From: Oligoflexales bacterium | GTDB lineage: Bacteria > Bdellovibrionota_B > Oligoflexia > Oligoflexales > Bog-1112 | Direction: 5' to 3' | DNA length: 44,373 nt | Assembly: GCA_013215275.1 (NCBI GenBank) | Contig: JABSRF010000007.1 | Coordinates: 1 to 44,373, forward strand | Shown: positions 1 through 44,373 of the stretch, piece after piece | Position numbering within the stretch: position 1 is the stretch's first letter | Layout: each line of letters starts with the position of its first letter | Program-made: the position numbers and the translations under genes | Notes under the pieces: model-generated | The model's input: only the letters and a program-made list of their open reading frames with translations | Told to the model about the DNA's origin: nothing | Databases searched by the model: none

Positions 1-91
1 TTCGAAGGGTACTAAAAAGTCCCATATTACAAGGATCATCATAACCTAAACGACATTTTTTGATGGAAACTTCTGTTTGATAATTCTTTTT

Positions 92-2410
92 TTACATCTT
101 GGCATTTTTTGGCTTACCCAAGGCGGCTAGATAACCAGTTAAGTGATCTAAGTGAGGTAGGTCCTCAAATGCTCCTCCATACCACTTTTTATAATAGAAG
201 TAGTTGCGGAGGATCAGTTTTACATAGTCACGAGTTTCCTTATAGGGGATTCGTTCGATAAAATACAGAGGGTCTGAGGTGTCAAATCTCTTTCTCCACC
301 TTCCTATGACCGTTGGCCCTGCGTTATAAGCTGCCAAACTTATTGGAATATGGTTGTACCGGTTAAGCAAGTGATTAAGGTAGTGGGTTCCTAGGATAAT
401 ATTAGTTTCAATTTCGTAGAGTGAGGATGAGTTTTTGCTTTTTCTGATCAGTTTTCTTTTTTTCTGATACGAAACATAGGTTTTTCGTAGCCTCTTTGCT
501 TCTAAACGAGCAGTTTTTTTCATAAGTTGCATAAGGCCCCTAGCCCCTGCTCCTGAAAAGGCCATTGGGTTAAAGACGCTTTCTTGTCTAATCACCGAGA
601 AAACCAAATCAGGATCTATTCCAATTTTGCTAGAATAAAGTTCCACGTTGTTCGCGTATTTTTTTGGAAACAGTATTTTTTCCGTGCCATAGGGAAGGGT
701 TTGACGGTATTCCCTAGGAATATTACCGTATAGCCTAATCGAGTCTAGCCATTTACCAGCTGCATACAATAGCAAGGCTCGGACAGTCTGGAGCTGTAAA
801 GAGCCCTTATGGTCTTGAATCTCACCAATTTCGCATGCAGCTTGATCTTTCAATCCAAGTTTAAGTAAAGTCTCAGCTCTCCTTATTTTCGTTTGAAAAG
901 GTTTTGAAAACGACTCCCTGAGAGATTTTGCATTGAACTTCGGGGTATGAAGGGGTTGTAGCGCAAATTTTTTGTTGGTATAGCGTTCGACCATGTAATG
1001 CGATAGAGCTCCATAATAAGTGGAAAAGAACTCGTTGGCTGCATACTTCCAGTATTGAACTGCTTCTTCTCGTTTATTAAGCTCTAGAGCCGCCCTACCT
1101 GCCCAGAAAAGTGCAAACCCTAGGCTAGAGATTTGATTGAATTCTTCGTTGAACTCCCTGCCTTGATAAATCATTTCTTTTGCTAAATTGTATGCAGCAT
1201 TCCACTCACCAAGTCCAATGTGGGTAATCAGCAGAGCACCCATAGCTTTAATGAGGTTGCCGTTCTTAGGAAAACGTCTAATGAATTCTTGGTAGCGCTC
1301 ACTCGCTTTTTCATAAAACTGCTCGTTTTCGTCTATCCTTGCCCATAGGTATAAGGACTCTGCTTGGATATCTTGGTCACCTGGAGAAAGGCTTTTATCC
1401 CATAGCGTTGAGACAATTTTTCTTGCTTTCTTATATTTATCGATGTTCCATAGATGCTTTGCTATTTCGAGTTGAACATAGGCCCAGCCTTGTTCGCCAA
1501 AAGCCTTCTTCATAGGAGTCAAGATGGACCTTAAAAACACGTACCTTGATGACCTTCTTTTTGAGCGGTAGCATTTGCTGATATTGTCTATCTGGGTTCT
1601 GACGGAGCTTATCATCTCCGGCTTCGGTTTTTCTCTTAAAGTTGCTAGAAGAAGTTTTTTGGCTGAATAACAATGCCTGCGCCTTGTTAAATAGCTTATT
1701 CTATCAATTTTGGAATTTGATGAGCCTGGAAAAGAGATGTGCCGAGCTAAGGATGAGCGTAGTTCTGGAAACTTGTTGCTTAGAGTTTTTAATTCCTCTT
1801 CATAACTCTTCTTTTGCTTGGAGGGAAGCGAGTTTAGAAAAATTCTCAGTGTGTTCTTAACAGAGCTAAAATTATTTGCTTTTTCTAGCTCTGATAACAA
1901 TCTGCGGGTTTTGTCTTTGTGCTTCCTGACATAGTGCCTGTCAGTTAAGCGTTTATGAATATATTTGTAGGCTGGACATGAAATCCCAGAGGGGTCTTTT
2001 AGTAGTTTGTAGAAATAGTCCTCTTGGTCTCTCCATTTTGAACTGCTATTTTGATGCTGTAGCTCAAGAATATAAGGGTAAAGAACATGGCTGTAAGGCC
2101 CACCGTCATTTTGTTCGAATAGTTTACTTAATTCCGCAATTTTTCTAATTTTATCGCTTTTCTTAGCATGAATGATGCTTGCATAGTCTAGGCTGATTTG
2201 ATCAAGGCTCCCAACACCGTTAGCGAAGGTAGGGCTTATATTTTTTGAGGTGTCGTGAATTTGAAGCCATTTTTCAAGCTCCTTATCATCTGCGATGCTT
2301 TGATAGACCGCCTCTACCATTTGGTATCGCTCAGGTAGAATGGTAGCGTAGGAAGCATGGGCTAAAATTATAGAGAGCAACACCCATTTCTTAATCAGTT
2401 GTCCAAGCAT
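92..2410 (-). CDS. Soluble lytic transglycosylase (Slt70-like)
   Basis: Periplasmic murein hydrolase that cleaves the MurNAc-GlcNAc bond with formation of 1,6-anhydroMurNAc. A signal peptide is visible at the N-terminus (KKWVLLSIILAHASYA). About 550 residues of helical, TPR-like sequence follow, as in the superhelical U/L domains of Slt70. The C-terminal SLT domain has the catalytic Glu in RQESVFNP (about residue 610), the GLMQL motif and AAYNAGP. At 772 aa it is longer than E. coli Slt (about 645). An upstream in-frame TTG at 2419 is possible, but the ATG at 2410 has GGA just before it and gives a cleaner signal peptide. It is the last gene of the five-gene minus-strand cluster, with about 37 bp to the TPR gene upstream. 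Its place beside a FliT-like protein and a glycosyltransferase could mean a role in opening murein for an envelope-spanning machine; that part is inference. Confidence 0.92.
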   Translation of the reverse strand: MLGQLIKKWVLLSIILAHASYATILPERYQMVEAVYQSIADDKELEKWLQIHDTSKNISPTFANGVGSLDQISLDYASIIHAKKSDKIRKIAELSKLFEQNDGGPYSHVLYPYILELQHQNSSSKWRDQEDYFYKLLKDPSGISCPAYKYIHKRLTDRHYVRKHKDKTRRLLSELEKANNFSSVKNTLRIFLNSLPSKQKKSYEEELKTLSNKFPELRSSLARHISFPGSSNSKIDRISYLTRRRHCYSAKKLLLATLREKPKPEMISSVRTQIDNISKCYRSKRRSSRYVFLRSILTPMKKAFGEQGWAYVQLEIAKHLWNIDKYKKARKIVSTLWDKSLSPGDQDIQAESLYLWARIDENEQFYEKASERYQEFIRRFPKNGNLIKAMGALLITHIGLGEWNAAYNLAKEMIYQGREFNEEFNQISSLGFALFWAGRAALELNKREEAVQYWKYAANEFFSTYYGALSHYMVERYTNKKFALQPLHTPKFNAKSLRESFSKPFQTKIRRAETLLKLGLKDQAACEIGEIQDHKGSLQLQTVRALLLYAAGKWLDSIRLYGNIPREYRQTLPYGTEKILFPKKYANNVELYSSKIGIDPDLVFSVIRQESVFNPMAFSGAGARGLMQLMKKTARLEAKRLRKTYVSYQKKRKLIRKSKNSSSLYEIETNIILGTHYLNHLLNRYNHIPISLAAYNAGPTVIGRWRKRFDTSDPLYFIERIPYKETRDYVKLILRNYFYYKKWYGGAFEDLPHLDHLTGYLAALGKPKNAKM

Positions 2411-2447
2411 ATTTTCCAACCGTTGTTTTAGTTTTGGTCTAGAATTC

Positions 2448-3806
2448 CTAGAGGAAGTCTAGAGTGTCGTCATCATCATCATCTATGTCATCATCGAACT
2501 CATCGATCAGTGGGGTACGTAAGCCATCGCTTTTTGATGAAAGGGTGAAGTCAAGGCCGATGCTTTCATCAATCTGCTCCTCAGTTTCCCCTGGTTCACC
2601 GGGTATAGCAAACTCAGGGGGGATTTCTTTACCGAGTTTTTTAGCTAGTTCTGCATAACTTCTTTTAGCTTTTTCAAAACTGCCATCCAGTTTGAGAGCT
2701 TTTTCTAAACAGGTGATAGCTTCAGGGTCTTTTTGCCATCTTCGGTATCCAATGCCTTTGTTAAATAGTAAGCGAGCAGATACCTTCGTATCATCTTTAA
2801 TGGCATTGAGGGCTGAATCGTATAACTGCATGCCTTGCTTGTATTTACCTTTACGCATCGTAATGACAGCCGATGAATTAAATACTGATGCTAATTCTCT
2901 AGCAGAATCAATAGCATTCAGAAGGTCCAATGCTTCATTGACCTCTCCTTCTAAGAGTAAGCATTGGCCCTCACCTTTTAGGGCTTCTTGATTGTTTGGT
3001 GCCAGAGATTTAGCTTCCTTGAAAACATGCTTTGCTTCATCAACTTCATCGCAGTTTATCAAAACTTTACCTAAAAGGAGAAGCCGATCAACGTTGAAGG
3101 GATTTATTAGCTTTGCTCTTTTTAAGGATTCACTGGCTTCCTTAAATTTTCCAATCTTCATCCTGCATCTACTGAGTAATTGTAATGCTCTGATATAGGG
3201 AGGGTCAAGGTTCTCAATGGGCTCTAGTAAGGATAAAGCTTGTTCCCACTGGTTAGCGTGAATGCGGTTTACAGCTAGTTCCGCGGCAACTTTAGGATTG
3301 TTTGGGAGTTTTGTTTGAAGGCCTTCTAGAAGGCTGGTCGCGGCATCCCACTCACCATCGAGCCTCTTTTTATTTACATTGCTGAGAACGGTGCGTAGTG
3401 GCCCATTGTAAGCCTCATCTTTTGCGATCGTTTTCAGAATCTCTAGGATTTTCTTGATGCTAATTTCTCCAGCATGCAACTTTCTTACATGGTATTCATA
3501 GCTGACACCTATCAGATGTTTGGAGATAGAATTTGCAATAATGATGATTGGCCTAGTTTCAATTTTTCTCGATTTTGCCGATTTCCCAAGAGTTTTAATG
3601 ATCTCTTCTGAACCTAGCTCCCAGTCTAGAATCAGTAATGAACGATCATTTCTGGCAATTTCTTCGATGGCAAGATCGCTTGAAGCTACAGGAATGATTT
3701 TGATAAGTGGAGAAAACTTTTTAACGGCCTCCCTGACGGCATCCCTTATTTCCATCCTTGAACTAAAGAAAATAATTTCAGTAAAAGGCGGCTTTGGCAC
3801 GGCCAT
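2448..3806 (-). CDS. Receiver-like domain plus TPR repeat protein with acidic tail
   Basis: 452 aa, cytoplasmic, no signal peptide. Residues 8-125 resemble a CheY-type receiver: the beta-3 segment ends in LLILDWE with the phospho-acceptor position Asp61, beta-4 is IIIIANS, and a Lys lies at the beta-5 position (HVRKL, about 109). Only one acidic residue could be placed confidently, so it may be a pseudo-receiver. Residues 140-395 form consecutive TPR-like helical repeats. The last 18 residues are almost entirely Asp, a charged disordered tail. The start is supported by AAGGA seven bases upstream. It lies 15 bp after the 215-aa gene and just before the transglycosylase. The architecture suggests a scaffold or signalling adaptor; no output domain is present and the partner is unknown. 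Confidence 0.8.
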   Translation of the reverse strand: MAVPKPPFTEIIFFSSRMEIRDAVREAVKKFSPLIKIIPVASSDLAIEEIARNDRSLLILDWELGSEEIIKTLGKSAKSRKIETRPIIIIANSISKHLIGVSYEYHVRKLHAGEISIKKILEILKTIAKDEAYNGPLRTVLSNVNKKRLDGEWDAATSLLEGLQTKLPNNPKVAAELAVNRIHANQWEQALSLLEPIENLDPPYIRALQLLSRCRMKIGKFKEASESLKRAKLINPFNVDRLLLLGKVLINCDEVDEAKHVFKEAKSLAPNNQEALKGEGQCLLLEGEVNEALDLLNAIDSARELASVFNSSAVITMRKGKYKQGMQLYDSALNAIKDDTKVSARLLFNKGIGYRRWQKDPEAITCLEKALKLDGSFEKAKRSYAELAKKLGKEIPPEFAIPGEPGETEEQIDESIGLDFTLSSKSDGLRTPLIDEFDDDIDDDDDDTLDFL

Positions 3807-3821
3807 TTTTGTGTCCTTCAG

Positions 3822-4469
3822 TTACCCAATTTCTAGTTGAGGGGAGAGTAGAGGCTCTCGATTAGCAGACAAAATTGATATTTGTAGATTTTCGGATTCT
3901 AACACCATCTCTTTTAGTAATGGTTCGATGCGATTGAGCAACAGATGCGAGCAGTGTTTCCATTCGCTTTGCTTGATTGATTTCTCTAGCTCCTTGAGTG
4001 GCCTCGCAATTAAACGGGCAAGGCCATTTACTGGCGCCATTTCTCTCTGGCTATAGTCCATAATTCCATTGATATGGTTGATGAGCTCTAGAATTAGGGT
4101 GAGGTCGTCAGCGGTATCTTTTACCTGCTTCAAGCTGACTTCTGAGGTATATTCCCAGCATTCAACGGCAATTGCCTTAAGTCGTTTCTCAATGGCATTG
4201 GCCAAATCTCTGATCACATCTAGTGTTTTGATTGAAAGGTCCCAAGGTGACTCTATTTGAACCTCGAGCATACTCGATTCGTCTAAGCTTGTTTGGCTCA
4301 GTTCTTTGACACAAGCATCAAGCATGTCAGTTCCATTCAAGTAAACCTTAGTCAGTATGGAGTGCTCCGGAACTAAAGTCTCCTCAATCCATGAAAGAGC
4401 ATCATTCATATTCTGAATTGGCACTGGTACGGGAATGTCTTTATTGTCAACTCTAACTTTTTTTAGCAT
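3822..4469 (-). CDS. Conserved-looking hypothetical protein, 215 aa
   Basis: I do not recognise a family. The protein is cytoplasmic by appearance (no signal peptide or membrane segment). Residues 1-75 look like a small alpha/beta domain and residues 80-200 are predominantly amphipathic helices with heptad-like spacing. The start is well supported by GAGG five bases before the ATG. It sits inside the co-directional cluster, 24 bp after the glycosyltransferase-TPR gene and 15 bp before the receiver-TPR gene, so it is almost certainly co-transcribed. Its helical C-terminal half would suit a chaperone or binding partner of its neighbours, but nothing in the sequence proves this. Confidence 0.75.
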   Translation of the reverse strand: MLKKVRVDNKDIPVPVPIQNMNDALSWIEETLVPEHSILTKVYLNGTDMLDACVKELSQTSLDESSMLEVQIESPWDLSIKTLDVIRDLANAIEKRLKAIAVECWEYTSEVSLKQVKDTADDLTLILELINHINGIMDYSQREMAPVNGLARLIARPLKELEKSIKQSEWKHCSHLLLNRIEPLLKEMVLESENLQISILSANREPLLSPQLEIG

Positions 4470-4493
4470 ATTTGCCTCGTGGATTTAAAGTGT

Positions 4494-6356
4494 TTATCCA
4501 ACAGATGGTTCAACAGATTTTTTTTCTATTGCTCGTTTTGCTTGTTTTATTAGAGATTGGGCTCTGGCATCCATTGGGTTTGTACATGTAATGGTTTTTA
4601 GGCTTTCGACCACCTCGTCAAACTTGTTCATTTTATAGAGGATCCCTGCCAAGGTATAAACCATGTCTTGGTCATGAGGGTGAAGCTTCAGATACGTATT
4701 GAGAACATGCTCTAAGTCATCGTAAACTTCCCTCTCTCCGGCAATTTTAACTAGTGTATAAATAGCAGCTGTATTTTCAGGGTTGATCTCTAGAGCCTTA
4801 CAAACCCACTTTTGCGCCTCCCTTAACTCATCAAGGCCATGGAATGAAAGTCCCAAACCTAGGTTTGCCATCTCGTCATTAGGTGCTAAGCTTACGGCCC
4901 TTTGAAAATGAATAATCCCGATGTCGTAGTTTGCTTTTGTTAGACTGATGGTGCCAAGACCAATGTGAGCTTTAGGTGAGTATTCATCTAACTCAATGGC
5001 TTTTACGTAGGCATTTTTTCCTGATTCTCGGTCACCTAGCTTAGTGAAGCAATCACCAATGAGACGGTGTAGGGTGGCTTGATGGTGATAGGATATGCTC
5101 CGATAATGCTCAAAGATCTTTTCTATCAGGCTGATTCCAGCAAGGTATTGCTTGGATGAGATCTTTGATTCTACTAACTCTATCTGCTCATCGATGGCAT
5201 TTTGTCTTATTTGAACAGGCGCTGATAGGAGTGAGTTAAAGGATTCTAATATGGATTTGCGTGCAAGCTCTTCATTGTGGCTTGCATCAGCTTTACTTAA
5301 ATTCTTGTGAATCACATTATGGACGATCTTTTTCGAGTAAACGAGTTTCTCCAGAGTAGCTGCAATACTAACTGGGCTTCCGTTGCAGTAATCGAGTCGA
5401 TGTTTGCCTAAAAACTCCTCAGAAATAGGAGTTCGAGGGGCTAAAACAGGAATTCCATGTATCATCGCAGATATGATCCTAAAGGGATCTCCATCCACCC
5501 GATCCCTTGCGGGAAAACCTCCGACATAGATTGCATCTGCGGCTTGGAGCAAGGTTAAGTAACAGTCTCGATTAGGAGCCAGATAGATAATATCTGCATC
5601 GATACCTAATTGTAAGGAGCGTTGCTTAATTTCGTTTGCAAATGATCCGATTCCGCAAATTGCTAGTTTGAGTCGATGTTTTAGAGAGCTGTCCTTGTCC
5701 TTTATTAATTTGATTGCATGTAAGAGGTCAAGTAGGCCTTCCTCCCACTCAACTTGACCATTAAACACAATCAAGATATCACGCTCACCAATAGACAGGG
5801 CTCCTAGTGCTTGTCTTTTGTGCTCTTTGTCACGATTTTCTCTTTGTTTAACCCAACAAGGCCAAAGGGAAATTTTTTCCGCTGAGATACCTTCCGTGAT
5901 TAAGGTATTTTTTGCTGCCTTACTTTGGACTATAAAACCATCTGCCGATTCGCTAACCTCTTTGCGAATACTGCGAATCCTTTGGACATCATCTGCAGGT
6001 AGAACGGTTAAGTTATCGATTAAGACTAAAAGGCGAAATTTAAACCTAAGTTTTGCCTTAACAGCTTGAAAGGCGTAAATTCCCAGGCGCTCCTTGATTA
6101 CCACAATGTCGAACTTCTCAAGAACCTTTTCCAACCCAGGTAGGAATGTTGTGTCTTCGTCATGATCAGGAAGAGGGATACAGTTTAGGTTGCGAGAAAA
6201 GCTATTTTGTAATAAAAATCCAATAATTGACTCTGAGCTAATCACCGAAATCTCAAAATCTTTCTGGAGTAACTGAAGTTGGTCAATCTCTTCAGCGCAT
6301 GGTAAGGTGCCGTAGACAAAAGCTACTTGTGGAATGCCAGATTTAACCAAGCTCAT
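4494..6356 (-). CDS. GT-B glycosyltransferase fused to TPR repeats
   Basis: 620 aa. Residues 1-190 form a degenerate N-terminal Rossmann half. Residues 195-345 look like the nucleotide-sugar-binding half of a GT4-type glycosyltransferase: the FNGQVEWEEGL segment at the domain start, LAICGIGS, a SAMIHGIPVLAPR stretch and the ISEEFL acidic element. Residues 425-600 contain about five TPRs. TPR-glycosyltransferase fusions commonly modify proteins rather than lipids; here the substrate is unknown. GGAGA lies seven bases before the ATG. The gene follows the FliT-like gene by 21 bp. That pairing recalls flagellin glycosylation loci, in which a transferase and a flagellar chaperone are neighbours, but no flagellin gene lies in the window, so this remains inference. 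Confidence 0.85.
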   Translation of the reverse strand: MSLVKSGIPQVAFVYGTLPCAEEIDQLQLLQKDFEISVISSESIIGFLLQNSFSRNLNCIPLPDHDEDTTFLPGLEKVLEKFDIVVIKERLGIYAFQAVKAKLRFKFRLLVLIDNLTVLPADDVQRIRSIRKEVSESADGFIVQSKAAKNTLITEGISAEKISLWPCWVKQRENRDKEHKRQALGALSIGERDILIVFNGQVEWEEGLLDLLHAIKLIKDKDSSLKHRLKLAICGIGSFANEIKQRSLQLGIDADIIYLAPNRDCYLTLLQAADAIYVGGFPARDRVDGDPFRIISAMIHGIPVLAPRTPISEEFLGKHRLDYCNGSPVSIAATLEKLVYSKKIVHNVIHKNLSKADASHNEELARKSILESFNSLLSAPVQIRQNAIDEQIELVESKISSKQYLAGISLIEKIFEHYRSISYHHQATLHRLIGDCFTKLGDRESGKNAYVKAIELDEYSPKAHIGLGTISLTKANYDIGIIHFQRAVSLAPNDEMANLGLGLSFHGLDELREAQKWVCKALEINPENTAAIYTLVKIAGEREVYDDLEHVLNTYLKLHPHDQDMVYTLAGILYKMNKFDEVVESLKTITCTNPMDARAQSLIKQAKRAIEKKSVEPSVG

Positions 6357-6377
6357 AGAATTTTCTCCAAAAAGATC

Positions 6378-6752
6378 CTAAATGGACCGAACGAAAGTGT
6401 TTTGGTTTTGAGATTGAGAACGGTACTTCGTGATTTGCGATTTTTCCTTTTTTATCTTCCTAAGTTGCTCTTCGTATTTCGATTTATATCGTGTCAGCAG
6501 GTCGTTGATTTTACCTTCCTGTAGCTCTATTTTCTTCCAGAGTTTCCTTGCAAGCTCTGACTGGTAGAATTGGTCCGTACTTTCAGGTGTCAAGCTATCA
6601 GCAGCACGATAGTTAAAAAAAGCGGCTTTTCTTTCGCGTAGTACGAGCGATGCTTGTTCCCATTTGTTTGACTCAAGAAGCTCTATAGCGGCATCTCCTC
6701 GAACAATGTAAACATGTAAAGCAGTTTCAAGTTGCTTTAAAAATCTATCCAT
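6378..6752 (-). CDS. Small helical protein, FliT-like (tentative)
   Basis: 124 aa, almost entirely alpha-helical, with no signal peptide. The segment around residues 23-55 (ELLESNKWEQASLVLRERKA) has the pattern of the FliT flagellar chaperone family: a first helix, a Trp-containing turn, then a run of Leu and a conserved Arg. The C-terminal part is a charged coiled coil rich in Lys and Gln. First gene of the five-gene cluster, about 35 bp downstream of the predicted start point of the promoter at 6796-6824. No convincing ribosome-binding site precedes the ATG; the leader there is C/T-rich. FliT assignment rests only on pattern and context. It could equally be an unrelated coiled-coil adaptor. 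Confidence 0.6.
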   Translation of the reverse strand: MDRFLKQLETALHVYIVRGDAAIELLESNKWEQASLVLRERKAAFFNYRAADSLTPESTDQFYQSELARKLWKKIELQEGKINDLLTRYKSKYEEQLRKIKKEKSQITKYRSQSQNQNTFVRSI

Positions 6753-6795
6753 AAAAAAGGGCCGGGAGATGTTCGGTTTTCTAAGTTCTTTCTAT

Positions 6796-6824
6796 ATTCT
6801 AGGAAATACTCAGGTTGCTGTCAA
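6796..6824 (-). promoter_or_regulatory. Predicted sigma-70-type promoter of the five-gene cluster
   Basis: On the minus strand TTGACA (6819-6824) and TAGAAT (6796-6801) are separated by exactly 17 bases. The -35 box is a perfect match and the -10 box matches 5 of 6. It lies in the 192-bp gap after gspN and points into the FliT-like gene, so the cluster has its own promoter separate from the T2SS operon. Confidence 0.65.
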
Positions 6825-6915
6825 AGCTAAGAACCTCATCAAAACCCCTAATACTTTGAAAGTACGAGCATTAATTGTTATGAAAACGGTTAACCTAAAG
6901 TAGGAGAAAGGAAGC

Positions 6916-6931
6916 AATTACCTAGGTAATT
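6916..6931. other. Perfect 16-bp palindrome after gspN
   Basis: AATTACCTAGGTAATT reads the same on both strands and sits 13 bp beyond the gspN stop codon. On the plus strand it is followed by a T run and on the minus strand preceded by an A run. As RNA it would give only a six-pair stem with a CTAG loop, weak for an intrinsic terminator of gspN. A dimeric regulator site is equally possible. Confidence 0.4.
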
Positions 6932-6944
6932 TTTTAAGAATAGC

Positions 6945-7874
6945 CTATCGAAAGGTAACATTAGGTTGAGGAGTTAAGGGGCCTTTAATTGCTATGTTAA
7001 CTTTACCTTTTGTTTCCTTTTGAGCCAAGGCGTCGAAGATAATGCCAAACTGCTCCTGTAAAGGAGCGGCAAGTGCAATTTTCAAGTTAAAATCTATGAT
7101 TGAGCGCATCAGTTGGGGTTTCTGAGTTATCTTACCGGCAAGGTCAATAGAAAGGTCTTGAGAAATAAATCCAGACTTCTTGGATATGGTCAAAACACCA
7201 TTCTGTAATTTGGTGTCAATGAGGGCTTTTGTAAAAACTTGATCTGGAATGGGAAGATTTGGGTTGAGGCTCTTCAAAACTGTATTCTGTAGCTTAACCA
7301 CAGCAGTGCCCTCAGAGCTTTTAAGATCGCTGGCATCAATGCTCAAGTCTATATCTGCATCCAATTGTCCATCCACATCGACACTTTCCAGCCATGGTTT
7401 CACCATCAGGTTGACCCCTGGGGCCTGGGCTTGCTGATTTAAAGCGAAATCAACCAACTGGCCAAATAGAAATTTTCTTGATTCCATGTAGATATTTGAA
7501 GGCATGTAGATGCCCTTAATAATATCAAAAATACTTAGCCCGACCTCACAGTCAAGGTGGCCATTTTTTGAATCTTCTAAAGATAGGTCTACCCTAGCTT
7601 TACCTACTAAAAATGATAGGAGGCTAAGGTTAACGACTGCTGATTTGAACCTGAGCTGGTAATCAGTGCTCGATACCTTAATCTCTTGTCCTTTAAATCC
7701 AAGGGGAAAACTTGGTCCTAACTCTTTAATTTCAAGCGAAAGTCCTGTAGCCTCAGAGGCCTTTAAGATCGCAGTTTCTTTCAATACTTCGTAAGGAAAC
7801 GTCAAGTATAGAAAAAAAATGAAACTACTTATGCCTAGAACGATATATGCAATTAATTTACCGAACTTTTTCAT
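6945..7874 (-). CDS. gspN: Type II secretion system protein GspN
   Basis: 309 aa. One N-terminal membrane segment (residues 7-25, IAYIVLGISSFIFFLYLTF) is followed by a periplasmic beta-rich region resembling the AsmA-like fold assigned to GspN of deltaproteobacterial and Leptospira T2SS. Its role is accessory; in gammaproteobacteria it is optional. AAGG six bases before the ATG supports the start. Last gene of the T2SS operon, 12 bp after gspM. The family assignment relies on position and on the pattern of a TM anchor plus a repetitive beta domain (for example GKITQKPQLMRSIIDFNLK), so it is likely but not certain. Confidence 0.82.
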   Translation of the reverse strand: MKKFGKLIAYIVLGISSFIFFLYLTFPYEVLKETAILKASEATGLSLEIKELGPSFPLGFKGQEIKVSSTDYQLRFKSAVVNLSLLSFLVGKARVDLSLEDSKNGHLDCEVGLSIFDIIKGIYMPSNIYMESRKFLFGQLVDFALNQQAQAPGVNLMVKPWLESVDVDGQLDADIDLSIDASDLKSSEGTAVVKLQNTVLKSLNPNLPIPDQVFTKALIDTKLQNGVLTISKKSGFISQDLSIDLAGKITQKPQLMRSIIDFNLKIALAAPLQEQFGIIFDALAQKETKGKVNIAIKGPLTPQPNVTFR

Positions 7875-7886
7875 AACTTACCTTTT

Positions 7887-8531
7887 TTACCGAGTCACCT
7901 TATAGCCTCGGACTAGAATATCAACATCAAAGTACAGCTTGTTTCCGTATTGCCCAGTGATTTTCAAGTTTTGTACCCGTAAATAGTGGTTTGCTTTCTC
8001 AATGTCTACCAAAAAATTTAAAAGGCGAGGAATTGAAACTTTAGCAAGTTTTAAGTCCACATGGACTTCTTGCATCCTTGATGATAACGGGTTTTCAGGG
8101 TCCATCTCTGGTTGTCTGTCGGAGATGCTTTTTAGTGGAATCTTAGACTGACGAGCAAGCCTCTCAAAAAATGGTTTAAAAGTAACACTTCTAGTCCTGC
8201 TCTTTACCTTGTTGATGAGCTTATCAAATCTTGCTCCTTCTCTCGTGTCTTCAAAGGATAAAATCTTGAGCTTATTTAGGGCGTTGAATGTGTCATTTAG
8301 CTCTGTTTTTAAAGCCTCTACTTGATAAAAATAGATAACGAATGCAGCAACAATGAAAGCCGTGACGAAACCTATTATAAGGGCTAATAAACCATTGCGG
8401 TAACCAGGTTCAAGTTTGTAAAAACTATCCATTACAAATTCAAGGCGTTCATTGTTGACACCAAGAACTTTTTCTTTAACTATCCTAAGGTAGGAATCTA
8501 ACCTTTCTTTTATATCCGTAATAGCGCTCAT
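7887..8531 (-). CDS. gspM: Type II secretion system protein GspM
   Basis: 214 aa inner-membrane platform component that binds GspL. A cytoplasmic N-terminus of about 45 residues is followed by one TM helix (LLALIIGFVTAFIVAAFVIY), a periplasmic coiled coil (about 75-95) and a ferredoxin-like domain (about 125-214) as in GspM/PilO. The cytoplasmic N-terminus is rather long for GspM. AGG eight bases upstream supports the ATG. It starts 9 bp after gspL. Confidence 0.85.
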   Translation of the reverse strand: MSAITDIKERLDSYLRIVKEKVLGVNNERLEFVMDSFYKLEPGYRNGLLALIIGFVTAFIVAAFVIYFYQVEALKTELNDTFNALNKLKILSFEDTREGARFDKLINKVKSRTRSVTFKPFFERLARQSKIPLKSISDRQPEMDPENPLSSRMQEVHVDLKLAKVSIPRLLNFLVDIEKANHYLRVQNLKITGQYGNKLYFDVDILVRGYKVTR

Positions 8532-8540
8532 ATGTATTAC

Positions 8541-10205
8541 CTATAGGGATTCTCTGGATTTTCCAGGGTTATAATCGGCTTCAACCACAGCAACAATGAT
8601 TTCTGTCCCTGGTTTTGTTTCAGACGATTTTTCGTTTAATTCTGAAAGGCTAGAAATCGTTTTTAAGGATTGCTCAAATTTTGCTATCGTGTCGTAAGAG
8701 TCTGCCTCAACCCTTATTCGGATTTTTCCAGTCCCATCAGCTTTTGTCTCAAATCGGTATTCGACCATGTTGACCTGAACCTCTTTAGGAACCGCTTTGC
8801 TTAGGTCTTGCAATGCTACAAGTGCGCCGCTGTTAGAGTTAATGTCAATAAAGCCTTCAGTAGCGGCTTTTTTGCCACTGATTCGATCATTAAGTACAGT
8901 CTCAGCATTGTCCAACATGACGCTAAAACCATAGCGCCCGCTGCGGAGTTTCTTCTTTAGCTCAGGTGCTACTGAGAACAATTCTTTTTTATATACGGAT
9001 TGCAACTGCTCGATCTGCTTGCTGTAAGAAAAAAATTTGATTCCATAACTAAATGAAAGTAATAACAAAGCAACTGCTACGACCTTGAAAACAGCTCCTG
9101 CTGCTTTAAATACGGATTCATAATCTTGAACGTAAGCAAAGGGTCCTTTTCTTAGATTAATCTGAGAGTGTCTTTTTACAGAAGTTACAGCTCTGATACC
9201 GATAGAAATACTTTGTGACATGGAAGGCATCTGATCAGCAAGCTGGCTATTTATTTTTAGACTCGATTTCTCAAGACGGTTATGAACAGTTTCGACTTCT
9301 AGATTGGTTGTTAGATAGTGATCAAAATTTTTGATAACTGAAGAGCCACCGGATAAATAGATCCTCTCTATGGGGGACTTTTCCCAAGTTTTAAATGCGT
9401 AAAGGGTTCTTCCTAGCTCTTTTACGATTGCATTACTAGCAATGGTAATCCGGTCGGCAACTGTTCTATCTGCTGCTGACATTTCAGAACCTTGGTCTTG
9501 TTCTGTTAGCATCCTGCTAACACGGTGTTTGACTCTTTGAGCTTCGTTAAAGCTGACTTCCAAGTCACGGGCCAAAAACTCTGTGATATAACGTCCACCT
9601 AAGTTGATGGAGCGAAACATTCTTAAAACACCGTCTTGGACCAAGCAAACAGATGTTTTTTCATGGCCAACATCTACAAGGCCATAACATTTTCCTTCTT
9701 CCATTTCCAAATAAGGGCACAAGTTGTAAAATGCAAGGCTGTCCACATCAACAACTTTTGGATCAATGTCGATACGGTGAAGGTGCTCCAAAAAACTTGC
9801 AAGAAAAGCTTTTTTGGTCATGACAACTAGAGCAACAGTCTTTTGGCTCATTTGCCCAAGGATCTGATGGTCGACAATCATTTCGTCAAGATTAAAAGGA
9901 ACGGCATCCTCTATTTCTGCGAAAACTGCAGCTTCAATCTTGTGAGGGTCAGAGAAATTGAAAGGTAATATTCTACTCGAAATGTATTGACCTGGCATTG
10001 CAGTTACAATTCGGTCAGCTTTAATATCATTTTCTTGAAATAGTTGTTCCATACATGCTGGAAGCATGACATCTGGTGATAGTTCGTCAACTTGAGGAAT
10101 TACATTTTCATAGAAATTTGATATTTCATAAGATTTGTACTTATTGACTATTTCTACGGCCTTTATAGAGTAGCTACCAATATCAAGGCCGATAATCTTC
10201 TGCAT
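8541..10205 (-). CDS. gspL: Type II secretion protein GspL, PilM-like actin-fold form
   Basis: 554 aa. Residues 1-345 form a complete PilM/FtsA-type actin-like ATPase domain: the phosphate-1 loop GLDIGSYSIKAVE at residues 5-17, the central LVDVGHEKTSV motif and the adenosine motif IYLSGGSS. A TM helix at about 372-392 (VVAVALLLLSFSYGIKFF) leads to a periplasmic coiled coil and a ferredoxin-like domain as in PilN/GspL. It therefore equals PilM and PilN joined, which is what GspL is. The full actin-like ATP site is better preserved than in enterobacterial GspL, whose N-domain does not bind nucleotide in the known way. AAGGA lies six bases before the ATG. A 100-bp gap separates it from gspK. Confidence 0.9.
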   Translation of the reverse strand: MQKIIGLDIGSYSIKAVEIVNKYKSYEISNFYENVIPQVDELSPDVMLPACMEQLFQENDIKADRIVTAMPGQYISSRILPFNFSDPHKIEAAVFAEIEDAVPFNLDEMIVDHQILGQMSQKTVALVVMTKKAFLASFLEHLHRIDIDPKVVDVDSLAFYNLCPYLEMEEGKCYGLVDVGHEKTSVCLVQDGVLRMFRSINLGGRYITEFLARDLEVSFNEAQRVKHRVSRMLTEQDQGSEMSAADRTVADRITIASNAIVKELGRTLYAFKTWEKSPIERIYLSGGSSVIKNFDHYLTTNLEVETVHNRLEKSSLKINSQLADQMPSMSQSISIGIRAVTSVKRHSQINLRKGPFAYVQDYESVFKAAGAVFKVVAVALLLLSFSYGIKFFSYSKQIEQLQSVYKKELFSVAPELKKKLRSGRYGFSVMLDNAETVLNDRISGKKAATEGFIDINSNSGALVALQDLSKAVPKEVQVNMVEYRFETKADGTGKIRIRVEADSYDTIAKFEQSLKTISSLSELNEKSSETKPGTEIIVAVVEADYNPGKSRESL

Positions 10206-10219
10206 ACGATTTCCTTACT

Positions 10220-10286
10220 AAAGTCAGCACTTAAGAGCTAATTCTAAGAATTCTTACCTCTTTTCTAGTTTCACCTTAAGTGTCAA
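10220..10286. other. Inverted repeat in the gspK-gspL gap
   Basis: In the 100-bp gap the octamer CACTTAAG occurs near 10226 (plus strand GCACTTAAGAGC) and its complement near 10276 (CACCTTAAGTGT). This gives an eight-base inverted repeat around a loop of about 40 bases that also contains AAGAATTCTT. It could be an RNA hairpin or processing site that sets the expression ratio of gspL-M-N relative to the upstream genes. No convincing promoter spacing was found. Confidence 0.35.
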
Positions 10287-10305
10287 AAGGGCAGTAAACC
10301 AAAAT

Positions 10306-11655
10306 CTATGTAATTTTCCAATAAAGAATTTGGTAGGCACGTTTTACCTCTCGTTTCTCAACATCTGCACCTTTTACTCCACTATCTATACGCCTAATGA
10401 TAGCAGAAATTTTCCTTCGTTGGTGCCCGGTAAGAGCGTCCACAGTGATATTAAAGACATCTGATCTCACCACAAACCATTCTTCCTTCTTGCCCGCTTC
10501 AAACCCTTCATCTGCGGTATAACAGAATAAATCTTCGATCTTTGCTTTAATCTCTTTGTCGCTTGAGGCTAAATTACTAGCCTCCCCTTGGAGTTTGTGT
10601 ATTTTCTGAACAGACTTTTCTCGACATACTTCGTCTCTTGATTGAGGGATTAAGCAGGCAATAAGTTCCGAGGGGGCTGTGTTGATATTGATTCCAGCAA
10701 CGGAAACTTTCTTACCTCTTGCAGTTTTTTTGTTGGGCTTAAAGGGGTAAGTGGTCAAATAAGGAGCAAAAACTGCATGGATATCATCATCCCAACCCTT
10801 TACCATTTTCAATTCGCTAATTGAGTCGAAAGGGAGCCTCTTAGCTTTGTATGGTGGGGTGGCCTCCTCATAGGGTTCATCTTTGGAGCCTAAATTGCTT
10901 TCTTCAGAGGCCTGTTCATCGCTTGATATGTAATCACGAATCCTATAAGCAAGCTCCCTAGGGGATAGGTTTTTATTCTCTAGGAATAACTTTTCAGCTG
11001 GGCATGCGAAAAGCGCTTCTAGTTGTGCAATAACCTCAGGGCACTCCCTTGCAGGATCTCCAGAACCAGCACAATCATTGACATTAATCTTTTTGCTTTC
11101 GTCGAAGATCTTTACAGAAAACTGATCTTCAAATAAGCGCATCTGTGCCGCTACTTTTTCATTGAGTAGGCCTTTCAAGCCAAACGGGTCTTCATCACTT
11201 TCAGAACTAAGTAAGGGCTGAACGAAATTAAGAACTTCAGCTCCGAGTGGAGGCCATTGATTAAAAATTGTCCATAAGCTCGAAGGACCATCAACAGGTT
11301 CTTGTTTGATACCTAATGCACCACTTGCCTGCACATGATCCCAAAGGTAGCTAGCTGAAAGCAAATACAGGCCCAAATTGATTCCTGACTTTCCAAGGTA
11401 CTCTGACTTGACTCGATCCCTAGTCATTATTGCCAACTCAACATTAACCGTTGATGAAACGATCATCTCACTCACAAAGGTGATCATCACAGCTATGCTC
11501 ATGATCGCAATCAGCAGTGAGATCCCTTTCTGTTTGGTCTCTTTTGCCATGCTTCGATTTAAAAATTCATCTTTTTTTCGAAGTTCCCTAGGAGTGTGTA
11601 AGCAATAGCTCTTCTTAGAAATCCAATCAATGATATGTACGAGTTGCTTCCTCAT
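10306..11655 (-). CDS. gspK: Type II secretion minor pseudopilin GspK
   Basis: 449 aa, the largest pseudopilin, which caps the pseudopilus tip with GspI and GspJ. The prepilin motif is KQKG|ISLLIAIMSIAVM; position +5 lacks Glu, as is usual for GspK. The periplasmic domain contains KINVND and a helical insertion domain (about residues 200-300) typical of GspK, followed by INTAPSELIACL. The chosen ATG has AAGG seven bases upstream, overlapping the gspJ stop, but gives a leader of 44 residues; an ATG at 11550 would give an ordinary 9-residue leader. About eight Cys-containing segments suggest disulphide stabilisation. Confidence 0.9.
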   Translation of the reverse strand: MRKQLVHIIDWISKKSYCLHTPRELRKKDEFLNRSMAKETKQKGISLLIAIMSIAVMITFVSEMIVSSTVNVELAIMTRDRVKSEYLGKSGINLGLYLLSASYLWDHVQASGALGIKQEPVDGPSSLWTIFNQWPPLGAEVLNFVQPLLSSESDEDPFGLKGLLNEKVAAQMRLFEDQFSVKIFDESKKINVNDCAGSGDPARECPEVIAQLEALFACPAEKLFLENKNLSPRELAYRIRDYISSDEQASEESNLGSKDEPYEEATPPYKAKRLPFDSISELKMVKGWDDDIHAVFAPYLTTYPFKPNKKTARGKKVSVAGININTAPSELIACLIPQSRDEVCREKSVQKIHKLQGEASNLASSDKEIKAKIEDLFCYTADEGFEAGKKEEWFVVRSDVFNITVDALTGHQRRKISAIIRRIDSGVKGADVEKREVKRAYQILYWKIT

Positions 11656-11664
11656 GAATGGGCC

Positions 11665-12426
11665 TTATAGTTTCCAATTAAATGAGCTGTTTCTGCTCTT
11701 AAGCTCTTTAAAATCGAGAGCATAAGGTAAGTAAACGATGGTGCTATAATGAACTAAGCTTTCTTCAGACTCATCAGGCTCGATCCCCTCAATAGGGTCA
11801 TCAATCCAGGCGGTCATCTTAATCATCACCATATGAGGAAGTATTTTTTCGGTATCCCCTCTTCCCGAATCCCAGCCACTTTTAGACCAGTCATCGCCAT
11901 TCCACGGAAGAATTTCCAAGCTTTCGATATTTTTCACAAAAGCCCTCATAGGTGGGTCGTCTTTGAAGCGAAAGTCTTTTTCTGGGATTCTAAGTAATTC
12001 CCCTCGGTACAAGTCCTTACGATGTGGGAACTTGGGTGATGACTTTAGTTCATAAACCACATAGCTCAGGTCTGACTCCGGGCTATTTGCTTTGATGGAT
12101 TCATGACCCATATAAGTCATAGCCAGCCGGTCCCCTTTGGAGTTCTTTTTAATGGAAAAATGGGTACGGCTAACTCCATCTGTCCGATGAACCTGCCACC
12201 TTGGGTGAAGAAGAAAGGCATGACCTAAGTCGTAACTTATTTTTTGCATGGCTCGGTTAACCCGGTTGGTCACCTTATTTTTCTGAGAAAGCGCCACCTT
12301 CACATCAAAGGTGTTACGCATGAGGTTGGAAATAGCAAAGATAACGGCCACCAGAATCGCTAAGGTGATGACAACCTCTAGGAGGCTGAATGCTTGTTGG
12401 TTTTTTTTGTCAAAGTTTTCGCTCAT
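11665..12426 (-). CDS. gspJ: Type II secretion minor pseudopilin GspJ
   Basis: 253 aa. The N-terminal prepilin signal is short and polar, then QQA|FSLLEVVITLAILVAV. Position -1 is Ala rather than Gly, and +5 is the conserved Glu. The rest is the beta-rich globular domain of GspJ, with a WNGDDWSKSGWDSG region and a final strand VHYSTIVYLP. It joins GspI and GspK in the tip complex. It lies 24 bp after gspI and 9 bp before gspK. No strong SD was seen before the ATG. Confidence 0.88.
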   Translation of the reverse strand: MSENFDKKNQQAFSLLEVVITLAILVAVIFAISNLMRNTFDVKVALSQKNKVTNRVNRAMQKISYDLGHAFLLHPRWQVHRTDGVSRTHFSIKKNSKGDRLAMTYMGHESIKANSPESDLSYVVYELKSSPKFPHRKDLYRGELLRIPEKDFRFKDDPPMRAFVKNIESLEILPWNGDDWSKSGWDSGRGDTEKILPHMVMIKMTAWIDDPIEGIEPDESEESLVHYSTIVYLPYALDFKELKSRNSSFNWKL

Positions 12427-12450
12427 AAAGTAATCTACCGATTCCCGTTA

Positions 12451-13194
12451 TCAAGGGTTTGGCGGGGTTCCGCCTCCAGCTCCACTCGTACCACCAGCTC
12501 CTCCAGTACCACCGGCTCCTCCAGTACCACCGGCTCCTCCAGTACCGCTAGATCCTGACGGTTTCTTAGGTGGTTTCTTCTGTGGCTCAGGCTCAGCAGC
12601 GATAGGCTTTTGAATAAAAATCTGCTCGTCTAATTGTTTTTGATTGGCCATAAGGTAGGCAAGTTCAACGCTGTTCCGTTTGCTACCTTCAGGCCAATGC
12701 ACCTCAACGAAGGCTACTTTTAACAGCTCTTCTCCCAAAAAATTCTTAATGGCAGATTCTATGGTCGAGCTAAGCCCTCCTTCATCTCCTCCGTCTTCGC
12801 CGCCACCACCACCTAGCTGGCCTGCAATAAGGTTGACCAACGGGAGGGGGAACTCCTCAATTTTAAGGTCATATTTGAAAGGACACTCTCCATATTTTGG
12901 GTCTTTTGGGCACATGTCCTCACTAAACTCAAGCTCTTTCGAATCTAGCTTAATGTCTTTAAAGTCATAATAAGATGCATACCACTCCACCTTAGACATC
13001 ACTGCTTGGGCAAGCCAAGTCGCTTGGGATGAGTAACGATTATACTCCCCGAAATTGATGCTTTTTCCTTGGATAGAGCTCACTTCCAAGATGACGGTCA
13101 CCATGAGGCCAAGCGCAATGACAGTTTCAAGCAAAGTAAAACTGGCTTCCTGTCCACGCTTTCTTATTCGTTTAGATTTATTAGAATGCATCAT
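12451..13194 (-). CDS. gspI: Type II secretion minor pseudopilin GspI with Gly-rich repeat tail
   Basis: Pseudopilin with the motif RGQEAS|FTLLETVIALGLM: Glu at +5 but Ser at -1 in place of the usual Gly. The core pseudopilin domain ends at about residue 190 of the protein (VELAYLMANQ). An extra low-complexity tail follows: a Pro/Lys-rich linker, then a Gly/Thr/Ala run made by an 18-bp tandem repeat, ending in PPNP. Canonical GspI is about 125 aa, so this one is nearly twice as long. An open frame extends to an ATG at 13251, inside gspH. The ATG at 13194 is preferred because it gives a normal-length leader and a 14-bp overlap with gspH, but this choice is not certain. Confidence 0.85.
   Translation of the reverse strand: MMHSNKSKRIRKRGQEASFTLLETVIALGLMVTVILEVSSIQGKSINFGEYNRYSSQATWLAQAVMSKVEWYASYYDFKDIKLDSKELEFSEDMCPKDPKYGECPFKYDLKIEEFPLPLVNLIAGQLGGGGGEDGGDEGGLSSTIESAIKNFLGEELLKVAFVEVHWPEGSKRNSVELAYLMANQKQLDEQIFIQKPIAAEPEPQKKPPKKPSGSSGTGGAGGTGGAGGTGGAGGTSGAGGGTPPNP
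12491..12544. repeat. Tandem repeat, three 18-bp units, inside gspI
   Basis: Three back-to-back 18-bp units, CCACCGGCTCCTCCAGTA on the plus strand, the first differing by one base; degenerate half units flank them. Each unit encodes six residues (Gly-Gly-Thr-Gly-Gly-Ala, cyclic), forming the flexible C-terminal tail of GspI. The unit keeps the reading frame, so copy-number change would only alter tail length. Confidence 0.9.
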
Positions 13195-14032
13195 CTTTTT
13201 CGCTAAAAATGTCGATCTCTTCGAAGCCAACCCTAACCTCTGCATAGCCATCGTAAGGGTGTACTAAGATGGTGTATGGAGTTTGATCAGGGTCAACCTC
13301 ACCTTTTTCCTTTTGATAAAACACATGCAAGACTGTTTTTTCCACATAACCTTGAGGAAGAAAGTAAATCATCCCAACCACGTTAGGACCATCTTCTAAA
13401 CTGACAGGCTGCTGGTGGTGCGTGGTTTGTAGGTCTCTAACCATGAGGAAAGGCCCAATTCTGCGCCCAGCCCACTCCAAACTATCGAGCTTTTCCCAAA
13501 TAGGACCCCTTAACTTTTCTTTGGCTTTGATGACTGGGGAGAATACAGGGATGTCCTCTTCACCTGTTTCTGGGTTAGGCACCGACTCACCGACGATATC
13601 TTCATAGCGTTGGAAATCTTCATCAAAAAAAAGCATGCGTTGTTTCTCATCTTCAGGCAGAGGGTCGGCTCTAATTGCTTCATTGCCTATTTTTATTTGA
13701 TGGGAAACAGAAGACTCTTCTTTTGTTGTTTCAAGCCAGTATTCGCCATCATAAAGCTTGAAAACGAGCCTGAGTGGTCTACCAGTTAAAACGGAGTAAT
13801 CATAGGCGGAACGGATGTCTTCGGCGAATTGCCCTAGCTTACTTGCGACCTCATTTCCGGTCTTCAAGTTGAAGTTAGGGATTGCGACTCCGTAAACAAA
13901 CGCAACCAAGCCGATTACGATGATCACCTCGAGGAGGGTAAAACCTTTTGCATTGTTTTTAGGGCGCTCAAGCGGGTTCATCTGATCTTTCGGATGAAGC
14001 AAGGCCCAATCAAACTGGTCAAATACCATCAT
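13181..14032 (-). CDS. gspH: Type II secretion minor pseudopilin GspH
   Basis: About 283 aa, longer than typical GspH (about 170). The prepilin motif NNAKG|FTLLEVIIVIGLVAF is canonical, with Gly at -1 and Glu at +5. The periplasmic part begins with the helix-to-sheet transition of GspH/FimT (EDIRSAYDYSVLTGRPLRLVF) and carries a long insert (about residues 110-170) rich in acidic residues. The downstream ATG at 13981 would give a 12-residue leader instead of 29; neither start has a clear SD. The gene sits 57 bp after gspG and overlaps gspI. It probably links the GspG shaft to the I-J-K tip. Confidence 0.87.
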   Translation of the reverse strand: MMVFDQFDWALLHPKDQMNPLERPKNNAKGFTLLEVIIVIGLVAFVYGVAIPNFNLKTGNEVASKLGQFAEDIRSAYDYSVLTGRPLRLVFKLYDGEYWLETTKEESSVSHQIKIGNEAIRADPLPEDEKQRMLFFDEDFQRYEDIVGESVPNPETGEEDIPVFSPVIKAKEKLRGPIWEKLDSLEWAGRRIGPFLMVRDLQTTHHQQPVSLEDGPNVVGMIYFLPQGYVEKTVLHVFYQKEKGEVDPDQTPYTILVHPYDGYAEVRVGFEEIDIFSEKDDAF

Positions 14033-14089
14033 ATGTTAGGATGAGGACTTAACAGATTGGCTTAAGCCACCTTTTGTAAGGATGGAAAG

Positions 14090-14572
14090 CTACTGCTGTT
14101 CATCAGTCTCCCTTTCTGGGTAATGAATGTCCATTTCTGTGCCAAAGTTGCTATCAGCCCCTGCAGAGATGATCTCATACTTACGTCCATCTGAGGTGTA
14201 ATCATATGCATTGCCCCAAGGGTCTTTGAGCTTTTCTTTCTCGATGTAGGGGCCTCTCCATCTTTTGCTTTCTCCTGGATCGCTAAGGAGTGAGTCCAAG
14301 CCTTGGGCTGTGGTAGGGTATTTATTATTATGCACTCGATAGAGCTGAAGCGCCTGTGCAATACCACCCATCGCAATGCGTGCCTGATCTTCTTTCGCTT
14401 TTTCAGAAGTGTCTGAAAGGTTGGTTACTAGAATCGTCATCAAGGTGCCTAGGAGTGCGATCACGATGATGATCTCAATTAAGGTCATACCTTTTTGACC
14501 ATCTTCTTTCTCACTTTGTGGCCCTAGGGCTAGGTGCTTAGCTTTTCTCCAGTAAGTTGCAAAGATTGCCAT
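14090..14572 (-). CDS. gspG: Major pseudopilin GspG
   Basis: Main subunit of the T2SS pseudopilus. The motif QKG|MTLIEIIIVIALLG has Gly at -1 and Glu at +5; +1 is Met instead of Phe. The C-terminal half shows the GspG hallmarks: YRVHNNKYPTTAQGL, then LKDPWGNAYDY and the calcium-binding loop SAGADSNFG. The ATG at 14572 has GGAG six bases upstream and gives a 28-residue leader, longer than usual; an ATG at 14593 is less well supported. It is 48 bp downstream of gspF. The assignment is unambiguous. Confidence 0.95.
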   Translation of the reverse strand: MAIFATYWRKAKHLALGPQSEKEDGQKGMTLIEIIIVIALLGTLMTILVTNLSDTSEKAKEDQARIAMGGIAQALQLYRVHNNKYPTTAQGLDSLLSDPGESKRWRGPYIEKEKLKDPWGNAYDYTSDGRKYEIISAGADSNFGTEMDIHYPERETDEQQ

Positions 14573-14620
14573 ATAATTCTCCACTTTCCCCAAATTAGAG
14601 TAAACATTTCGTCACTATTA

Positions 14621-15856
14621 TTAACGCACTTGATTCATAACCGAAAGCATAGGAATGAGCAAAGCCATAACCACACCGACAACAATGACACCCATGACTA
14701 TAATCATCAAAGGTTCGATGAGAGAAATCAAAGAATCAATCTTCCTCTCAACCTCGGCATCATAGGCATCTGCTACATGGCGAAGCATTTGCTCTAGCTC
14801 ACCAGTTCTTTCGCCAGTACGAATCATATAAGTGACAAGCGCAGGGAAGCGTTTGCTTCGATCTATGGGAACCCATAGAGCCTCCCCCTCTTGCACTGCT
14901 ATTTTAGATTCCTCTAGCACATTGGCAATGAGAGAATTATTTATAATGTTCTTTGTGATTTCGAGTGCAGCAATAATCGGCACACCACTGCTTAGCAGGG
15001 TTGAGAGCGTCTTCGTGAATTTAGAAACATTTACCCTAAGAACCACATCCCCGAGAATCGGTGCCTGCAAAGACATTCGGTCGGCGAGGTTTTTTCCTTT
15101 TTCAGTTTTGTACCAAGAGGCCAGCAAGAAATAAAGTCCGCCCATTCCAATGAGAACGAGAACCCATTGGTTTTGTAAGAATTTAGAGAAGTCCATGACT
15201 AACTTTGTGAAAGGCGGTAGGGTTACCCTCAGGCTTATGAATACTTTTTCAAGCTTGGGCACCACACTGATAAAAAGGTAGCCGATAATCCCAAGAGAGG
15301 CTGTGATCATTAACGCCGGATAAGTCAGAGCACTAAAAATCTTTCCGCGTATAGCCACCTGGTACTCTAAGAAGTCAGCGAGCCTTTCGAGCACGAGACC
15401 AAGGTTTCCCGAAGACTCCCCTGCTTTAACCATATTTATGTACAGTCTACTAAAAACTCGGGGGTGCCCATTCATATGCATGGCTTCCGCTAGGGATTTA
15501 CCCTCTGAGACGGACCCCTTGACGGCCGACAAAGTATTGCTTAACAGCCGATTTTCAACTTGGTTGGTAAGGGCCACCAAGCACTCGTCGAGTGGGACGT
15601 GTGCTCGCTGTAAGGTTGCAAATTGCCTAGTCATAATTGACAATTCAGGTAGGGTGACCTTTTCTTGGCGAAGTGTGAAGCTGGCTCCTGATTTGTCACC
15701 TTTTTTGATGGCCACCTCTTCTTTTATCTCAGAGGCGATCACCTTATCTTTAGACCGTAATTTTTGTCTTGCAGACCTAAGGGAGTCGGCTTCAATCTTC
15801 CCTTTGCGGTTTGCACCGGTTTTTATGTCATAGCCTTTATAGAGGTATATAGGCAA
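14621..15856 (-). CDS. gspF: Inner-membrane platform protein GspF
   Basis: 411 aa polytopic membrane protein that transmits ATPase movement to the pseudopilus. Two homologous GspF domains (about residues 75-200 and 280-400) each end in a membrane region; strong TM stretches are ALTYPALMITASLGIIGYLF and MIIVMGVIVVGVVMALL. The ATG expected here is replaced by TTG at 15856, with AAGGAG six bases upstream, so the TTG start is well supported. It follows gspE by 41 bp. The length (about 405 aa) and motifs match the family. Confidence 0.95.
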   Translation of the reverse strand: MPIYLYKGYDIKTGANRKGKIEADSLRSARQKLRSKDKVIASEIKEEVAIKKGDKSGASFTLRQEKVTLPELSIMTRQFATLQRAHVPLDECLVALTNQVENRLLSNTLSAVKGSVSEGKSLAEAMHMNGHPRVFSRLYINMVKAGESSGNLGLVLERLADFLEYQVAIRGKIFSALTYPALMITASLGIIGYLFISVVPKLEKVFISLRVTLPPFTKLVMDFSKFLQNQWVLVLIGMGGLYFLLASWYKTEKGKNLADRMSLQAPILGDVVLRVNVSKFTKTLSTLLSSGVPIIAALEITKNIINNSLIANVLEESKIAVQEGEALWVPIDRSKRFPALVTYMIRTGERTGELEQMLRHVADAYDAEVERKIDSLISLIEPLMIIVMGVIVVGVVMALLIPMLSVMNQVR

Positions 15857-15897
15857 TGATGGCTCCTTGGGTTAAAACAAAGTCAACAAGGGTCTTG

Positions 15898-17712
15898 CTA
15901 TTCCATATCCTCAGTCTGGGTTTTCTGAATGGCTTCTTCGATGGAGGTGATGCCTTCCAAAACTTTGGAGATAGCAGATTGACGGAGAGTCTTCATGCCA
16001 TTTTCGACAGCTTGCTTGCGAATCATATTTGCATCCTGAGTTTTTAGGATTAATTCCTTGAGCTTTTCATCCATGACGAGTAGCTCGTGAATTCCGGCTC
16101 TATCTTTGTAACCCTGATTATGGCACTGGTCACAGCCTTTACCTGCCTTGTAAATCTCTTTGCCGACGACGTCTTCTGGGGTCAGATCCATAAGCTTTAG
16201 CTCACGATCACTGGGGGTGTGCTTCACCCGGCAGTGAACACATAAGCGTCTTATCAAACGAGTCGCCATCACTCCTAAAACCGCAGAAGCAATCTGGAAG
16301 GGCTGAATATTCAGGTCATCCAGTCGCGTAATGGTCGAAGCAGCATCGTTTGTATGCAAAGTAGAGAATACCAAGTGACCCGTTAGGGAAGACTGAACCG
16401 CAATATTTGCCGTTTCTTCATCCCTAATCTCACCAATCATTATAACATCTGGGTCCTGGCGAAGAATAGCCCGCAGCCCTTCACTAAAAGTCAGGCCGAT
16501 TTTTGACTTCACATCAATTTGGCCAATACCTGGTAGCCTATATTCCACAGGATCTTCAATAGTCAGGATATTGATATCAGTGGTGTTGATGTTGGTGATG
16601 GATGAATAAAGCAAGGTTGTTTTACCGGAACCAGTCGGTCCCGTTACCAAAATAATGCCATGTTTTTGGGCGATTAGATTTGTCCAGGAACGGTAAATAT
16701 CTTGGTGTAGCCCCATTTGATCGAGTCGCTTGACTCCGGCTGATTTGTCAAGGATACGCATGACCACCCGCTCTCCAAGGGCTGTGGGGAGAACTGAAAG
16801 ACGCACATCAGCGTCCTTACCCGCAACCTTAATGCTGATACGGCCATCCTGCGGTACCCTTTTTTCGGCAATGTTTAACTTGCCGATAATCTTGATCCTC
16901 GAGACGACAGAGCCAAGGTGGCGTTTATTTAGCTGCATGGTATCGTGGAGCGTGCCATCAATTCTAAAGCGCACGACTATTTCAGTTTCGTAAGGCTCGA
17001 TATGAATATCAGAAGCTCGCTCTTTAACAGCTCGAGAGAGGAGCCCGTTTACCAAACGAATGATTGGCTTTTCATCATCAGAAGACTCAAGAAGGTCCCT
17101 TGTTTCTTCAAGGTCGTCTTCTTCTCCACTTCCGATTTCAGGAACATTGAGCTCGTCGATGACTTTTTGGGAAGCGTCGTTTGAACGTTCATAAACCCTG
17201 TTAATCGAGTGGTTTATAACCGAAGGCGAACAAACGATCATATTGATATTGGTGGACAAGATCAAACGTAGATCGTCCATCGGAAAAATATTCAAGGGAT
17301 CAGCAACTGCAACGGTGACATTAAAATCATCCCGTGCAATGGGGAGGATTAAGTTGTCCCGAGCGAACTGAATGGGGATATTGTCCACCAACGAGGGATC
17401 GATGTCATTGATCGGAAGCTTCTCGTAGTAAGGCAGGTCAAGCTGGTAGGCAAGAGCCTTCAGCATATCTTCTTCACTGATGTACTCTTTATCTACGAGA
17501 ATTTCACCAAGCTTACGCTTTTCGGAACCCTCACCTTGGAAGCTTAGTGCTTCCTTCAGCTGATCTTCAGTAAGCGCAGAGGATTCAATGAGAATCTCAC
17601 CGAGTGACTTACGCTTTGTCTTGCGAAAAGTTGCTGAAGGGAGTTCGTGCCATTTCGTGGTCTCGGGGGGTGTGCTGACATCCCGTGCTAATTGATCGTT
17701 TTGATCACTCAT
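15898..17712 (-). CDS. gspE: Type II secretion ATPase GspE
   Basis: 604 aa hexameric cytoplasmic ATPase. Residues 35-100 carry the MshEN-like N1 domain with two LGEIL(I/V) repeats, which in MshE binds c-di-GMP; whether binding occurs here is unknown. Then come the N2 domain (about 100-340), Walker A GPTGSGKTT (358-366), the Asp box (IEDPVEY), Walker B DVIMIGEIRDEE (422-433), the His box GHLVFSTLHTNDA, and the zinc-binding tetracysteine motif CVHC/CDQC (Cys491, 494, 527, 530). The start is supported by GAGG six bases upstream. It overlaps the end of gspD1 by 8 bp, indicating translational coupling. Confidence 0.97.
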   Translation of the reverse strand: MSDQNDQLARDVSTPPETTKWHELPSATFRKTKRKSLGEILIESSALTEDQLKEALSFQGEGSEKRKLGEILVDKEYISEEDMLKALAYQLDLPYYEKLPINDIDPSLVDNIPIQFARDNLILPIARDDFNVTVAVADPLNIFPMDDLRLILSTNINMIVCSPSVINHSINRVYERSNDASQKVIDELNVPEIGSGEEDDLEETRDLLESSDDEKPIIRLVNGLLSRAVKERASDIHIEPYETEIVVRFRIDGTLHDTMQLNKRHLGSVVSRIKIIGKLNIAEKRVPQDGRISIKVAGKDADVRLSVLPTALGERVVMRILDKSAGVKRLDQMGLHQDIYRSWTNLIAQKHGIILVTGPTGSGKTTLLYSSITNINTTDINILTIEDPVEYRLPGIGQIDVKSKIGLTFSEGLRAILRQDPDVIMIGEIRDEETANIAVQSSLTGHLVFSTLHTNDAASTITRLDDLNIQPFQIASAVLGVMATRLIRRLCVHCRVKHTPSDRELKLMDLTPEDVVGKEIYKAGKGCDQCHNQGYKDRAGIHELLVMDEKLKELILKTQDANMIRKQAVENGMKTLRQSAISKVLEGITSIEEAIQKTQTEDME

Positions 17713-20098
17713 TCAAATCCTCGCCAGGTTGTGAATCATTAAAGCCACCTGATGCCTCTGATGGTGGAGGAGGTGGTGATGCTGGCCCATCAAAACCTCC
17801 ATCGTCTCCCCCTGCAGGGACAGGGATGGTTGTCTCTAAATCTCTTTTAGTCGGGGCAGGGGCCTGCTCATTAAGTCTACCTCCATTTCCTACCCCTTCA
17901 TAACCAATTGCTTTATAGACTCCTTGCCTTTGATTTTCACGAATTTTTTCTTCAGCAGCGTCTACAGGGGTTGGCTTATACTCTCCATCCTCTGGGCGAG
18001 GAAGGGCTTGATAGAAGTCGGAGTCTTGGTAGCCTGATCCATAAACGTCTTCCATAAAGGTATCACGCTCTTTGAGCTTGGCTTGATAGATAGCTGCTAA
18101 GTCATTAGCCCCATGCACTATGTGAGGGGTTAGGAATATTGCTAAGTTACTTTTTTCTGACTTCGTTTGTGAGTTCCTGAATAGCCACCCGAGGATAGGA
18201 ATATCTCCTAGAAGTGGAATTTTTCTGAAGCTTTCGAACTCCCTGTTTTGAACGAGGCCGGACACGACAATTGTTTGACCATTTTTGACGGTAACTATTT
18301 GCTTGGTTTTTCTTTTATTCACTCTAGGAAGGCCGTCCTCGTTTATAGAGGCAATTGAGTTGGACTCCAAAGAGAGGTCGATCGTCACATAATTAGAGTG
18401 ACTGATGTTTGGTTTGATGGTGAGAGACAGGTCCACATCCTCTTTTTCAACCTTGGTGGTTGCCGCACCAGTGGTAGGGTTAGTGGTTGAGGACCTAAAG
18501 AAGACTTTTTCCCCTACAGAGATTGCGGCTTCTTCATTGTTTGATGTCAGGATATGAGGTGACGCTAAGGTTCGAGTGTTAGCGTCAGCTTTGAGCAGAT
18601 TGATGAGGGCTCCAGGTCTGAAGGTCCCTAGACCGGGTACATTGACATCCTGACCAGACAGGATACCGATAGCCATATTGCTTGAGAATGCTTGTGCAAC
18701 CTGTTGGGTATTGCTACTAGTCGCGTTTGGAGTGACCTGAGAGACAATCAGTGGTGCCATGCCCCCGGCTTCCCAGGCTGTCACACCCTTAGTGCCTCCT
18801 TCTCCAGCTCCACCAAATCCACCGAAAATTGAGGTGTTGAAAAGAAAGTCGTTGCCTTCGTTGATATCCAAGATATCAGCTTCAATAAATACTTGGCTTC
18901 TTCTGACATCTAACTTGCGGATGATTGAGTTGAGTGCATCATACGCAGAACGATTACCGGTTATCAGAAGGGAGTTAGACGCTTCGTCGGCAGTAATTTT
19001 AACTCCATCCCCCAAATCAGCAACACTTGTGGTTCCCCCAGGGGTATTATTTTTGCGGTTGGTCCTTTTGGTTGGTGGCCTTCTGAGTGTGCTGCTGCTA
19101 CGTGAACTGTTCGTTAAAGACGATAGGGTGCCAGCTAACTTTTTCGCATCAGCATAATCAAGTGGCCTGACATGTATGGATGCTTGGGCCGTTGGGTCAT
19201 CGAGAGGGATGTCGAATTTTTTCACTAGAGCTCGGATATCTTGGATGGTGCGCGGTGGCCCGAAGATAATCACAGAGTTTGAACGCTCATCAATAAGAAT
19301 CTTAAATGAGTGATAGGCACTTCGAGTTCTTTTTTTACTGGAAGAACTTGTGCTTGAACGTAGGATTTCATTTACTTTATCAGCAATGCTTTTTGGGTCT
19401 GAGTACTTGATGGGAACAATTAACACCTTTGGTTGTTGTGTTTGAACATCGAGAAGCTCCAGGACTTCAAGGACCCTCCTGACTTTGTAACCACTCTCAC
19501 TGATGATAAGGGTGTTTGTGGGTTCATAAGCAATCATCGAATTTGTTGAAACGATACGGGATAAGGTTGTCTGAACTTGTTTGGCGTCAATATACTTTAA
19601 AGGAATAATTTGAGTGATAATCTCATCGGTACGAGGAGCCCAACTAGAGCCAAGATAGGTCTTTAAATTTCCTTTTACTGCGTTTCTGACCTTCATAACT
19701 TTTATCACCTTACCAGTTTCAACTGTGGTCAGGTTGAGCATGTTTAAGGCAGATAGGAAAGCTTGGTATGCTTCTTCCTTAGTCACTTTCTTCGGAGAAA
19801 TAATTTGAACCTTTCCAGTGACATTTCGGTCAAGGATAACATTTTTACCGGTCCATAGAGCCACTGCTTTGATGATATCTTTGATGTCTGTGAGTTCGGG
19901 GAAGTCCATATTGACCAGCTCTCGCCCTTCTGGGATCGAAGCTGCACCTTTAGTGCTTGTGGCAGGAGCCTTGGGTGTATTCTGGGCTAAGCTTGGAGAG
20001 GATGGTTTTGCGCTTTGCCCCAAAGCAATGCTGCTTGCAAACAACAAAAACATTTGCAAGTAAAAAGATAACTTAAATCCTCTGCTAACAATCTTCAC
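17705..20098 (-). CDS. gspD: Type II secretin GspD, copy 1
   Basis: About 797 aa outer-membrane secretin. A signal peptide (KLSFYLQMFLLFASSIALG) precedes N0 (about 60-150), N1-N3 with Ser/Thr/Arg-rich linkers, and the C-terminal secretin domain with VPGLGTFRPGALINLL, LASPHIL, EKVFFR, the NGQTIVVSGL strand and IPLLGDIPILGWLF. The protein ends in a disordered Gly/Pro tail with a PPPPP run. The preferred start is GTG at 20098, which has GGGGGA about eight bases upstream; the open frame reaches a GTG at 20113 without an SD. It lies 228 bp after a second complete secretin gene and overlaps gspE. No lipobox, so it may need no pilotin or a non-lipid-based route; that is inference. Confidence 0.96.
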   Translation of the reverse strand: MKIVSRGFKLSFYLQMFLLFASSIALGQSAKPSSPSLAQNTPKAPATSTKGAASIPEGRELVNMDFPELTDIKDIIKAVALWTGKNVILDRNVTGKVQIISPKKVTKEEAYQAFLSALNMLNLTTVETGKVIKVMKVRNAVKGNLKTYLGSSWAPRTDEIITQIIPLKYIDAKQVQTTLSRIVSTNSMIAYEPTNTLIISESGYKVRRVLEVLELLDVQTQQPKVLIVPIKYSDPKSIADKVNEILRSSTSSSSKKRTRSAYHSFKILIDERSNSVIIFGPPRTIQDIRALVKKFDIPLDDPTAQASIHVRPLDYADAKKLAGTLSSLTNSSRSSSTLRRPPTKRTNRKNNTPGGTTSVADLGDGVKITADEASNSLLITGNRSAYDALNSIIRKLDVRRSQVFIEADILDINEGNDFLFNTSIFGGFGGAGEGGTKGVTAWEAGGMAPLIVSQVTPNATSSNTQQVAQAFSSNMAIGILSGQDVNVPGLGTFRPGALINLLKADANTRTLASPHILTSNNEEAAISVGEKVFFRSSTTNPTTGAATTKVEKEDVDLSLTIKPNISHSNYVTIDLSLESNSIASINEDGLPRVNKRKTKQIVTVKNGQTIVVSGLVQNREFESFRKIPLLGDIPILGWLFRNSQTKSEKSNLAIFLTPHIVHGANDLAAIYQAKLKERDTFMEDVYGSGYQDSDFYQALPRPEDGEYKPTPVDAAEEKIRENQRQGVYKAIGYEGVGNGGRLNEQAPAPTKRDLETTIPVPAGGDDGGFDGPASPPPPPSEASGGFNDSQPGEDLNE

Positions 20099-20113
20099 AA
20101 GTAGTTCCCCCAC

Positions 20114-20341
20114 AGTAAATTTGGGACTTCATCTCTATAACACCATCAACACAACAAGTAGAAAGTACCCGTACCATCATAAGCGGCTGGGATAAAAGCC
20201 CAGGTAAAAGCTATTTGTATCCCATGCAATTAAATGTTTCACCCTGTAAACTAATAATTATTGAACTTCCTGCACCTCTTGTGCTTTGGAATCTTCGTAC
20301 TGATCCCCTTGTCTAGTCCCCGGTTCGGAAAAAATAGAGCT
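20114..20341 (-). other. Intra-operon gap with hairpin between the two secretin genes
   Basis: This is the longest gap in the T2SS operon (228 bp). In the transcribed sense it holds CCTGGG-CTTTTAT-CCCAG (around 20187-20204) capable of a short GC-rich hairpin, preceded by ACAGGG and followed by GCCGC and a GGTACGGGTAC element. A structured leader or an internal promoter that sets expression of gspD1 and downstream genes is possible. No riboswitch family can be named with confidence. Confidence 0.35.
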
Positions 20342-22378
20342 TTAATTAGTTTGATCCTTTTGTGCCTTACTCAAAAAAAAGTTCGTTTCCTTAAGTTTAT
20401 CCTGGTATATGCGCTGAAGGTCAGAAGCTTCATGAATGACATAAGGGGTGAGAAAAATAGCAAGTTGCTTTGTTTTTGTCACCTTTACGTTGTTTCGAAA
20501 TAGATGGCCAATGATCGGGATGTCACCTAAGAATGGAATTTTACTGGTAGCTTCCGATTCAATGATGTTTTTTAGCCCTGCAATAACAGCAGTTTGACCA
20601 TTTCTTAGGAAGATGGACTGCTTAATCTTTTTATGGCTTACCTGAGGAAGCCCGAAGCTAAAGCCGGAGAGCTCAGTTGCGTCGAGCATGAGGGTCAGGC
20701 TGAGGTCATTATTGCCACTGATTTTTGGGTGGATCGTCAAACTCATTTCGATGTTTTCTTTTTCTACATTTGTACGGGTTGTCCCCAAGCTATCTGTGTC
20801 AGAATTGCGAAAAAATATCGTTTCCCCGGCAGATAGGCTAGCTTCTGTATTATCTACTGTTAGGATATAAGGAGAAGATAAGACCCGAGTGTCGGAGTCG
20901 GATTTTAATAAACGAATCAAAGCTCCTGGGGTAATGGTTCCAAGACCTGGTACTTCTACTCCCTTTCCTGACAGAGCTGCAATGTTTAATCCTTCATTCG
21001 TCGCTGAGGTAAATTGCTGGGCTCGAACCCCCTGAGAGGTCGATAAAGCATCTGAGCTAGCTAATATCAGTGGAGCCATTGCTCCTGCTTGCCAAGCAGT
21101 GATGATATCAGTGCTACCAGCACTTCCTGCAAAAATGGAGGTTCCTACGGTAAAGGTATGGTCTGTTCCTATTTCGAGAACTTCAGCTTCAATCAGAATT
21201 TGGCTTTTGCGTTTGTCTAACTTTTGAATGATGTAGTCAACATCATGAAACTCACTCCTGGTACCAGCTACAATGATGGAGTTTGAGGGTTCGTCTGCTG
21301 TAATCTTTAATTGGCTGTTGTTATTGGTGTAGGCATTTGCTTTTTGCCGGTTTGCCAAAGATAGTGCGTTTAAAACTACAGCAAGCTTTTTTGCGTCAGC
21401 AAATTCGATGGGGCGCAAGTGAATGCGAGACTCTCCCGCTTCCATCTTTGGGGCTAGGTCTAGGGAGCGTGCAAACTGCTCTATCCTTTTTAGCATCACT
21501 GGTGGAGCCATTAAGACCAATAGGCCGTTGGCATCGAGTCCCAAAACCTTGAAGCTTTTTTTTGCTTTAGACTTCTTACTTTTTGCGCTTGATGCCTCAA
21601 TAGCCGAAAATTCTTTAAGCTTTTTGGCGATATCGGATGGTAAGGCATGCTTTATTGCGATCATTTTAAGGCTTGGTTGCTGGGACCCGACATCCAAAAA
21701 AGAAATGATGTCTAGGATACGTTCAATCTTCTTAGCGCTATCGGTAATGATGAGGGTGTTGGTATTTTCAATAGCGATCATGGACCGGGGGGTCGCAAAG
21801 CGAGAGAGGGATGCAAGGATCCATTTTGCCCGGATATACCTCAACGGGAGCACTTGAGTGACTAGCTCATCGGAACCTGGCAGCTCCTGTGATGGACGGT
21901 ATATTGGAGAGCTGCTTTTCATGCCTTCAGTGGTTTTCATGATCTTCACCACTTTTCCGGTCTCAATGGTGCTAAGGCCCAGCATGTCGAGTGAAGATAG
22001 AAATGTTTTGTAAGCGTCTTCTGGGCTTAGTTTTTCTGGGGCTATGATCTTAATCTTTCCCTTAACTTTCTGATCCCAGATAAAGTTTTTTTTGGTCCAG
22101 CGTGCAACTTCATCGGCAATGACTTGGATATCAGTCATTTCCGGGTAGTGGATGCTTACAAGATTCTTTTTGGGGCTTTTCTTTTTCGGGGTAGGAATAG
22201 CCTTTTCAGCTTGTGATTCAGCCTGGGGTTCTTCCTTTGAAATTGGGCCAATAGGCTCTGCTGGTGGTAAGTCCGCAGCATGAGCAGATTCGTTTCTAAG
22301 ATTCCCACAGAGGATTAACAGTGCAAGGCTCAAAAATATTATCAAGTTCTTCACCATGCTGGTGAGCTTGCAGCACAA
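20342..22378 (-). CDS. gspD: Type II secretin GspD, copy 2
   Basis: About 678 aa and clearly homologous to the adjacent secretin along its full length: the N0 start (HYPEMTDIQVIADEVARWT), the IETGKVVKIMK segment, N1-N3, and a complete secretin domain (VPGLGTITPGALIRLL, LSSPYIL, ETIFFR, IPFLGDIPIIGHLF, FLTPYVI). It lacks the Pro-rich tail of copy 1 and has shorter linkers. The chosen start is TTG at 22378 because GGAGG lies seven bases upstream; an in-frame ATG at 22357 begins the hydrophobic signal (NLIIFLSLALLILCG) but lacks an SD. Nothing suggests decay: no frameshift, and the key Gly and Pro residues of the barrel lip are kept. See the findings for what two secretins may mean. Confidence 0.95.
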   Translation of the reverse strand: MCCKLTSMVKNLIIFLSLALLILCGNLRNESAHAADLPPAEPIGPISKEEPQAESQAEKAIPTPKKKSPKKNLVSIHYPEMTDIQVIADEVARWTKKNFIWDQKVKGKIKIIAPEKLSPEDAYKTFLSSLDMLGLSTIETGKVVKIMKTTEGMKSSSPIYRPSQELPGSDELVTQVLPLRYIRAKWILASLSRFATPRSMIAIENTNTLIITDSAKKIERILDIISFLDVGSQQPSLKMIAIKHALPSDIAKKLKEFSAIEASSAKSKKSKAKKSFKVLGLDANGLLVLMAPPVMLKRIEQFARSLDLAPKMEAGESRIHLRPIEFADAKKLAVVLNALSLANRQKANAYTNNNSQLKITADEPSNSIIVAGTRSEFHDVDYIIQKLDKRKSQILIEAEVLEIGTDHTFTVGTSIFAGSAGSTDIITAWQAGAMAPLILASSDALSTSQGVRAQQFTSATNEGLNIAALSGKGVEVPGLGTITPGALIRLLKSDSDTRVLSSPYILTVDNTEASLSAGETIFFRNSDTDSLGTTRTNVEKENIEMSLTIHPKISGNNDLSLTLMLDATELSGFSFGLPQVSHKKIKQSIFLRNGQTAVIAGLKNIIESEATSKIPFLGDIPIIGHLFRNNVKVTKTKQLAIFLTPYVIHEASDLQRIYQDKLKETNFFLSKAQKDQTN

Positions 22379-22436
22379 AATATGACCTCCAGAAGATGGA
22401 TAAGGCAATCAGCCTGCTAATCGGTTTGACAACCGT

Positions 22437-23429
22437 TTATTTAATGCGAGCATGCAAGGTTTTGGGTGTTTTTCCTTGCCTTAAGACACGAATGGTGATG
22501 TCACGCTCGTCAAGCAGAGCTTGGTATAAGGCGAAGCCTTGCTCGGCTTCCATGACCGTATCGTTTACTTGGGTGATCACATCACCATTTTGCAAGCCAA
22601 TCTTGTCGAGAAGAGTATTTTTTTGAATTGCAAAAATTTTAAACCCATTCACCCGGTTTTCTACTGTGTTAGGCACCAGCCTTGCAGATTGAATGATCTT
22701 CCCGAAACCATCTCCTAACTCGCTCTCCACAAATGAAGCCTGTAAAAGGACACTTCCCCCTTCAACCTCTTCCACAGCCGGAGAGTTGTCTCTATTTTCA
22801 TCAAATAGAGAGCCCCTGTCGCTTTCAGCGACCTTAATCTCAAGGCATTCTTTATTGCCAGAATTGTTTATGATTACCCGGTTGCGCTCAATACTGACGA
22901 TCAGAGCATCGTCCATTCCAATGATGGCATCACCAGCTTTATAGATATCGGCCTCATCGAAGCCTGCCTCTTTTATGGTGGCCATTGAGTTTTTTTCGAT
23001 CCCCAAGAAGATTGTCCCAATTAGGCTGAGCTTAAGCTTGCTTGGGACACAGGGGGCGGATTCATCAAAATCCTCTTTTTTCTTTTCCACAGCAGCTTGT
23101 TCTGCTTTGCTCGACTCGTCGGGAAGCTCTCCATCTAGATTGAATAGATTACGCTCGAGGATTTGTTTTTTCACGCTGTGAAAATTTGGCCTTCCTTGCA
23201 GGTTAACGGGCGGTGCAGAGACCGCAGCTTTCGATATTTTGTATTTGCCAACTGAATCCATGATAAAGGGAATCATAAAAGCGCCAACGGCACTAGCACT
23301 GATATAAGACGTGAACAGAACGCCAGAAGATATCATGGCATGTTTCATGAAGCCTTCTAAGGACTTTCCCAGGCCTCCTGAACGTCTGCTGCTTTTTGGG
23401 TCTAATAGTGCTTTAAATTTTTCAAACAT
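22437..23429 (-). CDS. gspC: Type II secretion protein GspC, copy 2
   Basis: 330 aa bitopic protein that links the inner-membrane platform to the secretin. A TM helix (about residues 30-56) is followed by a Pro/Ser-rich linker, the homology region (HR) beta domain (about 128-200, SKLKLSLIGTIFLG), a linker, and a C-terminal PDZ domain (about 240-330) with DKIGLQNGDVITQVN. HR binds secretin N0, and the PDZ domain is linked to substrate choice in known systems. The cytoplasmic N-terminus of about 30 residues is basic. It starts 4 bp after the stop of the other gspC. Divergent from copy 1 except in the HR and PDZ core motifs. Confidence 0.93.
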   Translation of the reverse strand: MFEKFKALLDPKSSRRSGGLGKSLEGFMKHAMISSGVLFTSYISASAVGAFMIPFIMDSVGKYKISKAAVSAPPVNLQGRPNFHSVKKQILERNLFNLDGELPDESSKAEQAAVEKKKEDFDESAPCVPSKLKLSLIGTIFLGIEKNSMATIKEAGFDEADIYKAGDAIIGMDDALIVSIERNRVIINNSGNKECLEIKVAESDRGSLFDENRDNSPAVEEVEGGSVLLQASFVESELGDGFGKIIQSARLVPNTVENRVNGFKIFAIQKNTLLDKIGLQNGDVITQVNDTVMEAEQGFALYQALLDERDITIRVLRQGKTPKTLHARIK

Positions 23430-23433
23430 GGAT

Positions 23434-24420
23434 CTACCGAACCTGTAAGTTTATAGTTTGGACAACCCCACCTCTTTCAAGTCTTACCTCCAAATCATTT
23501 TCCCCACGCAGTGAGTTGAGTAGCTTGATCGCTTGGGCCGTATCGACAAGGGAAACCCCATTGATTTCTTTAACAACATCGCCGTTCTGGAGCCCTGCTT
23601 TTTGATAGATAGAGTCCTCGCGAATTCGAGTTAGCCTGAATCCACTTAACTCTCCTCCTACCAGGTGAGGCTCTGCTTTGGCATCTTGAAGAATCTTGGC
23701 AAAATCTGAAGTAAGCAGTTTTCGGCGAAAATCCGAAGACATGGTGATGGCATTGCCTTGGCGTTCAAAGCCTTCTTCCTTATAAGCCTCGGGAGGAGGT
23801 TCGGTAGCATATATTTTTTTAGAAGCAGGTCTAGCAGACCCAGAAGATTTCTTTCGACGTTTGCTGACGAGCTGCTTCCTTTCGAGCTCGATGTACTCCC
23901 GGTGATCGCCGCGATCTATGATAACCTTCTCTCGATGGATCTCGATGATTTTTGCGTTCTGGGTCAGCAAGTCACCTACAAAAAAACTGTTCTGGTTTCG
24001 TTTAGAGGTGTTCTCGATCAGTGCGATGCCTGAGTATGGGTCTCCACCGTATATAGTGCCCAGAAGTTTTAGGGGAAGGGTGGATTTTATGGCCTTTGTT
24101 CCTGAGTAAACCTGCTGCTCTGCAGCGGGCTCTACAGCGTCTTCCTCGCCTGTTTTACCTTCTTTATTGAATAGGTTCCTGCCGACAATCTCATCGATTC
24201 CCTGGTTGCCTAAACTTGGCTTAGGTTTTTGAATGGGAGCCACATTACGAGCCTTTGGAACGATCTCAAGGTCTTTTTTATCCGGAAATAACAGATGGTT
24301 GGATAAAAGGCTAACGCCGGTAGCTCCGAGGAAGCCGATAGCAACAGATCCAAACATCCCTTTCCAGGGAAGCTTTTTTGCTTTATCAAGCTCTATCAGA
24401 ATGGCGTTGAGGTTAAGCAT
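23434..24420 (-). CDS. gspC: Type II secretion protein GspC, copy 1
   Basis: 328 aa with the same plan as copy 2: TM helix (about residues 20-45), HR domain (about 115-180, STLPLKLLGTIYGG), a basic linker with RRKKSSG, and PDZ (about 250-328, QKAGLQNGDVVKEING). The motif NLFN before the HR domain is shared by both copies. The start at 24420 is chosen because AAGGA lies six bases before this ATG; the open frame extends ten codons further without an SD. It follows aroK by 48 bp. HR and PDZ are complete, so both GspC copies should be functional clamp proteins. Confidence 0.94.
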   Translation of the reverse strand: MLNLNAILIELDKAKKLPWKGMFGSVAIGFLGATGVSLLSNHLLFPDKKDLEIVPKARNVAPIQKPKPSLGNQGIDEIVGRNLFNKEGKTGEEDAVEPAAEQQVYSGTKAIKSTLPLKLLGTIYGGDPYSGIALIENTSKRNQNSFFVGDLLTQNAKIIEIHREKVIIDRGDHREYIELERKQLVSKRRKKSSGSARPASKKIYATEPPPEAYKEEGFERQGNAITMSSDFRRKLLTSDFAKILQDAKAEPHLVGGELSGFRLTRIREDSIYQKAGLQNGDVVKEINGVSLVDTAQAIKLLNSLRGENDLEVRLERGGVVQTINLQVR

Positions 24421-24468
24421 AGCTTGTCCTTGAGTTTGCTGGTCATCCACAAATATGGTGGCTGCAAT

Positions 24469-25101
24469 TTATCTTTTCGCATTTTTTTTGAGCAGTTTTT
24501 GCCCCTCTTTACCTTCGAGTAATTGCTTGATCCGATTTGCTGCTTCATCGTTGGTTGCAAAACTATCGTTAAAGCATAGATGAGAGTGCTCAAAACCCTC
24601 ACGTCTGTCCTGCAATTGGCTCGTCAGTCTATCCACTAAAAGCTGCTCTCGTTCACTGGTGTCTGCGACACCTGCTATATCGGATAGAAGAGGGCGTTTC
24701 TTCAGCTCCTCTGGGTGGGAAGCAAAGCGCTTAGCAATGGCATTAGGGGAAACCTGTAGCCAAACTGTGACTCCAAGGCCATCGATCAATTCCCAGTTTT
24801 GCTCTGCTTGCATGGCCCCACCGCCCAGTGATATGACTTGGCTGACTGCTGATTTGATGGATGAAAGGGCTTCGGTTTCTTTTTTTCTGAAATAGGCTTC
24901 CCCGTGATCCTTAAATATTCTTGGGATGGTTTTTTTTTCTGATTTTTCGATCCAGTCGTCTAAATCCAGGTATCCGAACCCTAATCGCCGAGCGAGTTGC
25001 TTTCCAATTGCTGTTTTTCCGCTGCCGCAAATACCTGTTAATATGATGTTTTTGAAGTTCTTTGGTAATCTTTCGGACTTTTCTTTGCCATATAATATCA
25101 T
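24469..25101 (-). CDS. aroK: Shikimate kinase AroK
   Basis: 210 aa cytosolic enzyme that phosphorylates shikimate at O3 in the chorismate pathway. The P-loop is GICGSGKTAIG, the shikimate-binding Asp lies in GYLDLDDWIE, followed by GEAYFRKKE and the SLGGGA motif; RPLLSD forms the lid region. The C-terminus is about 30 residues longer than typical (about 175 aa) and strongly basic. It is the first gene of the T2SS transcription unit, a position that recalls the pilMNOPQ-aroK operons of gammaproteobacteria, where it also lies beside a secretin gene. A TATAAT box lies upstream at 25198-25203 without a good -35 match. Confidence 0.93.
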   Translation of the reverse strand: MILYGKEKSERLPKNFKNIILTGICGSGKTAIGKQLARRLGFGYLDLDDWIEKSEKKTIPRIFKDHGEAYFRKKETEALSSIKSAVSQVISLGGGAMQAEQNWELIDGLGVTVWLQVSPNAIAKRFASHPEELKKRPLLSDIAGVADTSEREQLLVDRLTSQLQDRREGFEHSHLCFNDSFATNDEAANRIKQLLEGKEGQKLLKKNAKR

Positions 25102-25268
25102 TTTGCTTTCTTAATTTGCTAAGACCTCGGCATAATTGGCCAGAGGAAACGAAGTTATTCGAAGAGCCTATGGTTGGGAGCTTCAAATACAGCCCCAATT
25201 ATATTTTAACCCAGCTTGGCTAAAAGGAAGATAAGAGCCCCCAGTCCAGCCTTATATTCGAAATTGGT

Positions 25269-25298
25269 TTGAATGAGAATAAATTTTTCTGCTTTAAT
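25269..25298 (+). promoter_or_regulatory. Candidate promoter for the crotonase pair
   Basis: TTGAAT (25269-25274) and TTTAAT (25293-25298) are 18 bases apart, matching 4 to 5 of 6 at each box. The predicted start would lie about 30 bases before the ATG at 25335. The region is AT-rich and shared with the divergent aroK operon. Confidence 0.4.
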
Positions 25299-25334
25299 GC
25301 AACAAAGACGGCTAGCTAAGGAATAGGCAGTATC

Positions 25335-26153
25335 ATGTTGATAACGGAATCAAAACTTGAAGATCGCATCGAGTGGACGGTTGATGATCCAAATCATGGC
25401 AATTCATTGGGCTTGAAAATTTATCAAAGGTTTCATGAGTTGCTCAGTAATGTAGAGGAAGAATGCCGCAAAAGCATTTTTGGTCCCACGGACCAGAAAC
25501 ACCAAACTCGCTTGTTGGTGATCAAGGCAAAGCAAGCCGGTAGCCGGAATAACCCTATCTGGATTGCTGGAGGGAACCTGAGAGAACTGGCTAAGCTAAG
25601 CAAGGAGGAGGTGAGGAATTATGCTCAGAATTATAGCCTGCTTTGTAGGAGGCTGATGGAGTTGCCGATACCAGTCTTCTTCGCTATGGATGGTCAGGTG
25701 ATAGGTGGAGGAGTCGAGCTGGCTTTATTTGGGGATGTTCGGTTTGCTACAGCAGGGACTACGTTTGCCTTCAAGCAGCTCAAGGTGGGGCTTTCCCTGG
25801 GTTATGGCAGCTCTGGCCGCTTGGTGCAATTGCTTGGCCCAGGGTCTGCCATGGACTATATGCTGTCGCAGAGGGTGCTTGATGCAGGTGAGCTACTTGC
25901 AAAGGGCTTGATACAGAAAAAAGTCACAGGAGCAGCCGAGCTGGAGGAAGCCATAGCAGAATTTAGTGCAAACCTTGCTCAAATAGAGCCTCTAGCAGTT
26001 GCAATGCAAAAGCGTATGATCAATCGCCACTGCCTATCCGCCAAAGAGCAGCTTGAACAAGACCTCGATGATTTTGCGAGCCTTTGGAAAAACCCAAGTC
26101 ATGTGCGGTTTCTGGAACAATTTTTAAAGGATGAGCCTCATGAAAAAAGGTGA
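25335..26153 (+). CDS. Enoyl-CoA hydratase/isomerase (crotonase) family protein
   Basis: 272 aa. Crotonase hallmarks: oxyanion-hole element WIAGGNLRELAKL (residues 76-88), MDGQVIGGGVELALFGDVRFA (118-138) with the second oxyanion Gly, and LSLGYGSSGRL (153-163). By spacing, Glu128 (in GGGVE) matches catalytic Glu144 of rat enoyl-CoA hydratase, but the second catalytic position, Glu164, is Gln148. Many crotonases that are not hydratases vary here, so the reaction on its acyl-CoA substrate cannot be named. It overlaps the next gene by 14-23 bp, so the two are translationally coupled. The AAGGA before the ATG is 12 bases away, a weak fit. Confidence 0.85.
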   Translation: MLITESKLEDRIEWTVDDPNHGNSLGLKIYQRFHELLSNVEEECRKSIFGPTDQKHQTRLLVIKAKQAGSRNNPIWIAGGNLRELAKLSKEEVRNYAQNYSLLCRRLMELPIPVFFAMDGQVIGGGVELALFGDVRFATAGTTFAFKQLKVGLSLGYGSSGRLVQLLGPGSAMDYMLSQRVLDAGELLAKGLIQKKVTGAAELEEAIAEFSANLAQIEPLAVAMQKRMINRHCLSAKEQLEQDLDDFASLWKNPSHVRFLEQFLKDEPHEKR

Positions 26154-27051
26154 TTCTGTGATCCTTTGTAAAGGCTCACCAGAGACTAAAAAACCCGATG
26201 ATAAACAAAGCTTTTATTGCTATAGCTGGACTAAAAAGCAAAGTTTGCAAACTTACTTGCAAGGTGAAAATCACCTTAGCATCGTTTGGCCAGAAAGTCA
26301 GGGACTGCCTGAATCCCAATGCAGTTATGATGGTATTCAACGTAGGGTGGAGGTCGTGCAGACTGGTGACCATTGGGTTTTGCTAAATCTAGATTTTGTT
26401 CACGAAGGCTTAAAACTTCTTGCTTATGCAAGCGATGAACGCCAGCCTCCCCTAGCTCTCTGCTCTGATCAAAGTTACCATCACCTATTACTACTTCCCT
26501 TGTTGGGGCTGTTGGGTCAAAAATGGTGTGACGGAATTTGTGGGCATACCCATAGTGGTGGTGTGGTCAGCACCATGCTTGCCCCAGGAGCGGCTGGGTC
26601 CATAAAGATTCTCCCAGATTTTTTTAGTCAAGCTCTAGAAGGGCAAGCTGAACTCAAGCTTGAAAGCTTAATGCATCACTATGCGAGCCCTGAGTATTTG
26701 CGGCAATCCTTGGTGGTGGCGATTAATTACCAATTTAAGCCGTCTTTTGAGAACTCTTTCAATGTTTTGGTGGACTCCTTTGACCTCAAAGATGCCGTTG
26801 GCATTCTGCTGCTTAGGCAAGCGTACCTTGAGGCAAAGGTTTATTTACACTCAAGAGAAGAGTTTAAGGTCTGGCCAAAAGGATGGAAGCATCTTGTGAA
26901 TTGCCTTGGAATGGAATTCAAACCTGAATACGATCAAGCAAAGGCTTTTTCAGTAAAAAAACTGACTGAGCACCTAAGGGGGGCAATGCTGCAAGATTTG
27001 GCGAACCATATGAATGAACCGTCCCAAATCCTTGCAGGTATAATTCGTTAA
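26140..27051 (+). CDS. Hypothetical protein, possible degenerate crotonase paralogue
   Basis: 303 aa, no signal peptide. No family motif is intact. The stretch from about residue 100 to 165 lines up with the neighbouring crotonase without gaps: PPLALCSDQSYHHLLLLPLLG against PVFFAMDGQVIGGGVELALFG, then 22 residues later LAPGAAGSIKILP against LGYGSSGRLVQLL. The GGG of the oxyanion loop is HHL and the catalytic Glu is lost, so it should not be an active hydratase. The ATG at 26140 is preferred to 26131 because AAAGG lies nine bases upstream. It overlaps the crotonase gene, which suggests a stoichiometric partner, perhaps a non-catalytic subunit. The alignment is by eye and is the main uncertainty. 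Confidence 0.7.
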   Translation: MKKGDSVILCKGSPETKKPDDKQSFYCYSWTKKQSLQTYLQGENHLSIVWPESQGLPESQCSYDGIQRRVEVVQTGDHWVLLNLDFVHEGLKLLAYASDERQPPLALCSDQSYHHLLLLPLLGLLGQKWCDGICGHTHSGGVVSTMLAPGAAGSIKILPDFFSQALEGQAELKLESLMHHYASPEYLRQSLVVAINYQFKPSFENSFNVLVDSFDLKDAVGILLLRQAYLEAKVYLHSREEFKVWPKGWKHLVNCLGMEFKPEYDQAKAFSVKKLTEHLRGAMLQDLANHMNEPSQILAGIIR

Positions 27052-27054
27052 CAT

Positions 27055-28179
27055 CTAGACATTAAATCGAAATTCCATAATATCCCCGTCGACAACTGTA
27101 TATTCTTTACCCTCGATACGGATGAGTCCTTGCTCCTTAAGCTTGGCTTTATTACCAGCCTTTAGAAGGTCGGATACGGTAAATACTTCTGCGCAGATGA
27201 AGCCCCGTTCAAAATCCGAGTGGATCACGCCTGCAGCACCTGGTGCTTTCGTGCCTTTTTGGATGGTCCAAGCCCTTATCTCTTTCTCCCCAGCAGTAAA
27301 GTAGCTTTGGAGTCCAAGCATTTTGTAACCAGCCATGATCAGTCGGTTTAAACCGGGTTCACTCAAGCCCAGATCTTCGAGCATTTCATTCTTCTCTTCT
27401 AGCTCAAGCTGGCTAAGCTCTTCTTCTATTTTGCCAGAGACAATGACGACCTCGGCACCTTCTTTCGCAGCAAACTCTCTCACACTTTTCGTGTAATCAT
27501 TGTCTTTGCTACCATCGGCCATATCTTCATCGACGTTGCAAACATAGAGCACTTTTTTAGCAGTGATTAGATGCATATCTCTAAATGCGAGGGATACTTC
27601 TTGAACATCGCCAACAAACTCGTCGAGGGGAAATGTTCTGGCCGGCTGTAGGGCTTGAAGGTGGTCAGCTAATTTTTCGATCATAGCGATGATTGCTGGT
27701 ATTTCCTTCTTTCCTGTTTTTTGCAGCTTCCTGTACCTGGTGAGGCTAGACTCAACGGTTTCGTTATCTGCAAAAATTAACTCGGTCTGAATAATTTCGA
27801 TATCTCTTACTGGGTCGACTCCACCTTCAACATGGGTAATGTCACCCGAGTCGAAACATCTGACCACATGAGCAATGGCATCTGTAGATCGAATGTGTCC
27901 AAGAAACTTGTTACCTAGACCCTCTCCCCGAGAGGCTCCTTTTACCAAACCTGCAATATCGACAAATTCCATTGAGGAGGGAATGACCTTTTGTGCTGGA
28001 ACGCAACTCTCGATTTCCTTGAGCCGGTGATCAGGAACATCCACTCTCCCCACATTAGGGTCGATGGTGCAGAAAGGGTAATTTTCTGAAGCAGCTCCAG
28101 CTGCAGTTAGAGCATTGAAAATAGTTGACTTGCCTACATTTGGTAAGCCCACGATACCACATTTAAATCCCATGAACAT
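27055..28179 (-). CDS. ychF: YchF/EngD, Obg-like P-loop ATPase
   Basis: 374 aa. The G1 motif is GLPNVGKST, and G2/G3 are present (TIDPNVGRV and [20 protein letters not shown]). The coiled-coil arm and the C-terminal TGS domain ([33 protein letters not shown]) are complete. YchF binds ATP rather than GTP and acts at the ribosome and in stress responses. The stop codon of yajQ directly abuts this ATG; the second in-frame ATG, at 28173, is an alternative. It is convergent with the degenerate crotonase gene, with 3 bp between them and no visible terminator. Confidence 0.97.
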
Positions 28180-28671
28180 TTAACTCCGCATGTTTATATA
28201 TTGAAGAGGGAGGTCAAGGTTAGAGCTTTTCAGCATTGCAATGACAGCTTGCAAGTCATCGATTTTTTTTCCTGACACTCGAACCTGTTGGTCTTGAATC
28301 TGAGGTTGAACTTTTATCTTAGATTCTTTGATTGCCTTAGTTATTTTCTTGGCGTTTTCCTTATCGATCCCGGAACGCAAGGCCACATCCTGCCTTATAA
28401 GATTCCCACCGGCTTCTTTTTCATCTCCGTAGTTTAGAACCCTACAGTCAATGTTTCGTTTTGCAAATTTCCCCTCAAGAAGCTGATGAATCGATCTCAG
28501 TTTCATTTCATCGTCTGCAACAATTTTAATTTGTTTGTTTTCTTTATCTAATTCTATGCTGGAGCTAGACCCACGGAAATCAAATCGCCCTCGAATCTCC
28601 TTGCTGGTTTGATTAACAGCGTTGTCGACCTCCTGCATATTTACTTCGCAAACGATATCGAAAGATGGCAT
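28180..28671 (-). CDS. yajQ: YajQ family nucleotide-binding protein
   Basis: 163 aa with the family start PSFDIVCEVNMQEVDNAVNQ, the FDFRGSSSSIELD segment and the end VRVSGKKIDDLQAVI. It contains two ferredoxin-like domains. A Xanthomonas homologue binds c-di-GMP and others bind tRNA or nucleotides, so the biochemical role is uncertain. AGGAG lies five bases before the ATG. Length is typical. Confidence 0.96.
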   Translation of the reverse strand: MPSFDIVCEVNMQEVDNAVNQTSKEIRGRFDFRGSSSSIELDKENKQIKIVADDEMKLRSIHQLLEGKFAKRNIDCRVLNYGDEKEAGGNLIRQDVALRSGIDKENAKKITKAIKESKIKVQPQIQDQQVRVSGKKIDDLQAVIAMLKSSNLDLPLQYINMRS

Positions 28672-28709
28672 AATATCTCCTATGATTAAGGCTTATCTTT
28701 CTTAGGTAT

Positions 28710-28738
28710 TCTATACGGCACACAGGGAATCTTTTAAA
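28710..28738 (-). promoter_or_regulatory. Candidate promoter of yajQ-ychF
   Basis: On the minus strand TTTAAA (28733-28738) and TATAGA (28710-28715) are 17 bases apart, with a leader of about 30 bases to the yajQ start. The -35 box is only a 4 of 6 match. Confidence 0.4.
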
Positions 28739-28750
28739 CTTAATTGGAAA

Positions 28751-29878
28751 ATGATGGATATTACCAATTTTAATTCCCCTCATCTTATCATTATTTTCTT
28801 AATATCAAGCTACCTTGGGATTGCTCCTCCAACCCTAAAAGCAGCCGGTAAACCGTCACCTTCGACGCGGGAGAACATACAGCAGAGTAATCGTAGCTTT
28901 AAGAAATGTCGTTCTGATGCTCTAACCTTAATGAAAGATGGAAAACTCTCCCCTAAACGACTAAAACGTAGACTGGTAGGTTGCAAAGAGAAGTTTCCTG
29001 GAGCTAGCCTTTATATCAGTTGTAAAAAAAAAGCACTAAAAACCTTTAAGGGCAAAAAAAGTAAACTTAAAGAAAAAATTTTAGAATGTAAACAACTCTT
29101 AGTGGGTACAACTTTCGAGCCTGACAAGCCAATTCCGTTTATGTTGCATAAATCCCAGTATTTTTTTGCAGGCATTGGCTTCAATAAGCCCCTTTCTTTG
29201 CGGGAGCTTAAGCTTCCCAACTTTGACTGCAGTAAAGTTAGGCCCGCAGTGAAAAAGCCTCAAAACGCCGAGTTCTTCCTTTTTGGAAACCACCCTCAAA
29301 TGTTTAAGGCTTTTAGCCGTGCGAACCCGAAGAAAATATCAAGAAAATTGGGCCTTCCTAGGTCAATTCCTCCAGATGGCCACTATGTGGATAACCTTGG
29401 GAAAGTATTTGGAGACATTAGGACTAAAAAGGCGACGATATTTTTTCCCAGTGCGAGCTGTGTCTTTAGTGGGCAGCTTGGGCCTAATTTTACGGGCTTA
29501 AGTGTCTATTATCTCGTTGACTCAAGCAGGCAATTGTTACTGCCATATTTTTCAATCGCTTTCTATCACCCCAACTTTTCAGCATTAAGCAAGGGCCAAA
29601 TGGGGCAGGAGCTAGAGAAAATGTTTGCTGAAAATGGAGAGAAAGAGCATAAATTAAGTTCGATTAGCGAACAGATTGACGTGGTCGCCTCTGCAGAAAT
29701 CAAAGAGTTTGATGAGGAGGGCGATCCCAGGAATCTTTGCGCTCAACCCCGCAGCCATAGGTTTATTTCAGTGCTTAAGGGGCGTGAAAATGAGAAAAAC
29801 AAAATAGAGTATGTAATTATGGCAAATATTAAGAATTTATGTAGTTTTGGCGATAAGGTGACCCGCCCCTTCCGATAA
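28751..29878 (+). CDS. Exported protein of unknown function with paired-Cys repeats
   Basis: 375 aa. A hydrophobic signal (HLIIIFLISSYLGIAPPTLKA) suggests export. Two repeats of about 35 residues, each with Cys pairs at the ends of a Lys-rich helical hairpin, occupy residues 50-115: Cys53/Cys78 and Cys91/Cys113, both followed by CK. The larger C-terminal region (about 130-375) has a beta-rich look with a few further Cys and no family I recognise. It precedes dnaG by 92 bp in the same direction, where rpsU often stands in the dnaG-rpoD macromolecular-synthesis operon. Nothing links it to replication. The second ATG (28754) could be the start. Confidence 0.78.
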   Translation: MMDITNFNSPHLIIIFLISSYLGIAPPTLKAAGKPSPSTRENIQQSNRSFKKCRSDALTLMKDGKLSPKRLKRRLVGCKEKFPGASLYISCKKKALKTFKGKKSKLKEKILECKQLLVGTTFEPDKPIPFMLHKSQYFFAGIGFNKPLSLRELKLPNFDCSKVRPAVKKPQNAEFFLFGNHPQMFKAFSRANPKKISRKLGLPRSIPPDGHYVDNLGKVFGDIRTKKATIFFPSASCVFSGQLGPNFTGLSVYYLVDSSRQLLLPYFSIAFYHPNFSALSKGQMGQELEKMFAENGEKEHKLSSISEQIDVVASAEIKEFDEEGDPRNLCAQPRSHRFISVLKGRENEKNKIEYVIMANIKNLCSFGDKVTRPFR

Positions 29879-29970
29879 AGCTGAATGAGTAAGCCTTCCC
29901 ATATTTTTTGATTAGTTGTAAAAGTTCATCATGAAAAGGATACCCCAACTCTCTTAGGAAGTGACTCATC

Positions 29971-31821
29971 ATGCCTGGTATCGAGGATGTCAAGAACCGT
30001 ATTCTCAAAAAAATTCCACTAGAAACATTGGTCGGTGAGTTTGTAAACCTCACAAAGAAGGCTGGCCGCTATGCTGCATGTTGCCCTTTTCATGAAGAAA
30101 AAACTCCTAGCTTTTACTTATATGACGATCACTACCACTGCTTTGGCTGTGGAGCCCATGGAGATGTGATCTCCTTCGTTCAATCCCATCAGGGCCTTGG
30201 TTTTATTGATGCTTTAAAATGGCTAGCAAATAAATATAGCATCCCTATGCCAGAGCTTGAGCGCAACTCTCGTGATTTTAAGGAATGGAAGAAGAATGCC
30301 AAGCTAGGAAAAATTTTGCTTGAAGCCCAAGAGTATTTTGTGGCCAACCTCAACGGGCCTCAAGGGCAGGTTGCCCGCGAATACCTTTTAAGCCGAGGCT
30401 TTGCAATAGAGAGCTGGAGTGAAATTGGTTTCGGCTATGCAGCTGATTCCAGCCAAGAACTGATCTCAGAGTTGCAGGGCCGAGGTTACGGTGTCGCAGA
30501 GCTAGAGTCTGTCTCCTTAGCAAGTGTTTTTCAGGGACGCTCCTACGACTTTTTCCGACATAGATTAACGATCCCGATTAGAGACACTCACGGACGTCTG
30601 ATTGCCTTTGGCGGCAGAGCACTAGGGCAACAACAGCAAAAATATAAAAATAGTCGCTATGATAAAAGTTCGACTCTTTTCGCTATGGATAAAGCGCGTA
30701 AAGAAATGCGGTCGAAATTTAGAGCGATTGTCGTAGAAGGCTATTTGGATGCTTTGAAAATGCACCAATACGGGTTTGGTGAGACTGTGGCTTGCCAAGG
30801 CACAGCCCTAACTAGGGACCATATGCGCAGCCTTAAGTCGGCCACCGGTATGGTTTATCTACTGTTTGATGGAGACCAGGCAGGACGTAATGCATCCCTT
30901 AAGCTCGTTGCCGACAGCCTTGACCACTCGGAATTACAGTTTCGTGTGGCAATGCTGCCTATGGGTGAGGATCCCGATAGCTTTTTGCGTGAGCATGGTA
31001 AAGAGGCCCTTGACGAAGTGTTTTCAAAGGCACAAGAGTTAATAGACTTCGCGATCACCCAAAAGCTCCAGCAGAGTCATAGCGGTGCAATTCCAAGCCT
31101 CATCAACAAAGAATTTGTTCCTTGGCTGTCAAATGTTCGCGACCCTATCCAAAGAAGTTTTTTAATCGAAAAAGTTTCGCGTTTGACAGGGGTAGAATCC
31201 CGCCTTATTTCCAACGCTGTCGCAGGAAAAGAGTGGCAGGAAGAAAAGCAGCTTGAAGCGAAAGAGCCGCCAAGCGACGAAAAATCGCCACAGAAAGCTG
31301 GCCAACAAGCGAACGATGATCCGCTTAGCATGGCGTCATCACCTCTAAGCAATCTTGCTTTCGAGTTTTTTGGGCATTTATTCTATTCACGACCTGAAGA
31401 GCAAATTGACTACGAGGTGGTGGAATCGTTTCTTGAAAATTCTCTGGAAGTGGATGAATTATGGCATTTTTTTGCAAAGGAGATGATTGCTTGTCTGAAA
31501 AAGGGGCTTAGTCCTTTTGAACAAGATCAAGGTTATTGGGTCAGTTCTCAAGCATCCCAAGTCATAGAATTCACCTCCAAATTGAAGCAATTAAAGTTGG
31601 CATTCAAATTGAATAATAGAAAAAAAATGCTCGAACGCTTGATGTTGCTTGATAGACAAAATAAGATAAAGAATACAATAACTTCAATCAAAGACAGTAT
31701 GGTCATTGCGCAGTCTGGCTCAGCCGAAGGAAATGGTGAATGGAAACGCCTTGGACAACACTTCCTTCGAGCGCACCAGGAATTACGAAGAGTGCAAAAA
31801 GAACTTGAAAATACCAAGTAA
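29971..31821 (+). CDS. dnaG: DNA primase DnaG
   Basis: 616 aa replicative primase. The CHC2 zinc finger has Cys38, His41, Cys57 and Cys60 (CCPFH ... CFGC). The RNA-polymerase core follows, and the TOPRIM domain has VVEGYLDAL (about 253) and LLFDGDQAGR. The C-terminal helical region (about 430-616) would bind DnaB helicase and is divergent, as usual. AGGAAG nine bases upstream supports the start. It precedes rpoD by 178 bp in the classic order. Confidence 0.97.
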   Translation: MPGIEDVKNRILKKIPLETLVGEFVNLTKKAGRYAACCPFHEEKTPSFYLYDDHYHCFGCGAHGDVISFVQSHQGLGFIDALKWLANKYSIPMPELERNSRDFKEWKKNAKLGKILLEAQEYFVANLNGPQGQVAREYLLSRGFAIESWSEIGFGYAADSSQELISELQGRGYGVAELESVSLASVFQGRSYDFFRHRLTIPIRDTHGRLIAFGGRALGQQQQKYKNSRYDKSSTLFAMDKARKEMRSKFRAIVVEGYLDALKMHQYGFGETVACQGTALTRDHMRSLKSATGMVYLLFDGDQAGRNASLKLVADSLDHSELQFRVAMLPMGEDPDSFLREHGKEALDEVFSKAQELIDFAITQKLQQSHSGAIPSLINKEFVPWLSNVRDPIQRSFLIEKVSRLTGVESRLISNAVAGKEWQEEKQLEAKEPPSDEKSPQKAGQQANDDPLSMASSPLSNLAFEFFGHLFYSRPEEQIDYEVVESFLENSLEVDELWHFFAKEMIACLKKGLSPFEQDQGYWVSSQASQVIEFTSKLKQLKLAFKLNNRKKMLERLMLLDRQNKIKNTITSIKDSMVIAQSGSAEGNGEWKRLGQHFLRAHQELRRVQKELENTK

Positions 31822-31999
31822 AAATTTCTCCTCTTTTGTTTTGCCGCAAAGTTCCTACAAGGTGATTGGAGTTGCTTTGTGGAGCAAGTAAATGCCCTCT
31901 TGGGAGCTTTGTGTTCTATTCTTTTTTCTTTTAAAACTCTTTAAGACGCACCTAACTTGCTCGTAGATTTATCAGGAATGGAATTTTCATAACCCCTCT

Positions 32000-34099
32000 A
32001 TGACAGGTTCAAAACTTATGAATGATAAGCAAAACAATCATGATGGGCAATCTGGTGACGAAAAATCGAATAAAAATTCAGTGGGTACGGAAAAAAAATC
32101 TAAAAGTCTTAAGCAAGCTAGCAAAGAAAAATCCAAGACTGATGTAAACTCAAAGGCAGAAAAAGCCAAAAGCACCAAGAAAAAGAACACGAAAAAAGCT
32201 ACTAAACGTGGAGCTTCAAGCAGTAAAAAGAAGCAGACAAAGTCAGCAAAGGAAGGCGCGGAAAAAGAGAAAGGGAAACTTGACCTCTATAAAATCGTAG
32301 CTAGTTTGAAGGAAAAGGCCGAAAAAAATGACAATATTGTAACTTTCAAAGATATTAAAAACGCAATTCCTTCGAAAAAAATTGATTCCGCCATTGTTGA
32401 TAGTGTCACCATCGCTCTTGGCGAGGTTGATGTTGAAGTGGTCGATAGCTCTAACAAAATGGATGAAACTATCTTAGTTGATGATGATGCTATCATGGCA
32501 GATTCAGAGTCAGCTGATGATATGCAATCTGATGATTCTGATGATGACTCTGAAAACTTAAAAGAAAATGACGATGAAGAAATATCTGCCCATGAGGAAG
32601 AAGACGACGAGGATAGTGCAAGCAAAGAGGCTAAAAAAATAGCCGACAATAATTTGGGTCGATCAAATGATCCTGTGCGAATCTACCTAAGAAAAATGGG
32701 TAGTGTGGCATTACTCTCTCGTGAGGGAGAGGTGGTGATTGCTAAAAAAATCGAAGCTGCTGAAAATAATATTCTGGGAAAACTACTCGATATTAAAGTT
32801 GGGCTCGATACGGTATACAACACCGCGAAAAAGTTTGTTGACGGTGAAATTCGAATGAAAAGCTGGATAAAAGGCTTTGATGATGATGAGGCTTCAAATA
32901 ATGAAGAGGTGCATGAAGAAAAGGTAAGGATGGCAACTGAGGAGTTTTTGAAGCTCTATGAAGAGTACACAAAGCTGCAAAAGAAAAAATCAAATTCAGC
33001 GAAGCATTTGGAGTCATTGGGAGAGAGCAAACAAAACATGTTTGCTTCGTTGAAGGAGCTTAATATCAATCGTAGGCTTATGGTTCTTGCTGTGAATTCA
33101 TTGGCAACGTTCGCTAATGCTATGCGTGAAGCGAAACAAGACATGAGCTACTATGCGAAGAGGATGAAAACCAATACGGATCAACTGACAAAACATATCG
33201 TAGAGAACCCGAATACCCCTTTTGGCATAGCTACCGAGCGTGAGTGGGCCAGGGTGTTGCGTAATTATCAAGCAGCCCTAGAAACTCTGGATCGGTGTCA
33301 TAAAGAAACGGGCATGGAAACTGACGAGCTTGAAAAAACCTTCTCTGAGCTAGTTCAGATGCAAAATGATACCGAGAATGCTAAAAGAGAACTGGTTGAA
33401 GCGAATTTACGTTTGGTTGTGTCTATAGCTAAAAAATATACAAACCGAGGCCTTCAATTTCTTGATCTTATTCAGGAAGGTAACATTGGCTTGATGAAGG
33501 CAGTTGAAAAGTTTGAGTATCGTAGAGGGTACAAGTTTTCTACTTACGCCACCTGGTGGATTAGGCAAGCGATTACCCGTGCAATTGCTGATCAAGCACG
33601 AACAATCCGGATACCGGTCCATATGATTGAGACGATCAATAAACTGATTCGAACCAGCCGTTACCTCGTTCAGGAAATGGGTAGGGAACCCACCCCAGAA
33701 GAAATTGCGGCTAGGATGGAGATGTCTTTAGATAAAGTCCGTAAGGTTCTAAAGATAGCGATTGAACCAATTTCTCTCGAAACCCCGATTGGAGAGGAAG
33801 AAGACAATCATATTGGCGACTTCCTTGAGGATAAGTCGACTTTTTCGCCATCGGAGAATGTTATCTCGGGTTCCTTAGGAGAGCAAACGCTCAAAGCGCT
33901 AGCCACACTCACTCCACGTGAGGAAAAGGTCTTGAGAATGAGGTTTGGCATTGGTGAAAGAAGTGACCATACCTTAGAGGAGGTTGGCCAAAACTTCGAT
34001 GTAACCCGCGAAAGAATCAGGCAGATAGAGGCAAAAGCCCTGAGAAAGCTTAGGCATCCATCCAGGAGTAAAAAGCTTAGGGCATTTATCGAATCTTAA
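32000..34099 (+). CDS. rpoD: Primary sigma factor RpoD (sigma-70)
   Basis: 699 aa. The N-terminal 90 residues are a Lys/Ser-rich low-complexity stretch, and a region 1.1-like domain follows (about 95-155). An acidic run of Asp/Glu lies at about 155-215. Region 1.2 ([16 protein letters not shown]), a non-conserved region of about 200 residues, and regions 2 ([26 protein letters not shown]), 2.4 ([11 protein letters not shown]), 3, and 4 ([18 protein letters not shown]) are all present, so it is a full primary sigma factor. The Lys-rich and Asp-rich blocks near the N-terminus are not part of the usual family. An alternative ATG lies at 32018; no SD is strong for either. Confidence 0.97.
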
Positions 34100-34173
34100 C
34101 GCCAAACTAAAATACTTGATTTTCGGAGCGTCAAAAGGTAAGAATGGTTCGTCTTCGGAAGTAGACATTTCTT

Positions 34174-34250
34174 GGGTCCATAGCTCAGTTGGTTAGAGCA
34201 GGGTGCTCATAACTCCAAGGTCCCTGGTTCAAGTCCAGGTGGACCCACCA
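34174..34250 (+). tRNA. tRNA with CAU anticodon, probably tRNA-Ile2
   Basis: 77 bases including an encoded CCA end. The acceptor stem GGGTCCA/TGGACCC pairs fully, the D arm is GCTC/GAGC, the T arm CCTGG-TTCAAGT-CCAGG, and the anticodon loop CTCATAA reads CAU. It is not an initiator: the first pair is G:C. The GAGCAGG block and the GTTCAAGTCCAG T arm resemble AUA-reading tRNA-Ile2 (lysidine-modified C34), but an elongator Met tRNA cannot be excluded. The anticodon stem as read contains a U:U and a G:A mismatch (GGGTG against CTCCA). Confidence 0.85.
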
Positions 34251-34306
34251 CTTCCACCCCTCCCTACTTTTCAATTAAGAATTTTTTAAGAAAGCCAATT
34301 TAGGCG

Positions 34307-35245
34307 TTACTGAGTCTCTACCAGTTCCCCAATACAAGATATTGGCATGTATACCCATTGGTAAGGCCCTGCACTATGACACTCAAGCACTCCTGAAGCA
34401 GGATCATTTTCATGACCGTCCAGACGATATTGGCATTTTCCACGCGAGCCCTGAGGGCTGTCAGCACCTAAAAGAACGTTGTTGGTAGGCAGTGAATAAG
34501 CATTGCGGGGGTGCATTTGCCATGTGGATTCAATCGTGTTGGGATCTTCTTCTATTTCATCCGGAACTGTTTTAGTACCCGTTTGCTCTTCCTGTTCTTT
34601 TTTGGCTTTTGCCTTAGCAATCTTAGCGAAACTACTCGCGAACTCGCTCTGCTGCACATATAGATTGGGTTTTCCCCTTTTGGGTTGTGCTACAAGTCTA
34701 TCGCTTGCTGGTATTCTGATCGTCCAATCTCCTTGATAGAAAAAAGACAAAATAATTTGGCGGTCTGTTTTGCTTCTCTTTTTTACCCTACAGGATTTAA
34801 CGACCAAATCTCGCGAAGGGCCCGGCCAAACCATCTTATGATCGACCACTCGGCCTATTCTATATGAGGTTTTCCAGGTCATCTGTGTTCCGAAGTCATT
34901 TGGCCCGGTAATAATCGTCCATGTGATTTCTCCCTTTCCGTTAATATCTGCAAGCTTAAAGGGAACTTTTTTTGCAGAGCAAACACGATAGCCAGGCCTA
35001 TTGGGGTTAACCCTAATGGTGAAGCAATGACCCTTTGGTGGGCTTACTGTGATATACCCCTTCATTAGATGGGGCTTGTTTAAATACTTTCTTTCTCGAA
35101 TCTCATGAGGGTCGATTTCAACGGTCTGCCGATAGCTTGGTTTAAAATATGAGCTGAGCACTCTTCGCCTAGCTGCACTGGGCACTGCATCATCAAACAA
35201 AGAGTTACTTGATATGAGGATAGCTTGAGCGAGCAATAATCGCAT
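34307..35245 (-). CDS. Exported hypothetical protein, 312 aa
   Basis: The N-terminus RLLLAQAILIS followed by a polar region could be a short signal peptide, though weak. The body is beta-rich with many Arg/Lys and four to five Cys (for example KGHCFTIRVN, RVCSAK, KSCRVKKR, GKCQYRL), compatible with a periplasmic or surface disulphide protein. A disordered, Lys/Glu-rich linker lies at about 205-235. No domain is recognised. The ATG has no SD and lies 41 bp inside the end of the upstream TolB-like gene, so translation is likely coupled and the exact start is uncertain. Confidence 0.65.
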   Translation of the reverse strand: MRLLLAQAILISSNSLFDDAVPSAARRRVLSSYFKPSYRQTVEIDPHEIRERKYLNKPHLMKGYITVSPPKGHCFTIRVNPNRPGYRVCSAKKVPFKLADINGKGEITWTIITGPNDFGTQMTWKTSYRIGRVVDHKMVWPGPSRDLVVKSCRVKKRSKTDRQIILSFFYQGDWTIRIPASDRLVAQPKRGKPNLYVQQSEFASSFAKIAKAKAKKEQEEQTGTKTVPDEIEEDPNTIESTWQMHPRNAYSLPTNNVLLGADSPQGSRGKCQYRLDGHENDPASGVLECHSAGPYQWVYMPISCIGELVETQ

Positions 35246-36203
35246 TGGTGAAGTCCATCATATAAATGTCGCTAGTATTTTTTACTGTATACAGAATCAG
35301 CTTTCCTTGAGGGTGCCAGATAGGCCACATTTCGTCGCTGTGCTGTGAATGAGTGATCCATCGACTTTGACCTTTGCTGTTACTGACACGTAAGTCATAG
35401 CGACTAACCACTTTCCCAAGCATTCGAGCGCCAGAATAAACCAATATTTTCTTGCTTGGATGCCAATGGGGGTGCTTTCCATAGCCGAGAATCTTGGGCT
35501 CGGTTCCCTCATGGCTTACATAGAGAAGGCCCTTTTTAGTGTTCCAGGCAATGCTTCGCCCATCAGGTGAAATGGCAAAGGCTTCGATCGGACTTCCATC
35601 ATCTTCCAATTTTGACATGATGCTGACCCCTTTTAGCATCCATAAGACGCCATTTTGAGTCACGCACCAATGACCTTTTTGTGAACGGATGAATAACTGC
35701 CATTTAGCGAGTCGGCTTCCAGGGTATACGATTTGATGAACATGTAGCTTTGTTGATGACATGGTTCTGATTTTAAGATCCATAGGGTCTAAGGTAATGT
35801 ACCCTGTAGGTTTTGAAATTCTCTCGATTTCAATGCTTTTTCTTAGCCTACTATCATAGGCCTTGATCGTGCTTTCGACTCCTGAGGAGCCCTGTTTTTG
35901 CTTAAGCTCTCGATAAAAAAGCCGGTAGCCATGAGGTGCCCAGAAAAATGAAGAGCCCACTTGAGCCTTGCTGACTAAAAATATCTTCTTATTTTTTATC
36001 TCTAAAATTTTAAGGGACTTTTTTTTGTTAAGAGTTTGCTCTATATAAGCTAGGTAAGCAGCTTTAGGTGAGATACGTAGATGACTGATTTGATTTTTAA
36101 AGCGAAAGATGGGAGTGCTTTTACTTTTTCTGGCTTCGCTTACACTTGATGACCCAAAGAAAATGATCATAAGAAAGGGAATAAACCATCTAAGATTGTT
36201 CAT
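35205..36203 (-). CDS. TolB-like beta-propeller exported protein
   Basis: About 332 aa. The signal peptide is FIPFLMIIFFGSSSVSEA. Repeats of the PD40/TolB type are visible: RISPKAAYLAYIE, FAISPDGRSIAWNT, HWHPSKKILVYS and PIWHPQGKLILYTV, enough for a partial or six-bladed propeller. TolB-type propellers in the periplasm bind Pal or act as scaffolds; here no Tol-Pal genes are nearby. The ATG at 36203 has AGGAA six bases upstream, so it is preferred to the in-frame TTG at 36209. A TATAAT box lies at 36245-36250 upstream on this strand, with a poor -35. Confidence 0.78.
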   Translation of the reverse strand: MNNLRWFIPFLMIIFFGSSSVSEARKSKSTPIFRFKNQISHLRISPKAAYLAYIEQTLNKKKSLKILEIKNKKIFLVSKAQVGSSFFWAPHGYRLFYRELKQKQGSSGVESTIKAYDSRLRKSIEIERISKPTGYITLDPMDLKIRTMSSTKLHVHQIVYPGSRLAKWQLFIRSQKGHWCVTQNGVLWMLKGVSIMSKLEDDGSPIEAFAISPDGRSIAWNTKKGLLYVSHEGTEPKILGYGKHPHWHPSKKILVYSGARMLGKVVSRYDLRVSNSKGQSRWITHSQHSDEMWPIWHPQGKLILYTVKNTSDIYMMDFTNAIIARSSYPHIK

Positions 36204-36368
36204 CAGCAATTCCTAGTTGAAAGCAATGCACTTATTTACATGATATTATACCTATTACAAAGGCATCTTAGAAAATTTTTTCTCAAGTTTTGTCTTGATA
36301 TTACGATATGTTTTCTGGGTCTGCTTATCTAGAGTGGTGACAATGTAGCTTGTGAGGATATATAACTT

Positions 36369-36740
36369 ATGAATATTAATCATAATCTAATGGTTTTAAC
36401 CATTTTCATTGCCTCCTTTATGTACCAACCAGGCTCATTGTTTGCTTTGGGTTCTCATGAAGCCAATCAAGAAATTATTTCCCAGCAAAACCATGGTCAA
36501 ATGATACTCCTTGCTCAAAAATCCCGTAAAAAGCGTCTTTCAGCTGAGGGTAAAATCAGAAAGACTGGCGATAAAACTGTGATTGACTTTGAGTCTGTCG
36601 ACATTGTTGGTGACCGTCGTACTCCAATTGGTTCGATGATTAACCAAAGTAGAGCAGAGAAAGATTATGATTTTGTAAAGATCAGACTCAGGTGGCACCC
36701 TGAAATGAAAAAGTCTGCCTCCAGTTTAGATACTCAATAA
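36369..36740 (+). CDS. Small exported hypothetical protein, 123 aa
   Basis: An N-terminal signal (LMVLTIFIASFMYQPGSLFA) precedes about 95 mature residues that start disordered and Lys-rich, then form a compact KTVIDFESVDIVGDRRTPIG segment and a DYDFVKIRLRWHPEM end. That pattern resembles C-terminal modules seen in other exported deltaproteobacterial proteins, but I cannot name a family. GAGG lies upstream of the ATG at about nine bases. The last 7 bp overlap tail to tail with the thioredoxin-like gene. Confidence 0.7.
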   Translation: MNINHNLMVLTIFIASFMYQPGSLFALGSHEANQEIISQQNHGQMILLAQKSRKKRLSAEGKIRKTGDKTVIDFESVDIVGDRRTPIGSMINQSRAEKDYDFVKIRLRWHPEMKKSASSLDTQ

Positions 36741-37300
36741 GCCGTCAGAAAAGAAATCACTTCATCAATTTTTTTCAGTTCCTTCGGGGTTGCTTTTAAG
36801 TATCGTGCTAAAAGCCAACCGTGCCTGTCACCTATGTACACACTTGGTAACTCGGGGTTGTGGTACGACTTAAGTATGTCGTGAGAAGCAATAATTGCAG
36901 AATCAATCTTGAACGCTTTAGCGAACCCGAGCGCATCAGCTTTGAGGTCATGTGAAAAAATATAAGTAAATCGAGTATGCCTTTTGTTGTATTTTTTATC
37001 TAAATCTTGGATATATCCAATTAGTTGCTGGCACTGAACACACCAGGAGGCAATGAACACAATGACATCAAGCACACCTCGCTTTGGACTTTGTTTGATA
37101 GCTTTGCCATTTAGATCCTGACCTTCTATGGTTGGTAAAGGAACCCAGTTATGAACGTAGTGTCTGGTTTCAATAAAGCTATCAGCTTCGGAGCTTTTCA
37201 CCTTCTGCTCTTTTTTCTCTTCAGCAAGTGCAATGACTCCATTTGTGCTAAAAAGGGTCGTTAGCAGAGCAAAAACTACAGTTTTTGGTAGGCATAACAA
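36734..37300 (-). CDS. Exported thioredoxin-like (TlpA/ResA type) protein
   Basis: 188 aa. A signal peptide (KTVVFALLTTLFSTNGVIALA) is followed by a thioredoxin-fold domain with the active site WCVQC (Cys87 and Cys90) after the VFIAS strand, and PSVYIGDRHG as the cis-Pro region (PELPSVY). A periplasmic thiol-disulphide role is likely (reductase, or cytochrome c/disulphide maturation), but no partner gene is here. The start codon is TTG at 37300, with AAGGAGG nine bases upstream; an ATG nearby is in the wrong frame. It is convergent with the small exported protein. Confidence 0.85.
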   Translation of the reverse strand: MLCLPKTVVFALLTTLFSTNGVIALAEEKKEQKVKSSEADSFIETRHYVHNWVPLPTIEGQDLNGKAIKQSPKRGVLDVIVFIASWCVQCQQLIGYIQDLDKKYNKRHTRFTYIFSHDLKADALGFAKAFKIDSAIIASHDILKSYHNPELPSVYIGDRHGWLLARYLKATPKELKKIDEVISFLTAY

Positions 37301-37400
37301 GAGATATTTCCTCCTTAATAACTATTGTACAATAGAAAAGATTGATGGAAATAAGAGCAAAAACCTGAGCTGGTATGGCTCAGACATTTCAAGGAAAATC

Positions 37401-38657
37401 ATGGAAAGTAGCGAGACTGAAGAGAATCAGAAGCAAAAAATTGCCCAGCATTGGAGTTTTCCTTGGTCAATTATGGATGTTTTGATTGGAGGAAAGTCTT
37501 CAATTGATTTACTAGAACTAAGCATAGAGTCAGAGAAAGATGCACAACTTTTTTTAGAAAGCTACGGTTATTTTCCTGCTTCTGGCAAAGATAGGAAAAA
37601 AATGCATTCAGTTCTAGTTGAGTCATTGTATTTTATTGAAAAATTTCTTATGCCAAAAGAGTGGAGTCATGGTCTTGTTCCCCCTGATGAAGTTTTGCTT
37701 TGTGAAGATCCAACGAAACTCCTTCTTTACGCATCACCAAAGCGAAATGATAGCTCCCATGAAAGCAAAGTTAAGCAAGCTTGGGCCTGCGCGACTTTGA
37801 AAGTTATGCACACGATTTCTCACCTAGATGACCTTCATAGACTAAATAATATACAAGAAGCAAGGTCACAGATCATGGGGCGTTTTCAAAAAGCGTTGTT
37901 CCGAGATAAGGCTGGAAAGTTATGGTTTGGTGATGAAAAAAGTTATATCGAGTTAGCAAGGGTTGATTGGAAACCCTATAAATCACGTAATTCCATGATC
38001 CTAAAGCTGCTTCATAAGCCGGCAAACGTAGCCGAAACTATTTTTGACTTACTTGGGGTACGAATTATTACAAAAAATCTTAGCGAAACCCTGGTGGCTG
38101 TTAAGTTTTTACGGCAGTTTTATTTGGTAGATTTTGCAAATATTCATCCTTCTAGGTCTCGGAATAACTTAATCGATGTTGATCAATTTCATATGCATAT
38201 TGAGACTTTGAAGCAGATGCTAATCAACGGAAACATTAATATTGAGGGTTTTGAAGGGATGGTCAAAAAACTAGATACCCCAGTAAATCTGAGAAAAAAG
38301 ACGAGTAACCCCCATTCATCCAGTCACTACCGCTCGATTCAGTTAACCTGTCGGCAAAGGGTTCGTTACTTAGACCCCTATACAACCTGGCAAGAAAAAC
38401 TAAACTATTATTTAAAGGAGCATAATATATCTTCCGAAAATAAGCAGGTCATCTCTGAGTTCTTGCACTTTGCATCTCATTGGAATCATGCAGAGAAACA
38501 TAAGGAAATCTCGATTTTCTTCCCCTTTGAAGTTCAGATTATGGACGAGGAAGCCGCACACACCATTGAGCAAGGTGAGGCCTCTCATGATCGGTACAAG
38601 CGGGCTCAAATTAGGACAGCAAGAAGGAGGATTCTATCAAAAGTCTTAAACCTGTGA
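37401..38657 (+). CDS. RelA/SpoT-like nucleotidyltransferase-fold protein
   Basis: About 418 aa, cytoplasmic. The RelA/SpoT synthetase signature can be followed: WKPYKSRNSMILKLL, then ETIFDLLGVRIIT with the catalytic-type Asp, HYRSIQLTC (the Tyr of the G-loop), and FEVQIMDEEAAHTIEQGEASHDRYKRA, matching EVQIRT...AE.G.AAH..YK. The Arg of QIRT is Met here. An insert of about 100 residues splits the core between RII and YRS. No HD hydrolase, TGS or ACT domain is present. This may be the family that I know as TIGR04552, of unknown function. The start at 37401 has AAGGA five bases upstream; the frame extends to 37233 over the opposite gene but that part is unlikely. It lies 89 bp before lon. Confidence 0.8.
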   Translation: MESSETEENQKQKIAQHWSFPWSIMDVLIGGKSSIDLLELSIESEKDAQLFLESYGYFPASGKDRKKMHSVLVESLYFIEKFLMPKEWSHGLVPPDEVLLCEDPTKLLLYASPKRNDSSHESKVKQAWACATLKVMHTISHLDDLHRLNNIQEARSQIMGRFQKALFRDKAGKLWFGDEKSYIELARVDWKPYKSRNSMILKLLHKPANVAETIFDLLGVRIITKNLSETLVAVKFLRQFYLVDFANIHPSRSRNNLIDVDQFHMHIETLKQMLINGNINIEGFEGMVKKLDTPVNLRKKTSNPHSSSHYRSIQLTCRQRVRYLDPYTTWQEKLNYYLKEHNISSENKQVISEFLHFASHWNHAEKHKEISIFFPFEVQIMDEEAAHTIEQGEASHDRYKRAQIRTARRRILSKVLNL

Positions 38658-38746
38658 TAGCTTACTCTATTACCTGTTGTTTTTGTAGGATAAATCAAGG
38701 GATTACTTGCCTAAACCTCATGAATTGATTACTCTCCACTTTTAGT

Positions 38747-41299
38747 ATGCCGGTTTTAGTTCATTCCAAAAAAAACACAAGGCTAGCGTGTAAGCATATG
38801 AGAAAAAACAAAAATCAACAAAATGTGCTCGAAGCAAATGAAGCGAAACAGCTGGAACAGAAGTCAGGCTTTCCACTCTTGTTGCTGCCGAAGCAGGTTT
38901 TTTTTCCGGAGAATATCATTCCCATCACCTCCCTGAAAGGCCTAAGCCCGCGAGATTTGCAAAAGGCTAAAGCTGGCGCGTTGAGGTTCGGAGTGGTGAC
39001 AGACTTGAGCCGGCCTAAAAAGAAACTCAAACAGATGTCAGGTTATGGAACGGAAGCAATGGTAACTGCCCTGATCAAATTGCCCAATGGAGAAATGGGA
39101 GCAATGATTAAGGGCCTTCGTCGCTTTATGATCCATAAAGCTGAGGAGAATAAGTATGGCTTAGCTGGTAAGGTAAGCTTTCTTGCCGATAAGGGTTATG
39201 AGCTAAAAGGAGAGCTTCCAGCTTTGCTCCAAGCATTTAAGGCTTTGGTGGTGAAGTTCTTAAAGTACCAGCCAAATATGAGTCAGGAAGCAGCAGCACA
39301 GATTTTTACGACTGATGATGCATCTCAGCTTAGTTTTCTAGTAGCGCCTCATTTATCACTCTCGGTGAAAGAAAAACTGAAACTTCTTTCTTGTTTTGAT
39401 TTCGAGCAAAGGATCAAGAATCTTACCCAGATCCTTGGAAAAGAGATTGAGCTGCTTGGGCTATCGTCCCGTATCCAAGAGCGGGTAAAGGATGGGGTTC
39501 ATGACAATATGCGCCGCAATTACCTGAGAGAGCAGATCCAAGTTATCAAAAAAGAACTAGGCGATTTGGGAGCCCCAGAAGGCGATGATATTGCAGCTTT
39601 GAAGCGTTCTCTTGAAAAACTGAAGCTCCCTGAAAAGGTTCTTGAAACGGCAAATCGAGAGATTGACCGACTTGCAATGATGCCTTCAGGCTCACCTGAG
39701 TATATGATCTCGTGGACATTCTTAAATTGGATTAAGGACCTTCCTTGGGGCCTTAAGGACGAAGAAGATAAAGCTGAACCAATTGACCTTAAAAAAGCTA
39801 ATCAAATCCTTGATCAGCATCATTATGGCTTGCCCAAAATCAAGGAGAGAGTGTTGGAGTTTATTGCTCTTCTCCAGCATCGTGGTGAGGTTTCTGGTCA
39901 AATTCTTCTACTTTCAGGACCTCCGGGGGTAGGAAAGACTTCTTTGGGTAAATCAATAGCCTCTGCTCTCGATAGACCATTCGTAAGAGTTTCTTTAGGA
40001 GGGGTCAAGGATGAAGCCGAAATAAGGGGGCATCGTCGCACTTATATTGGTTCCATGCCTGGAAAAATCATTCAAGCAATGAAGGATGCAGGTACTTGCA
40101 AGCCAGTGATCCTTCTTGATGAGATCGACAAGGCTGGAAAAGATGGGATGAGAGACCTTTCCTCCGCACTGCTCGAAGTATTAGATCCTGAACAGAACCA
40201 GTCTTTTACTGATCATTACCTTGGCTTTCCATTTGATCTGTCTGAAGTGCTTTTTATTGCAACGGCAAACTCTCTAAGAGAATTAAGTGCTCCATTACTA
40301 GATCGGATGGAAGTTTTGGAGCTTTCGGGATACACCGAAAAAGAAAAAATCAACATTGCGAACCGTCATTTGCTTCCACAAATTCGCGATGACTTTTCAT
40401 TGAGTGAAAAGAATTTCAATTTGGAACAGACCGTTTTACCTTTGATTATCCGTTACTACACTCGGGAAGCCGGTGTGCGCCAGCTAGGGAGAAGCTTAAG
40501 CACAATTGGTCGCAAGGTGGTTAGGGGAATTGTTGAAAACCCAGGGTCGACTAGTGATGCTACCGTGAAGTCAAAGGACTTAGTCAGTTACCTAGGGAAC
40601 CCAAAGTATTTCGCTGAGCCAATCGAAAAGAATGTGCCTCCAGGAGTTGCTATAGGATTAGCTTACACCACAGTCGGAGGGGATATTCTCTATATTGAAT
40701 CGAGAAAAAATGAATCCAAAAACTCTGGTGGTAGCCTTGTGCTAACAGGTAGCCTTGGAAAGGTTATGCAGGAGAGTGCTCAGACGGTATTCTCTTTTCT
40801 CCTCTCTCATGCTGAGTTTCTTGGAATTGACCGTAAAGAAGTGCTTGATAATAAGGTGCATATTCATCTTCCTGATGGAGCGACCCCTAAAGATGGTCCG
40901 AGTGCAGGGGTAGCGCTTTTATGTGCTGTTGCTAGTTTATTTAATGGTAGGAGTGTAAGAGCTTCCTTGGCTATGACAGGGGAGATAACTCTGAGAGGAC
41001 AAGTCTTGCCTGTTGGGGGCATCAAGGAAAAGCTTCTTGCTGCACATCGTTACGGTCGCAAAGAAGTGATCATTCCAGCAGCGAACTGGATGGACCTTGA
41101 GGAAATTCCTGATGAAGTATTAGGTGACCTTAAGCTGTTTCCAGTTCAGACAATGGTTGAAGTATTGCTGATAGCTCATCTGATAGAGCCAGCAAGTGAA
41201 GAAGCAGCCCCATCTCCGAAGATTTTTGAAAGAAATAAACTTAGGAATCAATTTTCATTTCCTGAGATGCCTGCAGATTCCAGCTGGCAGTACCAATAG
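38747..41299 (+). CDS. lon: ATP-dependent protease Lon
   Basis: 850 aa soluble AAA+ protease. The N-domain (about 40-240) and coiled coil precede the AAA+ module: Walker A GPPGVGKT (391-398), Walker B VILLDEIDK (454-462) and sensor regions. The protease domain has the catalytic Ser719 in PKDGPSAG and Lys762 in GGIKEKLL, 43 residues apart as in E. coli. The C-terminus is an extra 25 residues ending in SSWQYQ. The first ATG lacks an SD; the next one (38798) is an alternative. It ends 10 bp before the cysteine desulfurase ATG, so the two are co-transcribed. Confidence 0.97.
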   Translation: MPVLVHSKKNTRLACKHMRKNKNQQNVLEANEAKQLEQKSGFPLLLLPKQVFFPENIIPITSLKGLSPRDLQKAKAGALRFGVVTDLSRPKKKLKQMSGYGTEAMVTALIKLPNGEMGAMIKGLRRFMIHKAEENKYGLAGKVSFLADKGYELKGELPALLQAFKALVVKFLKYQPNMSQEAAAQIFTTDDASQLSFLVAPHLSLSVKEKLKLLSCFDFEQRIKNLTQILGKEIELLGLSSRIQERVKDGVHDNMRRNYLREQIQVIKKELGDLGAPEGDDIAALKRSLEKLKLPEKVLETANREIDRLAMMPSGSPEYMISWTFLNWIKDLPWGLKDEEDKAEPIDLKKANQILDQHHYGLPKIKERVLEFIALLQHRGEVSGQILLLSGPPGVGKTSLGKSIASALDRPFVRVSLGGVKDEAEIRGHRRTYIGSMPGKIIQAMKDAGTCKPVILLDEIDKAGKDGMRDLSSALLEVLDPEQNQSFTDHYLGFPFDLSEVLFIATANSLRELSAPLLDRMEVLELSGYTEKEKINIANRHLLPQIRDDFSLSEKNFNLEQTVLPLIIRYYTREAGVRQLGRSLSTIGRKVVRGIVENPGSTSDATVKSKDLVSYLGNPKYFAEPIEKNVPPGVAIGLAYTTVGGDILYIESRKNESKNSGGSLVLTGSLGKVMQESAQTVFSFLLSHAEFLGIDRKEVLDNKVHIHLPDGATPKDGPSAGVALLCAVASLFNGRSVRASLAMTGEITLRGQVLPVGGIKEKLLAAHRYGRKEVIIPAANWMDLEEIPDEVLGDLKLFPVQTMVEVLLIAHLIEPASEEAAPSPKIFERNKLRNQFSFPEMPADSSWQYQ

Positions 41300-41309
41300 G
41301 GAACAGAGG

Positions 41310-42464
41310 ATGAAGCTCGTTTACGCAGATTTTAATGCAACCTACCCATGCTCTGATACCCACCTTGATATGGTTGCTCGGGTGATGAAGAAAACTCAAG
41401 GTAATCCTTCTAGCATTCACCATTTTGGTCGAGAAGCTAAGCTGATGTTGGAAGAAGCAAGGGGGCAGGTAGCGAGCTTATTTGGAGCTACTAGGCAGTC
41501 CCTTCTTTTTACATCTGGTGCAACCGAGGCTAATAATTTAGCCATTCAGGGTTATTTTAAGCGTTTTAGTAAAGATCCTAAGGCTACTGACAAACCTCAT
41601 ATGATTATCACAGCCGGGGAGCATCCATCGATCACCCAGCCTGCTGAGTGGCTGAGAGACCTTGGTGTGATAAGCCTGACACAGGTCCCTTTGACTTGCG
41701 AGGGTACGGTTGATAAGGATGCCTTGTTGGCAGCAATTACTGATAGCACAGTGTTTGTGAGCATCATTTATGCCAGCAATGAAACAGGCATCATTAATCT
41801 TGCAGAAGAACTCACTAAAGAAATAAAGCAGAAAAAGCCTTCAATCCATGTGCATATGGATGCGGTCCAAGCTTTAGGAAAGCTAGACACCTCTTGGATT
41901 GGTTCGTCGCAACTAGACAGTGCGTCAGCATCTGCTCACAAAATTGGTGGGCTCAAAGGAATAGGGTGCCTCTACTTAAAGCCTGGCTCAGCATTGGATG
42001 CCCTGGTCGTGGGTGGAGGGCAGGAGCAGAGGCTTAGGTCTGGAACTGAAAATATGCCGGGCTTAGTCTCTTTTGGACTACGTGCCCGAGAAATCTTAGC
42101 TAGCCCCGATTGGCTGCAAGGCTGTAGAAAAGTGCGTGATCACTTTGTAGAACAGCTCAAACAAATCCCAGGTGCTTGTATTCATGGGGATTTGGCTCAT
42201 AGTTTGCCTAATACGGTAAATTTTCATATCGAGAGCCTAGGGGGAGATGTTTTGATGCTGCAATTTGATATGAACGGAGTAGCCGTTTCAAGCGGTAGTG
42301 CCTGCTCTTCTGGGGTTGGCTCACCTAGTCCTGTTCTCTTGGGGATGGGTTACTCTGAATGGGTTGCCCTCAACTCGGTTAGGGTTAGTTTTGGGGCAGG
42401 TAGCACCGTTGATGACTCAGAGCACATACTTGCTGTAATCAAGCAAGCTGTGGGAGGCTCATAG
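41310..42464 (+). CDS. Cysteine desulfurase, NifS/IscS class
   Basis: 384 aa PLP enzyme that releases sulfur from cysteine for Fe-S clusters or thio-modified tRNA. The N-terminal YADFNATYP is typical, GEHPS carries the His, and the Schiff-base Lys211 lies in SASAHKIGG. The active-site Cys332 lies in SSGSACSSG. The ATG at 41310 with AGAGG just upstream is preferred to the longer frame starting inside lon. No IscU or IscR genes are beside it, so it could serve tRNA thiolation or be the housekeeping sulfur donor. The tRNA-Ile2-like gene upstream is not evidence for either. Confidence 0.95.
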   Translation: MKLVYADFNATYPCSDTHLDMVARVMKKTQGNPSSIHHFGREAKLMLEEARGQVASLFGATRQSLLFTSGATEANNLAIQGYFKRFSKDPKATDKPHMIITAGEHPSITQPAEWLRDLGVISLTQVPLTCEGTVDKDALLAAITDSTVFVSIIYASNETGIINLAEELTKEIKQKKPSIHVHMDAVQALGKLDTSWIGSSQLDSASASAHKIGGLKGIGCLYLKPGSALDALVVGGGQEQRLRSGTENMPGLVSFGLRAREILASPDWLQGCRKVRDHFVEQLKQIPGACIHGDLAHSLPNTVNFHIESLGGDVLMLQFDMNGVAVSSGSACSSGVGSPSPVLLGMGYSEWVALNSVRVSFGAGSTVDDSEHILAVIKQAVGGS

Positions 42465-42773
42465 TCATCAACGGTAGCCATGGACTTGACCTACTCTCAC
42501 CGAAGTAAGAATAGTTTACAAAGAAATTGAATAGATAGTTTAATGACAGGAACCTCACCGCGATTACAGCGCCGCTTGAAAATCCAACTTCCTCCTCTAG
42601 TATTTGGAATTTTTCAAGTAATTGACACATCGCACAAGCTTCCCAGTGTGAAAAGTATTTTTTAATTGCTAATATGGAGCATTCTTTCCAAAATACTTAT
42701 TGCATGCAGCCATACTTTGTTTATCAATTTCAAAAACAGGATTCGGTGGTATGTAAAAAAACTTTAAATTAAA
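42465..42773. other. Long intergenic region with no recognised gene
   Basis: The 390-bp gap between the desulfurase and the inositol-phosphatase gene holds no supported coding sequence in its first 309 bp. A 63-codon minus-strand frame there (42439-42630) overlaps the desulfurase end and has no SD. I see no tRNA, terminator hairpin or repeat. The last part of the gap carries the promoter below. Confidence 0.6.
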
Positions 42774-42802
42774 TTCACATGAACTTTATTTAGTTTTATA
42801 AT
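42774..42802 (+). promoter_or_regulatory. Predicted promoter of the inositol monophosphatase gene
   Basis: TTCACA (42774-42779) and TATAAT (42797-42802) are separated by 17 bases, 5 of 6 and 6 of 6 matches to the sigma-70 consensus. The predicted start is about 45 bases before the ATG. Confidence 0.65.
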
Positions 42803-42854
42803 TGTAGAGAGTTGAAAGTCGTTTCTCTATTTCTTTTCCATCTGGGGTGCGCTT

Positions 42855-43649
42855 ATGTATGAAATTTCCACAATGCTAGAAGATGTAAAGTCATGGTGCG
42901 AAGAAGTTGGAGCCTATCAAGTAGAGCTATTTCGCAGTAATGATTTAGACATTAAGACCAAGTCATCAGAGTCTGATTTGGTCACGAAAGTCGATAAACA
43001 GTCTGAAAAGATGATCCTTGCTCATATTGAGTCCAAGTATCCTAAATCAAAAATCATCGCAGAAGAGTCCGGAGTGAGTGGTGTAGACTCAGAGTTTACT
43101 TGGGTGATCGACCCACTTGATGGAACCAATAACTTTGCTAGTGGCCTGCCTATTTTTGCGATTTCTATAGGCCTTTATCAGAATGGTAGCCCTGTATTAG
43201 GTGTTGTATATGCTCCTTATCTGAAGGAAATGTATTATGCCAGTAAGGGGCAGGGAGCATACCTGAACGGCAAGAAACTAGAAATTAGCGCTAAGAACGA
43301 ACTGAAGCATTGCATGGTCGGAACTGGTTTTCCATATGATAAAGCTCATGCCAAGTTGAATAATCTAGATTATTTCAACAATATGCTCCCACAAGTGCGG
43401 GGGATTAGAAGATACGGAGCCGCAGCTTATGACCTGTGCTTGGTTGCTTCTGCTTGCCTTGATGCTTACTGGGAAATGTGTTTGCAAGAGTGGGACATTG
43501 CAGCTGGGGTCCTGATTGTCGAGGAAGCTGGTGGCAAAGTAATCCACTTCCGTGAAGATCGAGATTTTTCCATTATAGCAGCCAACCCTCAAATTGCTGA
43601 GTCAATCACTGGTGAGCATAAGAAAATTGATTTGCAGCGAGAAAAATAG
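42855..43649 (+). CDS. Inositol monophosphatase family protein (SuhB-like)
   Basis: 264 aa. The metal-binding motifs are VIDPLDGTNNF (about 83-93) and EWDIAAGVLIVEEAGG near the C-terminus; EESG (about residue 70) supplies the first Glu. It hydrolyses inositol-1-phosphate or related sugar/nucleotide phosphates with magnesium. SuhB also joins the rRNA antitermination complex in E. coli, but that is not shown here. GGGG about seven bases before the ATG and the good promoter upstream suggest independent expression. Confidence 0.94.
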   Translation: MYEISTMLEDVKSWCEEVGAYQVELFRSNDLDIKTKSSESDLVTKVDKQSEKMILAHIESKYPKSKIIAEESGVSGVDSEFTWVIDPLDGTNNFASGLPIFAISIGLYQNGSPVLGVVYAPYLKEMYYASKGQGAYLNGKKLEISAKNELKHCMVGTGFPYDKAHAKLNNLDYFNNMLPQVRGIRRYGAAAYDLCLVASACLDAYWEMCLQEWDIAAGVLIVEEAGGKVIHFREDRDFSIIAANPQIAESITGEHKKIDLQREK

Positions 43650-43812
43650 GGGTCCCTTTAGACTCAAGTCTTCCGATCTCTACTAACGTCCAGTTAACGA
43701 GCCCACAGCTTACTTGTTATCGGGTTCTAGCGCCCCTACCCGGCCTTCTCCATCCTTCATTTTTATATGTTAGTCTTAAATATAACAAAAAATTTTTACA
43801 CACAGGGTAGAT

Positions 43813-43947
43813 ATGATTCTTTTTAAACTATTGATTGCAATCGGAAGCTTTTGGTTCTCTTCAATCGTATTTGCTGAAGATGTTAGCCTGGTTTCAGGAG
43901 TTTATCGCTCGTCATCTGTTGATGGTGGTATAGCCCTAATCTCTTAG
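43813..43947 (+). pseudogene. Exported-protein gene truncated by an insertion sequence
   Basis: An ATG at 43813 with AGGG upstream begins a clear signal peptide: ILFKLLIAIGSFWFSSIVFA, then EDVSLVSGVYRSSSVDGG. The frame runs into the IS end near 43930 and stops at 43945-43947 after five foreign codons (44 in all). The mature part resembles the start of outer-membrane or surface beta-barrel proteins but is too short to name. The remainder, if present, lies beyond the IS outside the window. Confidence 0.7.
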
Positions 43948-44373
43948 GTTGATCTTAATCTTACGACCTCGGTCACGGTCTCAAATGGATTCTTAACGGC
44001 CTCCAAAAATCGTTTCTTAAGATCATTTTTTAAAGGGAACCAGTAATTCTCAATTGGATTAAGATCAGGGCTATATGGGGGTAGGTATTTTAGCTTGCAA
44101 CCATGCTTTTCAAGCAACTCTTTGGCATTAGAGCCAGTGTGAAAACTTGCATTATCCATAACAATAACTGAGCCCTCTTTAAGAGTTGGAATGAGCACCT
44201 TTGATAGGTAGACGTCAAATACCTCACTATTGCAGCTACCTTCAAATGTGAAGCTGGCAACTAAGCTTCCTGTATGGTTAAGGCAAGCAATAGTATTGAC
44301 CCTAGCTCCTCTGGAGCCTGGTTTCTCAGCATAAACCTTTTCCCCTCGTTTTGCCCAAGAATATTCATATTTC
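43930..44373 (-). mobile_element. IS630-family insertion sequence, one end only
   Basis: One end of an IS630-type element; the other lies beyond the window. The end is placed near the TA at 43929-43932, because IS630/Tc1 elements insert at TA and the foreign codons begin there. The terminal inverted repeat cannot be checked without the other end, so the boundary is approximate. Confidence 0.7.
43944..44372 (-). CDS. IS630-family DDE transposase, partial
   Basis: The C-terminal 142 residues of a DDE transposase, open to the right edge of the window. Motifs are VIVMDNASFHTG (second catalytic Asp), YLPPYSPDLNPIENYWFPLK (third catalytic residue is the Glu of PIEN), and upstream RGARVNTIACLNHTGSLVA. 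The element seems recent: no stop or frameshift is seen in this part. The stop codon lies about 15 bp from the inferred IS end, so the terminal repeat overlaps or adjoins the last codons. Confidence 0.9.
   Translation of the reverse strand, partial: KYEYSWAKRGEKVYAEKPGSRGARVNTIACLNHTGSLVASFTFEGSCNSEVFDVYLSKVLIPTLKEGSVIVMDNASFHTGSNAKELLEKHGCKLKYLPPYSPDLNPIENYWFPLKNDLKKRFLEAVKNPFETVTEVVRLRST

Follow-up and report, generated by a model that had tools for sequence, protein, structure and literature searches.

The canonical type II secretion systems (T2SS), such as Pul of Klebsiella, Out of Dickeya and Eps of Vibrio, are encoded in the order gspC-D-E...N, with a GspC built of a transmembrane (TM) helix, an HR domain and a PDZ domain, and a secretin, GspD, with N0-N3 domains. 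GspC connects the inner membrane with the outer-membrane channel, which is a ring of 15 GspD subunits; its N-terminus binds GspL/M and its HR binds N0. In Klebsiella the PulC:E:L:M:N stoichiometry is 2:1:1:1:1, which was taken to mean 12 PulC in each hexameric platform, and the HR domains bind N0 singly, leaving about three of 15 N0 free in the model (PMC6882859); a Xanthomonas model with six XpsC speaks against the 12-copy count (PMC11981180). In the ETEC complex, Thr20 of GspD is buried and Asn24 hydrogen-bonds GspC (PMC3169554). Additional partners are described in a few systems. In Pseudomonas aeruginosa, XphA/XqhA (PaQa) is a second GspC/GspD pair that works with Xcp and lies outside the xcp locus (cited in PMC6567927). 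In Dickeya, GspB/OutB adds another HR-domain protein to the secretin N0 that GspC binds; its HR shares 10-17% identity with other HR domains, and the protein has a cell-wall-binding C-terminal region (PMC9239104). The mitochondrial T2SS of eukaryotes combines two GspD-type secretins with separate N-domain proteins (GspDN), and GspC was not found there (PMC10128026).

We analysed a 44,373-nucleotide stretch of an Oligoflexales genome (the window), whose minus strand carries a T2SS operon in the order aroK-gspC1-gspC2-gspD2-gspD1-gspE-F-G-H-I-J-K-L-probable gspM-gspN. The shikimate kinase gene aroK (24469..25101; Pfam SKI, E=7.9e-35), the 5' neighbour of gspC1 in almost every Oligoflexales locus, is followed by gspC1 (23434..24420; 328 aa from the ATG at 24420, in an ORF that opens with the GTG at 24450) and gspC2 (22437..23429; 330 aa). 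The two secretin genes come next: gspD2 (20342..22378), encoding 678 aa from a TTG after GGAGG, with an alternative ATG at 22357, and gspD1 (17705..20113; 802 aa from a GTG), which encodes the main secretin found throughout the class. The start of the ATPase gene gspE (15898..17712; Pfam T2SSE, E=1.2e-135) overlaps the stop of gspD1, and downstream are gspF (14621..15856; Pfam T2SSF), gspG for the major pseudopilin (14090..14593; Pfam T2SSG) and the minor pseudopilin genes gspH, gspI, gspJ and gspK (10306..14032). The bases for these four calls differ: gspJ and gspK were assigned by Pfam, gspI from position and synteny only, and gspH had an NCBIfam GspH score of 33.9 bits, under the cut-off of 80. 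The operon closes with a gspL-like gene (8541..10205; PilM_2 and a weak PilN match), a probable gspM (7887..8531), called from position, size and a single TM with no NCBIfam match, and gspN (6945..7874; NCBIfam T2SS_GspN_Lepto, 115.8 bits, cut-off 50). Each gene from gspE to gspN is present once in the operon. A genome-wide profile search found no third T2SSC match, and of four Secretin matches the two outside the window have no convincing GspD N0.

All four duplicated genes have open, full-length frames, with 27% identity between GspC1 and GspC2 and 40% between GspD1 and GspD2. Both GspC proteins passed the Pfam T2SSC (HR) cut-off of 27 (48.6 bits for C1 and 38.2 for C2) and had weaker PDZ matches, near or at the cut-off; against NCBIfam GspC_delta, with a cut-off of 150, they scored 150.0 and 140.1 bits, respectively. 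Pfam recognised GspD N0, three Secretin_N stretches and Secretin in each of D1 and D2, and both passed the cut-off of 351.35 for the NCBIfam GspD equivalog TIGR02517, with 443.7 and 356.1 bits. The initial annotation had reported two intact gspC and two intact gspD genes in C-C-D-D order between aroK and gspE with a single set of E-N, all four with their diagnostic domains, and a Pro/Gly-rich tail on one secretin only. All of this is borne out, the tail belonging to D1. The window's genome assembly consists of 710 contigs, so a misassembled or chimeric contig may be thought of; because the order C1-C2-D2-D1-E is identical in all seven other assemblies of the family, which come from different projects, assembly error can be practically dismissed. 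Compared with the canonical T2SS, the locus has the same single gspE-gspN set, N0-N3 secretin, TM-HR-PDZ GspC and gene order, and differs in that Oligoflexia has two gspC throughout the class and a second gspD in one family.

Corresponding loci from 40 members of the order and from class and outside relatives were collected and their genes mapped. Of 58 Oligoflexia genomes, which belong to Oligoflexales and Silvanigrellales, 57 have the gspC1-gspC2 tandem, in almost every case beside a single gspD; the remaining genome (G011), 87% complete, had no C1, C2 or N0 matches. Gene order in Oligoflexales is aroK-C1-C2-D-E-F-G-H-I-J-K-L with almost no exceptions; the sister families within the class have C1-C2-D-E and lack aroK there. 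Named genomes were scanned with D1 as query. The scan covered MAGs of Oligoflexales, some of which bear the label Pseudobacteriovorax or Oligoflexus, as well as Silvanigrellales, with Fluviispira multicolorata and Spirobacillus cienkowskii among them; C1-C2 was present in all Oligoflexia loci whose contig spans the region. Among the Oligoflexia genomes surveyed, we saw no loss of C1 or C2 where the T2SS exists. Outgroup loci, from Bdellovibrionota, Myxococcota and others, had one full gspC wherever gspC was in view, and 88 Bdellovibrionota genomes showed no two full gspC in tandem.

In a tree of 22 C1, 22 C2 and 12 outgroup GspC sequences, C1 and C2 each formed a clade (both 100/99) and the outgroups stood apart (98/93). 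Each clade holds a Silvanigrellales part and an Oligoflexales part, which places one gspC duplication before the split of the two orders. From tree and distribution, C1 and C2 are the products of an old duplication of which both copies have been kept ever since. Myxococcota T2SS loci likewise have a second GspC-like gene beside gspC, but unlike in Oligoflexia it is sporadic (5/58 genomes; among them L207, L208, L210 and L211) and the second copy is sometimes without HR. One of these copies is nearly identical in its PDZ to the neighbouring gspC, and the Myxococcota tandems are apparently separate and recent events. The Myxococcota genome G198 has, by eye, an apparent N0-PDZ fusion without HR between gspC and gspD (L209:1397-2215), in which the N0-like part precedes a PDZ of the GspC type.

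GspC1 has TM, HR and PDZ parts, its membrane helix being recognised by sequence inspection only. The C2 model (pLDDT 79) has a long N-terminal helix, with the membrane helix at residues 20-61, a six-strand HR and a PDZ. In the fold search with this model the PDZ resembled that of EpsC, and among the best matches the PDZ alone was matched, with the HR unmatched. The C2 HR lies between Cys127 and Cys195 (window numbering), and every one of the 52 C2 sequences with data has both cysteines; none of 52 C1 sequences and no outgroup carries Cys in these columns. Silvanigrellales C1 also has two Cys, close to these positions but offset from them. The C2 pair would likely form a disulfide that staples the HR. 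Many Oligoflexales genomes also encode a solitary GspC1-like HR-PDZ protein of 228-319 aa outside the T2SS operon, with a signal-peptide-like start (L196:835-1653, L197:4367-5179, L198:4720-5532, L199:4545-5231, L200:4468-5151, L201:3926-4882, L202:3315-4013, L203:4443-5285); none was found in the window's own genome.

The C-terminal tail of GspD1 (17705-18050 in the window) is kept across the class, with a conserved Phe-Tyr-x-x-Leu-Pro and a Pro/Gly-rich end; it might serve to contact a pilotin or the cell wall. In the D1 N0, the position equivalent to Thr20 is Ala or Thr in 48/48 Oligoflexia sequences, and the position equivalent to Asn24 is Trp in 48/48 vs 1/11 outgroups; the GspC-contact positions of N0 also vary among the outgroup secretins. 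At matched barrel identity, N0 was more conserved in Oligoflexia D1 than in the single-GspC outgroups (61.6 vs 42.0% and 71.4 vs 45.4%), the excess being 20-26 points at 35-55% barrel identity, 10 at 55-65% and none above, and all of it coming from one clade. Such conservation would fit a single N0 that has to accept two HR partners.

The gene gspD2 was found between C2 and D1 only in the family of the window, in 8/8 genomes of seven genera. Its open frame has 630-678 codons in seven of them and 579 in the eighth, which is rich in indels. D2 has no C-terminal tail and its within-family identity is 30% vs 56% for D1; by domain, the D1/D2 values are 70/30% for N0, 69/24% for N1, 61/17% for N2, 62/29% for N3 and 52/30% for the barrel. 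The position equivalent to Thr20 is E, E, H, Q, V, I, A and L across the eight sequences, and that equivalent to Asn24 is Trp in only 4/8. In the D2 model the full set of secretin domains is present, with PulD (6hcg) as best match followed by other T2SS secretins; we used the monomer model for domain presence only, the packing of its domains not being meaningful (low TM-scores). On these sequences, the D2 N0 is one with a changed contact face, and D2 is not thereby excluded from the GspD family.

In the secretin tree the D2 sequences cluster together (88/80) and join the D1 of the same family (90/97), on end branches of 1.3-3.4 vs 0.2-1.0 for that D1, and these long branches weaken the inference of origin. 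The AU test did not reject an origin of D2 older than the order (p-AU 0.276) and was borderline for one older than the class (p-AU 0.049). The distribution favours an origin within the family, as a copy of GspD1, with a date that is not firm. A genome of another family, f6 (G024), has an extra T2SS-type secretin, Dx, far from the operon (L189:8897-10897); it is tail-less, keeps the N0 contact residues and sits within the GspD1 clade of f6. By its placement, Dx is a second, separate gain of an extra secretin. There are also free-standing small N0-domain proteins of the GspD type with no evident signal peptide, at L192:1585-1983 (contig C689 of the window's genome), L193:2919-3332, L194:4349-4621, L190:4334-4675 and L195:4114-4515; at four loci their common neighbours are a lipoprotein-like protein and a protein of 232-261 aa. 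Two GspD-type secretins together with free-standing N-domain proteins are a likeness between Oligoflexales and the mitochondrial T2SS.

The initial annotation had also proposed that there may be two matched C/D pairs, which would share one ATPase and pseudopilus and form two channels for different cargo, or else a mixed secretin ring. The pairs would be C1 with D1 and C2 with D2. D2 does adjoin C2, and XphA/XqhA likewise adds a GspC and a GspD to one ATPase and pseudopilus, but there the two form a pair outside the main locus, whereas the extra C and D of the window lie in the operon and have unlinked distributions. An XphA/XqhA-like second CD pair was rejected, C2 being class-wide and D2 confined to the family, so that the two do not travel together. 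About 49 Oligoflexia genomes have C2 with only one operon gspD, and C2 therefore cannot depend on D2. The C2HR/C1HR distance ratio was 0.83 within the family, and the 228 matched pairs from outside it gave 0.83 as well, so the C2 HR shows no acceleration in the family that has D2; D2 N0 has not kept the GspC-contact residues that are invariant in D1. A mirror-tree check of HR-N0 coevolution on seven taxa, of low power, gave partial correlations of 0.11-0.21, none significant, with none seen for C2 HR against D2 N0. Matched pairs thus find no support here, and we regard this reading as very improbable. What does stand of the earlier proposal is that duplication of a single CD module fails to explain the order: gene order is against it, and the C duplication predates the split of the orders while D2 is limited to one family. 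Judged in this way, the C-C-D-D order is the outcome of two separate events, not of two C/D pairs; the order also held in relatives as the annotation had proposed to check, with C1-C2 class-wide and C-C-D-D in every genome of the family. Nor was the claim of novelty overturned, for the literature searched on two gspC or two gspD per T2SS and on T2SS in Oligoflexia or Silvanigrella did not describe the arrangement, which is weak evidence with few subscription papers covered.

The main rival concerns C2, which might act as a scaffold like GspB/OutB, its HR holding and guiding the secretin, with the secretion work left to C1. The HR of OutB and OutC are reported on the same N0, with OutB binding tighter (~10 uM vs 1 mM; PMC9239104), and the fixed Cys pair of C2 could make its HR rigid and tight-binding. 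Against this role, C2 is a true GspC paralogue within the GspC tree, has a PDZ where OutB has its cell-wall-binding region, and ends at the PDZ without such an extra part; we consider the role unlikely, and on the same features an identification of C2 as GspB itself was rejected. For D2, decay under relaxed selection with no role left would agree with the low within-family identity, branches several times longer than those of D1, the lost tail and N0 contact residues, and the loss of the usual terminal barrel motif in D2 of G007. The gene is nevertheless open and at the same site in all eight genomes, its N0-N3 and barrel are recognised by profiles, and D2 of the window exceeds the equivalog cut-off, so that decay is quite improbable; the dN/dS comparison of D2 with D1 in the sole same-genus pair (G003/G006) was unusable, with saturated synonymous sites and indels in G006. 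D2 may instead be a minority subunit of the GspD1 ring, for example at N0 positions without GspC, such as the three among 15 that the model for Klebsiella leaves free. D1 partners could supply the missing contact residues and tail, and Dx, gained separately, is likewise tail-less; however, Dx retains its contact residues, and a barrel identity of 30% for D2 vs 52% for D1 is odd for subunits that share an interface. This placement of D2 is conceivable but somewhat doubtful. Its combination with an obligate C1+C2 cage, one each per GspL/M unit and 12 in total, in which D2 of a mosaic GspD1/tail-less GspD2 ring takes the GspC-free positions in one family, seems unlikely.

The reading we prefer, and hold to be moderately probable, is one T2SS in which C1 and C2 share the platform and the N0 ring of GspD1 as 6+6, with the later D2 as an accessory secretin. 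The gspC gene duplicated in the ancestor of Oligoflexia, with both copies retained in the same order, and C1 and C2 would most likely stand in one inner-membrane platform, both touching the N0 ring of GspD1. Two obligate gspC beside a single L, a single M and one main D agree with the view of two GspC per unit, so C1 and C2 could fill the two GspC slots of each GspL/GspM unit, and from this we infer a hetero-GspC cage of six C1 and six C2. The sporadic Myxococcota tandems, some without HR, indicate that a tandem need not imply such a fixed two-slot cage. One family would later have gained GspD2, copied from GspD1, which kept the secretin fold, dropped the tail, altered its GspC-contact face and diverged fast. 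GspD2 would then be an accessory secretin and not the partner of C2; it could be the minor component of a mixed ring or form an alternative, second channel.

Oligoflexia has a class-wide T2SS with two GspC, and one family a second secretin, both conserved and without description in the literature searched. GspC and GspD functions have been split repeatedly, in the solitary HR-PDZ proteins, the N0-only proteins and the tail-less second secretins, which suggests that the interface between the two is easily rewired. The number of GspC copies per T2SS is unsettled, with 12 from the Klebsiella stoichiometry and six in the Xanthomonas model. In Oligoflexia GspC has been two genes since the class ancestor, and each copy can be tagged, counted and deleted, which would give a direct test of the copy number; cultured members of the class, Fluviispira and Silvanigrella, are available for it.
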